Shown here: positions 1 to 64,000 of the stretch, piece by piece
Layout: each line of letters begins with the position of its first letter
Numbering within the stretch: the first letter of the stretch is position 1
Source of the DNA: Apostichopus japonicus
Taxonomy: Eukaryota; Echinodermata; Holothuroidea; Aspidochirotida; Stichopodidae
NCBI RefSeq assembly: GCF_037975245.1
Contig: NC_092583.1
Coordinates: 3,712,764 to 3,776,763 of the forward strand
DNA length: 64,000 bases
Direction of reading: 5' to 3'
Notes under the pieces: model-generated
Told to the model about the DNA's origin: nothing
What the model saw: the letters and a program-made list of their open reading frames with translations, nothing else
Databases searched by the model: none
Program-made: the position numbers and the translations under genes

Positions 1-383
1 ATCACCAGTCACCACAATCAATGGAGCTACATCCATCTGCAGATTAAAGCGAAATAGATTTCTTAAAGTGCACCAAACTACTTTGAACAATTTGAACCCC
101 AGCGGCATTTATAACTACATTACCACAGAAAAGCAAGGGTCAGATCCAACTAAGAAACCATGCAAGCAAATTTGGTTAGCTTGGCCATATTAAGGAATAT
201 AGACATAATCATTAGTACACGGTTTTAATACTTTGCATTCCTATTCACATGTCAGTGGATGGATTTGGTCAGCTCATAAACAATTCCAAGTTATTTGAAA
301 TCATACACAGACAGATGTATCAATCATATACCCCTGTATGACCTTTCTTGTAATGTTAGGCTAGAACATAACACTCTTATTTT

Positions 384-750
384 CAAGGGCGTAGGAACCG
401 GGGGGGCTGGGGGGCGCCAGCCCCCCAGTGAAAAATGTGGAGGGGCGGAAGTATCATTCCGCCCCCCCCCCCCACTCCGCAGGTCAGAAAACCCCTTTTT
501 CATTTCCAAATGAGAAAAAAATCTCATTTGGAGCACCAAATTGCATCTAAGGCTAGGTGAAAATACAAAATTAAGTTTACAAAATGGAGTGGGTGTTGAA
601 GTGTGCTATATTGCACCAAATTGCATCTGAGGCCACCTGGAAATGCAAAAATTTCCAAAGGGGAGGGGAACACCCCTCCCCTTAGACCCCTCCCCTAGGC
701 CGGCCATCAGTCTTCAGCCCCCCACTCAAAAGTACCATCCTACGCCACTG
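384..750. mobile_element. hAT-like MITE, family A, 8-bp TSD
   Basis: The ends read CAAGGGCGTAGGA and, inverted, CAGTGGCGTAGGA. The element is flanked by a perfect 8-bp duplication CTTATTTT (376-383 and 751-758), as expected of hAT transposition. There is no coding capacity. The inside is rich in G and C runs and carries a GGGGAGGGG/CCCCTCCCC hairpin near 659-690. A second copy in the other orientation lies at 25628-25828. Confidence 0.85.
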
Positions 751-759
751 CTTATTTTA

Positions 760-2090
760 TCAATTCCAACTCAATTACCGTTCAAATACGAAAATGCTTT
801 ATGAACTGTCTGTCCCCGAGACGACGCTCAATGATTGCTGAACAACGTAGTCGGAGGTTTTAACCCGTTTATTTGCACACGTGGTTCAACAGGACCACGA
901 TGAAAACTATAAAGTAAAAATATCAAAACGTTAATATACAAACATTAGTGAAACAAACACATGAATTTGCACAAATCAGTGATAACATAATACAGCATTA
1001 TATTTCCCCTTATAAATAATGCACAAAAGAGAGAAGTATAACAAATTACATTTGGTAACATGAAACAAAATATGGAGTAAGATTGACAACAATATCATTC
1101 TTAATAATGATAACGCTCAACTTACAATCGTTGCCGTGCAAAACTAACCGCACGACAAACTGCTACATGCATACAGGGGCCTACAGTGACTTTCTGGGGT
1201 TTACTGCGGCTTTCTGGGGTTTACGGCGGCTTTCTGAAGAATGTATAAATATACCGACAAATTGATAACCTCTGGAGAATACTTTTCAATTACGATACTT
1301 TAAGTCAAGATACTCTAACAAATAAGCAAAACAACAAATACACAAAAGGCAACAATAATAACAGGCACAAGCATATTGCAATATCACATTAAAAGCAAAT
1401 CTCAATTATGTGATATTAAAAGAGGTATACCACTAGGATATGTAGTCCCTTTATAATGTCTATATGAAACATATATGATACTTACATATTACTTAGGATA
1501 TCTGCTATGAGAGCACATGCGACGCCAAACTGAACCAGGAGAGGAATGAAGCATGTAACTCACATAATACGTACGGTATTAAGTATGCATCGATTACGTA
1601 AGTATGCAAAGCAAAGAGGCGGGTATAAAAGATATCCCTAAACACCATTGGACGAGGTCAGCATTGACCTTTGCCCGACCTCGACCTATCAGAAATTTCC
1701 CTTTAACCACACTAAGGGGAAAAAAAAAACACACATCGGCAACGCTTACATGAAGTGTTCATCCTTGATAAGTCTTTATAGCCAATCAACTTTTTGACCA
1801 ACTTACACATCTACTTAGGCGTTAATAAAAGGCACTAAGTTGCAATGCTAACAGTACATTTTTTCTGTATTTATGATGGAATGAAGACATAACTGTTAAT
1901 GAGAGGGTTCACTAATGAAACTCCGAAACATTCATTAAATTGGAGAGTTTGTCTGATATCTAAAAATATATCAAAAAGAAATACATTATCGCTTTCTTTT
2001 AAATTAGGCTTTGTCTTCATTTTTTAAGACCAAGCAAGAATTAAAGTCAATGCTCGAAATATCATCAATTAATGTTAGCAATAACTTATA
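760..2090. other. Intergenic, no gene seen
   Basis: AT-rich sequence with no coding block or splice-flanked exon that I can support. A short imperfect direct repeat around a ctttctggggtttac motif occurs at 1188-1237. Confidence 0.5.
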
Positions 2091-2094
2091 CAAG

Positions 2095-2500
2095 TGTTTA
2101 AAGAGGTTAACATGCGTACTCCATTCACTAAATTACGACATTAGGCGTGATGAATGAACTCTTCAGAAAGTCTAGCGCCCCCAACATCCTCCCCCTCCGT
2201 TCACCCAAGACCATTACATCTGCTAACTGTAGACAATGAGTTGTTTCCTGCTCTAGATCAGTTCGTTTCAGTGTGCAGCTAAGTTTTCGCCAGATAACCC
2301 CTTTCTTTACTACATGAAATGAATCATAGTAGGTGGCTCTATAGTCAAGTTCCTTCCTAATCTACAGGACAATTATATAGTCGACTTTTAGCCACTTATG
2401 GAATATTCCTATACTAACCAATTCAACGCTGAACTTCAGTACATCGAATCGATTTTGGAGATGAGATTTGCAGATGACTCCATGAATTGCCACTTGTTTT
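2095..2500. repeat. Dispersed repeat, inverted copy at 63.5-63.8 kb
   Basis: Two blocks (about 2100-2220 and 2440-2500) match, in reverse complement, sequence at about 63545-63750. Shared landmarks are the stretch around attacgacattaggcg and the one around gatgactccatgaattgcca. This looks like two diverged copies of one transposon with no recognisable coding content. Confidence 0.6.
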
Positions 2501-2692
2501 CTTTTCGTCGATTGTCTGACCACCACATTGTTCAAACTCCTCACCTATATCAAAAGCAGGTCTATGGACTGAAAATCATCTATTGCTTAGAATTTTTTCT
2601 TCATTCACTTGTTTTTTATTGCTCTCTTTCATATGTGCACTATATTTTATTATAATTCTCAACTACATTATGATATTTAACTATTAACTAAA

Positions 2693-3140
2693 GGCTCATA
2701 CCAAGATTATCTCATTATGAATTAAAAGATCACTAAAACAAAAAATCAGTATATTTCCAAGCTATTAGATTATCCAACAATTTTCACTTCCATTTGCTTC
2801 AGATAAAACAAAAAGGGGTTTACTTTTGTGTAACTGATATAAATTGATGGCAGGAAAATTCTTTACACGTTTTTGTCTATCAACATAAATAAACATCTCT
2901 TTGTTCATATTATTTATATTTTTTTTAGAATATATTTTAACAGATGTTGGCATTGCATGCTCCCATTGCTTCAAAAAATATAATTAAAATAAACTAATGG
3001 GGAATGGAAATGGGAAAGAGAAATGGCTCATACCAAGATTATCTCATTATGATTTACAAGATCACTAAAACAAAAAATGAATTATGAATATTTACAAGAT
3101 ATCCAATTATCCAAGAATTTTCACTTCCATTTGCCAATCC
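2693..3140. repeat. Tandem duplication, about 335 bp apart
   Basis: The sequence starting gctcataccaagattatctc at about 2693 recurs at about 3026. Both copies run on to ttttcacttccatttgc. The two are diverged and non-coding. Confidence 0.6.
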
Positions 3141-4600
3141 TTTTAAATAGAAAAAGGAATGAACAACCACTGCTGTAACAATGTGATCGCTGTTGAAATC
3201 GAGCCTTGACCGCCCGTTTCAAATCCATGAACCCCCACCGGCGGCAGTTAACCCCAACCCGGCATTTTCCTCTTCCTACGAGACAGGAGAAACGAAAAGA
3301 CAAAAACCAGACCAACCCTGAACTGTTCTCATCCAATATTTACATAGACTGGTAGATGAATATTCATAACTCTCCATTGATTATCAATACACTTCTGTCT
3401 CCGAACGCCATATATTAACATTGAAAGACATAAACTTAAGGATATATCTGTAAGCAACTTCATTTCCATGAGCAAAAGGAAGCCGTTTCTTCGCATGTGT
3501 CCTTCACAAACAAAGAACATTTCCTTCAGATATTTGAGAGCTCATATGTGGATAAATGAGTACTCTAAAAGTTTAACAACTTGAGGGTTGATCGAAATTA
3601 TGAAAATCATCATAATGATTTTAACAGTACCGAATTGCGAATGCTCTTAAAGTAATATAGCGGGGGGGGGGGGGGGGAGTACGTCAGGGCAGCACTGTTG
3701 TCAAAGTATATATGAAGCGCAGGTGCCCCACCCAGTTTATAGCACCCGGGGTCCGTGGGCAATTCCGGGAACGGGAAATGGTGACATCCCTGAGTTTTGC
3801 ATAGAGGAGGATATCCGAGATAGGCATCAATGCAAATCACAACATAACATTAATTGTCGTACCTTGCCGACAATAGCTTGATATAAAGTCCTTTGTACGA
3901 AAACCTGCCCAAACTAGATCCTATGGATCAGGGACGACGGGGAAGGGTTCTTTCTTGCGGGGGGGGGGGGGGTGTAAAGCCGTCCCCACTGTAACGCCGT
4001 CCAGATCACATGGTTACAATCAAGGGAGGAGACGGCCCAACTTCCTGGGTTTATCCTTCCTGGGTGGATCGAGGGGACAACTTTTCGTACATAATAGGGT
4101 AGTCGGGGCCTGGACGTTATACACGTGGGATTGCTCCCAGAAGGTGGGAGCGATCTATACATAGGTTACTTCTAGGAAGTATGTGAAAAACTGGAGGGAC
4201 AGACCACACCTCAAAAGCAGTGACAAAATTAACCTGCTGAGCATTGTGAACCACAAATCCCATATTTCAATGTTTTTTTTAACAAAAAAAAAAAGACACT
4301 TTTTAATTACTTTTGTGTTAAATTTTGCAACAAAGAGTCTATTCTAGTTATATATTTTCTTTAAATTTCTCAACAAAGGGACAGTTTTCATACATAAACA
4401 AAGGGCACTTTTTTGTCTTACGTAAGAAATTTGCTTTTATTATCATGTTTGTTTACAAAGCCGGGGGAGGGGCACACATGCATCCTCCATGCCCCTTATT
4501 TCCCTATAATGTACGAAAAGTTTTCCCCTTGATCCTCTCTAAACCCAGGAAGTTCAGTGTCCTACCTCAATTTAAGCACCTTATCATTCTATGGGTCTCA
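3141..4600. other. Intergenic, poly-G tracts only
   Basis: No gene supported. The stretch contains long G runs at about 3661-3677 and 3959-3972. Apparent small ORFs here have low-complexity, Pro/Gly-rich translations typical of chance reading through G/C runs. Confidence 0.45.
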
Positions 4601-4619
4601 TGAGATTTAAGATTTTACT

Positions 4620-4703
4620 TAGGGTGTCTGTATATAAAACGGGCGACGAATCGGGTTCGAATCCCGGTGGGGCTGGAACGTTTCACACTGTTCTGGATTT
4701 TCG
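4620..4703 (+). mobile_element. tRNA-derived SINE fragment
   Basis: It has a B-box-like segment GGGTTCGAATCCCGG preceded by gggtgtctgtatataaa. The same order is seen in the fuller copy at 4972-5066. The A box is incomplete, so this is a fragment. Confidence 0.55.
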
Positions 4704-4971
4704 TACTCATTAAAATATCAAATATATATTCTTTTGCCTTGGTCGTTTATTTTCATTTCATTTAACAGAGATTGTTCAAAGCGTCTCTTTCGAAACCCGG
4801 CTTTTGGATTAACAAATACATTCGAGTTGGCTAGCATCATGATTGATCTCTAGAGTAAGGCAAAATATGCCAAGAAAACGGAAGTAGCAGTTTCCGATAC
4901 AGTTGGCAAAAGCCTACAGTGGAATTACGACTATATCTTTACTGGTTCGAGCCTCTGGACATACAATCATT

Positions 4972-5174
<203 letters not shown>

Positions 5175-5473
5175 ACAGTATAGATATATGTTGGTTTAAT
5201 ATAGCAACATTGTCTCGATGTAGCATTATAAACGGTAGCTTTACAGGCTCAATATATTAATATGTAATTGCTATATTGTCTTACTGTGCTTCATTCAAAA
5301 ATGTATATTCTGATTATACTATATAGTTAATTTTATTACTGTTGGAATTCTTTCCTTTTCGACAACCAGTTTCCTAATGTGATTGAATGAAACTATCTCA
5401 GTTAAAAATATCAGATTCTTGGTTACATACAAGAGGCTCTGGTCTATGACTGGCATGCAAGTCAAAGTTTAAA

Positions 5474-7461
5474 CAAGAGCCCAAGGGCACTGTGGTTCCT
5501 TGCTTGGGGTATATGACAATACACATAATATTATCAAGCAAGATTAGGCTCAGATAGTCCAAGTAATTGTGGTCCTACATGTTCCCATAAAGTAATCAAC
5601 ACTATAGCCAACACTTTTGTGATCACAAAATGTGATCGGATTTTTGATCAAAAAGCACTTTTGAGATCTAAATATGGCGTCGAAAATGTAAGAAGTATAA
5701 GAGACCTACAAGCGTGTCAACAGATATGATAACATTGGTGACCTCAGATGACATGACCTTTAAGTTTCAAAATGTTCCACCACCCCATTCACAACTTGTC
5801 CCAAAATATCAACCTTGTCACACCTTGGAACTAGGAGTTATTGCACTAAATGTGTGAAAATTAGCTTTGACCTCATATAACTTCGCACACGAAGGTCACA
5901 CGGGGGTCAACCCATTGACATTTATGATCAGAAGGTACCTTTAACATCTGAAAATAGCATCGAAACTGTAAAAATCCACAAAACACGAAGAGGTCACCAG
6001 AGGTCAAATTGAGGTCAGGGGTTACCCAGATGCGGGTCGACAAATGGATTACATTGAAGCAACTCCCAACCCTAACGGACAATTTGTTCTCAAGTTATCG
6101 CAAAAATACTAGTTTCTTATCATTAATTGACCTTTGATGACCTTGTATCACATGACCGTTATGTTTGAAAGTATTCCCCTATACCATTTGCAACTACTCC
6201 AAAAATATCAAGCTTGTCACACCTTGGAACTGGAAGTTATTGCATTAAATGTCTGAAAATTAACTTTGACCTCATATAACTTAACATACAAAGGTCACCT
6301 TTGATCAACTTATTGACATTTTTGATTGATGAGACCTAAATTAGAGCATCAAACCATACAAATTCAAACATTTTTTTCTTTGCCCATTTGCTACCCCCAA
6401 AATACTAGTTTTTTAACATTAATTGACCTTTGGTGACCTCCGATCACATGACCGTTAAGTTTGAAAATATTCCCCTATACCATTTGCAACTTGTCCGAAA
6501 ATATCAACCATGTCACACCTTGGAACTGGGAGTTGTTGCATTAAATGTCTGAAAATTAACTTTGACCTCGTATAACTTCGCACACGAAGGTCACACGGGT
6601 GTAAACCAATTGACATTTTTGATCGGAAGGTACCTTTGATATCCAAATCTAGCATCAAAACCAAACATTTTCTTTTTTGCTCTTTTCCTCCCAAAATAAG
6701 CACATTTTTTCTAATGTGACCTTTGACCTTTTGACCTTGGTTTCAGATGTAGTTTTATCTCCTGATTCCAAAAAACAAAACGACAAGTCTGTACAACCAT
6801 CCTAACTCCGACCGAAAAACTTTGACCCCATATAACTTTGCACATAAAGGTCACACGGGGTCAACCTGATGACTTTTATGATCAGAAGGTACCTTTGACA
6901 TATGAAAATAGCATCAAAACTGCAAAAATCCCCAAAAACATGTAAAGGTCACCAGAGGTCAAATTGAGGTCAAGGGTCACCCAGATGCGGGTCGACATAT
7001 GGATTACATTGAGGCAACTCCCAACCCTAACGGACAATTCGTTCTCAAGTTATCGCAAAAATACTAGTTTTTTATCATTAATTGACCTTTGGTGACCTCG
7101 GATCACATGACCGTTAAGTTTGAAAATGTTCCCCTAACCAGTTCACAACTTGTCCCAAAATATCAACCTTGTCGCACATTGGCACTGGGAGTTATTGCAG
7201 TTTTAATATTTTCGGTTTTTGGACCATAACTGACCTTTGGTGACCTTTGTGGGCACCAAAAACAATAGGGCACACCTTCTCCATATGGCGGATCTATAGT
7301 CCAAGTTTGGCCTCAATCCAACATTCCCTTATTGAGATAGAGCGTACCCAAGCAAGTGTCACAGACACACACACAGACACACATACACACACACGCACAC
7401 ACACACACACACACACACGCCAACCTGACTGCATAGGTTCCTTTTGCTAAAGCAAGAAACC
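5474..7461. mobile_element. 2-kb non-autonomous element with GTGACC-rich internal repeats
   Basis: The boundaries come from an empty site in the same window. The flanks (to about 5473 and from about 7462) join perfectly in intact 223-bp repeat copies at 7690-7915. The left part carries ggttccttgctt and the right end carries aagcaagaaacc, an inverted pair. Inside are repeated blocks (about 5759-5906, 6151-6300, 6447-6600, 7108-7190) built around 'tgacctttggtgacct' and 'cttggaactgggagttattgc'. A (CA)n tract lies at 7364-7420. No coding capacity. The transposon class is not recognised. Confidence 0.65.
7364..7420. repeat. (CA)n microsatellite
   Basis: Imperfect CA dinucleotide run with GACACA and GCACAC interruptions, near the right end of the 5474-7461 element. 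Confidence 0.9.
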
Positions 7462-8045
7462 AAAAAGGAATTATATTCCAGTTAAAAAATGTTAAAAAGT
7501 CAATTAATATGGTCATTCGAGTTCAAACATTTCTCCCATCCTGAAAGTATTTTGCTCTTATAATTTAACTGAAGACTCCTAAAAGTTTGGGAATAAGTTT
7601 GGAATGATCGGCAACCTAAACATATCAGATTCCTGGTTACATACAATAGGCCCTGGTCTTTGACTGGCATGCAAGTTAGCGTTTTAAAAAGGTATTATAT
7701 TCCAGTTAAAAAATGTTAAAAAGTCAATTAATATGGTCATTCGAGTTCAAACATTTCTCCCATCCTGAAAGTATTTTGCTCTTATAATTTAACTGAAGAC
7801 TCCTAAAAGTTTGGGAATAAGTTTGGAATGATCGGCAACCTAAACATATCAGATTCCTGGTTACATACAATAGGCCCTGGTCTATGACTGGCATGCAAGT
7901 CAAAGTTTAAAAAAGGAATTATATTCCAGTTAAAAAATGTTAAAAAGTCAATTAATGTGGTCATTCGAGTTCAAACATTTCTCCCATTCTGAAAGTATTT
8001 TGGTCTTACTAAGACAATTTTAACTAAAGATTCCTGAAAGTCTGG
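7462..8045. repeat. 223-bp tandem repeat, about 2.6 copies
   Basis: The phrase ttatattccagttaaaaaatg starts at about 7469, 7693 and 7918, so the period is about 223 bp. Copies are nearly identical, so the duplication is recent. The copy left of the 5474-7461 insertion (about 5400-5473) belongs to the same array. The repeat begins directly after the stop codon of the methyltransferase gene. Confidence 0.85.
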
Positions 8046-8049
8046 GTAT

Positions 8050-8246
8050 TCACTGCAGCCTAGCATCTCCTCTTTGTAATATGAGAATGTCCGCTGGTTC
8101 TTTCTCGCGGTGCATAGATGTTATCTTCTCAGACGATGAACACAAACCAAGCTTCTTTAAATCCTGCAGGCACAAATCTAGCCTCTCTCGTGAGAAATCT
8201 TCGAACTGGTAGTTCCATACGGCACAACTGAATACGAGGTAGCCTC
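8050..8246 (-). CDS. METTL27-like: Methyltransferase exon 5 and stop
   Basis: Residues 170-234 and TGA at 8050-8052, acceptor ccatctag. It starts GGYLVFSCAVWNYQ and ends GDARLQ. This completes the KPGG-strand and the C-terminal helix/strand pair of the fold. The 223-bp tandem repeat begins within 10 bp of the stop. No AATAAA is evident just downstream. Confidence 0.82.
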
Positions 8247-11200
8247 CTAGATGGAAAAATTGACATATATTTCGAAATAATTTCTGTCAGTTTTTACCTA
8301 TATAATGAGTGAAACTGATGAGCTGGGTAGCCGGTAACTAACGATTCAAACAATATTGGCCAGTGGCCATCATGGATGCCAGTAGCGATGTCAACAGTGT
8401 TAAACTTCTCTCTTATCTGTAGCATGGTGGAAATAAAAAGGAGTTTGATCCACGCGTGAGAAATGTTTGGTAAAATGGATGGTGTGGAGATATAGTGCAT
8501 ATATATTTTGCAACTTTTCAGAAAATGTTGAAGAATTTTCGACTGTTTAGGTTGTATGGCGCCACTGGCGGATCCAGGACCTTTGTTTGGGAGGGGCCAA
8601 AGTGGCATTACTAGAGTGATATAGGGGAGGGGTCTAAGGGGAGGGGGTGCCCCCCTCCCCTTTGGAAAATTTTCTATTGCTGAATGCCCTCAGATGCAAT
8701 TTGGTGCGACAAAAGTGTACAATGGTGATGTTAATTTACTTCTAAATAATGTTTCCCAGGTGTAATTTTCTAAAATATTTATAAAACAAAGTTGGGATCA
8801 TCTTTCTCAAGAAATTTTATTTCTCATAGGTTATAGATTTCTTACAAGCAGCCTGTTACTGAAAAATGGTGTTAAACTGTTAATCCTCATGCTCATACAT
8901 TTACATAGCTCCCAACTCTTGAGAAGGCAAATGCTGGTCCATGCCACGAATCGCCGTCCTGGGGGAGGGGTATAAGGGGAGGGGGTCTCCCCCTCCCCTT
9001 TTGAATTTTTTTGGAATCCTGGTGATGCCTACATGTAAAATGGTGGCACTTAGAAAGGCTTTTGTCACCCAAAATTTTCTGAGAAATATGCATTTTTTTT
9101 GTGTGTAACATCAATAAATTTAATAGTAGGTGATAATTCATTCTTTCCCGTGGCATGAAAATGTTCGCTGCTCGCCCCAATGAAAAGAAATATAGGCTAA
9201 TTTGAGGTTCAAATGATGCTGTAAAGGAGGTTTTTATACTCTACTATGCTAAATGCTAAGAAATGATGGTTGCTAAGTCAAAATTTGATGCAAATTTTTT
9301 TATGCATACTTGACAATTACAATGCGGTTTTTTTCGGACGCTTGTGCTGGTCAGCGGGCTTGGGTGTTAGAATGCGGGTCTAATTCCCGCGAATTACGGG
9401 TCAGTTGGGAGCTCTGCATTTAATTTTAAACCAGAAAACGAAAAGTTTTAGACTAGTCCAGGCGCGGCGGAACGGAAAAATTATTGGGGGGCTAATGTGT
9501 GGAGACTATCTAAGCGGAGCGCCACCATCGGTTGGCGCGGAGCGTACAAGAAAATTTTAGGTTTTTTTCAAACCCCCAGATGGCCGGAAACGGCGCTTCC
9601 TGAGTGTTTTATGCTGCGAATACCTAGCCCTAAAATATGGGTCTCAAGACTGCAATTTCTCAGATTGCACGAGAGTCTGTAAAAACATTGTAATTTGTAT
9701 ATTCGATGGTGTTTTAAGAGAGTAGCTATTACTCGTAGTGTACTTGCAAAGACGTTTTTGAGTGTAGTAAGGGCAGTGGCGGAGCTAGGGGTATTGGTCG
9801 GGGGGGGGGGGCGCTTTCAAAACTATCTAAGCGGAGCGCCACCACAGGTTGGCGCGGAGCGTACAGAAAATTTTTGAGTAAAGATACTCCCGAGATTGCA
9901 GGAAATGACCAATTCTGGGCCTTGCTAATTTACAGATAAACGGAGAATAAATAGGTGTCATTGCCATTTGGTCGGAAAATTACACCAACAGAATATGACA
10001 AATGTCAATAGGTAGACGAGAGCGCAATAAAATAGTCAATAATCGCGAATAAGTAAAAAGTAGTGAAAAGCTAAAAAGGTGCCAGCAGTCCCTTTGAGTC
10101 CGTCAGGGGGGGGGGGGGTTATCCGCCCCTGATCGTATGGACGTTCCGCCACTGAGTAAGTGGATGTTGGAGAACTGGCTGAAATGAGGCAAGTCATTGT
10201 CCTAAGACAAAGTTGTGTTGCGCTTACCGGTATACTCACACTCACTGCTTCCACTTTTCACGGGGCGTGAAGAAGCGGTTGGGGTGAAAATGTGGTCTAT
10301 AGCCAGGGGACGGGCCGAGGGTCCCCCAGCATTTACTAACATTATTACACCTATATAGTATACGTGTGCATCGGACAGATCGACAAGTATGCATTGAAAA
10401 ATGGGCAGATGCACGTTTCGGAGCCTTGGTAAATATTGGGGGGGGGGGCTTATCATGCATTTGCCCCCTCAACTTTTGCATTGGGGGCTAGAGCCCCCCC
10501 CCCCCAAGCCCCCCGGTTCCGTCGCCACTGGACTAGTCTACCACTGCTATTCCTCTCGATTTTTTTAATTTCCAATCATATGATTTAGCGGATTCTCGGA
10601 AACACTTTTTGGCTCACCTTTGGGGGGGCCATGGCCCCCCTTGGCCCCCCCCTTGGATCCGCCAGTGTATGGCGCATAACTATATGTTAGATATGTGTGT
10701 TTGTGATTTTCTCTCTTCCAGTAAGAGACTGGGAGGGACTGTCCCCTGATTTTATTCTGGGATGGGGAGTGGGTGGGAACTATAGGACGGGCTTTACTAT
10801 ACTTGATTGCGGCCTTGGGGTTGGGATATTTTGAAAGACATTTAAGCTATATCTAAGTTGACATGTGCAAATCAATGAAATCTTCAACAAGATGCTTAGA
10901 TTTTATTCATCTTTTCGAAACTAAATATAACCTCTGAACTATCCCTTTAGGTATAGGCTATACTTAAAACCCTTATGCAATAACACAGTTTATGACGCCA
11001 TATCAATTAGTCTACCACACGTTTAACTAAGACCCATGTCTTCGTACATTCCAGTTTATCCAGAGGGTAATTCCCTGCACGTTAATCTCAGATAATGTTT
11101 GTATATTATGGTTCATACCATCCGTTCTTTAGTTAGTCAAGATTTTGTTACGTTATAGACGAAATCTGTGAAGCTGGGATCAATACAACTGATACATATG

Positions 11201-14200
11201 GGATATTCATGGATAAAGTCAGGGTTATACATATTCATGTTAAAGTCAGGGTAATGCATATGCATGACAAAGCCAGGATAATACTTCCATATAGGATATT
11301 TTTTTACAGCATGTATAGTCCGTGTCACAACCAGGAGTATTTCAAAGACTATTGAAAAAGTGGTCCATTAATTCAAATTCACTTGGTGTATAGTGTAACT
11401 TGAAAGGTATATTTCGGCCTTTCCACAAGTATGCCTTTTTGTTAGGTCATAATAAGTTTTAATTGCCTCCCATGCAGGCCGATGCAATCATAGGTAAACG
11501 TATGCAGTGCTTGGTTCAACTGCACAGCAAATAACACAGAACGAATAGTGAAAGTTAATTAGTTAAATGAACGGTAGCGTAGTAAACAACCTCATAAACA
11601 TTATTTATATACTGCAATGAAATGTTGTTGTTATTTGTATATAGAAACACACATTATACCGTTACAAATTGCCGGAATTTGTCATGGGATGCTACAACCA
11701 TATAAATTCATATACCTTCATATATGGTGGCAAAAGGAGTTTACGGTTCAGGGTAAGAAATAGTACGCAAGGTTCAACTATAAAGTGCAAGCTTGTACTA
11801 CAACTAAACACAAACCCACAGTACATGGATGATATAGGCATATTGTATTACGTTGGGTTATGGAGCTCACTGCACCATTCGCTATGTAGGGCGGGAGGTA
11901 ATGGAAAGATTGATAAATTCGAATAAATAAATTAATAAATAACATTGTTACACATTTGTTTTATTTTGGTATAAGCCTGGATTACTAACACATCGGTAGT
12001 GGACTAAAATTAGCATGTAGACACGTGACAGGACGAAACCATTAATCGACTACATAATTAACATAAACGTAAGTTGAGCGTTCATCGATGTATATGGCTA
12101 TGTTAGAACCGTCAGGTTATATCCCATCACCTCCCCACGGTATACTAATGCAAGCTGGTTTCTTACCTGGTTTGACAGTTCTTAACATTGTCTGAATATT
12201 GTCAAAGGTCAAGTGACCCTTTGCTACCGATCCACCACAGCTAGCGGCATCGTAAGTTGCTGTTGAAGATGAGAAAAATTGAGTTTTGTTCAGATTGCCA
12301 AAATGAAAATTATGCAGAGGAAGAAACGTGAAGCAATACGATATTGACAGCGATTAAGTCGATTGTAAAGTCGTCCTGCAGTCTACAGGCTGAGAAGTTT
12401 AATTCTGTAGTTTAAGCATTCCTCAATGCCTTGCGAATAATTTTGGTGAGTCAGAACTTATAGTAACCTATTGAGAAGTGTTTCTGAAAATTTGCTAAAC
12501 TACAAAACGTATATCTACGTTGTCCGTTACGGTCAGAGCATTCCACATGGAAAGGGTTTGAAGGGGGAAAGGTTGCCAGGGTTTGGAAATACTCCTTGCT
12601 CCTGACAGAAATATTAATATTTAGACAACATGGTTTAAGTTTAGATATTTTTTAATATATTCTAATATTTTCGTTTGTTTTTTGTAGCCGTTACGGTTTC
12701 TTTTGTGGTATGAAGTGAAACTTTGTTCATACAAAGTTCAAAGCCCGTATTCTATAGGTCCACTGTCTTGGATTCTATATAGGTCCTTTTGCTATCCCCC
12801 ACCCCTCCCACCCCCCCCCCAAACAAACCAAAAAAACTATCTGTCTTCTATGACTTGACACTTGAGCAAATGCCATTCGCACGATACCGCAAAGTCAACT
12901 ACCAATGATCGATTTTTAAATATTTACTAAAACTGTGTCACATTTGAACCAAATATGCTGATATGGTGTGTAACAATGATCATAGAAAAACCTATATTAC
13001 AGCCTATGGCATAGTTTTTAAATTTAAAATAAAGAAGCACTCTCTCGTCATTAAGTTGCCCATATGAAACTCACCGTCCGCTATTTGTGGAATTCTTTCA
13101 CGCCCTATCATATGATGGAAGTAATTCTTGTAAATATTTTTCTCTTTGGCTAAGTTTGACATCGATAATGAGCCATCTATACCATCAATATCAGTGAAGC
13201 CTCTCTCCCGAAGCTGAAAATGAGAAAAATATACCATTTTTTTCTTGTTGAAAAAATTAAAACAGAATATAAATTCTGATGAGAAAAAAAACACAACAAT
13301 TGATCATTTTAAGTAAATAGACTATTTATTCTCTACAAAGCATATAATGAAGTTCGTCAAAATTATTTAATGAACTTGACTAAATGCATTATAAAAATAA
13401 TTGTATCAAATCCGCATTGCCCCTTTTGACAACGAACGAGCGAGATTAAAGTGATATTCAGATGGATGAACTTGATGGCTTAATAAACATGCAGTTAATT
13501 TCCTGCATCTTCAGGTCAAAACCACCTCCCCATAGCATTTTATATCGCGAATATTATATATTTGTTTTTCATTTTGAATTTGGTGGTATTAGTTGTCAAT
13601 GTATCTGGCAACAGAAAATTGAATGACGTCATCACAGCAATTCAGCTGCAAAACGTTTTTCTTTTTCTTTATCATATTTAACTCTGATTTATTCACTGAA
13701 GGAACTGAACTATGTAAAACAAAAATAACATTTGATGAAATCGTGTGTTGTCACGGATGGCTGTTGCTGCACCCTCTCCAAAAATGCCCATATTTTGGGT
13801 ATGATTGGAACACTATGAAATAAGCATATTCTGAACAATTTAAGTTGTATTGCTTGACAATTAGCCGATTTGTCATACTTTGAAATTCCGCAATTTGTCG
13901 CCACCGTGGTATATTTGCATTTTCTTGATTTGCTTTTGAGGTCTCATTTCTCAGCAATTAAACATCCTACTATTCTGTTCTATTACAGATGCCGATATAG
14001 TCTACCCCATAAAACAGGAATATAAAAAGTTACTAGACATAAAGACCTCTGAAAGAATCAAGCACCCTGAAGCAATGGCTTAGGAGCAATTTATCACTAA
14101 AAATAGCATGCACATTTGTTAGTGAAAAATACAAAAATCTAATATTCTGACCCTTTTTAAGTTGACCTAACTCCACAAGACAATGTTTTTGTAGCCTAAC

Positions 14201-17200
14201 TTTTATATTCCTGTTTTATGTGATAGACTCTATAGCTATCTGTTTGGCTAAAAAGACATCGGACATTCTTGCTTTACAAGAAATACTGCCTTCTATTTGA
14301 CTGTTCAACCTGGTTTTTTACACAGTTAAACATGTAACTTAATTCATACCAAAAGACCAAGTTTGCCAGTTCCTGCTGCAATATCCAGAATTCTTGCGTC
14401 CTTGTTTTGTATGAGGTCACTCAATATTTTCACAACAACTTTATGGTACTGAAAGCTGGCGTTGTCAAATTGCTGCATAGGAAGAAAGTGAGAGTGCAAA
14501 GAATTTCGAGAAAATTTAAAACTTTTATTAATTAGCTATCTACCATTCATTCTTTAGCCTCGGACAGCCACTGGTCTTACTGGTTGGTTGTCCGAACCGC
14601 AAATTTGATTGTCCAAAAAAATGCACCAATATAACAAATGCAAAATGACCGATATGTTCCTTGTAGAAGAGATGGGTTGGTTTTTGGGTATATAGAACAC
14701 CAGCTTTGGGCCAGAAAAACTCCCCTTTGAGTGGATCGTATAGGCCTACCATTTTTTGAAATTTTATTTCAGCATCTCCAAAGTGATGGAGGATAAAACC
14801 AATATACCATGGGGGTGGGGTGGTGGGGTGTGGTGGGGTGGGTGGGGTGGGGTGGGGTGGGGGTATTTAGTTACAATGGAAACTGAATTTGATATAACTC
14901 CCTCCAAAGTTGTCTTGTTATTTTGTATCACTGTATCTGTATCCATTTCATGACACAACGTGTTCTCGCAGCAGGTATTTACCTGCTTGCAGCAGGAATA
15001 GTATATACGTCTACCCAACATGAAAACCTGCAGACGTTGTTTGCTTTAGATCCCATGGGAGTAAAATGAATCGCACGTATGACTTTCTCAATACTTAAAC
15101 TGACTTTCAAAAACAATAAAGTACTAAGTACTAAAATTTGGCTGAACTGTGAAAGTTTTGTGACAAATATCTAATAATATCTTTAAAAAAATATCTATGA
15201 TATGTTAACGACTACTTGTGACCTGTGTTGACGAGAGAGAACCCACCGATCAACATAAACCAGATTTCACAGTATTTGAGAACATGAGAACAAATATTTA
15301 AATGACTGCAAATGACAGTGCTAGTTGTTAAAACTATAATGGAAACGGCATAAAAACGGTAACATTTTGATAGCATTTCGAACATTTTTTTTCTCCATTA
15401 TAAGAACTAGACCACGCCTCGATGCGAGTTTAGTAATGAATATGCAACGCTAAACAGCGACGGTCAGCCAATCCTCACGTGACAGTATTTCTCAAGAGAA
15501 CCATTTTGTACACAGTTTAACAGTCGAGCATGATACAGCCCGATGAATGACGTATCTTGTGGACCGTGAAAACCCTATGGATAGGGTTAACCCTAACCCG
15601 AGAAATACTACATCACATTATCGTACTTCTTGAGGCAATGCAACTTGCCACATTATAAGTTTATAACTGTCTTGAGAGATGGAAAAAGCTTGAAGTCTTG
15701 GTGCGACGGTGTCATCTGTGCTACACTACATGCATACTACTCAAGTTTTAGATTCCAAAATTTGGGTTAAAATATTTAATTGTAAGCCACCCATCATAAA
15801 GTTGTAATCCATAAACCTTTGCGGGCTTCTCGTAAAAATAACTGCCCCGTGCCATGGACTGTATTTCGTTATTTTGCTCCATGGTAATGCATTGGTAAGG
15901 TATGCAAACTGTACAGTTACAATATACACTAATCATGCTAGATTGTAGTACTGTACTGTACTAGTAGTGATACTGGTTCTTTTCTTCTTGACTTAATTCT
16001 TCCTCTATATACGTTAGGTTTTATCACTGGACAGCTATATATATATGTTTTTAATATCATAGGACTTTAGAACCGAGATTATTGCCGAATTAAATATACA
16101 ATAAAAAGTTGATGGTTTACAGTCTTGTATGAGGCTAATGCCTCCTCACATGACTTTACAACTTAACCCCTGGTCATTGGTAACTTGTCACACCCACACA
16201 CCAAAGTGTGCACAATTCGATCAATCTCTCCTGGGGCACCACAGTGCACCACAACCACGTGTCCCCCGGGGCACTTCCCATAGGGTGCAGCCACAAACCG
16301 GCGCACGCAACTATATTTACAAGTTACCTCGCAGGTCCCCATTTATACACCTGGGTGAAGAGAGGCAATGGAGATAAAGCGCCTTGCCCAAGGACACAAC
16401 GCAATGATCTGGCCAGGGCTCGAACCTGTAATCCTTAGATCACAAGTCCACTGCCTTAACCACTTGACCACAACGCCCTCACTAAAGATGGAAAGTCAGT
16501 GTTCCTTCGATCAGCTTCATCGAAAGTCAGTTGGAACTTGAACTAACTGTTGGTAGGTTTTAGTATAATAGCCTAGTCATTGACCTAGTTCTCACAAAGT
16601 TAGGCTAGGCCTAGTCAGAGAGAGATTGATACAGAGATACATGATACCAAGTGTACTATTATTTGTGAGCATAGGCTAGGTTTAAAAATATTACTGTTGC
16701 TAGTCACATCGACGATCAGCTGTTCTTCGAGAAATGAGAGCTTCGTTGGTACTGAATATGCATTACAGTGCGTTCTCTCATTTGACCTGTTTAAATCAAA
16801 AGGCATCGCGTAACAATATACACGAATGAAATCTGACTTCAGCAGATTTTTTTTTATACTTTCTATCTTTAATTTCTTAAGTAATGAATCGTTTTTGGCC
16901 AAATTACCTCTGTGAAACCTTCTCATTTTTCATGGTTTGTCAGATAAGCAGCTTAAACGAAGTTCCATCATTTGAAATTGAACAGTTTTATATATTATCT
17001 TTTTTTTCCGGAACGCACGGAATCACTTTTAAGAATGTGGATCCATGCACGTGCCAAGTGTAAATAAGTGCACCTAGTTTTACTTTTGGAGCTATAGTAA
17101 ATACAACAGTTTCACAAGTTACACAAGACATTCATCCTTGGCGGAAAACGACTGGAGCTCCTTGTACACAATAAGGTGGAACTACACACAAAGTGTGGTG

Positions 17201-20200
17201 TTAATTCCAGCTAAACTTCTAGTGTTATCGTGTTTGCAAGTTTTTCAGACTTTGACCACTGTTGATCTAAGTGACATTTGGCCTCCGCAGTAAACCATTA
17301 GGTTCTTTTACTCACCAAGTTGTATCTACATATAAAGTATGGACTGATTCCGAGCTTCACTTTGTGAGTTCTCGTGTTTGCAAAATTTTCAGACTTTGAC
17401 CACTGTTGACCTAAGTGACATTTGGCCTCCGCAGTAAACGTTAAGGTTCTTGTACTCACCAAGTTGGATCTACATATAAAGTATGGACTGATTCCAATCT
17501 TTACTTTGTGAGTTCTCATGTTCGCAAGGCTTTCAGTGTTTGACATATGTTGACCTCAAATAACCTTTGACCTCCACCAATGTCAATAGTGTTCTTGTGC
17601 TCATCAAGAGAGATCTACATACCGTACATGAACTTCATTCAGCCACTTGTAACCACCAATAATGATAAGTATAAGCTCGGGCATATATCGTTTTATTGAA
17701 ATATCCATCTTGGATGTAACGGCGTTCAAATAAGTCAAAGCTATGAAGCACTTATGTTATGATACCCTTTTATTACAGTTGACTTATTGCGTAATCTTTG
17801 GCATTCTGTACGCACACCAGTGTCGTAACTATTGTATACCGGTGCGGAGGGTGCGACCTCCTGGAGGAAGGGCCGTGAAATAGTTACGGAAAAAATAAAT
17901 ACCCATCAGCTGAAGCCGGCCGGAAGCCAAGATGGGAAATCAATCCAAGTACTGTCCTCGACAGAGAAAACCTGAAAGTGCCTTATATGGGCGTCTATAG
18001 AGGTGCGAAATGTCAAATGTTGCTAATCCAAGCCCAAACCATGGTTAGGTTTGTATGAATACCTCATCTCCTTGCGGTGTATGTGTGTGTGTGTGTGTTT
18101 CTTTTTTTTCTTTTTCTTTTTTTTTTTTTGGGGGGGGGGGGGTTCATTAGCGTAATGTATTGTCACTCCTTGTTGTGCCACGGAAGCACAAAACACAAAT
18201 CTAAACAAAATACGCTGATTGTTTGAAATATGAACTATTTTGTAAACATGCAGAACCTGACACATTTTGGGACCATCGTGTGCGCGACATTTGACAACAA
18301 AAACATGTTATATTTACTTCCCCAGCAAATCAGCAAACAACCATATTTCCATTTTTTCACAACGATTGACGAAACATATAGTCACATCAGGTGACCATTT
18401 TGGTGTATGTCACAAGGTCCCCCTAAACAAGGCCATTGGAACAGGTGCAGGTCTAACACATAGAATCGATAAAAGAAGCGATACGAGTTTTAAACACAAA
18501 AATTTACTTTATTATACGAAGCCATAAGATACTTGAGGCCTCTTACAATAATATTTAGAATACAAGTGAATAATAATAATACGAAGATTGATTCGTCCCT
18601 ATACTGTATTGGCTACAGGTTAAGCTCGAAACGGCTTTCTATCCATGTTCCACGATAACGTTCATAGTTCAAGTCTCAAAGTGCATTGATTTAGTCCTCA
18701 AATATCACCGTCTTGGTTTTTATCAAAGTACAACGTTTTAAGTTCTCGTTCAAGCAAACCAGTTTTTTTGTTTTCCAAATATTACCTTTCTGCATTCTTG
18801 TATCACTAAACTTCCATAAACAGCTAGCTCACTAGCTCGGTATAGTATCCTCGCTAATTATCGAAAATATATAATAGGGGCTTCTCAAACCTCCCGATAT
18901 CACTTTTCTGCTTCCCGAGCAGTCAAAGAACATTGCATGTCGTGTCTGCTTATTTTTGGACCCAGCTCTATCTCATGCCGCCAAGTTACATCCTAAGTTA
19001 TCTATGCCTCTCAAGCAGTCGAAAGGAACATCGCATAGATAGAAACTTTATTGTCCATTTCAGAAAACAGAAAACGGAAATTATTTCCCGTCGACAGTAA
19101 ACATAAAACAGTAGTGAATACAAACACAACCATACAATAAACAAACTATTAGTGAACAACTACGAGAATAAAACTAAATAAGCAGAACCAGAACAGTAAC
19201 AGAGGCAGCACAGAGGGCTGCAAGTGACAGATCACACACTGTGGCCAAATCGCTTTGCAGGCGAGTTAAACAAGTGTATTGCCTCAGGTAAGAAAGAATT
19301 ACGGAACCTGGACGTTTTAGTATTGGGCACTTGTAATCGTATCCCGGATCTGTCGAACATGATAAGACTATGAAAAGGGTGTGTGTGATCTTCTTTTATA
19401 TTATTTAGTTTCTTCATCAGACTCTCTTCATATATGGATGAGAGTGACGGAAGGCTTGAACCAATGCAGCGTTCAGCTAACTTCCGAACACGTTCCAGCT
19501 CTGCCCTGTACTTCTTCGGCGTACTGCCAAAGAAACATATAATACTAGACGTTATGACACTTTGGATGATTGACTGGTAGAATAATTTCATGGTGGTATA
19601 ATTAAATCTGCATTGTTTTAATTTTCTAAGGAAATAAAGTCGTTGGCAGGCTTTACCCTTAACAGCTTTTGTGTGAACATTCCAATTAAGTTTATTATCA
19701 ATATACGTTCCCAGGTACTTGTAGCTTTCTGCCCTCTCAACTACTTTGCCATCAATTATGACATGATCATGGACAATATTGCCTTTCCAAAAATCAAACA
19801 CTAGTTCCTTAGTTTTATTTATATTTAACATCAGACTGTTACTTTTACACCAACCAACAAATTTCTGTACTTCACTAACAAAGGCAGAGGTTTCATTATT
19901 ATAAAGAAGACCAGTCAGCACGGTATCATCAGCATATTTGATAATATTGCATTGGTCACTCGATATTTGACAATCATTTGTGTACAAGCAGAACAGCACT
20001 GGTGAGAGCACACATCCTTGGGGTGCACCCGTACTAATGACACACTGGTCAGATCTGAAATCACCCATTCTAACCATCTGAGGTCTACAACGCATATAAT
20101 TGAGGACACAGAGTATACGATGTTATAGTTCACTTGCATGTCTAACAGTTTTTGTACTAATATATTGGGCTTAATAGTGTTAAATGCACTCGAGAAGTCA

Positions 20201-23200
20201 ATGAAGATTGACCTCACAGACGTTTTGGGTTGGTCTAAGTGCTTCAAGACCCCATGCAGGTAAACAAGTATAGCGTCATCTACACCTCTTTTGCTTTGGT
20301 AGGCAAACTGATTTTCATATATAACAACACCTTTTTCAGCTAGAAGAAGTTTTAGTACCACCCTTTCCAGACATTTCATGATATTTGACGTGAGTGATAT
20401 CGGACGGTAGTCATTTAAACATAGACCACTTTTGTTTTAGGAACCGGGGTTATGATTGACGTTTTCCATATCTCGGGAATAACGCCCTCATCAAGTGTTC
20501 TTTGGAAGATCGGAGTGAACACTGGTGCTAGCTGAGAGCTACATGTTTTTATTAACATATTTTGAACAACCTGATTTGTCGAACAAAATCACGTTGTTAA
20601 CGATATTTACATGATAGTTGATACAACTCCGAGGACGTTATTTACATTTATATTGTTAATGTCATATTTGAATAATTGTTTTATCACAGAAAGTTATGAG
20701 TTGAGACAATCTATGAATTTTGCGGGAAGCTACCACAACATCTCTGATACTGAAAAGGACTTTAAATCTCACAGTATGTTATGTTCTCTCCCTTTTGAGA
20801 GTTGATAATGTAAAATGTGCATTTATATCACAGTTATTTCTTCGTTGCAAACTTGCGTAAATTTTTGCGGTCCCTTTGACCACGTGCTTCAAGTCATGAT
20901 TCTGGTGCAACACTAATTCGTGTGCATAAACTACTGCAGTTATACATCGTCAAAAGTAGTCATTGAAGTTTCGACATTGCGTAAAAATGTTATTTAAATA
21001 CTATAATTTTCGTGGAGTTGGTTGTTTCCAAATACTGAAAAGCATCCAGGGTAAATGTTGGATCAGTTGCTCTATGGTTGGATGTAGTCTGCGCTTCGTG
21101 AGTAACAAGAGGGGCACAGTATTGAAGTACGTAGGCAATATGACTCACAGAACTAGTTTACTAAACCCGCCAAGCAAGTTCATTCGTAACACCAATCCAG
21201 TTCGGAGTTTCGATTTGCGAAAGGGATTGTGTTGTAAATGGAATATACACAAACCTCGCTCAGCATTTTAGACCAAAAAACCCGCTAACATGTTATGCAA
21301 GAAACGAATTATCCAAGATACACTCCGGAGTTTTGACTAAGGCTATGTGTTGTAGGTAAGGTGATATGATCTTTTCTCCACAAATTTTCAGGATATGCGC
21401 ATGTGCAGTTGAAACTCCGAAGTTTGAACAGCCCTAATACAAATTGCGTGGAATTTAGCGAGATATGCACACTACATTTGCGGGGATATTTGAAGAGTTG
21501 GGGTTGCTGGTGAAATCGCTGCAGGTCAAAGCATCGAGGTACTATATACGGAGTTGGAGAGGAGGAAAGAGTGGCAGGGCAGGCGAAATGAAGGTCGGAC
21601 GGCCGCCCTTGTAAAACGGCGAAGCTAGGGCACTGGATGGCATCCGCCATATATATATATTGTGTAGAGCGTTCACAAAGTACAGGCAGTGATAAGATCG
21701 CATCTTCTCAACTATAAACACTAGAAAAAGTATAGGTTGGTGTTCGATCGGGACGAAAACATTTATCTTTAGTAATATTACTGTCATTCGTTTTACTTGA
21801 TTGCCGACATTCACAACATACCCATGACATCATGTAATGGTTCAATAATTCAATTTTAAGTACAGTATTTTATGCTGGCATTTTGTCTCGACACTCGCTT
21901 TACTTGATTACCGACATTCCCAGATTATCTCTACACATTGTTGGAGGGGCTCAATGAAATCAGTTTAAAAGTGCAGTATTTTTATGCTGGTACTTTGTCT
22001 AGACACTCGACGTTGTACCTGATTTCCGACATTCACAGCGTATATGATAGCCTATAAGTATAACATTATAACATTTTAAAAGTTGTTTACCGTGCAGCCT
22101 CCTATTCGTATGAGTTGTACTAACGCACATGTTATCTGATAGGCTGGCTGTGGGAGATACGGTAGCTTATAAAACAAGGTTTCCACAAGTTTGCGTTTGG
22201 TGACTCCAAATGGACTTGGACCTCCAAGACCCCTATTGTTTTTGGTGCAGGTGTGTATAGCCACGTACAGTAGACTGACCTGTGTTTATCATGCCGTAGT
22301 GTTAATGTATCAAAATGGTGGTTCGGGCCATTTCTATAGTAATAGCTAGTTCTGCTTATACTAACACCTTTCTAGTGTACTGAAGTCATCGAAACCTCAA
22401 TGCATTTTGCATTCTGGTTTACATTACGAGGTTGAGCAATTTTGAACAGCGCCAATAGCAACAACGTAAGTTTAGACAACGACGTATGTTTAGACAACGG
22501 AAGTTAAAATAACAACGTGAGTTTGAGCAACAACGTGGTAAAACAGCAGCAACAACTTTAGTTTAGACTGCAACAAACTTAGTTTAGACAACGAAATATG
22601 GTTGCCCTTTTCGCGTTCCATACTGAAGCGCTCCTTGCCAAAATTTTTGCTGGTTGCCTACATACCTCAGGCTCAAAGACTTCTAAGAATCGGCAAGTGC
22701 TGATTGGCTATAGGGCTCTCATGCTTACAGTTCAACAGTTAATAACAACTCCCAGTCCTGCTTTAATTCCACTAACAGCCTCTGCAGAGCTTAACCACAA
22801 ATGTAAACAAACACTGCAGAGACTGGGAGACAAATTAAAGGAGCTTTGGCAAAAGGTGAAGGCTCAGATTTTTTTAAACAATGGGCATTAATTGTAATTA
22901 ATTAACTTTTGACCAAAAATTATTAGGCATCATCTTATTCATACACAATCCAACAATCTTCAGTTCAACTTTGAATATGATCCATCAAAATCTTGAGGAG
23001 ATTGAGATATTTGAAAATATTACAAAGAATGACCCCTGATGACCCCCTAAATGACATTTGACCTCAATTTTCCGAACACCCCTCATAACCCTCACCCCGA
23101 GGAACGTTGTGACCAAGTTTCATTATAACTGGCCATACACTGTACGAACAGGAGCAATTTGAAAATATAGGGCCGCGGCCCGGGCCACAAAAGACCTCTA

Positions 23201-26200
23201 GTTGATCTTTGATCTCAAATTCATGAACACCCTGAAGGTAAAACTTCCATAGTACTATCGTGACAAACCCTCAACATTGTACCATGGAATCTGTAGGAGA
23301 AGAAGCATTTTGCGTATTTCCACAAAATGGCCCATTACGGCCCACAGGTGACCATTGACCCCAAATTTCGGACCATCTCTGATGGCCCTATACCCAATGG
23401 TCCTTGTGTCCAAGTTTCATGAAATTCCATTAAATACTGTGTGAGTAGGAGCGGTTTTACCAATTGTTGACGGATAGAGTGATAGAGTAATAGACGCCGC
23501 ACTGTAACAATAGCTCACACCAGCATGCTGGTATGAGCTAAAAATGGAGTTGTCGGTGTAAGGGGTAGGGTGAGGCGCACGTCCCCTCTGTAATCTTCGA
23601 TCTGTCACTGGTTACCCTGTGTATATAATAGGGATCAGCGCTGTAATTATGACTGTTCCTCTTTCTCTTCCCGAGGTCTTGGCGTTTATCTTCTACTTCC
23701 TCCTTTTCTCCTTTTTCTCTCTTTCTTCTTTTTCTTTTCCCTTCCTTCCTTCCTCTCCTCCTTTTCTCTTTTCTCCCTCTTTTCCCCTTTTTTCTTCTCT
23801 TTTTTCTCTCCTCTTTTCCTTACCCGGGGGGCGCGCGCCCCCAACGCCCCCCCCTGGATACGCGCCTGCACATATCCAGTGTAGTGTTATTCGTTGTAGG
23901 CAGATCAATGTATTGTGTATAAGTAGGCAGTAGATCGTCAATCTTGCAGTGATTAAAGTCCCCCATTATCATATTAACAGCATCGGGGTGGGAATTTTCA
24001 ATGCGATTAATCGTTGCTTTCAATTGATTACGAGCATCGTCAGCATTCGCTTTCGGGTGGATATACACAGCCGTAACTAAGATCTGTGTGAATTCCCTTG
24101 GTAGATAAAATGGCCGAAGACCGATTGTCAAACTTTCAATGTCAGGGGTGCATATTTTCTGTTTTACAGACAAGTTGTTACACCAGCTATCATTAATGAA
24201 AAAACACAGACCCCCTCCTCTTGATTTTCTTGATTCGGTAGTACGGTCTCCACGAACAAGTGTATGCTTTGGGATGTCAACGATTCTGTCAGGCACACTT
24301 TCTGAAAGCCATGTTTCTGTAAAACACATAAAGCTGGCCTCCCGGTATTCATTGAAGTATCGAGTACATACCTTCAGCTCGTCCACTTTATTTTGTATAG
24401 ATCTTACGTTCCCAAATATTACTGTTGGTAGTGACGTTTTGTGCCCCTACGCCTGTTCCTCTTCCGTACTCCACCACTTCTACCTCGCCTACGTCCCTTT
24501 ATCTCCCCAGGGTATTGCTGATAGTCAGCCGGCTTTGGGCCTAGGCCATTGTGGCGTAACTGGTACAGTGCAGTTCGTGAGTAGACGATAGGCCTAGTTA
24601 CACGATCATCACTACCGACACATCCATAAATTAGTAGAAACAACAGAAACACAAGAAATAACCACGTAAAACGACACTCAGCATGTTTTGCTTGAAACAT
24701 GTTAGACATATATCACAAGACGGATAGTCAAATCAGAAAAAAACAACGACAAAACAGGAAGAACTGTCGAACGGTAGTCGCCACTGAGCAGCGCCTCAAG
24801 TTTCCCTGCAAATGTTTGACCTAATTTTCAGGTCACAAGTTACCACCAGGTCAAGGCTCCAATCCAAAACCTGGTTCACTCAAAAAGTTGACTTTCACTC
24901 CAAAATATTTACTGTGCTGGTCCCCGACCAAATCGTCTCCCAATATCTACAGCGGGACGTCTCAGAGCGAAGTGATTGTCTCCTAATTTTTCACAGAGGC
25001 AACATTCCAAACACCGCCCAAGGAATTTAAAGTTATGACCACTAGCACTAGGTCTATTGTTATACATATACAAATATGCAAATGCGATACTGCAGTTGCA
25101 TAATAAGAGATTCCTTAAATAGTTCATCTAAGAGTTTTATTTTGATCGACCCCCTGACAGTGTATACTACAGTCATTTAATTGTGAAATTTATGGAACTT
25201 TCCATCCATTTCATAGTTTTGATTCGTCTGTGCGCTGTTACAAATAGTTATAGACTAAGTGTATACTTCTCTATAGAAATCCATGTAACCTTTTTTCCCC
25301 ATAGAGGATGACGATCTAAATTGTTGCCTCGTCACTGGGCATAACTACTATACCTTTAACTCAATAAGGAGGACACATATACATTTGCCTTGCTTATACC
25401 TCGTTCCCACCAACGCGGTCTTGCTTTAAACAAGCATAGGTAGAATAAAATTGTAACCGCAGATAAGCCCTGCAATTTGAACCCGCGTTTCAACGAGTTA
25501 ACTCCGGGCATAGCGGCAGGCTTGGAAAACCTTGGAAAACGTCCGAACCAGGTTATTGCAATAGAGAAAACGAGCAGCGATCGACAGCTATGCAGTGAGT
25601 CCACTGTCCTTTCGACACGTACATATACAGTGGCGTAGGAAGGTACTTTTGAGTGGGGGGGCTGAAGACTGATGGCCGGCCTGGGGGAGGGGTCTAAGGG
25701 AGGGGGTGTCCCCCTCCCCTTTGGAATTTTTTTTGCATTTCCAGGTGGCCTCAGATGCAATTTGGTGCAATATAGCACACTTCAACTCCCACTCCATTTT
25801 GTAAAGCCCCCCGGTTCCTACGCCCTTGTACATATACCATCCAAGCGGCGCACACACGCTATTTTCTACCGGGGCTTTCCCGATACGGCCAACGTTTACC
25901 ACCTTTGAAAAAGTCAATGGGCAGGGAAATCATTGTTCGTATCTGAAGCACAATATTTTGCGTGTTACGACTTTTCGCGGGGGTTAAGTAAAAGAAATCT
26001 TTCATAGTTTCCTAAATGAAATCAAATAACATGGAAAACCTAAATATAATCATATTATTCTATCAGATATGCCGACTTTGTGTGCGTACAATTGTATTCT
26101 GAATTATCTCTTACAGAGGTCGGTCTCCCATGAGATCATCAAATTCATCACTGATGAGTGTCAGTGTTTAACTTCACCTTGCCGTGGAAACACCGTCTGC

Positions 26201-26785
26201 AGCGGTTCTCCCGGCTCCTGTATAGGCTTAGTGTTATACTGTTAGATTAATATTCGGTGCTTTCCTTCCTGGAATGCAGATTGTCTATATGTTTATATAC
26301 TATTACGTAATCCTGGCGTACTTAGTACTTGTATTCTGAATTGTAACTCAACGTACTACGTGCTGATGTGTATGCAACTAGACGATTCATACATAGTTAA
26401 CATACGGTACTTTAAGACACCACATAAATGATCAGGTCAAATATACGATAACATAATGTTCACCTCTTCTCAATTGTATCCGAATTGCGTTAATGTCGAT
26501 ACATGGTCAAATCCGATAGTATTGATTGCTTTGTTTTATCTTATTTTTTATCTTAATATCGTATAAGTTGTCTTTGTATATAAGCTTTAATACGACAGGC
26601 TGCAAAATAGACATATGTATATTTATACTTACGTCGTCATAGAGTGTTGCTTCTTTGTCATACCATTCAATAACTGATACACCAGAAGAATCTTTCGCCA
26701 TTCGATTAATCAAATCTGATCTTTTTTCAAGATATCGGTCCAATTGGAGATCTTCTGTTGCTTTGTGCTCCATAGCGGTTTCCAT
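8050..26785 (-). CDS. METTL27-like: METTL27/WBSCR27-like SAM-dependent methyltransferase (5 exons)
   Basis: Exons join (26633-26785, 14350-14472, 13075-13213, 12167-12259, 8050-8246), with every junction a GT/AG intron and compatible phase, giving 234 residues. The human METTL27 family member is about 245 residues. Seen in order: an N-terminal WYDKEATLYDD motif; motif I DIAAGTGKLG (SAM binding); an acidic second-strand segment DIDGIDGS; YDAASCGG with a following GH; and KPGGYLVF at the last core strands. This order matches the METTL27 class I methyltransferase pattern. The substrate is unknown in the family. The start is the ATG at 26785 (A at -3, G at +4); an upstream in-frame ATG at 26839 would add 18 residues. 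Intron 1 is 12 kb and intron 4 is 3.9 kb, both full of transposons. Confidence 0.8.
8904..9416. mobile_element. MITE, family E, 6-bp TSD (copy 1)
   Basis: The inverted ends are CATAGCTCCCAACT and, inverted, CAGAGCTCCCAACT. The flanking 6-bp duplication is CATTTA (8898-8903, 9417-9422). A closely similar copy at 29896-30390 has its own duplication CAACAA. Non-coding, with a G-run/C-run hairpin at about 8960-9000. Confidence 0.82.
9459..10530. mobile_element. hAT-like element, family C, 8-bp TSD
   Basis: The ends are CAGGCGCGGCGGAACGG and, inverted, CAGTGGCGACGGAACCGG. The flanking perfect 8-bp duplication is GACTAGTC (9451-9458 and 10531-10538). It lies inside element B and itself contains the MITE at 9774-10154. 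No transposase. Confidence 0.85.
9774..10154. mobile_element. hAT-like MITE, family D (copy 1, innermost)
   Basis: The ends are CAGTGGCGGA inverted, with an 8-bp duplication agtaaggg/agtaagtg (7 of 8 match). It contains an imperfect palindrome around gcgccaccacaggttggcgc. A related copy is at 47969-48336. It sits inside C, which sits inside B. Confidence 0.82.
10668..12166. other. Intron 4 remainder, no gene seen
   Basis: AT-rich intron sequence. The 85-codon ORF near 11669-11926 has no splice context or recognisable domain and I do not support it. Confidence 0.5.
12167..12259 (-). CDS. METTL27-like: Methyltransferase exon 4
   Basis: Residues 139-169 plus one base, phase 1 to 1, acceptor caacag and donor gtaaga. 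It encodes TYDAASCGG, a Gly-His pair and RTVKPG, matching the family pattern FDAV...GH...R-x-x-KPGG. The final Gly is split and completed in exon 5. Confidence 0.82.
13075..13213 (-). CDS. METTL27-like: Methyltransferase exon 3
   Basis: Residues 93-138 plus one base, phase 0 to 1, acceptor ttttcag and donor gtgagt. It encodes GIDGSLSMSNLAKEKNIY. The Asp of the second core strand, which binds the SAM ribose in the fold, sits in this segment. Confidence 0.82.
13214..14349. other. Intron 2 of the methyltransferase gene
   Basis: Between exons at 13213 and 14350. AT-rich with no repeats recognised and no supported coding block. Confidence 0.6.
14350..14472 (-). CDS. METTL27-like: Methyltransferase exon 2 (SAM-binding motif I)
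   Basis: Residues 52-92, phase 0 to 0, acceptor tgcag and donor gtatga. It carries YHKVVVKIL, then ARILDIAAGTGKLG, the glycine-rich SAM-binding loop of class I methyltransferases. Confidence 0.85.
14811..14864 (+). repeat. G-rich GGGGTGG tract
   Basis: More than six GGGG blocks separated by one or two bases over about 54 bp. It fits a G-quadruplex-forming motif on the plus strand. It lies in intron 1 about 340 bp upstream of methyltransferase exon 2; since the gene is on the minus strand, its RNA would carry the C-rich version. Confidence 0.85.
14865..16139. other. Intron 1 segment, no exon supported
   Basis: No repeats of known type. A minus-strand ATG block at 15817-15882 could mimic a first exon but fits less well than the exon at 26633-26785. 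Confidence 0.5.
16140..16480 (-). mobile_element. tRNA-derived SINE with conserved tail
   Basis: On the minus strand an A box (tggtcaagtggttaaggc) and a B box (ggttcgagccc) are spaced as in a tRNA. A body containing ccttgggcaaggcgcttta follows, a segment common in invertebrate SINEs. The head is at 16480. The distal end is less certain and may lie anywhere from about 16140 to 16200. Confidence 0.75.
17227..17665. repeat. 143-bp tandem repeat, three copies
   Basis: The phrase ctttgaccactgttga recurs at about 17251 and 17394, with a diverged third copy at 17538 (period 143-144 bp). Units contain tgacctaagtgacatttgg and shared flanking phrases. Non-coding, in intron 1 of the methyltransferase gene. 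Confidence 0.8.
17666..19029. other. Intron 1 segment, no gene seen
   Basis: Includes a short (GT)n and a T-run followed by a G-run at 18080-18142. No supported coding sequence. Confidence 0.5.
19030..20590 (-). mobile_element. 5'-truncated L2/CR1-like LINE with broken reverse transcriptase
   Basis: Minus-strand reading gives reverse transcriptase motifs in order: GVIPEIWKTS, NDYRPISLTS, IFIDFSSAFNTI, STGAPQGCVLSP and YADD with TVLTG, then a C-terminal segment to a stop at 19232. Frames change near 20440 and near 20095, so it is dead. The 3' end carries AATAAA (complement of 19047-19052) followed by tctatctatgcgatg, as in L2-type 3' tails. It lacks the endonuclease; a fragment of one lies at 23873-24720 in the same orientation. 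It inserted in intron 1, in the same orientation as the host gene. Confidence 0.9.
20591..21780. other. Intron 1 segment, no gene seen
   Basis: No domain or splice-flanked exon recognised. ORFs here (for example 20963-21271 and 21309-21650) have no recognisable pattern. Confidence 0.45.
21782..22040. repeat. About 110-bp tandem repeat, three copies
   Basis: The phrase acttgattgccgacattcac and variants recur at about 21791, 21899 and 22014, with tatgctggcattttgtct in between. Diverged and non-coding. Confidence 0.75.
22041..23689. other. Intron 1 segment with GACC-rich degenerate repeat
   Basis: 22440-22590 is a degenerate caacaacgt/agtttagac repeat. A 97-codon plus-strand ORF (22598-22891) has a balanced composition but no recognisable domain. 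22900-23480 carries repeated ttgacc and caagtttcat phrases similar in style to the 5474-7461 element, probably a diverged relative. Confidence 0.45.
23690..23822 (+). repeat. 130-bp polypyrimidine tract
   Basis: Almost pure C/T on the plus strand, ending at a GC palindrome ggggggcgcgcgcccccc (about 23825-23842) and the end ggatacgcgcctg (23862). That last end resembles a hAT-type terminus, and this composite cuts off the LINE endonuclease fragment. Confidence 0.85.
23873..24720 (-). mobile_element. L2-like LINE endonuclease fragment (frameshifted)
   Basis: The first part (24419-24709) reads RRRGRSGGVRKRNRRR, the basic segment preceding the endonuclease in these LINEs. After a frameshift near 24420 the endonuclease follows: FGNVRSIQNKVDEL, CFTETWLSE, RGGGLCFFIN, VYIHPKANAD and MGDFNH (catalytic Asp and His). 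It stops abruptly at NNTTLD by the inserted polypyrimidine/GC element. Together with the reverse transcriptase at 19030-20590 it would make one element, but about 3.3 kb intervene and the linking region is missing. Confidence 0.85.
24721..25627. other. Intron 1 segment, no gene seen
   Basis: No recognisable coding content. Confidence 0.45.
25628..25828. mobile_element. hAT-like MITE, family A (copy 2)
   Basis: The ends are CAGTGGCGTAGGA and, inverted, CAAGGGCGTAGGAACC, with a perfect 8-bp duplication TACATATA (25620-25627 and 25829-25836). It is a shorter, inverted relative of 384-750 and shares its gggaggggtctaaggg hairpin. Confidence 0.88.
26633..26785 (-). CDS. METTL27-like: Methyltransferase exon 1 (N-terminus)
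   Basis: It encodes residues 1-51, ending EWYDKEATLYDD at the donor gtaagt in phase 0. YD-x-x-A-x-x-YD is the usual N-terminal signature of this methyltransferase group and reads on without a break into the exon at 14350-14472. Confidence 0.75.
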
Positions 26786-27099
26786 TATTATTTTCCTTCT
26801 CGATGACGTTAACCTTCTATAGTGATATACATTGGACATGTACACCCGGCAACAACGACGTGTGCTTCCTAACTTTATGTCTAAATATCTATCATGCTCG
26901 CTGATAATAGTTACGGAGGCCCGCAAGTGACATATGGAGACTTATTTGCATGAAAGTATTTTGGGTTGATACCAAATTGTATATTATTCTTTTTCACTCC
27001 AGGTAATTATCTTGTATTTTCGTGATCCCTTGCTTAAGCGAAGTTTACTGTACATTAATCACCAGTAAAAAAAATATCTCTATATATCGTAAGTTTGGC

Positions 27100-27345
27100 A
27101 GATTTCCTAGAAGTAATTTTCCTATTGTTTACAATTTATACTGACGAAATACGTTCAGACTTCCATTGCTCTGTAGTTAACATACATGCTGATGACACTG
27201 CCTTGTATCGTAGTATCTCTAAATGTAAACATCGACAAAATCAACGCGATTATCTAGGCTTTATTACAAAATTTGTTAATACGTGTGACGAAATGATATT
27301 TGAAAATATTAATATCAAACATGAAAGTTTTATAGAAACAAAAGT
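27100..27345 (+). mobile_element. LINE reverse transcriptase fragment
   Basis: The plus-strand translation contains FTIYTDEIRS, then VNIHADDTALYRSIS, a reverse transcriptase active-site block with YADD changed to HADD, then a degraded thumb-like segment. A short isolated fragment in the opposite orientation to the L2-like copy. Confidence 0.65.
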
Positions 27346-27349
27346 GTAG

Positions 27350-28951
27350 AAAACAAAGATTCACTGTTCATGTGTTCAGCGTACTCCTCACACAATGTAT
27401 GCACAATGTATGAGTCTGCATCGACGATAAGTTAACATGTTTCAAAGGTCTCAGCTAAATAATATCATATTGTGTTCACATTAACCTATATTGCCACCCC
27501 CCCCCTCCCCCAATTTCATATTGAATCATATACGGTCTTTAATGCACCCATCCTAACGCATATCACCTATGCAGTCCCAGGTTTGGTTACAAACAGGAAG
27601 AGAATTAAGAGTTTTCTAAAATATTGTGCAAATTTATTTTGTTTAAAATAAGATATTCACAGATTTTCCGAAAATATATTTGCCTGTTAAGATCATCCTC
27701 TACATCGTGAATTGACTTCTCTAAAGGTGTAATAAGACAAAACTACAATCTACGAAATCCTGCAATCGCTCCAAGTATTAGAATCACACTCTTTTTTAGA
27801 TATTCCTCTATTCATAGAGTTGCACTTGTAATTCAAAATGAAGATTTGAATCCTTTATTATAATCCTTTGAAGTATTTTAATATTCATAACTACTATTTT
27901 CTCTTAAAACTGTCTCTCTTCTAATCATTCTTAAATTAATTATCATTTTATTCTCATATGTATATATAATTGATACTTTTGGATGCATTTTATGTAATTT
28001 ATACTTGCATAAAGGAATTGAATATGGATTTAGAAGGTCTGGGAGGGTTCATCACAGGGGTATGGTTAAGATTAAGGTTGCAATGAGTGACGGTTATGGT
28101 TAAGGTTAATCTATCTTATACAATGAGTGCATCGTTGGGAGGTTGTCGCCCGTGTCCACCCCACATGTTCTGTCGAGGCTATACCTTAAACAAATAATTC
28201 TCGAAAAAAAAAAATCTTCCGATAAAGGGACAGAAAAACTGGAGTAAATATGAAATAACAAAAACAAAAGAAAAAATCTTCAAATGTCAATTCGGTGACT
28301 CCGTAAGAAATTATATGAGCAGAGAAGCCCACGTAACTTATGAATGTACAATGCATAGCAGTAAGTTAAGTGAAAAGCGTATATAATCTTGATTGCATGC
28401 ATGCTTGTCAATAAAAAAATGTACTGGTATTTATTGATATACAGCTTGTTGTATTTGTATATATCTCACAACACACAAAATCAGATAGTATATGCCATGT
28501 GACCTTATAAGCGTAAATTAATCATAATAAAAAAGCCTTCCATGATTTGTGTCCCTGCAAAGGGTTCATTACAATTGACAAACAAACAGTTTCAAGTCTG
28601 TACAGTAAAGCCATATAGATATATAGCAATCTAGCAGCAGATGTACACAACAAAAGTCCGTAAGTGTATTTAATTTACATAACGAACGGCATGGAATTTT
28701 TTTTTTGAGGGTGGGGGGCGGGGGCTATTTATTTTGCTAATTATAACACCAGTTAATTGTATCCTTTTTCGTGCTAGATTGACAATACGGTTACAGTCTC
28801 GATATAAGGGGATTTGGGTTTAAGTGTGGATCAATTTGTTTAAGTTTTCGTGCACATGGCTCTATTTTGGGTGACTTTTCTAAGCTAGCATTGATTTTGA
28901 CGGTAATTGTATAGAAATAAAAACTTTAACGAATTGCTTTCAAAACACCAA
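27350..28951. other. Intergenic, no gene seen
   Basis: AT-rich, with homopolymer runs at 28205 and 28694 and no supported gene. A degenerate ggttaaggttaaggttgc-like repeat is at about 28062-28110. Confidence 0.45.
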
Positions 28952-29090
28952 CCTGTTAATTTTGCTTCTGTTAATGCTGAGCACAAATTCACGTTTCTGT
29001 CGCTGATCAAGAATCATTGTAAGTCTGCCAGTTGAAGTCGAGAGCAAGTTCAGTGCACGCTTTGTAACCTCAGAGTTATTGCCAAATGTT
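28952..29090 (-). CDS. Possible orphan exon
   Basis: Minus-strand block of about 46 codons, open throughout, between an acceptor (tgtatag at 29091-29097) and a possible donor (gttggt). It reads KTFGNNSEVTKRALNLLS and then RLTMILDQRQKREFVLSI. The composition looks protein-like. I recognise no family and cannot link it to another exon (phase 0 in, 2 out). It could be part of an upstream gene or a chance ORF. Confidence 0.3.
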
Positions 29091-29895
29091 TTCTATACAC
29101 AAGCAGCACAATATTATTATACGGCATAGTTCTCACTCCACGTTACGTCATCAATTGTCTCCTTCATTAACTGTATAGGTATCATAATGATTGGAATGAA
29201 CGCAGGGGTGGGGGGGGGGGGTAGGAAGCTTCCAAAAAGTGGGGGTGGGCACAACATCATAGGGGCACTTTCTCATTCCTCCTCCACCACTCGTTATGCT
29301 ATAAACCGATACACACCGGCCATATCACTTAAATATATATGATGTGTCAGTGTTAGTATGCTATCAATACCATTTATTGAGATTATTGTTTAACCGTGCT
29401 ACAAAAAGATGTGAGATGACATTTTAAAATAGCGTGTTCAGACTAAAAATAATGAATTAAATTAAAATATGAAAATTAAAAAAGGCTTCAGATATCCATA
29501 AGACAGTTGTTTATCAAAGAGGCACATTTCATTTGCCAGTAGTGCACATTTGTTCTTTTGGAAAAAAAATTGGGGGAACGTGCACCCCCTTCCCCCACCA
29601 GCTCCTACCACTGAATGCACAGGTATCCTCCAGGCCTCTTCTCTCTTTCAAGTATTGTGAACGGTATGCTAAAAATTTCATGAAACAAAGAGAATGTCCT
29701 AGTATAACCTACCGTACGCCTTATCGTAGACGAAAGTCAATATTTGGTGACCTTCCTAAATACCATTGATTAGGACGGTAAACATCAATTTGTGTACACA
29801 TTCTCAACGAAGATGAATTGTGGATCAGTCTGATCATGGAGCTATTACCGAATAGCTCCATGGTCTGATTCACAGTAAAATGTTGAAAACAACAA
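29091..29895. other. Intergenic, no gene seen
   Basis: Contains a G-run at about 29208-29221 and no supported coding sequence. Confidence 0.45.
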
Positions 29896-30390
29896 CATAT
29901 CTCCCAACTCTTGAGAAGGCAAATGCTGGTCCATGCTACGAATTGCCATCCTGAGGGAGGGGTATAAGTGGAGGGGGTGACCCCCTCCCTTTTTGAATTT
30001 TTTATTGGAATCCTGGTGATGCCTACATGTAAAATGGTGGCACTTAGAAAGGCTTTTGTCACCTTAAATTTTCTGGGAAATATGCATTTTTTGTGTGTAA
30101 CATCAATAAATTCAATAGTAGGTGATAATTTCCCGTGGCATGAAAATGTTCGCTGCTCGCCCCAATGAAAAGAAATATAGGCTAATTTGAGGTTCAAATG
30201 ATGCTGTAAAGGAGGTTTTATACTCTATTATGCAAAATGCTAAATAAATGATGGTTGCTAAGTAAAAATTTGATGCAATTTTTTTTATGTATACTTGACA
30301 ATTACAATGCGAGTTTTTCGGACGCTTGCGCGGGTTTGGGTGTTAGAACGCGGGTCCAACCCGCGAATTGAGGGTCAATTGGGAGCTCTG
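29896..30390. mobile_element. MITE, family E, 6-bp TSD (copy 2)
   Basis: Ends CATATCTCCCAACT and, inverted, CAGAGCTCCCAATT, with a 6-bp duplication CAACAA (29890-29895 and 30391-30396). Most of the body matches 8904-9416, so a short non-autonomous family with 6-bp duplications is supported by two independent insertions. Confidence 0.85.
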
Positions 30391-31900
30391 CAACAAAAAT
30401 GGAGTTAAACCTGCACTGATCGACCTCGTGAGAGGTCCTATGTGGGATAATAGCATTGTTTTTTTTATAGAAACAACATTTTTATAGAATAGACACTTTT
30501 TTTCTTGGGAAAGTTATCTATTTTTCAGACAAGGAGTTGCTGGTAAGTGAAGTAGTATGAAATAACATTGTATATATAAGCCAGTTAGGTAGGGATCTCT
30601 AAAGAGGAGGAATTTCTAAGTAAATAGGATTTTGGAGACGGAGCGGTTTCTATTGTCAAGTTTGGGTCGGATGTGGTTGCTACTTTGTCGGATTTTTTGT
30701 TGTTGTTTTTTTTGTTCTTAATATAAAAATACACCAGTCTGATAGGTGTGATGTTAGTGTAAGTGTAAGGTTACGAGATCTGTTTAGCCTTGACAACTTC
30801 AAAAACAGATTATCGGAAAATCTCAACTGCAAATAAACTGGTGCATTCTGGAATGGTTGTCTTTCAACTCTTTCTAAATATATCCCTCTACATCTTTATT
30901 GGAAATAAGTCACCTGGTACAGACTCGCAACTTAAAGGCATTGAAGACTCACCCCAATCCGCGTGCGGCCATCTGAAAAAAGTTAACTTTCTGTTGCTTG
31001 CAAATGACGTTTTATTCGTGTCGCTACAAAATGCAGACAGTAATGAAACGTGATACCTTGTTATCATTAGCTGGACCTGAGATGTCCATCGCTGTATCGT
31101 TTATACATTGTGCTGTGGGTATTGACCACAGCTGTATGTACTGACTGTACACTATTGTGTCTAATTACCGACGGTAAGCAAGAAACTTGTGTCTGCATTT
31201 TCTGGGATCGGTGGTGGTGTCTAACACTTCTGTTACACCTCATTCGAAACTAGGTCAGATTACCGGCATTAGACGTTTTTTTTTGCGCGAGTCTTCACAC
31301 CATTTAACGTCTTAGTCTGCCGCTGATCCAGGGATGTGGGGGCGTACATCTACCTTTTCAAGCCTACTCACACGCTTTGTAACACTGAAATATGGTGGTA
31401 AGAACGGGGAAAGGGAGTGGGATGGTTCATGCAGAGAAGGGAACTTTTTGTCCTGGCTATAAACTACATACTCAAAGACAACAAAACCATTTTTTTTAAA
31501 TAAATATTTTGGGATGAGGTTTGGTAACTTCATAGATTGGATAAGCACTGCTGCAGAAGGCCCTGGTATTAGTACGATATATAGCAAGTTGTTTGACTCA
31601 ATCAGTCGAATTGTCTTTTCTCCTCTAGAATAAATCACATATTTGCTGCTCTGCGCATTAAAACTCTCTATAGAACAGCATATTAATTGTTCTTCAGATT
31701 TATGAAATTTCTGGTTGTCGGTGAAAAATTTTCTTGTGAAAGTTACTTGATTTTTATCACGTCGGGACGGGACGCAATGACATGGTGTATATAGTTAAAT
31801 GAACTGATCATTGGCGATATAACTAGTCAATAATTTAGTATCTCTATACCACCCCTTCTCGATACCATCTGTGGTTACGACTTTCTTAATCTAAAATTCT
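30391..31900. other. Intergenic, no gene seen
   Basis: No domain found in the ORFs at 30790-31053 or 31312-31638; T-run-rich AT sequence. Confidence 0.45.
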
Positions 31901-31904
31901 AGTT

Positions 31905-32180
31905 ATTGTTTTGTTATTGTTTACTGTTGTTATTGTATTTGTTGTTACTGTGTTGTATATACTGTTGTTATTGTTATTGTATTGTTATTGTATACACTGT
32001 TGTTGTATTGTATTGTATTGTATTGTTATTGTATATATATATATTATTGTATATACAGTTATTGTATATACTGTTGTTATTGTTATTGTATTGTTGTATT
32101 GTATTGTTATTGTATATATATATATTATTGTATTTACAGTTATTGTATATACTGTTGTTATTGTATTGTTATTGTTTTTG
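31905..32180. repeat. TTGTTA/TTGTAT simple-repeat block
   Basis: About 275 bp of interleaved ttgttattg and ttgtatata units with larger periodicity (two near-copies of about 95 bp). The Leu/Tyr/Cys-rich ORFs in three frames are artefacts of the repeat. Confidence 0.9.
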
Positions 32181-32760
32181 TTTACAGCCCAAACTTGTAT
32201 CGTTCATTAATTAAAAACAAGAAGACTTCTTATTGTCATACATATATTTGAATAATTTGGGAGTCATATTTATCAACCTAAAGGTTATTGAAAAACTGAA
32301 AATAGCACAAAGTACAGTCCTGTTGATTGGCCACTCCATTAGGGTCTCTGTTATGGGTAAGTATTTCATGTAATTTCAGCAATACACAATAAAATTAGTA
32401 TACTTGCACTGTAGGTGAACACTTTGACGTGTTTATTTTATGTATTTACGCAGTGTTAAGACATTATTTAATAGCTCATTTAATAACATCGATGATATGC
32501 TGTATAACAGGGTTGTTTATTATTCAATGATATTAATAACTTGTCGATTCGTAGCACATTACTTGCAATAGTAAGCGAAATTGTGATATGCCTTCATGGT
32601 TCCTAGTACTATCTGGTTTCGTTGCAGCACAAAAGTATAAGAACCTATTAAGCCCTGTGTACCTATTATCGGAAGGGGGGGGGGGGGAATGACAAGAAAA
32701 CGGTAAAAAGTAGAAATACGGAAACAGTGTAAATCTAGCGACAAATTAAAAAATGAAATA

Positions 32761-35700
32761 CGTCTAGTTAACAACTGACAACTTAAAATGAACTTAATTA
32801 CTCTGATGAAACGTTGTTGCGAATGGAGATTCTGTCTCGGTTTGTGCCTAAATGGTCTGAACCTTATTTCACTTTACGATTAATTTGAATCTTTTATGTT
32901 GTTATCCAATTTCCATTCAGATTTAACGTCTTGAAATACACAAATTAGGTTACATTTTAATACGGTTTTCTTTAACCACCTAATTAACCATTGTTTAGAC
33001 AAATTGATGGTGACTTTGATAAACAATGTCGAGTAGAAGCATAAAACAAAGCAACAAATTTAAAAGAAGCAAAACAAAGAAGAAAAAAACAAGTAAAAAT
33101 ACAGAAAGAAAATTTCTAGTTACGAACATCAACTTAGAATGAACTTAATTACTTTGATGAAACGTAATTGCGAATGGAGATTCTGTCTCGGTTTGTGCTT
33201 AAATGGTCTGAATCTTATTTCACTTCACGATTAATTTGAAGCTATGATGTTGTTATCCAATTTCTATTCAGATTTAACGTCATGAAAATGCACAAATTGG
33301 GTTACATTTTAATACGGTTTTCTTTAACCACCTAATTAACCATTGTTTAGACAAATTGATGGTGACTTCGATAAACAATGTCGAGTAGAAGCATAAAACA
33401 AAGCAACAAATTTAAAAGAAGCAAAACAAAGAAGAAAAAAACAAGTAATACAGAAAGAAAATTTCTAGTTACGAACATCGTCTTAGAATGAACTTAATTA
33501 CTTTGATGAAACGTAATTGCGAATGGAGATTCTGTCTCGGTTTGTGCCTAAATTGTCTGAACCTTATTTTCTTTACGATTAATTTGAAGCTTTTATTTTT
33601 TTTATCCAATTTCTATTCAGATTTAACGCAATGAAAATACACAAATATGGTAACATTTTAATTAGGTTTTCTTTAACCATCTAATTAAAAATTGTTTACA
33701 AAATTTATTGTGGCTTTGATAAACAATGTCGAATAGAAGCATAAAACAAAGCAACAAAATATAAAAGAAGCAAAACAAAAACAAAGAAGAAGATACAAGT
33801 ACAAAGACAACAGAAACACGTCTAGTTACAAGTATCAACGTAGAATAAACTTAATTACTTTGATGTTCGTAATTGCGAATGGATATTCTGTCTCGGTTTG
33901 TGCCTGAATGGTCTGAACCTTTTTTCACTTTACGATTAATTTGAAGCTGTTATTTTGTTATCCAATTTCTATTCAGATTTAACATCATTAAAATACACAT
34001 ATTCGGTTACACTTTAATTGGGTTATCTTCAACCACCTAATTAACCATTGTTTAGAAAAAAATTATGTTGACTTTGATAAACAATGTAAAGTAGAAGCAT
34101 GAAACAAAGTAACAAATTGAAAAGAAGCAAAACAAAAACAAAACAAAGAGAAGAAAAAAGTAAAAAGACAAAAGAAAAATGTCTAGTTACGAACATTAAC
34201 TTAGAATGAACTTAATTACTTTGATGTACGTAGTTGCGAATGGATATTCTGTCTCGGTTTGTGCCTGAATGGTCTGAACCTTACTTTTCTTTATGATTAA
34301 TTTGTGGCTTTTAGGTTGTTATTTAACGTCATGAAAATACACAAATATGGTTACATTTTAATAAGGTTTTCTTTGACCATCTAATTAAAAATTGTTTACA
34401 AAATAAAATTTAAAAGAAGCAAAACAAAAACAAAGAAGAAGATACAAGTACAAAGACAACAGAAACACGTCTAATTACAAGTATCTACTTAGAATGAACT
34501 TAATTACTTTGATAAAACGTAATTGCGAATGGATATTCTGTCTCGGTTTGTGCCTGAATGGTCTGAACCTTACCTTTCTTTACGATTATTTGTGGCTTTT
34601 ATGTTGTTATTTAACGTCATGAAAATACACAAATATAGTTACATTTTAATTACTAGTTTTCTTTAACCACCTAATTAACCATTGGTTACATAATTTATGG
34701 TGGTTTTAAAACAATGTCGAGTATAGAAGCATAAAACAAAGCAACAAAATTAAAAGAAGCAAAACAATGAACAAAGAAGAATAAAAAAGTAAAAAGACAG
34801 AACGAAAATGTCTAGTTACGAACATTAACATAAAATGAACTTAATTACTTTGATGTTCGTAATTGCGAATGGAGATTCTGTCTCGGTTTTGCCTAAATGG
34901 TCTGAACCTTATTTCACTTTACGATTAATTTGAAGCTATGATGTTGTTATCCAATTTCTATTCAGATTTAACGCAATGAAAATACACAAATATGGTAACA
35001 TTTTAATTAGGTTTTCTTTAATCAACTAATTAACCATTGTTTACATCATATATGGTAGCTTTGATAAAATGTCAAGTACAAGCATAAAACAAAGCAACAC
35101 ATTTAAAAGAAGCAAACCAAACCAAAAAAAAAACAGAAGAAGAAGATACAAGTAGAAAGACAAAAGAAAAATGTCTAGTTACGAACATTTACTTAGAATG
35201 AACTTAATTACTTTGATGTACGTAATTGCGAATGGATATTCTGTCTCGGTTTGTGCCTGAATGGTCTGAACCTGACTTTTCTTTACGATTAATTTAAGGC
35301 TCTTATGTTGTTATTTAACGTCATGAAAATACACAAATATGGTTACATTTTAATTAGGTTTTCTTTGACCATCTAATTAAAAATTGTTTACAAAATAAAA
35401 TTTAAAAGAAGCAAAACAAAAACAAAGAAGAAGATACAAGTACAAAGACAACAGAAACACGTCTAGTTACAAGTATCTACTTAGAATGAACTTCATTACT
35501 TTGATAAAACGTAATTGCGAATGGATATTCTGTCTCGGTTTGTGCCTGAATGGTCTGAACCTTACTTTTCTTTACGATTATTTGTGGCTTTTATGTTGTT
35601 ATTTAACGTCATGAAAATACAAAAATATAGTTACATTTTAATTACTAGTTTTCTTTAACCACCTAATTAACCATTGGTTACATAATTTATGGTGGTTTTG

Positions 35701-36205
35701 AAAACAATGTCGAGTATAGAAGCATAAAACAAAGCAACAAAATTAAAAGAAGCAAAACAATGAACAAAGAAGAATAAAAAAGTAAAAAGACAGAACGAAA
35801 ATGTCTAGTTACGAACATTAACATAAAATGAACTTAATTACTTTGATGTTCGTAATTGCGAATGGAGATTCTGTCTCGGTTTGTGCTTAAATGGTCTGAA
35901 CCTTATTTCACTTTACGATTAATTTGAAGCTATGATGTTGTTATCCAATTTCTATTCAGATTTAACGCAATGAAAATACACAAATATGGTAACATTTTAA
36001 TAATGTTTTCTCTAATCAACTAATTAACCATTGTTTAGAAAAATTTAAGGAGACTTTGATAATCAATGTCAAATAGAAGCATAAAACAAAGCAACAAACT
36101 TTAAAGAAGCAAACAAAAAACAGAAACAAAAAGAAGAATAAACAAGTAAAAAGACAGTAAGAAACACGTCTAGTTACCAACGACAACTTTGAATGAACTG
36201 ACTTT
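32761..36205. repeat. Satellite-like array, about 10 monomers, with trimer higher-order repeat
   Basis: Monomers begin at about 32783, 33133, 33482, 33840, 34200, 34488, 34830, 35191, 35479 and 35822 (intervals 350, 349, 358, 360, 288, 342, 361, 288, 343), each with gcgaatgga-attctgtctcgg and gaagcaaaacaaa. The last six form two copies of a 288/342/360 trimer (about 991 and 996 bp), a higher-order repeat. Non-coding; the array ends about 400 bp beyond the stop of the DED-ZU5 gene. Confidence 0.92.
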
Positions 36206-36506
36206 GATGTAAACAGTGGTTTGTTGAACGATGTTAAAATCGCAGTGATATAACTGTATGGAAAGTGAGAAAATCTAAAGTTGCCTCTCCAGTTGTTTAG
36301 TAAATTTTTTTACTCCACTGCAGACAAGGGAAACAAGTTACAACTGCCTACCCAGTAAATTACCGTGTATAACTTGCATAAGCAAGTTATTTTCATGGCT
36401 TTTACCGTAAATGAAAATTGTTGCAGCATGTTATCATGACATACAGTGTCAAAAATAACAGTTATCAGTACCTTTACTATGCCATATTTAATTCTGATGG
36501 ATACTA

Positions 36507-36512
36507 TTTATT
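36507..36512 (-). promoter_or_regulatory. Polyadenylation signal AATAAA
   Basis: AATAAA on the minus strand, 94 nt beyond the TAA stop at 36606-36608 of the DED-ZU5 gene. Position and strand fit a 3' UTR end just before the satellite array. Confidence 0.6.
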
Positions 36513-36605
36513 CAGAAGCAGCCGTTTAAATGATATGATCTGTTTGCTTATGAGAACTACAAAATATATACGAAGAGATTTCAATAAATTGAAATCTAAA
36601 ATCTA

Positions 36606-36904
36606 TTATGGACACACTGTTGCTTGAACTATGGGGTTGTTTCGTCGGAACTCTCTGACAAGCTGTGCACATTCTTCATTTCCTTGTTCTGTCAGGGCAT
36701 GTTCCAGTAAGCTGATGTTTGTCGCAGATATCAATGAATTCTTAGTCAGCATCTCTAACAAGAAGGCTCCAGGTCTATGGTGCTTCTCAATATCCATAAC
36801 CACATTTTGAGAGAGTCGAAACATATTTGCCAGCTGAACACCTTCGCCTTCATGAAGATGATACGATAAGTCCTTCTTTAGCTGAGCAAACGAGTCGATA
36901 ATTG
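36606..36904 (-). CDS. Death fold 4, terminal exon
   Basis: 98 codons plus TAA, phase 1 in, acceptor ctttgcag. FAQLKKDLSYHLHE, VQLANMFRLSQNV, RPGAFLLEMLTKNSLISATN and CAQLVREFRR form a complete DED-like fold, followed by ten residues to the stop. Confidence 0.85.
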
Positions 36905-39900
36905 CTGCAAAGTCATAACATGAGATGATTATTACAATGACAACAATTAAATATTAAATGGGAATAATCCCAGTCATCATCTCTTATTACCAGTGGTGCA
37001 TGCATGCTAAGTCTGAGAAACAGCTTATTTCATATCAGAAATATCCTAGAGGTCAAAGGTCATATCGAGGGCAGCTATTTTGCCATTGTGTGTTCTTACA
37101 GTGCCACTATAGAAGGCGGAAATCCCCTATATTGAACACAGTTCCTTCTTTTATTTCTCACATTTGCATGGTGAGTTAAAAGATTGTTGTTACTGAATGC
37201 CAGAATGAGATCAAGTTAGACATGTTCTTAATCATTGCAGCAACAACATTGTTTGTTTTTTTAATGAAAGACACGCCAAAAACGGACTGAAACTATTCTT
37301 AGTTGTTTATTGGCGTTGTTCTTCATAACGCTCAGTCTGTAAAAAATACGTTTAACTTGATGAGGGTTAGATTTGTATCTCTTACATTTACGAATGCATC
37401 TATTCCTGCAAGCTACTTGCTGAATTGAGAGTCAGAAATACAGTTAGAATGATTGCTCAGGACGTTCAGTGGAACTGAATCTACAGACAAGTCATCAAAT
37501 ATAGGGATGGATTTCTAAGCTACGAATGAATGAATACACATGCACATACTACCAAAGTCAAAACCAATAGATTAATTACTCCATGAATAGAAGATATTTG
37601 CCTCTCTAAAGAAATTGAGTTCCAGCAACTCATAAAATGTGTTGCAAGTCCATAATTGTTTACACCTATAATGCTCGAAATACCGGGTATACTTGTAACT
37701 CCATCTTTAACCATAAGCATATAAAATAATAGAAGTTCTTCCAGAATAGGAACTTGAGTGCATCTGCCGACACCTAGTTTGACTTTTTCCTCTGTAAAAT
37801 TGTTAAAAGCAATCTGAAGATTTAAGGTTTGCTTCAAAGTTACATTGTATTACTTACATTGCGGTGGTATGTGCTGGAATGGAGATTCGATTTGGTCAGC
37901 GCGCCGGAAGTTTTCAATCTTTGTAGGGAAAACAGAAGAGAGAAAGATTAATGTTTCTTATAATAAGCTGTGCTTAAGTGGAAAAAACTTCTTCATATAT
38001 TTAGCCATCTCCTCTTATCATCAGAAGGCGTCACAGTAATACTTGCTTAACTTAGGAAGTTAACTCGCAACTTGAAGCAAGTTCACCATAGCTTTTCATG
38101 TCGGTATTCCATCAATTTTCCCAGTATTCCACGAAAAAAGATATGTTAACTTTAGTTTACACAAATGGCATCTTTTGAACACCACAAATGTAAATTAACG
38201 TTGCATTTCAGGCAGCATCATTTAAGATTAACTTACCTTCATTTCATTCTTAAATTGAAAGAGAAAAAAGTTCTTAAAATCCAGTGTCTTATTTCAATTC
38301 TGAGATTGGCATTATGTCTTATTCCTTTCCATCGTGAAGTGGAAAAGCTTAATCATATATTTAGCCTTCTCCTCTTATCATCTGTAAGCCTGACAGCAAT
38401 GATTGCTTAACATAAAAACGTAACTTGCAACTTTAAGCAAGTTCACCTGGTATATATTATTTTCACGGTATTCCACGATAAAGATATAATAACTTTAGTG
38501 CACATACAGACAGCATCTTTTAAGTACTACAAATGTAAAAATGTCGATAGTTTAACTTACCTTCAACTCCACGTGAAGTTGAAAGCGAATAGTTCCAAAA
38601 GTCCAGTTTCTTGATTCAATTCTCAGATTGACAGTATTTCTTAATCCTTTGTTATGAATCTGGAATGCGCATTTGAGTCTGTTTTGTAACCAAAGGTTAT
38701 CAGTGTCAACATTCTTTAAGAGAGAATAAGCAGAGGATTTTTCATCAAGGTATATCTAGAAAATCTGTATGTATATATATATATTTAAATATATATATTT
38801 AAATATTCATATAGCGCTTTACATAAAAGAATATCTCAAGCACTTTACATGGGACTATAGTAGAATCTTAAGAATTGAAAATATAAGATACATAAAGAGT
38901 ATTCAAAGGAATAAAGGAGTAAAAACAAAATCAGAGAATAAATAAATTTAAAACAAACTCAATCAATCAATACGTTAATGAAACTAATATAAACAAGGTT
39001 AAGACAATTAACAAAGATCATTCAATAACAGTAAATGATAACAACATAAGTTTTAAGTCGGCCATGGTTAAGTAAACAGAGAATCATGACTTACTACCAA
39101 TTTAGGATCAGAAGTACATTGTGGAGTGGAGCAAACAATATTGACAGGGAACGTTGACCCCATGGATTTGAGAACAAAAGACACAGGACGATGAACTGCC
39201 AATCCTTTGTTTTTGTAGACCTCTTCATGGATTATGCTCTGTTAATAGAACAACACTTGCTTAATATATCAGTTGATCGTGTATACACATTTTATTGCTC
39301 AATACTACACAGCCCATTTCCATATGACTTCAAATGACACTTAATATCTTAGACTTGATGATGTTTGCTAGAAAATGTTGTGTCTTCTCGTTTATAAACG
39401 ATCACTCAACATGTCTCACTTCTGACTGAAATCACATGGCAGTCACTTAATATTATTGTCTGTTTTTGAACTGAAATGAATTGTCAGTTATTGTCAATAT
39501 ACATCCAACGAATAACTGGTAGGTGTATTTGCTTCGCATCGCTGTAGGTTTTGCTGGCAGTCATCAATTACTAATTGTCTTATCGCTTAAGAACTGGAAT
39601 ATCTAGTTACCATTTTATTACTTGTTTAAGTGATTGTTATTGGGCTACAACAAGTTTGCGTCCATCATCCATGGCCATCGACAGCCTGCTCTATGAGTCA
39701 ATACTGAAATGATCTTCTAACACCTATTCTTTTTATGCAAGATTATGACTGTGATGAAAAACCGGAGCGTATTGATTTTCAAAAAGGGTTTCTGTAAAAA
39801 AGTCCTACTGTAACAAGGCGGGTATTAAGCCTTGACTGCATAGGAAGAAACGTTTGTCAAAAGAATGACACGTACATGAAGAGACAAATGGATTCTTTGA

Positions 39901-42900
39901 GATCCGTGACCATGCAGAGGCAAATAACTTGATAAAATACTGTGCTTACTTCATGTTCCAATTTTTCATCGTTGTGAAACCAGAGATGGAGAGTGAACTG
40001 ATCCCCCATATTAGAAATGTTTACAATTGGTAAAACACAGACACGCTTCTTCATTTTGGGTATGTATGGAACGTGAAGACCAATGAGACAGGGCTTCTGA
40101 GCTTCAACTTCAAGATGATTAGTAGTCATAGAGCAACTGAGGTGTTTCTTTTCTGGGCTCCATTTCACAGATTGATCTGAAACAAAATGGCGTCACAATG
40201 AAGTCACTTGAGCATAATAATTACTGAGGCGTTAGTTACATCAAACGTTGGAGGAATCAACGTCTGGTACAACATAATGCCAATAATTGAAATGGTATCC
40301 TGCTCCAAAATCGAGAAAAACGCTATTAAATTAATATGTTGAAATATATATTTGTACATTGAGAGTAATTTAACGCTGTTTGGAATAGAAAAATCATTCG
40401 TTTGCCCTACTTTACGCTAGCAAGATCATTCCATTCGGTCTCCTAGTTGTATTGACTATTCCTTTATGAATTTACAAAACAAAAAAACGGTAAATAAAAG
40501 TTGGAAGGTCAGCAAGGCCATGAATATCATTGCAATATTATAAATGAGATATTATAACAGGGCGCCACTGCCCTGTTAACTTAATATAACATGTTCCATC
40601 TTGCACATTGTGCATGTAAAGTAATTCTTTTTAGCTGCACATTGCTGATTACCTGTTACTTATTTTAAATCCCATTTGGTGCATGGACTTAACAATGTTA
40701 TGATAAGATTGACCTACCCTTACCATAAACTTTACCAGAAAATACTTTACCATACTTTACCATACTCTACCATAGTCACCCCCACTTACCATACTCTACT
40801 CTACTGTACCATACTTTACCATAGACTACTTTTACCATAGTTTCATTCTGGTAATGGTTTATATTGTCAAACATCCATATATATTATATCGTCTGTAAAT
40901 AATACCGAAATGGTTCAGTTCAAGTCTATGCATAAATCTACCCTGCTCTCTCTGGTTGTTTATCCTCTTGAGTCTCTGTAACTTGCTCTTAGTATTTCGT
41001 CAGTGATCCCTTTGTTAGTTTATCTTTCTATAAGTGACTTTACTTTGGGGATTCCCGTCTACAAGATGCTTCGTTAAGATTTGTTGTAAATCTCCTCAAT
41101 CTATATATTTACATTTATTACTACGAGCATCTGTATCTTCTGATTTGCCAATAGTGAAAACGACTACAAAATATTGAAATATAGTCTTGAAAATACAAAA
41201 ATAAAATGACAAAGTAAAGGAAAGGAATTAACCTGTTTGTAATACACCAGAGTACACATCAATACCAGTCTGGATACTCGAAGTAAACGCGCAATGTGGA
41301 ATAGACAACGAGACAGGTTTGTGTAAGGTTAGACCTTCTGGGCCAAATTTCACAACAGGGCTCATCCGTAGACTCTTCTTTAAGATAGGACCTTTAATCG
41401 CAGGGTCATTAGAAACCCATAGACTAATAATCCTTCCAGTGTGAAGTGCATTAGCTGGTACAACCAGATGAAGACCTGCGATATCCATCTCTCCTCCATG
41501 CTGATCAATGTATTGTTCCTTATAAAGAGTTGATCTTGGGAACAGAGGAAACCCCTCTATAGGAGACAGATAGAGAGTTATACATAAGGAATTGATGAGT
41601 AAACAATACATCTTGTATTAATATATTGTATATTTTAAGTAAGCTTGTGGAAAGTTTGTCTACTCCATTTTTACGGAAATTGAAATTGACAGACAAATCA
41701 AGGTTATTAAGGATAGATTAAATTCCTTGGGCGACCAAGATAGTTGAGATTGATATCAATATAATAACCCATTATGTCCGACCAAGACAGTATAATAAGA
41801 CGTAAAAATAACTCACACAAAATCAAATATCTTTACACATTACCTTCTTTTTCAAACATAAGCACTGACATTAATGAATTGGTAAATATAGTTGCCATTT
41901 ACAACTGTAGCCAACCACCTGATATTTACAATCTCATGCATTTATGAGCTTCAATATATACAAACAGTACTGTACCATGCGCTTCTTTAGCAAGCAGGAG
42001 TATCCGTCTGGCCAAATCTAGTTTGCCGAAAGACAATTTTAAGGCTCGTTGGATATCCAGTGTTGCGTATTCCTCTTCTTGCAAAATTTTAAAAGATCTC
42101 GTAGACTGAAATTCTCTTTTTGAGATCACGTCCTGTCTCCACAATTATATATGTAAAGGGAAAGACAAAACAAGATATTAATGTAAAATTGAGTAATAAT
42201 CGTATTAATGTTACTTTCAATGGAAATCCCATGCAATGGTCCTTCTCTTTTGGTCATCGTGGCATATTGAATATTAGTGGCGAAGAATCTTGCTTTCATT
42301 TGTTAATGGATATATTTGGAATATAGGAAGTAGAGCTGTGTGACGGTCAGATGAGCAATAGTTTATAATTTTTTCTCGAAAACTTAGAAAGTTTCCCATA
42401 ATTTAAGGATTTTTAACATGTTGACAGTTCTTTGCTTCAAACATGGGTACCGTTCTATTTTTTTTTGTAAAGCGTAAGCGTTGCATAATTATTTGATAAC
42501 GATAACATACGCGATGGCAATGACCACGATAATAAAACTTCATGAATAAACTTATATGCCTGTACGTTTTAAGAAATTACACACCGAATTCTCGTTATAT
42601 TGTTCTCCTTCCTTTGCATGCTTTCTCGTTGACATATCGATGTACTCTAGGGCCACTTTTGCAACCTTATTAAGGTGAATAGCTTTCAATCCTTCATACA
42701 GATCAATAATTTTGTCTGGCTTGATGAGCTCAGTTTCGTCTAATATTTTCATAAGCATCTTTCCAGGTTCTTCTGCTGTCTGGATTATGTGCTGATCCTC
42801 TGGTTTGAGTTTGAAGCGTCCACCTAGCTTTTCACAATGTTGCTTGTCCAGAAGCTGTGATAGTTCCGCTTTCAACTTTTCGTATGCGTGTAAGTCTAAA

Positions 42901-45900
42901 AGTGAAGGCATACCACCAACTTTTACATTCAAAGAAGGAACTTGATTAATTGAGAAATCAAAGCGTTGAGGATAGATCTTTTACATAATATATTTAGCGT
43001 GCAAGGGATCATGTATATTTGTCATAGTTTTAAAAGGGTAAAGTTCAATTTGGATTACTGCAGCGTAACATGAAAGCCAGATTACTAATACTCCCCAGCC
43101 CCAATCAGACACTCGCATGGATGCGTTTATGTGATAATGTGTTCATTTATTGATCCACATCATTTAAACGTCATTTAAACACCCACTGGGATATGTCGTT
43201 GTTTAGTATTATAATGTTTCACATCCACTTAGGCACTCTGCTGGGTGTGCGTCTATAATTGATGTGTATTTTTGTCCCACCTGCCACTTAGAGACTCACC
43301 TGAGTAATATTCTCGAAACAGCATTTTAAGACTTGTTGGCGAAAGTATAATATTCTTTACCTGATGAAATGAAGAAATAAAGACGACTTCCTTAATTGAC
43401 AACTTAAATAATATTGGAAGTATAATCATTCATACCATAAAATTAACCGAAAGCTAAATTTAATTCTTAACAGTTATATAGCAACTGCACGCAAAAAAAT
43501 GGAGTGTTGAATTTTAACACTTCCCAGGTGTAACCGTTCACCCTACACCTGAAGGGTTACTCTGACCCTGAGTAGGGTTACATAATTTATGTAGCGTGGA
43601 TTTTTTAACACCTGCAGAAGTGTACTTTCAGTTCGAGCATTCTGATTGGTCAAACCTCCCGTCAGCTGGATTCTTAGTGTAAGTTAAGTGTTTAAACGAT
43701 ACCACCGTACCGTGAACACCCATTTACCGTACCCAGCAATACTTGTACCAGTTTGTCGACATTTATCGTTACTAAATGTACTATAGTAACCACAGCCATA
43801 TATACGTTCAAGCCACAAAACGTTACGTACTCAGTGTGCGATAACGAGCTACAATGGCATGAAAATGACGTTATAGGAGACTGGGGCCTGGAAGAATTGA
43901 TTGAAAAATTCGAAGGTATGTTTTGATATTATGTAAGTGTACGTGACAAGAACGAGATATGCTTAGAGACCCACGACTAAGCTGGGTAGACGAATGCATT
44001 TGAATCGCTTGCGTTACGTAGACCTAACGTTAAAGTCATACTATAAGTTAATATAATAGGCTAGCTGCTGTTTGTCATAGTCAACTCATAATTGTCAACG
44101 AATCAGTGTAGCCTACATACAAGTAAACATTAAACGGAATTGCCTTCGGACGGACGGAGGACTTTGGTCTAGGCCTTTATTGTAATCTAGTGCATTCTAT
44201 TCCTTTTTGTGCGTTAACCGTAACTTCGTATACCCTGCGAGTCACTTTTTTAAGTAGTACTACTACTAGGCCTAGCCTAGTACTAGTAGGGTATACTTAG
44301 GCTATTTCAAGACAATGCATTTTAAATAGCATCGGGCATGGGCCTATAGTTACGCTGGTACTATGTTCAATAAGGGATAAACATATATTCATGTAATGCA
44401 ATATATAATTACCACTAATTGCCATTTTAGCTTGTAAGTTGTAGCAAGTAGGCCGAAGCTGATGTGGATTGGTGATACTTTTAGACCTAGGCCCAACTAT
44501 AATTTAGCTATCTTATGGAAGTGATCTAGCTGTTATAATTCATATCAATCTACACAATTGCATACAGTGGGAGTGAGCATTGTTTTAAGCATTGTTAACA
44601 TGATGCATTGGTTATAAAAGTTGCCTACCTTGTCTGATGAAAGTTTAATGCAAGTTCCTGTTTTGACAAGTAATCACTATAGGCCATCTGGCTTTCTAGA
44701 TTCAAATGTACTTGAAGAAGTTAGAATCACAACTGATTAAATTGTGTGCATTTTCTTTAGCAATGTTCATGTTTTGTGAGGGGTACATGTACAAAACTGC
44801 TTATGCTCCAAGAAGGTTTTAACACAACTTCATTATGATGGGAATTTTCTTTTCTTTTCTTTGTTGTTACTTAGGAAGCATCAACTTGGAATTCTATTTG
44901 CAAAAGATTTCAGAAAGACCTCAGCAATATGTGTTACTTCTTGGAGGAAGCAAAATACACCCCAAGCAGTCATTTGTGATCATCCAGAGACATGCCCTAC
45001 CCCAGAGGACATTTATGAAGCCATTGATGTTTGCTTCAAATTATTCTACGTGTTAAATCTGAATTATACCAAATTGCAAGTCTCGGTGCCTGGGAATTTT
45101 TCCAAAAAGTTGTCTACAAGTTGCCTGGTGGTGTGAAACGCAACCAGATTCAAGATTTTTGTGCTCACCGTGCCGACAAAAAAGACAAAGTTACTGCAGT
45201 TTAGCAGTTGTCATAGACAGAACTCCATGTTTCCTCATCTCACGGATCAGCATATATCTAAAGTTGTTGCTTATTTGGAATTGTCTTTGGGAAGAGTTTT
45301 TTCTTTGTGTTTAATTTGGAATACCAAAGGCACGAGCCAACAACAAAGACAAAGTAACTGCAGTGTAGTAGTCATCATAGACAGTACTCCACGTTTTCTC
45401 ATCCCACGGATCAGCATATATCTAAAGTTGTTGCTTATTTGAAATTGACTTTGGGAAGAGTTGTTTCTTTGTCTTTTATCTAGAAACCAAAAGGCATGTG
45501 CAAAAAAATAAATACCAAGTAACTGCACTGTAGCATTTGAAAATGTTGGCACTTTTAAGTTGACTTAATTCCACAAGACAATACTTTTATAGCCTAAATT
45601 GTACGTTTTACATTTAATGGGATATAATAAATGGACCTCTGGAATAGGAAGGTAGTAGGGTGTTTAATTGCTGAAAATCCCACATTCTGAATTGTTTGTG
45701 TTGTCATTGCTTTTTGCTCTCTCTTAAATGTAACTTTCTGCTGTGAGCGATTCAAACATGCATCCATATTGTTTACCTAATTACTAGGTAATACTTAACC
45801 TAAAACCTGTATAAAATATTTACTAAACGGGTGCGATGTAAACTTATCTGGCAAAATTTTACATAACAGTATTGTATTTGCGTTACATAATAAACATGTA

Positions 45901-48900
45901 AAACTTTACAAACCAGCAGTTAAATATACATCCAGAAGTATAAACGAGAGAGCACTATTGTGTGTTGAGAGTCCATTAAGTATCATCTTGACACAGATGA
46001 CAAATGAACACTATATGGTGGTAATTCTACTCACTGAAGCAGAACTTTGACACCCAGAAGGCCAAAAAATGTGCACTAGAGTGTTAATTATACTCCCTGA
46101 AGTGCAATTTTGACACCCAGAAGTGCTAACAAATGAACACTTTATGGTGTTAATTTTACTTCCTGAAGTGTCATGTTGACACCCAGAAGTTTTAACAAAT
46201 GAACACTTTATTGTGTTAATTTTACTCCCTGTAGTGTACCTTCAACACCAGGAAGTGTTATTTTGACACTTGTATGGGTGTTGTTAAGGCAACACTCGCA
46301 AAGTGTTATATTATGTTACACTTCTGAAGTGTTAATTTAACCCGGTGGGTGTTGTCCCTAATCCAAACAGGGTGGGCTGTTAAATTCAACACTTTACGAT
46401 TCAAATTTAACACTTCATTTTTTTGAGTGTAATGGAAATAAAAGATACCGTTCGTTGAAGAGCAACAATTGGGTTTATCTCATGTTCATTACATGCCTCA
46501 GATGACCAGTTATATCCCAGACGCTGGAACTCTGGTCACGTGACTTCATGTTCTGGATCAGGCTTACAAGTATTACACAAAACGTTTAGTATTCAAGAAT
46601 TTAGTACAAGACTTCAATTTTAGCGCAGCAAATTGTAGCAGCAATTCATGCAAATTTGGTAAAGATATACCAATTGTTCTGCTTAGTTTGTTATTAATAT
46701 GAATTTGCTGTAGCCCACTCTATTTTTTCATATCAAAAAGTCTAGTTATGGTCTGTATTCTACCGCAGTTCTTGTGATCAGTGTAATGATTTCATGATTA
46801 CATGATGATTTCCCTTACTTTAAACTTCATGTGTCTATATTACTCATGTGTCATTACTTTTGTCTCAATTTTCACGCCAGAGTCGCTATTATTCTTGGGA
46901 CGGTTGTCAATGTCAGAACATCAAAACAATGCGCTCTGATTACTATTTGTGTTAAGATGCGCTTTTCTCATGTAGATGTGCGTAAGTTAACACTAGTAGG
47001 CAATCCAATGCAGTAGCAGATCCCTAATCCATCATGTGATGTCCGCACTCAGGACGCACATCGTTACAACCAAGCAAGTTTGGAGTTTGCGAAACACCTC
47101 TTTGATCCTTTGAAGTTCATTGATCCCAATGATATTTACGTTAACTAATATGCTACAAACATTGCATGCCCTTACTTCTTACATTGATTTGAAACTTTCC
47201 TTTTACCTACATTGGCCACATAACCATTGAAGTTTCATCAATGCTGTAAACTTTCAGAGTATGATATCTCGTGCTCACCGTTTGGGGGTTTCGAGCATTT
47301 CCCCTTTTTGGTGCGTGTGCAATTGCCAAAACGCTGTTTTCAACTTTGACACCTCACACATTTGTATGTATGTATTTAGATCCTCCTGCAAGCAGGAACT
47401 CGCGAAGAAGCCTCACTGGCACATCAAAGCCGCAAGCTGACCGAAGTCAGTCTCCTAGATCGAACCGGGGAGCTAATGATTGGAAGGCACCGGAGTTAAC
47501 CACTGAGCTAACACTCCACTCCATTTGACCCTTCATCGCCATAGCTGAATTCTGCACTTCATCTGACACCCAGGAACATAGCCATCAAGTTTGAAGTCCA
47601 TGCCGGATGAGGGTTTGGGAAGAGTTCGAGACATTCTTTTGCCAAACTTTGAACAAAGTTGACTTCAATTGACCACGTTACCCATGGAACTAGAGGTTAA
47701 ATATCGCCATGAATACGTTCTATTATCGATTTCCTGCATGGGTGTTTGGATTTCTGTAACTTTGTTAGGAGCAAAATGGTCTTTCTGTTATTTGACCTCC
47801 CATTGTATGATGTTATAGGTAGCGGAGATGCGGATCCATTTCCCCTCACATACGCGCCAAGTTTGAAGACCATAGGACTTACGCTTTTTGATGACTTCGC
47901 GGCCTTTTCGTACAAATTTAACCAAGTTTGACAATTGACCTCTATGGACCATTGACCCAGGGTTATTTCAGTGGCGGAGCTAGGGGTATTGGTCAGGGGG
48001 GCGAGAATGTTCTGTGGGGGCGCTTTCGACACTATCTAAGCGAAGCGCCACCACAGGCTGGCGCGGAGCGTACAGACATTTTTTGAGTAAAGATAATCCC
48101 TAGATTGCTGAAAATGACCCTTTCCGGGCCTTGCTAATTTGCAGACAAACGAAGAATAAACAGGTGTCATCGCCAACACAATGTGACAAATATTAATAGG
48201 TAGATGACAGCGCAATAAAAAAGGCAATAATCGCGAATAAGTAAAAGTGGTTAAAAGCTGAAAAGTGCGCCAGCAGTCCGTTTGAGTCCGTCAGGGGAGC
48301 CTTCCGCCCCCTGACTGTATGGACGCCCCGCCACTGTGTTATTCCTTATTTGACGTTTGAAATCTTTCTTACCTTGGATTGCATAACTTCATACGTCACT
48401 GAGACATTTTCACTAATACCCAGGGACACATCAACAGAGTTCGAAGTGAATCAGATTTACGGTTTAGGAAGAGTTAACGACACATCTATTAAGCGTTCAA
48501 GCACCCACACACTGGACCTCACGCAAACGGACAAGATACGTCATCTAACCAAAACTGGAATCCCATCACTCATTCCTATGTCACAACGATGGACTTCATA
48601 GTGCCAATAAATTTGCAACACAATACATGTCCATTACTTCTATGGTATTCGATAAAGCCCAAATGCTGCCACAGCCAACTGACTCAGATATGTGACCACC
48701 ATATATCAGATGTTTTTAGTGATGAGTTAAATGATCTTAAAAAACATCGTATAGAAGAAGTGTTGCTAAAGGGCTTTATATTCCGTACAAACTAGATGAA
48801 ATAAGCATATAATAATTCAGAGGCATCTTGTTTTAATCTTCCTTATTTCATAGAACAAAAGCTTATGCAGAAAGAGCTTCCTTAATTCCAACATCTTACC

Positions 48901-51900
48901 ACATGGGCTGAGTAGGCTAAGATCCGAGCAATTTAACTCACCTTTGTTTGGAGAAAAACAGTTAGCTCGTTCTCCTCAGTTTGTGACACTTTGAGCCTCA
49001 CATCAACCATATCATTGTCTACATCTGGGTTCCTTTTGAGTCTGAACTGATGAGAGACCCTACTGGCGGCACAGAGGTGATCGATTTCAACATGCTAATA
49101 GACGAAACAGGTATTCGGAAACAATTAATGTAACAAAAATAAAAATATTGCATTTAATTCTGATTTGAATAAAGCTTAGACTAAGTAGGAAAATGAAAAG
49201 TTATGGTCTGAACTTAAGAATTATACGACAGGCAACTTTGCCTGCCATGGACATCTGTAAAGAGATGATGGTTGACTTCACTGCTTGTAACTTTGTATGT
49301 TTAACTTTACTATTAATAAGAAAAATGACACGTCCTTTCTCCTTTCGGAATATAACTTTTGAATGCCAGTAAATACCTAACCTTTGATGACTCTTCTTTG
49401 GTCAGATGGTAACTATCGTTCTTTGAAAACACCATGAGCTCAATATGGGAAGTCTCATCTCTGTCGCCACCCAATGTCCGAGTAATTTGAATTGTTTTGT
49501 AGTTCCCGAGACTCAGTTTGGACGAGTAGTCTTCTAATAACATCTACAGTATAAACAAATACCACAACGTTTACTGAAAGTAAAAAAAATAAAGAAATAA
49601 AATCCCCAAGTCTCTTCATAGGTCGTGAGCTTGAAAAATCAAGGTTTTGCTGCCAACTAAAAGTTTTATGGAATTTTTACGGTATAATTCTCAGTGTTTA
49701 TTTTAACACATTAACATGTTACAAAACCGAGATCTTCAAATTAAGGAAATATATTTTTAAACATGCAATTTATTTGAAATTAAATGTATGTGTTTCTTTA
49801 TCATATTTCAATACCATAATTTCCACATTGACTTCTGACGTTATGGCATGATTTTAGACTGGATTTCAAGATATGATAACCTTGTAGTCTTCTTCACTGT
49901 CCTTAGAGAAACAAACAGTTATCAAGAGATCTTCTTTGGCATCAAGAATCCCATCAATGAAGAAAACAACACGGAATATGTGTTTCTGTTCTGTTTCTTG
50001 GCTGACTAAAGTAACAAAGATGTAGCTCAGGATGTTAATGTCAAAACTGATCTTCTCTCGGTCTAGTTTGCAATCAGTGGTTTCCTCTTCATTCCAAGTT
50101 ATTTCACCTATGCATGAGAATATGATGCAAAATGTCAGTCAATCGTGGAAAAGTAATTGCATAAACATTTTGGCTAGCATATATGACATGCACGAAACTA
50201 TCTGATAAGATAACGGTACCGAGATACGCATATTCCATGTTGTACTAATTCTTCCAAGTTACTTCATACATTTATCATCTTGTATATATATGATGTTCCT
50301 AAAACCTGATTGATGGTCACCAACTTTACCTGTTTGTAAATTTTCTTCATGTTTACGACCAGCGAAGACAGTAACACGTTGGCAGTCTGTTTCAGAGATG
50401 AGAGCTGAATGAGGAACAGTCAATCGTGCCGGCTTGTTGAAAGTAAGTCCTTCTGGCTCCAGTTGAATCACGGGTGTCATCCTGCTCCCGCAAGCAATAA
50501 CAGGGAGTGACACATCATTGTGATTTTTTACTTTGACAGAAATTACATGATCATTGGATAAAGCATCCTTTGGAATAGTTAGACATATCCCCATGACGCT
50601 CATGGTACCGCCTTCAAAGTTTATCTTGTGCTCCATGTATGAATGACTGCGTCTCATGTGATGTATTTGTGAATCTTTTTTTGTTCTTGGTAACTCTTCA
50701 TCATGTTCAGGATGTTCCTCTGTTTCTTCTCTTTCTGTAGATTCTTCATATAAAGTGGCTTCGTCGACACTGGCAAACGTTTTATCTACAATTAGAACAG
50801 AGAGATAATTAAATTTACCAAAAGACAAAAAACTAACACATTTTTTTCAGGAGTTGAAACCACAACGTGAGACATCTGCGTCACAAAAATGACCCAATGG
50901 ACGTTTTTGCATTCTACAAGAAGATAGCTCGAAGGCGATGTAAGACTGATCAATACTGAGCAGAGACAACATTCATCATCCACCTTTGGCCGTAGCAATT
51001 CAAGAACAACAAACAACCAACATCCAATGGGAACTCATTAAGGTACTAATGGGTAAGGCTAGTTTATATTGTATACGGATTTTAAATACTGTTGATCTAG
51101 AATGAACCATATTATACATCGAACAAAATCACTTACTTGGCACAAGGTTTTTACATTTTAGCACCGTTGTCAAATAACTTTTGACTTCCAACATATTAAG
51201 AACATTTTAAGAAATATTTACAAACAACTGACCATGAGTGGAAAGAATTATTTCGAATAGGCTTAACAAAACGCTTGAATCGTATGACAAATGCTGACAG
51301 TAATGATATATGATATAGACGAAACCTGTATCACTTAACCACCCATAAAAAGGGTATGTACATATCTCCTATATACGTGATTATATAAACAGAATTGACG
51401 GATTTTGTTATTAATTTCCCTGGTTAACAAACTTATAATAAAGAACGGACGATCACATTGGTCATTAAGAGGAAGCTGCACAACACATATAGCACTCACT
51501 AAAATTGCAATTAATATAAGGAAAGGTCACATGCAGAAACACATACACACTCCATCCATATACTCCACTACCATCACTGATTTCCCTTTTTTTTTTAATA
51601 TCTTACTTACCGGGCCAATCGAGTAATTTCGGTGTTTGGTTTTCTTCAAACTGGAATTGCCCAATCTTAGCTTGGTATGGAACTAACAGATTTTCGTTTG
51701 TTCGGTTCAGCTGAATACACAACAAACCCTTTTGTAGGTTAGTGACATCGTACATGTTGATGATGTTTTGTGTCTTTATGACGTTAAGCAGAGTTATTCC
51801 TGGTGTCTCTATCAAAGAAACTCGACGCAGCTGATTGGTTTGTGCCGGTGATAAACGAAATAAAGCCGCTAATCTTAGAGTGTTATCTAGAGTAAGATCT

Positions 51901-53919
51901 TCAGCAATACCGACCATTAGTCTGCCGAACTCAGCTGAAATAAATAAAACGAACAGCAAATCAAGACGCAAAATAACACGCGCATGACAATACAAGTTGG
52001 ATAATTAAAGATGATATTTGAATACCAATGTTCCAACTTTTGCATTTGTCTCTGAGAAAGAATTTACCATATTTTTAATTTCAGCCCAAAGTGAAAATTT
52101 GTAATTTGTTTCATAAATATCATTCCTATTAAAGCAGATTCTTGTGTTGTACCGTTCTCAAAAGTCCTAGCGTAATAATATTTACCCATAATTTGATACA
52201 CCTACGTACGCTTGAGTCTTAGATCGTTAGATTTAAATATTTGTTAGTCGCTCCACCAAACTTAACAGTTATGTTTTAGAGATAAGGCAATAGCAGCTCG
52301 CACAAGCTTGTTCCTCGGTGAATGGTTCTTTCAACTTACAATTCTTCAATGTTTGTATTTTGATTTTAACGTTGCCTATGATAAAATATATCTTATAAGT
52401 CTGGTTATGATCATGTGATTACTTTATAGCACACGAATATATATCATGTTCACACACATACTTTTGAAGCTCCAAGGAGATTATTGTGTGTTTAGCCTAT
52501 ACCGTATTGTTGGACCTCCTAACTTGTGGAACATCTCCATACTATATCAGGGGATATACATTTTGCGAAGAGATAAATTCCTTTGCTGACTCAACGTCCA
52601 TTTTTTCCAACATACAAGACACACGATAATGTACAATCATACTAACCAGAACTGACAGTGTGGACACAAATATGGCATGACTTCCTCTGTGATTTACATG
52701 ACTATTACTTACAGGTACAAAACTGCGATTACGACTAATTTAAGTGAGTCAAAAGTTAAATGACTAATTTTGTTCCAGAGCCACTGATGAAAATATCAGA
52801 ATGATGAACACATGACCATATATCAGCAAATCATGTGTATCAACTAGCTCTTATCACTTTGACCTTAAACGCACTTAACATTGCACATTGTATTGTATAT
52901 TCTGTAGTTAACCTTGTAAAACTGATTCCTGTGATACGTCTGGAGTTTCCATTTCTTGAGATAATGTCTTTTTCTTTGTAACGGAAGCTGGTGTAACCTG
53001 TAAATGAATGAATGCAAACATGTTGTCTCCAACCACCAGAAGAAATTCACAAACAGACTTTCCATGATTGCTCGACATGACAGTAATATAAAGACCAGCA
53101 TTGAAGTAGCAAATTGGTAAGGGGGGAAGTTTGAAAACATTTTAATATATCTTAATGGCGTTGACCTTACTTGGGTTTTGTCCTCCCTAAATTATGTTGC
53201 CAAATTCTGTCATTTTGTGTTATTAGAGCAGCATATCTTCAAGTATCACTATCTTACTGCAAAATGGTTTTAAGAGTGAAATGATTTTTATCTTTGTTTA
53301 CGACAATGACCTTTGAACTCGACCAACAACAATTTATATTTTCTGTCCTCAATGATGTACAAAGTCCTATGACGCTTTCAGTTATTTGATACTTTCATAT
53401 TTTCAATTTGTTTAACATCTAATGATACAACTCATTTACATGTTTTCTGAAGTGAACATATTATGATATCTTACTTGGTTTTGTTGAGCTTTCACTGCCA
53501 ATGCCTCAGTTAATTGCTCCTTCTCATCCTCCACCTTCTTTAGTCTGTCCTCCAATGCCTTCAGTATAGTAAGAAGTGACTGATTTTCCTCTTCTGTGTT
53601 CGTTAATCTGTTTTGAACATCTTCCCTTCCACTTTCGTTGCCTCTCTGTCTCTCTTGCTCTGTTGTTTCTAGTGCATATTCGAGTTTCTGTCCCTCAGCG
53701 TCTGGAGTTGTAAAGTTACCTACGATACAAACAATTATATGATATGTGGGTGTATGGATGTATGTAAGATACTTTGAACAGACTCTGTTAAATGAAATAG
53801 AAATGAACGACAAAGGTAAACGAATATAATTGTTGTGAATTGGAAAATTCAGAACAGTGAAAACACTTCCAGCCTCCAAGAGGATTCGGACCCGGATCTC
53901 CCGCTTTATAGGCGGACAC

Positions 53920-53959
<40 letters not shown>

Positions 53960-53991
53960 GTTTTCTTCTCTATATATATTTCAATATATTA

Positions 53992-54049
<58 letters not shown>

Positions 54050-54473
54050 TTATTTATAGGGTGTCTGTGACACAAAGTTCCGGGATTCGATTCCTACCTT
54101 TGTTCTATCTTTGAAATGACCGAACAACATAATGCTAACAAATAAGTACTCTGCTACTACAATTTGTACAAGCGTGTAATAAAAATGTACCGTGACATTC
54201 ATAAAACTCCAATCCCGCAACTAATTTTCTCAGTCCTGTTTGAGAGCATGCCGTCACCAAAGGGCGGATGTCTTGAGAAGAAAAAACCCCATTCTCTCTA
54301 AGATGTCCGAGGAGGGATGATACGGGGGCAAGACTTTCTAGAATGGACTTTGATTTATTTGTGGAACAGTTGAAATGGTCGAGTAGCTTCTGGCAGTCAT
54401 CTTTCTCAGCCAATGTTTCCAACGTTACCAATAAATTCTCATAACTGAAAAGTTCCCTCTGTAATAGAAACAT
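36606..54473 (-). CDS. Multi-death-fold ZU5-UPA protein (16 exons, about 1,229 aa)
   Basis: Exons: 54191-54473, 53475-53719, 52913-52997, 51611-51934, 50330-50785, 49881-50107, 49382-49543, 48942-49094, 42585-42977, 41976-42132, 41233-41556, 39950-40176, 39098-39238, 38561-38713, 37858-37918, 36606-36904. All junctions are GT/AG with matching phases and no stop. Order: death fold 1 (1-95), coiled coil (about 135-176), death fold 2 (about 206-300), ZU5-1 (about 385-460), UPA-1 (466-645), death fold 3 (about 665-750), partial death-fold exon (777-829), ZU5-2 (about 845-936), UPA-2 (938-1110), death fold 4 (1132-1229). The four folds share a P-(G)-x-x-LL-x-x-L pattern followed by an I-x-x-L helix, as in death-effector domains. 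ZU5-UPA modules occur in ankyrins, UNC5, PIDD and DTHD1 next to a death domain. No signal peptide or membrane segment is seen, so it is probably cytosolic. A signalling scaffold role is inferred. Confidence 0.8.
37858..37918 (-). CDS. Short leader exon before death fold 4
   Basis: 20 codons plus one base, phase 0 to 1, acceptor acaaag, donor gtaagt. It reads IENFRRADQIESPFQHIPPQ, the counterpart of the leader of the death fold 3 exon, which is not split there. Confidence 0.65.
38237..38335 (-). pseudogene. Decayed duplicate of the UPA-2 last exon
   Basis: It retains the donor acttac (gtaagt) and aligns over about 33 codons: NLRIEIRHWILRTFFSF against NLRIESRNWTFGTIRF. It has a TGA one codon before the end and lacks the first third. 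Product of the tandem duplication 37976-38713; splicing it in would end the protein. Confidence 0.8.
38561..38713 (-). CDS. UPA-2 last exon (functional copy)
   Basis: 51 codons, phase 0 to 0, donor gtaagt. A decayed duplicate of this exon lies 325 bp downstream at 38237-38335. Confidence 0.75.
39098..39238 (-). CDS. UPA-2 middle exon
   Basis: 47 codons, phase 0 to 0, acceptor ttaacag, donor gtagta. It reads IIHEEVYKNKGLAVHRPVSF and VNIVCSTPQCTSDPKL. Confidence 0.7.
39950..40176 (-). CDS. UPA-2 first exon
   Basis: 75 codons, phase 1 to 0, 227 nt, acceptor gtttcag, donor gtaagc. VKWSPEKKHLSCSMTTNHLE aligns with the UPA-1 exon. The HFS-site equivalent reads KPC, again without the catalytic His-Ser pair. 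Confidence 0.72.
40177..41232. other. Intron between ZU5-2 and UPA-2
   Basis: AT-rich. It contains a degenerate tttaccatac repeat at about 40735-40830. No exon seen. Confidence 0.6.
41233..41556 (-). CDS. ZU5-2 exon
   Basis: Residues 829-936, phase 1 to 1, acceptor cctatag. ZU5 hallmarks: GGEMDIAGLHLVVPANAL, SPVVKFGPEGLTLHKPVSLS and IPHCAF. Paralogue of ZU5-1. Confidence 0.88.
41976..42132 (-). CDS. Partial death-fold-like exon
   Basis: 52 codons, phase 0 to 1. FKILQEEEYATLDIQRALKL and GKLDLARRILLLAKEAH look like the last three helices of a death-effector fold without the first half. This could be a remnant of a further domain. Confidence 0.7.
42585..42977 (-). CDS. Death fold 3 exon
   Basis: 131 codons, phase 0 to 0, acceptor gtaaaag, donor gtgtgt. 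After a leader (IYPQRFDFSINQVPS) comes a full fold: AYEKLKAELSQLL, EKLGGRFKLKPED, EEPGKMLMKILDETELIKPD and LYEGLKAIHLNKVAKVALEY. It resembles a DED more than a classic death domain. Confidence 0.84.
45182..45505. repeat. 170-bp tandem duplication inside the TIR transposon
   Basis: The two units share cacggatcagcatatatcta and gttgcttatttg and are 85-90 percent alike by eye. Non-coding. Confidence 0.8.
46000..46260. repeat. About 60-bp subterminal tandem repeat, four copies
   Basis: Units contain gaacactttatggtgttaat, ctccctgaagtg and gacacccagaag. They lie near the right end of the TIR transposon, where such subterminal repeats often bind the transposase. Confidence 0.8.
46431..47397. other. 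Intronic, GACC-type diverged repeat
   Basis: No coding sequence. 47040-47690 has caagtttgg and ttgaagtccat phrases in degenerate repetition, similar in style to 22900-23480. Confidence 0.45.
47398..47520 (-). mobile_element. tRNA-derived SINE
   Basis: On the minus strand an A box (tagctcagtggttaactcc) and a B box (ggttcgatctagg) at tRNA spacing, starting at about 47520. Different family from 16140-16480. Confidence 0.7.
47969..48336. mobile_element. hAT-like MITE, family D (copy 2)
   Basis: Ends CAGTGGCGGA and, inverted, CAGTGGCGGGGCGTCC. The body matches 9774-10154 including the gcgccaccacaggctggcgc palindrome. Flanks ggttattt and tgttattc agree in 6 of 8, an aged duplication. Confidence 0.8.
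48345..48941. other. Intronic, no exon seen
   Basis: Between the MITE and the UPA-1 last exon. Two plus-strand ORFs (48350-48601, 48589-48795) have no domain and run antisense to the gene. Confidence 0.45.
48942..49094 (-). CDS. UPA-1 last exon
   Basis: 51 codons, phase 0 to 0, 153 nt, donor gtgagt. It reads HQFRLKRNPDVDNDMVDVRL. Identical in length and phase to the exon at 38561-38713, which reads NRLKCAFQIHNKGLRNTVNL. Followed by a 6-kb intron holding a TIR transposon, a SINE and a MITE. Confidence 0.74.
49382..49543 (-). CDS. UPA-1 middle exon
   Basis: 54 codons, phase 0 to 0, acceptor actgtag, donor gttagg. Counterpart of the 141-nt exon at 39098-39238. Predicted beta-rich, with GNYKTIQITRTLGGDRDETS. 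Confidence 0.72.
49881..50107 (-). CDS. UPA-1 first exon
   Basis: 75 codons, phase 1 to 0, 227 nt. It reads ITWNEEETTDC and FDINILSYIFVTL. The position of the HFS autoproteolysis site in PIDD and UNC5CL appears to read ILS here, without His. Same length and phases as the exon at 39950-40176. Confidence 0.72.
50330..50785 (-). CDS. ZU5-1 exon with acidic leader
   Basis: Residues 313-464, phase 1 to 1. The first 50 residues are Glu/Asp-rich (EESTEREETEEHPEHDEELP), then the ZU5 hallmark: FEGGTMSVMGICLTIPKDAL, TPVIQLEPEGLTFNKPARLT and IPHSAL-like VPHSAL. The second ZU5 exon (41233-41556) lacks the long acidic leader. Confidence 0.88.
51611..51934 (-). CDS. Death fold 2 exon
   Basis: Residues 205-312, phase 1 to 1, acceptor atttcag, donor gtaagt. 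LRLAALFRLS and IETPGITLLNVIKTQNIINM align with death folds 3 and 4 of the same protein. The end leads into the charged stretch before ZU5-1. Confidence 0.78.
51935..52912. other. Intron between linker exon and death fold 2
   Basis: AT-rich, no repeat or exon recognised. Confidence 0.6.
52913..52997 (-). CDS. Short linker exon
   Basis: 28 codons, phase 0 to 1, acceptor atttacag, donor gttaac. Ser/Thr/Lys-rich (VTPASVTKKKTLSQ) with no domain. Supported mainly by splice sites and by bridging neighbouring phases. Confidence 0.65.
53475..53719 (-). CDS. Coiled-coil exon
   Basis: Residues 95-176, phase 1 to 0. A hydrophilic start is followed by heptads with Leu at a/d positions (LTNTEEENQSLLTILKALED, then KKVEDEKEQLTEAL). 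This indicates oligomerisation between death folds 1 and 2. Confidence 0.82.
53866..53923 (-). mobile_element. tRNA-derived SINE head, minus strand
   Basis: Reads (minus) gggtgtccgcctataaagcg then a B-box-like gggtccgaatcc, the same family as 4972-5066. It abuts a (TA)n tract. Confidence 0.6.
53924..54047. repeat. (TA)n microsatellite in intron
   Basis: About 120 bp of TA with one 35-bp interruption, between two oppositely oriented SINE fragments (53866-53923 minus, 54058-54105 plus). Confidence 0.95.
54058..54105 (+). mobile_element. tRNA-derived SINE fragment
   Basis: gggtgtctgtgacacaaag followed by ccgggattcgattcct (B-box-like). Same family as 4620-4703. Confidence 0.5.
54191..54473 (-). 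CDS. Death fold 1 exon (possible first exon)
   Basis: It can start at ATG 54471-54473 (MFLLQREL), or begin at the acceptor ttacag with 54458 as its first base (phase 0). Residues 1-94 hold a six-helix pattern ending SSLLGHLRENGVFSSQDIRP, typical of a DED/CARD C-terminal half. Donor phase 1. The choice of start decides whether the upstream propeller is fused. Confidence 0.8.
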
Positions 54474-55345
54474 ACAAAAATATCATCCACGGATGAAAAA
54501 AAAATGTGTAGAGGATATGCCAAAATAGATAAAGCACAATGGTGTGGATAATATATGGTCAGTTTCAGTGCTCGTCGTAAGTCAAGTCCTTTAAATTACT
54601 TATTAGGTCTTTAACAGCAATTTGTATCACTGTTTTTTGAATATTTTAGTGACAGCGTACTGGCTCGGTCTTCTCAAATCATTTCTTCGTAAGTACGATA
54701 ACCCGAATCATGATAAATTAACATATAACCGTGTCTATGATTTCGAAAGCCAAAACATCCGCCACTTAACTTATCGAAGCCCTCAGCTTCGATTGTAGGA
54801 AATGTAGATTTCCACGTGGTCTTGCGCATTTTCAATTATTTTTCGCGTATGAATATAACTGTAAAGTTCGTATGCGAATAGCTCATACTTGAGCGTGTGT
54901 TAATACGCTTATTATGATATATTCGCACACTTGAAAAGATACAACGCAGACTTTTACTTGACTATTTAATTAAAGTGGTAATTTTTTGATCAGCCTTCAT
55001 TCTCCCTAGTTCCCTGTGCTTCAATACGCTACGATGGTTACCTTTGTGTAGCTATATACTACAGTTTCGTTCGAAGAATGAAACTCTGTTACGCAGTACG
55101 GGTCAACCATGCTATATTGTTTCCTTTCTGTAGAACTCACTGTACTAATGTGCACTATAAACAAACAGTCCCCTAAACAATACAAATGCCACATATAATC
55201 ACTCTCACGCCGGAAAAACAAAGGATTCGCACGCATAAGTAATCAATAATGTCATATAAGGAATCAAAATACTGCAGCAAAATGTATTATTTTTCTATGC
55301 TTAAAGTTTAATCAAGGAAACACTGACAAAAATGATTCGACAATG
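54474..55345. other. Between propeller and death fold 1, no further exon seen
   Basis: Contains no AATAAA on the minus strand and no supported exon. Whether this is intron or intergenic space depends on the fusion question. Confidence 0.5.
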
Positions 55346-55438
55346 TCAAATTTGATACAATCTATACTCTTTACAGGGCACATATACTTGAACATCCTTT
55401 CCAATTGCTATCCTCCCTGTAAGGTTATGTTGCTTGAG
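55346..55438 (-). CDS. Possible alternative terminal exon of the propeller
   Basis: 30 codons and TGA, phase 0, acceptor cttgtaag (weak). It reads LKQHNLTGRIAIGKDVQVYV, which has beta-strand character. Downstream ATTAAA. Competes with fusion to death fold 1. Confidence 0.4.
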   Translation of the reverse strand, partial: LKQHNLTGRIAIGKDVQVYVPCKEYRLYQI

Positions 55439-57070
55439 CTTACAAGATACTTTTGTCACTTGTTCACGGAATTTCCTTTTCATTTGAAGGTTTTGTATGT
55501 TATAACAGTGATAATGAAATAAATGAATGCCAACTCTTTGCATATAAACGTGATATATTTAATAATTGTAAATATATGTATTACTTACTGTGTGGAATCC
55601 ATAAATTTTATCAGTTTTCTGGGCGACAGCAAACATCCTGTTTGCTTTATTATTGATCCTCATTTTCCAGCAATTGTAAGGAAGGTTAAACGAGGCCAAG
55701 ATGTGTCCCTCAGAAAGAGAATGAACATCACCGCGCATTGATTCGGTATGTAGTCTTCCCCATAATATAAATATGAATCCATTTTCTTCACTGACGGCCA
55801 GAGTCCAAGCCACCGCATTCTCATGAAGTGAAGTTTTGAATTCCCTTTCTAGTTCTCCCTCGTCATTATACATTAAAGCCCTCCCATACAAGGTAGCGAT
55901 GAGCACCTTGTCATTTCTCACGGCTATATCTATAGGACAGTCTTCACGATCCTCTTGTAATCCTCTTAAGGTGATTGTTTTAGTTTGGTCTAAATGGGCA
56001 TTAAACACAATCACGCAATCGGAGCAACGGATACCAACAAATAGCAGCTTATGTCCGGTTGTCATACACCAGGGGCGACCGCTGAAATTCTGTCGTTTGA
56101 CTAAACTGCCATCACTACTATCGTATAATTCAATTTGATCCTCAGAGCACGTTGCGAACAGACGATCATCCAAAAAACAAACGCACCGAGTTGATGAGTT
56201 CGCAAAGGTCTTAGAATAATATGGTTGTGAATTGTTTAATAACAATTTCTCTTGAGAATTGGTATCATTAGGTATTTTATATAGGTCGACGAAGGTGCCA
56301 TCGTTGCGTTCTCCAGCCACACCCAAAAGACGATCATCCAGCACAGCCAATGACCAGATATTGCGACGATTAGCAGCAGATCTTGAATGTTGTATGTGGA
56401 AAATGGAAAGTTATATCAGACGAGAGAACCGCAATTATCGGTTACAATTACTAATAAGTTTGACATATCATTCCATTTATATGAAGGTATTATATTGTTA
56501 TATAATATTGGAAGAAAACTAAATTAAATTAGTCCGTGATGACGCCAATACATACGCCTTGCGATCATTGGCAGAGCGATTTTTGTACTGTTGCAACTTT
56601 GTAATGTTCGGCATAACCTACTTTGATTTTTAAACATTACAACATCGGTTTCTGTCGCTCTGCAACATAATTTAATGATAAAATATTTCAAGTTCTTCAC
56701 AATCCTCATATGTTCGTAAGTCACGTCTCTTCTGCTCTGTCCTAGATAAGGTGTAGGACAGAGTCCCAAAGAAAAGCTTAAAATTGGACTTTTCACAACC
56801 AATGATGTCCGTAACTAAGGTTTGATAGCACCTTTTGACACAGACAACCTGAAACTAACTAACTCCTAAATATTGTATGATTACTTAAAGGTACCGATTC
56901 ATTTCCAACCGCATATGATGACGTGTTCATCGAATTAGGATAGTAGCTGAATTAAAAGGAATTATACCAAAAACCCTACCCAGTCCCAACACCCAACCTG
57001 GTGTAAAAGCTATCTAGATTAGTCTAGATGTTATATACTACTATACTTACATTGAGATGTTGTCGCCCAT
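55346..57070 (-). CDS. Beta-propeller unit upstream of the DED-ZU5 gene
   Basis: Coding exons 57051-57070 (MGDNIS) and 55589-56381 join in phase and give 271 residues, with about six blades: 14-60, 70-107, 109-147, 155-190, 195-238 and 243-271. Each blade has a strand pattern such as DRLFATCSEDQIELYD, as in WD40/NHL-type propellers; no family is recognised. Exon 2 ends in phase 0 at a strong donor (gtaagt). Two continuations fit: a terminal exon 55346-55438 (TGRIAIGKDVQVYVPC, stop, 301 residues; ATTAAA at 55307-55312), or splicing to 54458, fusing the propeller to death fold 1 (1,495 residues). Start context is good (aaaATGG). Confidence 0.75.
55589..56381 (-). CDS. Propeller main exon
   Basis: 793 nt, acceptor attcaag, donor gtaagt, 264 codons open throughout. 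It holds nearly the whole propeller, an unusual single-exon concentration compared with the small exons of the neighbouring gene. Confidence 0.85.
57051..57070 (-). CDS. Propeller first coding exon
   Basis: ATG at 57068-57070, MGDNIS plus two bases, donor gtaagt. It joins exon 56381 to make a clean Ile codon. The short coding part and the good Kozak context support it; the 5' UTR extent is unknown. Confidence 0.65.
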
Positions 57071-58539
57071 TTTGGTATGTCTTCTGATCAGGTTTAAAGA
57101 GAATGTTCCTGAGACACCACCTGCAAGCAGTATTGAAAAGAAATCGACCAGAAAGGAATACCAATAATACAATAAAGAATAAGGGTGGGATCCTACATAG
57201 GTGTTAGAAGAAACGATTACTTAAGCTGAACAGAAGAGAAGTGCTGAATAGAAGCTGGGTGTCTCGTATATAATGTACTTATGACTCATATTCACTCCCG
57301 CCCACGTATGTCGTTTCTTTTCCTTTATTTCAATGCATATATACATACAATTATTTGTCCTTGGAATGAAACTTAACAATAGGCCTAAACGTAAGGCTAT
57401 ATACAAACAATATCGCGTGATTTGAAAAGTTCATATTGAAATTAAAGTTGCGACGAGATTGGTAGATATTTTTCAATAGTTTGAGAAAACCAATCTTTTT
57501 TAATAGAACCGTGGGATATTGAAATGCTTAAAATAGGCTGCTACTGTACTTCGATTAGTCTGTATATAATTATTTTGTTATCCTTCATGTTTAAACATTA
57601 TTGTTTAATGCAGAGGGGGGGGGGTCATTTTATTTTAATTAGATATTTCTCTGCGATGTATGCTTTATTTCTCACAAAAACAGAAGAAGACATTGTTCAG
57701 TTTGTTTGGCATGTTTTATTAACTTACTCAGCCTCTTTTATTTATTGTTTAATATTCAAAATGCAAACCGAGTATCAAATTAGGGGAATTGATTATTTTT
57801 TTCACAAGGAAGGGGATGTGAAAGACACGGAATTTGTTATGCTTTTTTGAGCCCTATTCAGTTCGGACAAGTCTTAAATAAAAGTTTCGGGCAAATGTGT
57901 CATCAAATTTAATTTAGCACGTCTATAATGGTAGATTAACACTCTTTGTGAGAAAATGTGGATAACTGTACACTCCTTTAATATTAAAATCCAAAAGTAC
58001 CCGTTTGTATTATTACTTTTAAAGCAAGTTTTTCTGAGCAAATATATTATACCTGGTCAACAAACATCACATGTTTTTGCCAAGGGATTTTACATTAGCA
58101 CAGGTGCAAGAGCAGTGCATTCACCTTACTTCCTTCTGTAATATATAATGAGGTTCGAGGACACCGATTTCTTTCTTTATGACCTTGGTAATAAAGCCGC
58201 TGTTTTGCATTGCATTGCATTCGTTACAATTTGGTGGTTTCATAAAGGTATTATCATGGAACTGGAAAATAAAGGCTATTCTGACAAGTTGACAGAAACG
58301 ATGAATTAGGCAATCAACTTGCAATAATTTAGTAAATCATAGCTCTAATATATGGAACACATTTTTCTCTGTATTTGGATGAAATGGTTCATAACCTACA
58401 CAATGCAGGCAAGTGCTGCAACCACACATCCCTAAGTTAGATTGGTAATCCAGTTACGTGTAAATTCACATGTCATGCGCAGATGTTCAAGCAACACAAT
58501 TGCAGTTTTTCTCATTAACCAAGTTTAAGTACCTACCTC
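57071..58539. other. Upstream of the propeller, no gene seen
   Basis: Should hold the propeller promoter and 5' UTR; no convincing TATA box chosen. G-run at 57615-57623. ORF 57524-57850 has no domain. Confidence 0.45.
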
Positions 58540-59830
58540 AAAAGTTGACGAAACTTGACCAACCTATAGCTTTCCTAGGATTCATCCCCGGATTCCTATC
58601 AGGATTCAAACTTATCACATGATTCATCCTCAGATTCAGATTTATCTTTATACAGGAGTTAGATGTTTTTCTTGATGTTATACATGTCTTTCGTAAGGAA
58701 GTCACTAAATTCACTGGGGTGAAAAACTTCACAAAGGCTTTGGAAATAATTCACAAATGTGATATCTTGTAATAACTTGCAATGCCCAGGATTTTCTCGC
58801 ATGAACTTTCGACGCACTGGGTGATAAAATGTTTTTAAAGTTCCAAACATGGTAACATATCCATGGGCTGTAAAATATCTAGTGTGAGGGGAGTACGAAA
58901 AGGATTATGTTATTGGAATTGGCGTAATCAATAAACTCCATGGAAATGTGTGACGAGTGTCCATCATATAAGAGAAGCACATGTTCGTCGGAAGCTCGAT
59001 TTGGTAAACACTTGGACAAATGAGTCTCAAGGTAGTTCTTAAAAATTTGGCCATTACTCCAACCTGAGTCTGACATACGAAAACCACTTCCAGGAACAGC
59101 ACCATTCTTTAACATGTCATTCATCCTTTTCCCTTTGAAAATAAAAGAAAGAAGGAACAGGTTGCCCAATGGCACTCCCAGCAGCTAAGACAGCGGTCAT
59201 GGCACCACGGTCAGCAACAATTGAATTAGCTTTCATACCTCTCGGTGCCACCACTCGATGGGGATTATGTTCCACCTGTAAGCCACTTTCATCTACATTA
59301 AAAATTAAGTGTGGTTTTTCTTTCAGATTATATTTGTTCATTATTTGGTTGAGCTCCTGAAAGTAATTGGGGACAGTCTCTTCACTTGTTGCCTTAGCCC
59401 TTCCGAAGAGGCTAAGTTTCAAAGGTTTCACAACTTTAAGTTCTGGCCATCTATTCAGGAACCTGTCTAACCAGTTCTTGGTAAACATCTTACCATCATT
59501 TGCCTTAATCGCTAAAAAAACTGCCGTATTTGTCGCTAACTTTATAACGTCCGACCGAGTAAATTGGAAACCCAGTTTGGCCAAATAAATGATGTGGTGT
59601 TTAAATTTCTCTTCATGCTGCTTTGGTATGATTGTTTTTTTTCCCCATGGGACAGTCAATTTTGTCTTCTCCTCTCCTGACAAATCTTCTCAAAGAAGGC
59701 TCTGGAACCCCACATATCTTTGCGGCCTTACGTACTGGCCACCTCTTTTTCCTGACCAAGTTAAAGAGCCTCTTCATAGACTTGTTATCGTACAAACGAT
59801 AGCATTTCCCCTACACAAAAAAGAAGAAAG
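58540..59830 (-). pseudogene. Broken pogo/Tigger-type transposase
   Basis: Minus-strand order: pipsqueak-type HTH (KAAKICGVPEPSLRRFV, 59613-59795), CENP-B-like segment (TKNWLDRFLNRWPEL), first catalytic Asp in FNVDESG, second in LLYDGHSSH, third in LQPMD, then FGTLKTFYHPVRR. This is the DDE order of pogo-like Tc1/mariner elements. At least four frameshifts (near 59690, 59130, 58882 and 58862) kill it. Element ends were not found. Same strand as the neighbouring genes but not part of them. Confidence 0.9.
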
Positions 59831-60957
59831 ATGCATGTGAGTTTAAGGGCATCTCTTTTGTTACCGATTTGGGAATTTCCAACCTCAAATTTGTAATATT
59901 TTTTTTTTTGGGGGGGGGGGTGGGGCAGCTTGTTTTTTGTGGGGGAAGCCATTCTGTAGCTGGAAGTACGTCAGGAAGTCTTAAGAAAATAATTTTACCC
60001 TGTACCTACCCTTCACCCATCCCCTCCCCTACAAAAGAAACAGTAGACTGAAAGAACAGTAATCTGTGCATGGCAATCAAAATCATAAGTTTTTTTTGTT
60101 CCTCCTGCTTTAAAGTGGACTAAGAACTATGTACTTTTTTTTTTCGAGCGGTAAACAGCTGACTGACGACAGAATAGTATATGCCATAAAACTCACACAC
60201 TGTATCCCAACATGTAGCAGACGGATCGTTTTCACGGAGTAGTGGATTCATCTCAAGGTAATTTAGGATAAGTTTAGAGAGTAAGATTTCCAAATGCGAA
60301 TAATACTTGCAATATTGGGGGGGGGGGGAGTGTTGAAAAGGCTTTAAAATGAACAAAAATTTCATCGTCACATACCTGAAAAGTATCCATACTCGTGGAA
60401 ACCTATCTCTGCTAAGGTGCAAAATGGTTAGGTTGCCTTCAGTATGGTTGCCACGGTGATAACGAGGAATATTTTGAGGTGTGTCAATTACGGGGGTGCG
60501 TCTATTACGAAGCTTTCACTATACTACTACTGTAATACTACAGTATACTACGTACAGTACTACTGCTACTAATATGAATACTTCGACTAGTAGTAGTACT
60601 AATATATGTTTCTGATAGGCTAGGCTATGTATCCGTTACTTTAGTATCGTCTAAGATATATGGATCAAACGAAGCGAATTTCATCCCCCGAGACCAAGTG
60701 TTACCTTTCTATGCCATAACTTTTGAAACGCTAGGCCTAGTTGCACTTACCGTGTCTTGCATGTCATTATATGTATTTCTTGCAGTGATTGAATCTACCC
60801 TTTAACCCCATAGCAACCGCATCCGTTCGTGACAATCTCGCCGGACTGTCGTATGTAAAACTGCATGCTAGCCTATATGCGATTAATTAGAGTACTGTAT
60901 ACACACTTTGCACGTACGTACGTGCGTGTGCGCACGTGTGAATTGTAGCCATAGGCC
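59831..60957. other. Repeat-rich, no supported gene
   Basis: G-runs at 59909 and 60317. A minus-strand open block 60120-60310 (LEILLSKLILNYLEMNPLLR) looks protein-like but has no recognised domain or partner exon. Confidence 0.4.

Positions 60958-61020
<63 letters not shown>
60958..61020. repeat. (TA)n-(GA)n microsatellite
   Basis: TA run with a single G, followed by a short GA run. Just downstream is a palindrome agagccgtatatacggctct (61063-61082). Confidence 0.9.
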
Positions 61021-61022
<2 letters not shown>

Positions 61023-61339
61023 CAGGATATAAACAAGAGGGCGAACTCACAATTCTGCCAACAGAGCCGTATATACGGCTCTGGCCGCCAACACGAAGCC
61101 GCTGTGCGGCCATTGGAAGTCGTCCGCCGTTACCAAACCTGGCAAGACGCAACACACTGTGGGCGTATGTGTGTACAAGCTATATGAACTCAGGCTAGCT
61201 TAAACAAAACTTTGGGGGTCACTTAACACGTTTTTTTCCCCCTGCAAAGGACAACAAAAGTAGGATAAATGATCCCGAGCCTTCATACATTAAAATAATG
61301 ACATTTATCTTACCTACATATCACCAAATCCGTGCGAAT

Positions 61340-61870
61340 TTTCCTCAAGACTTTAATCCGGTATGGAAACGGTGACAAGTACGTTAAATTTCCTTGATCC
61401 ACAGAAAAAGTTATATTAGGCTATATCCTATCATATGGTTGGATAATCTACTTTTTCAAGGAAATGATCCACATAGAAATTTTCATGGAATAATTAGATA
61501 CATTTTACGGTCAAGATCTTCCATTTTCTTAAATGCTATAAACCATATGAAAATAGCGACTTTCCTTTGTTCCATAAAAATAACACCTCGGCTGGTTTAT
61601 TCACATTTTGCGAAATGATATTGCATATGAAATAACTAGGCGTGTACTTTTCACGATCAAGATCTTTAATATTCTGGACAATTCTAATCTGTATGAACCC
61701 AAAAATGGTGACATTTTCCTTCAGATTTTGATCAATAGGAAAATACAATTTGGATAATATCCACATTCCAATTTCCATCACACAATTAGTACTGTAGTTT
61801 TCACGGTCAAGATCTTTCATTCTTTTCAAAGGGTTAATCCTGTATGAAAATGGTGACTACTTTCCTTTAT
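61340..61870. repeat. About 145-bp degenerate tandem repeat, about 3.5 copies
   Basis: The phrase cacggtcaagatctt and variants recur at about 61508, 61652 and 61801, with tgaaaatggtgactttcctt between. Diverged, non-coding. Confidence 0.75.
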
Positions 61871-63017
<1,147 letters not shown>

Positions 63018-63168
63018 TTGCTTCAGCCCTATTATCCTTTTTTTATTGGCAAACCAAATTTCACTAAGAATGCGGTCCGTCAAGCTAATTCATTTCGAAA
63101 AAAAGTAAATACTATTTTGGGTGAAAGTCTGCGGTGATATTTAGTAACAAATTGTGACACCGATAGAC

Positions 63169-63330
63169 AGGCGCGTAGCGAGGAATTTGCCAAGGGAGGG
63201 CAAAGCTTGTAGGCAAACTATCAAAGCGTAGCGCCTCCATTAGTTGGCGCGAAGCGTAAAAGAAAATTTTGGCCGAAAATGCCTCCCAGATCGCTGGAAA
63301 TGGCACTTCCCAGGCCTTGTAAGTTGCATC
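63169..63330. mobile_element. hAT-like element left end
   Basis: Begins caggcgcgtagcgagg and contains gcgcctccattagttggcgc, the same palindrome as families C and D. The right end was not identified. Confidence 0.5.
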
Positions 63331-63544
63331 TAAGCATTTTCTATTTTGAAATAATATGATTTGGATAAATAATCTTACGCATTATTTTCTGTTTATAGCC
63401 ACACAAAGAAACTATGCCACCAAATATTGGGGGGGGGGGGGGGATATTAGATACTATAAACCCCCACCTAAAATATTTGGGGGACATGTCCCCCCACCGT
63501 CCCCTACCCCCATGATCGCCGCCCATGAATGTTGGGTATTGATG

Positions 63545-63760
63545 ATTGACTCAAGTTACCATGCTGAATTTATCAAACAATTGGCAATCCATGGAGTCAT
63601 CTGGAAATCTCATCTCATTGGGTGAAGTGACAGGGGAGAGGGGGGGGGGTTGTAGGGCGCTGGAAATTCTAAAGAGTTCATTCATCACGCGCCGCCTAAT
63701 GTCGTAATTTAGTGAATGAAGCACGCATGCTAACCTCTTTGAACACGCTGACAAGCTTCT
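63545..63760. repeat. Dispersed repeat, inverted partner of 2.1-2.5 kb
   Basis: Reverse-complement match to 2095-2500, with a 200-bp shorter middle. Contains a G-run at 63641. Confidence 0.6.
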
Positions 63761-64000
63761 GTAGAGTTGTTTGTTCTTGATGGGTCGTAAAGCATGAAAA
63801 GAAAGCACAAAATAGCAAGAAAGCGATAAAACAATCTCTATTTGTAGATATATTTTTTAGATACCAGACTAACCCTCCGATCTAAATTCATAAATACATG
63901 TCACTTGCGATATAGCACATTTGACTTTTCCGATGCGAAACATTCTTGAACCTTGACGACAATCATATGGTCATATATACACTACAGGCTGATTGATATA

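Follow-up and report, generated by a model that had tools for sequence, protein, structure and literature searches.

A predicted sea cucumber protein with death-effector-type folds around two ZU5-UPA blocks, and the expanded family to which it belongs

The ZU5-UPA pair is the control module of PIDD, NLRP1 and CARD8, switches of cell death and inflammasomes that have been studied in depth, and UNC5, PIDD and ankyrin carry a single C-terminal death domain. A 64 kb stretch of Apostichopus japonicus DNA, which is the whole sequence analysed here and is called the window, appears to encode a protein in which this module is duplicated and interleaved with death-effector-type (DED) folds. The locus raises the questions of whether these parts belong to one gene, whether their order recurs in other proteins and what such a protein would do; a module that is duplicated and alternates with DEDs would reveal what the ZU5-UPA clamp can control beyond the known switches.

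Exons and predicted domain order

The gene occupies the minus strand from 57070 to 36606 and is composed of 19 exons, all in phase, encoding 1489 aa with the stop codon in exon 19. The model was rebuilt from splice signals and open frames, three splice sites (exons 12, 16 and 17) being refined against relatives; the homology searches, domain maps and similarity table refer to an earlier 1510-aa splice version that preceded the revision of these three exons. The features are as follows.

57051..57070, minus strand: exon 1 (20 nt), probable start (MGDNIS) and least certain exon; ATG and a GTAAGT donor whose phase fits exon 2
55589..56381, minus strand: exon 2 (793 nt), beta-propeller-like domain of about 264 aa; region matched by relatives, family consensus compared with Pfam WD40_like
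54191..54458, minus strand: exon 3, DED1; Pfam DED E 0.0071 over 1-79 of 82, profile similarity to DED3 and DED4
53475..53719, minus strand: exon 4, coiled coil; one profile match in the window copy
52913..52997, minus strand: exon 5, linker; tblastn and alignment
51611..51934, minus strand: exon 6, DED2 and linker; profile similarity to DED3/DED4, end junction confirmed by P0079
50330..50785, minus strand: exon 7, acidic linker and ZU5-1; Pfam ZU5 2.4e-10, P0079
49881..50107, minus strand: exon 8, UPA-1 part a, 227 nt like exon 15; P0079
49382..49543, minus strand: exon 9, UPA-1 part b; P0079
48942..49094, minus strand: exon 10, UPA-1 part c, 153 nt like exon 17; P0079
43300..43360, minus strand: exon 11, linker to DED3, 61 nt like exon 18; tblastn, strong splice sites
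42585..42895, minus strand: exon 12, DED3; matches of relatives, profiles, DED3 fold of paralogues
41976..42132, minus strand: exon 13, UBA-like three-helix domain; family profiles, predicted helices
41233..41556, minus strand: exon 14, ZU5-2; Pfam ZU5 1.3e-13, family profile to PDB UNC5B E 1.6e-5
39950..40176, minus strand: exon 15, UPA-2 part a, in which the possible FS-type cleavage positions lie
39095..39238, minus strand: exon 16, UPA-2 part b; tblastn, comparison with relatives
38561..38713, minus strand: exon 17, UPA-2 part c; tblastn, UPA fold of a paralogue
37858..37918, minus strand: exon 18, linker to DED4; aligns with relatives, in phase
36606..36904, minus strand: exon 19, DED4 and stop codon; tblastn, DED profile similarity
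36507..36512, minus strand: candidate polyadenylation signal AATAAA, 93 nt past the stop

Judged from sequence, the domain order is propeller-like, DED1, coiled coil, DED2, ZU5, UPA, DED3, UBA-like, ZU5, UPA and DED4, and profiles built from the family recover this full order in one chain. The sequence-only reading had proposed sixteen in-phase exons (36606..54473) coding for four DED-like folds, a coiled coil and two ZU5-UPA blocks. That chain is in phase and the family profiles bear out its order, but the gene extends to 57070 with a propeller-like exon and a probable start that had been missed, and the UBA-like exon had not been recognised.

In tblastn searches, relatives matched all exon regions except exon 1, which found no homology support, with exon 18 being matched only by the model itself; at E 0.01 they matched nothing else in the window. 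The A. japonicus protein P0079 (BSL78_28185, a name of the series that presumably stems from the 2017 genome project) is 99.8% identical over 435 aa, corresponding to exons 6-10 and four junctions, and is judged on this sequence match to be a truncated public model of the locus.

Upstream of the gene, at 58879-59689 on the minus strand, lies the remnant of a Tc5/pogo-like DNA transposon in two frames (HTH_Tnp_Tc5 3.4e-4, just under the cut-off; DDE_1 8.5e-10). The window also contains a LINE-type reverse transcriptase (RVT_1 6.8e-14) with a weak endonuclease-like stretch (0.0057) at 19232-20122 and 23820-24446, minus strand, and a satellite-like array of units of about 290-360 bp at 32779-35686, partly within an A+T-rich stretch.

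The predicted domains and the internal duplication

The exon 2 product appears to be beta-propeller-like, the family consensus matching Pfam WD40_like with an E of 2.7e-4, which is below the cut-off. The coiled coil, with its single profile match in the window, has 2-16 matches in the 19 complete relatives. Among these 19 proteins, some of which are near-copies, conservation is lowest in the propeller and DED1 (78% each), intermediate in DED3 (81%) and highest in DED2 (93%). The best Pfam DED scores were 21.2 bits (E 3.5e-4) for an H. leucospilota DED4, 19.9 for the DED3 consensus and 17 for the window DED1, none of which reaches the gathering score of 35.9 bits; at E values up to 1 the family was found in 4 of 26 scanned members (best 4.1e-4). 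In modelled paralogues, the best single-domain matches of the DED3 fold were the DEDs of PEA-15, caspase-8/cFLIP and viral FLIP, folds of a kind common to all DEDs. The model of P0026 (A. japonicus only) was poor overall, with a mean pLDDT of 39, and only its DED3 and DED4 were used.

The segment ZU5-UPA-linker-DED is, by sequence, duplicated within the gene. The exons for ZU5, UPA parts a to c, linker and DED have the same start phase in both blocks (6/6), and three pairs are of equal length (227, 153 and 61 nt). Similarity between the blocks of the window copy is marked for ZU5 (z 30), lower for linker plus DED (z 7) and absent for UPA (z -0.2); the family profiles of UPA-1 and UPA-2, set against each other, give 70%. 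Pfam detected no UPA in the 10 window ORFs scanned and, among 26 members, a single weak UPA_SH3BP4 match in one. The UPA assignment is thus made from position, from the profile comparison and from the predicted fold of a paralogue, whose ZU5-UPA model matches UNC5b, NLRP1 and CARD8, the best being UNC5b (PDB 3g5b, Foldseek 3.9e-14). In the window protein, as so assigned, ZU5 is followed by UPA and then by a death-superfamily fold.

Exon 13 is best described as UBA-like. The A. japonicus consensus matched the CBL UBA with an E of 0.0094 and the H. leucospilota versions matched that of CBL-B at 0.0019 and Pfam UBA at 0.019-0.035, below the cut-off; in the Pfam scan of two H. leucospilota versions, another family came slightly ahead of UBA in one. 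With hhalign, the match to UBA was given 94.8% and a score of 35.5, compared to at most 13.5 in 50 shuffles, and structure prediction gave three helices (pLDDT 58-69). The window copy, which had no match in the Pfam scan, has a Glu in place of the GY-loop Gly of its relatives. An interpretation of this exon as half a DED, suggested by a look at its helices, was rejected, the profiles giving less than 1% to every DED.

Self-cleavage of CARD8 and NLRP1 requires the second Ser of the SFS motif, as stated in the available part of the source (PMC3210808). In block 1, the corresponding position reads L/M-S in 46/46 A. japonicus rows, including the window, and L-T in 13/13 of H. leucospilota, with one of the 60 rows unreadable. 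Block 2 offers three candidate places, of which the first is of the HLS/HFS type in 32 of the 39 readable A. japonicus rows and in 0/7 of H. leucospilota, and the second of the HF/L-A/E type, without Ser. The third, to which a low-confidence profile alignment of the two blocks points, reads P-C in A. japonicus and F-C in H. leucospilota, with Cys in 44/46 rows. The idea that block 2 had lost its cleavage serine, which came from reading the motif by eye at H-F/L-A/E, was discarded, as this alignment shifts the place a few residues on, to P-C/F-C. The relatives P0032 and P0033 read HFSW and NFSW, respectively. Comparing members that have a plain FS motif with those that do not would offer a natural way of testing whether cleavage is needed.

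A family expanded in two sea cucumbers

The window gene belongs, as a diverged member, to a large family whose proteins are present in databases without a function or under other names. The sequence-only reading had regarded one protein with death folds on either side of its two ZU5-UPA blocks and between them as an unusual layout, and had suggested looking for the same order elsewhere. Both blocks do lie in a single chain in 42/73 A. japonicus and 8/13 H. leucospilota relatives, and a strict test of ten domains, with coil and linkers excluded, was passed by 19 of the 73 A. japonicus relatives, many of the others being truncated models. The layout indeed departs from that of UNC5, PIDD and ankyrin, each with one death domain at its C-terminus, but it is no one-off. 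The suggestion of a new signalling system is at most plausible.

In the H. leucospilota proteins P0047-P0049 the order is kept as far as the profiles reach; inspection by eye placed a diverged DED1 past the propeller in P0047 and P0049, no profile match to the coiled coil was obtained in any of the three and the UBA fell below detection in P0047. Grouped at 97% identity, 67 UPA-1 segments (window included) formed 59 groups, 13 of H. leucospilota and 46 of A. japonicus, the latter mixing two gene sets and including fragments; the window falls with P0079. At least 29 distinct A. japonicus UPA segments lie on four long contigs, distinguished by their lengths. In a tree of 46 rows, 12 from H. leucospilota stood apart from the 34 others with 100/100 support and the window formed a long branch. 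On this sequence evidence, the family radiated separately in two sea cucumber lineages. In the DED tree, each DED position forms one group with both species inside (support 75/35 for DED1, 92/89 for DED3, 90/91 or better for DED4 and DED2), with the deeper order unsure and the branches long. Since both species occur in each group, weakly so for DED1, the layout would seem to be older than their split. No relatives outside the two species were among the matches listed (about 8000 candidates per search, within a length window).

Some members carry further modules. Among the 86 relatives, NACHT is annotated in P0060 and P0046, where its presence was confirmed, whereas none was found in the window ORFs scanned. 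In P0060 (H. leucospilota), DED2-ZU5-UPA-DED3 is preceded by NACHT and by a DED-like stretch at the N-terminus, which scored 27 bits against the DED3 profile and had no Pfam DED match, and in P0046 (A. japonicus) NACHT follows the ZU5-UPA-DED module; possibly these are NLRP1-like layouts, or merged models. The last block of P0032 and P0033 consists of ZU5, a UPA-sized stretch and Pfam Death (3.4e-12 and 3.2e-10), near the PIDD/UNC5 layout, and these were the only 2 of 26 scanned members with Pfam Death.

Possible function and known systems

The reading somewhat favoured here is that of a cytosolic sensor-scaffold in which the ZU5-UPA modules keep death folds in check, within a family expanded in two lineages; its role is most likely in innate immunity or cell death, not in netrin guidance. 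The faster-changing propeller/DED1 end would meet a ligand or partner, and the coiled coil of variable length would cluster the chains. By analogy with UNC5b and the FIIND proteins, the two ZU5-UPA modules would restrain the adjoining death folds. Activation would free UPA and DEDs to oligomerise and recruit DED or caspase partners, and the UBA might bind ubiquitin on the assembled complex. In the available text on FIIND structures, UPA is kept from assembling by the ZU5 that holds it, and a resemblance of FIIND to autoinhibited UNC5b is noted (PMC8081665). UPA is also reported, in the accessible portion of another study, to lower the filament concentration of CARD8 from 15 to 0.25 uM, termed almost 100-fold (PMC7794386).

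The protein could conversely be an inhibitory scaffold, its DEDs capping or sequestering FADD/caspase-8-type filaments like FLIP or PEA-15, with the family expanded as a cell-death brake or decoy. This would agree with the best matches of DED3 (PEA-15, caspase-8/cFLIP and viral FLIP) and with no catalytic domain being evident among the best 25 of 28 Pfam families listed for 26 members; the two exceptions were one member's transposase stretch and a weak Glu_cyclase_2 match to the P0013 propeller part. It is considered unlikely, however, given that DED3-type matches are common to all DEDs, that UPA favours assembly in CARD8/NLRP1 in the part of PMC7794386 available, and that an activator role seems to suit the relatives bearing a Death domain and HFSW/NFSW better. 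A structural or trafficking adaptor like ankyrin, devoid of a death-signalling role, is distinctly improbable: in our judgement, four DED-type folds and large lineage-specific radiations in which the propeller end changes fastest fit immunity better.

Two adjacent genes, the first ending with DED3, where the read-through stop lies near 42552, or within intron 10, and the second starting near exon 13, are very improbable. The DED3 exon does read into a stop beyond a modest donor, and P0079 leaves the gene after exon 10, its last 40 residues being encoded at 47450-47569 on the minus strand, inside intron 10, where an ATTAAA lies 104 nt past exon 10; this ending may be a real alternative or a prediction error. 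Against this stand the relatives with both blocks in a single chain and the absence of AATAAA/ATTAAA within 1.1 kb past the DED3 read-through stop. Moreover, a single gene is strongly supported because the paralogue models P0013, P0014 and P0017 (gene predictions, each about 1590 aa long) can be aligned over their full length with the window model at 52-53%.

The label of netrin receptor calls for a separate comment, as 16 of the 86 relatives bear, with names in shortened form, the UniRef name "Netrin receptor UNC5". According to the available part of the 2017 A. japonicus genome paper, 234 netrin receptor genes were found and read as compensation for the missing central nervous system (PMC5638244); in that of a study of holothurian gut regeneration, a gene called UNC5C serves as coelomic-epithelium marker (PMC11925454). 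For the window model, Pfam scans of 10 window ORFs and the propeller consensus, along with hydropathy, disclosed neither Ig nor TSP1 nor a membrane span; Pfam found none of these in P0013, P0032 and P0033 either, and neither Ig nor TSP1 was among the best 25 of 28 Pfam families listed for 26 members. Maximum hydropathy was 1.55 in the window and at least 1.6 in 10 of 31 relatives (top 1.83); in the eight highest, most peaks fell in ZU5 or DED parts and one in the propeller. Where UNC5 has a single C-terminal death domain, the window has four DED-type folds. That these are true UNC5 netrin receptors, expanded as a neural adaptation (the reading in the available text of PMC5638244), is scarcely credible and, for the members examined, contradicted: that UNC5b is the best ZU5-UPA match and that relatives bear its name count for less than the failure of these scans to find Ig, TSP1 or a membrane span, the propeller-like and DED-type domains found instead and the restriction of Pfam Death to P0032/P0033 among the 26 members scanned.

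The "234 netrin receptors" may instead largely correspond to the ZU5-UPA-DED family of the window gene. A wider proposal, put forward tentatively, is that sea cucumbers, in at least two lineages separately, built sets of cytosolic sensors on a duplicated FIIND-like clamp controlling DED rather than CARD assembly, with variable propeller sensing and a UBA ubiquitin reader, and that the 234 genes are mostly this immune/death repertoire. If true, a published neural story would become a testable innate-immunity claim in a farmed animal.

In the available portions of literature on sea cucumber and echinoderm ZU5, DED, UNC5, propeller and UBA proteins (including PMC5638244, PMC8195603, PMC11508797 and PMC11925454), no description of this layout was recognised. 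A close parallel is given by the lineage-specific TRADD-N/DED expansions of marine invertebrates, some with UPA-ZU5 (PMC8195603, as far as its available text goes), which likewise join DED-type folds to other modules in expanded families; TRADD-N is their constant part, whereas the window gene was examined for it by Pfam scans only. The cytoplasmic part of UNC5b (ZU5-UPA-DD, PDB 3g5b) shares the ZU5-UPA fold and order followed by a death fold, but the window protein has two such blocks, DED-type folds before, between and after them, a coiled coil and UBA-like and propeller-like domains, with no extracellular Ig/TSP1 or membrane span found. Compared to the FIIND proteins NLRP1 and CARD8, it has no NACHT, neither block shows a clear FS motif, the module occurs twice and DED-type folds take the place of CARD. 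PIDD1 is composed of LRRs and ZU5-ZU5-UPA-DD, with no membrane span and with an HFS cleavage motif. It resembles the window protein in its ZU5 domains, UPA, death fold and lack of a membrane span, and the relative P0032 in its HFSW, whereas the window protein, with no clear HFS, consists of two complete ZU5-UPA-DED units.
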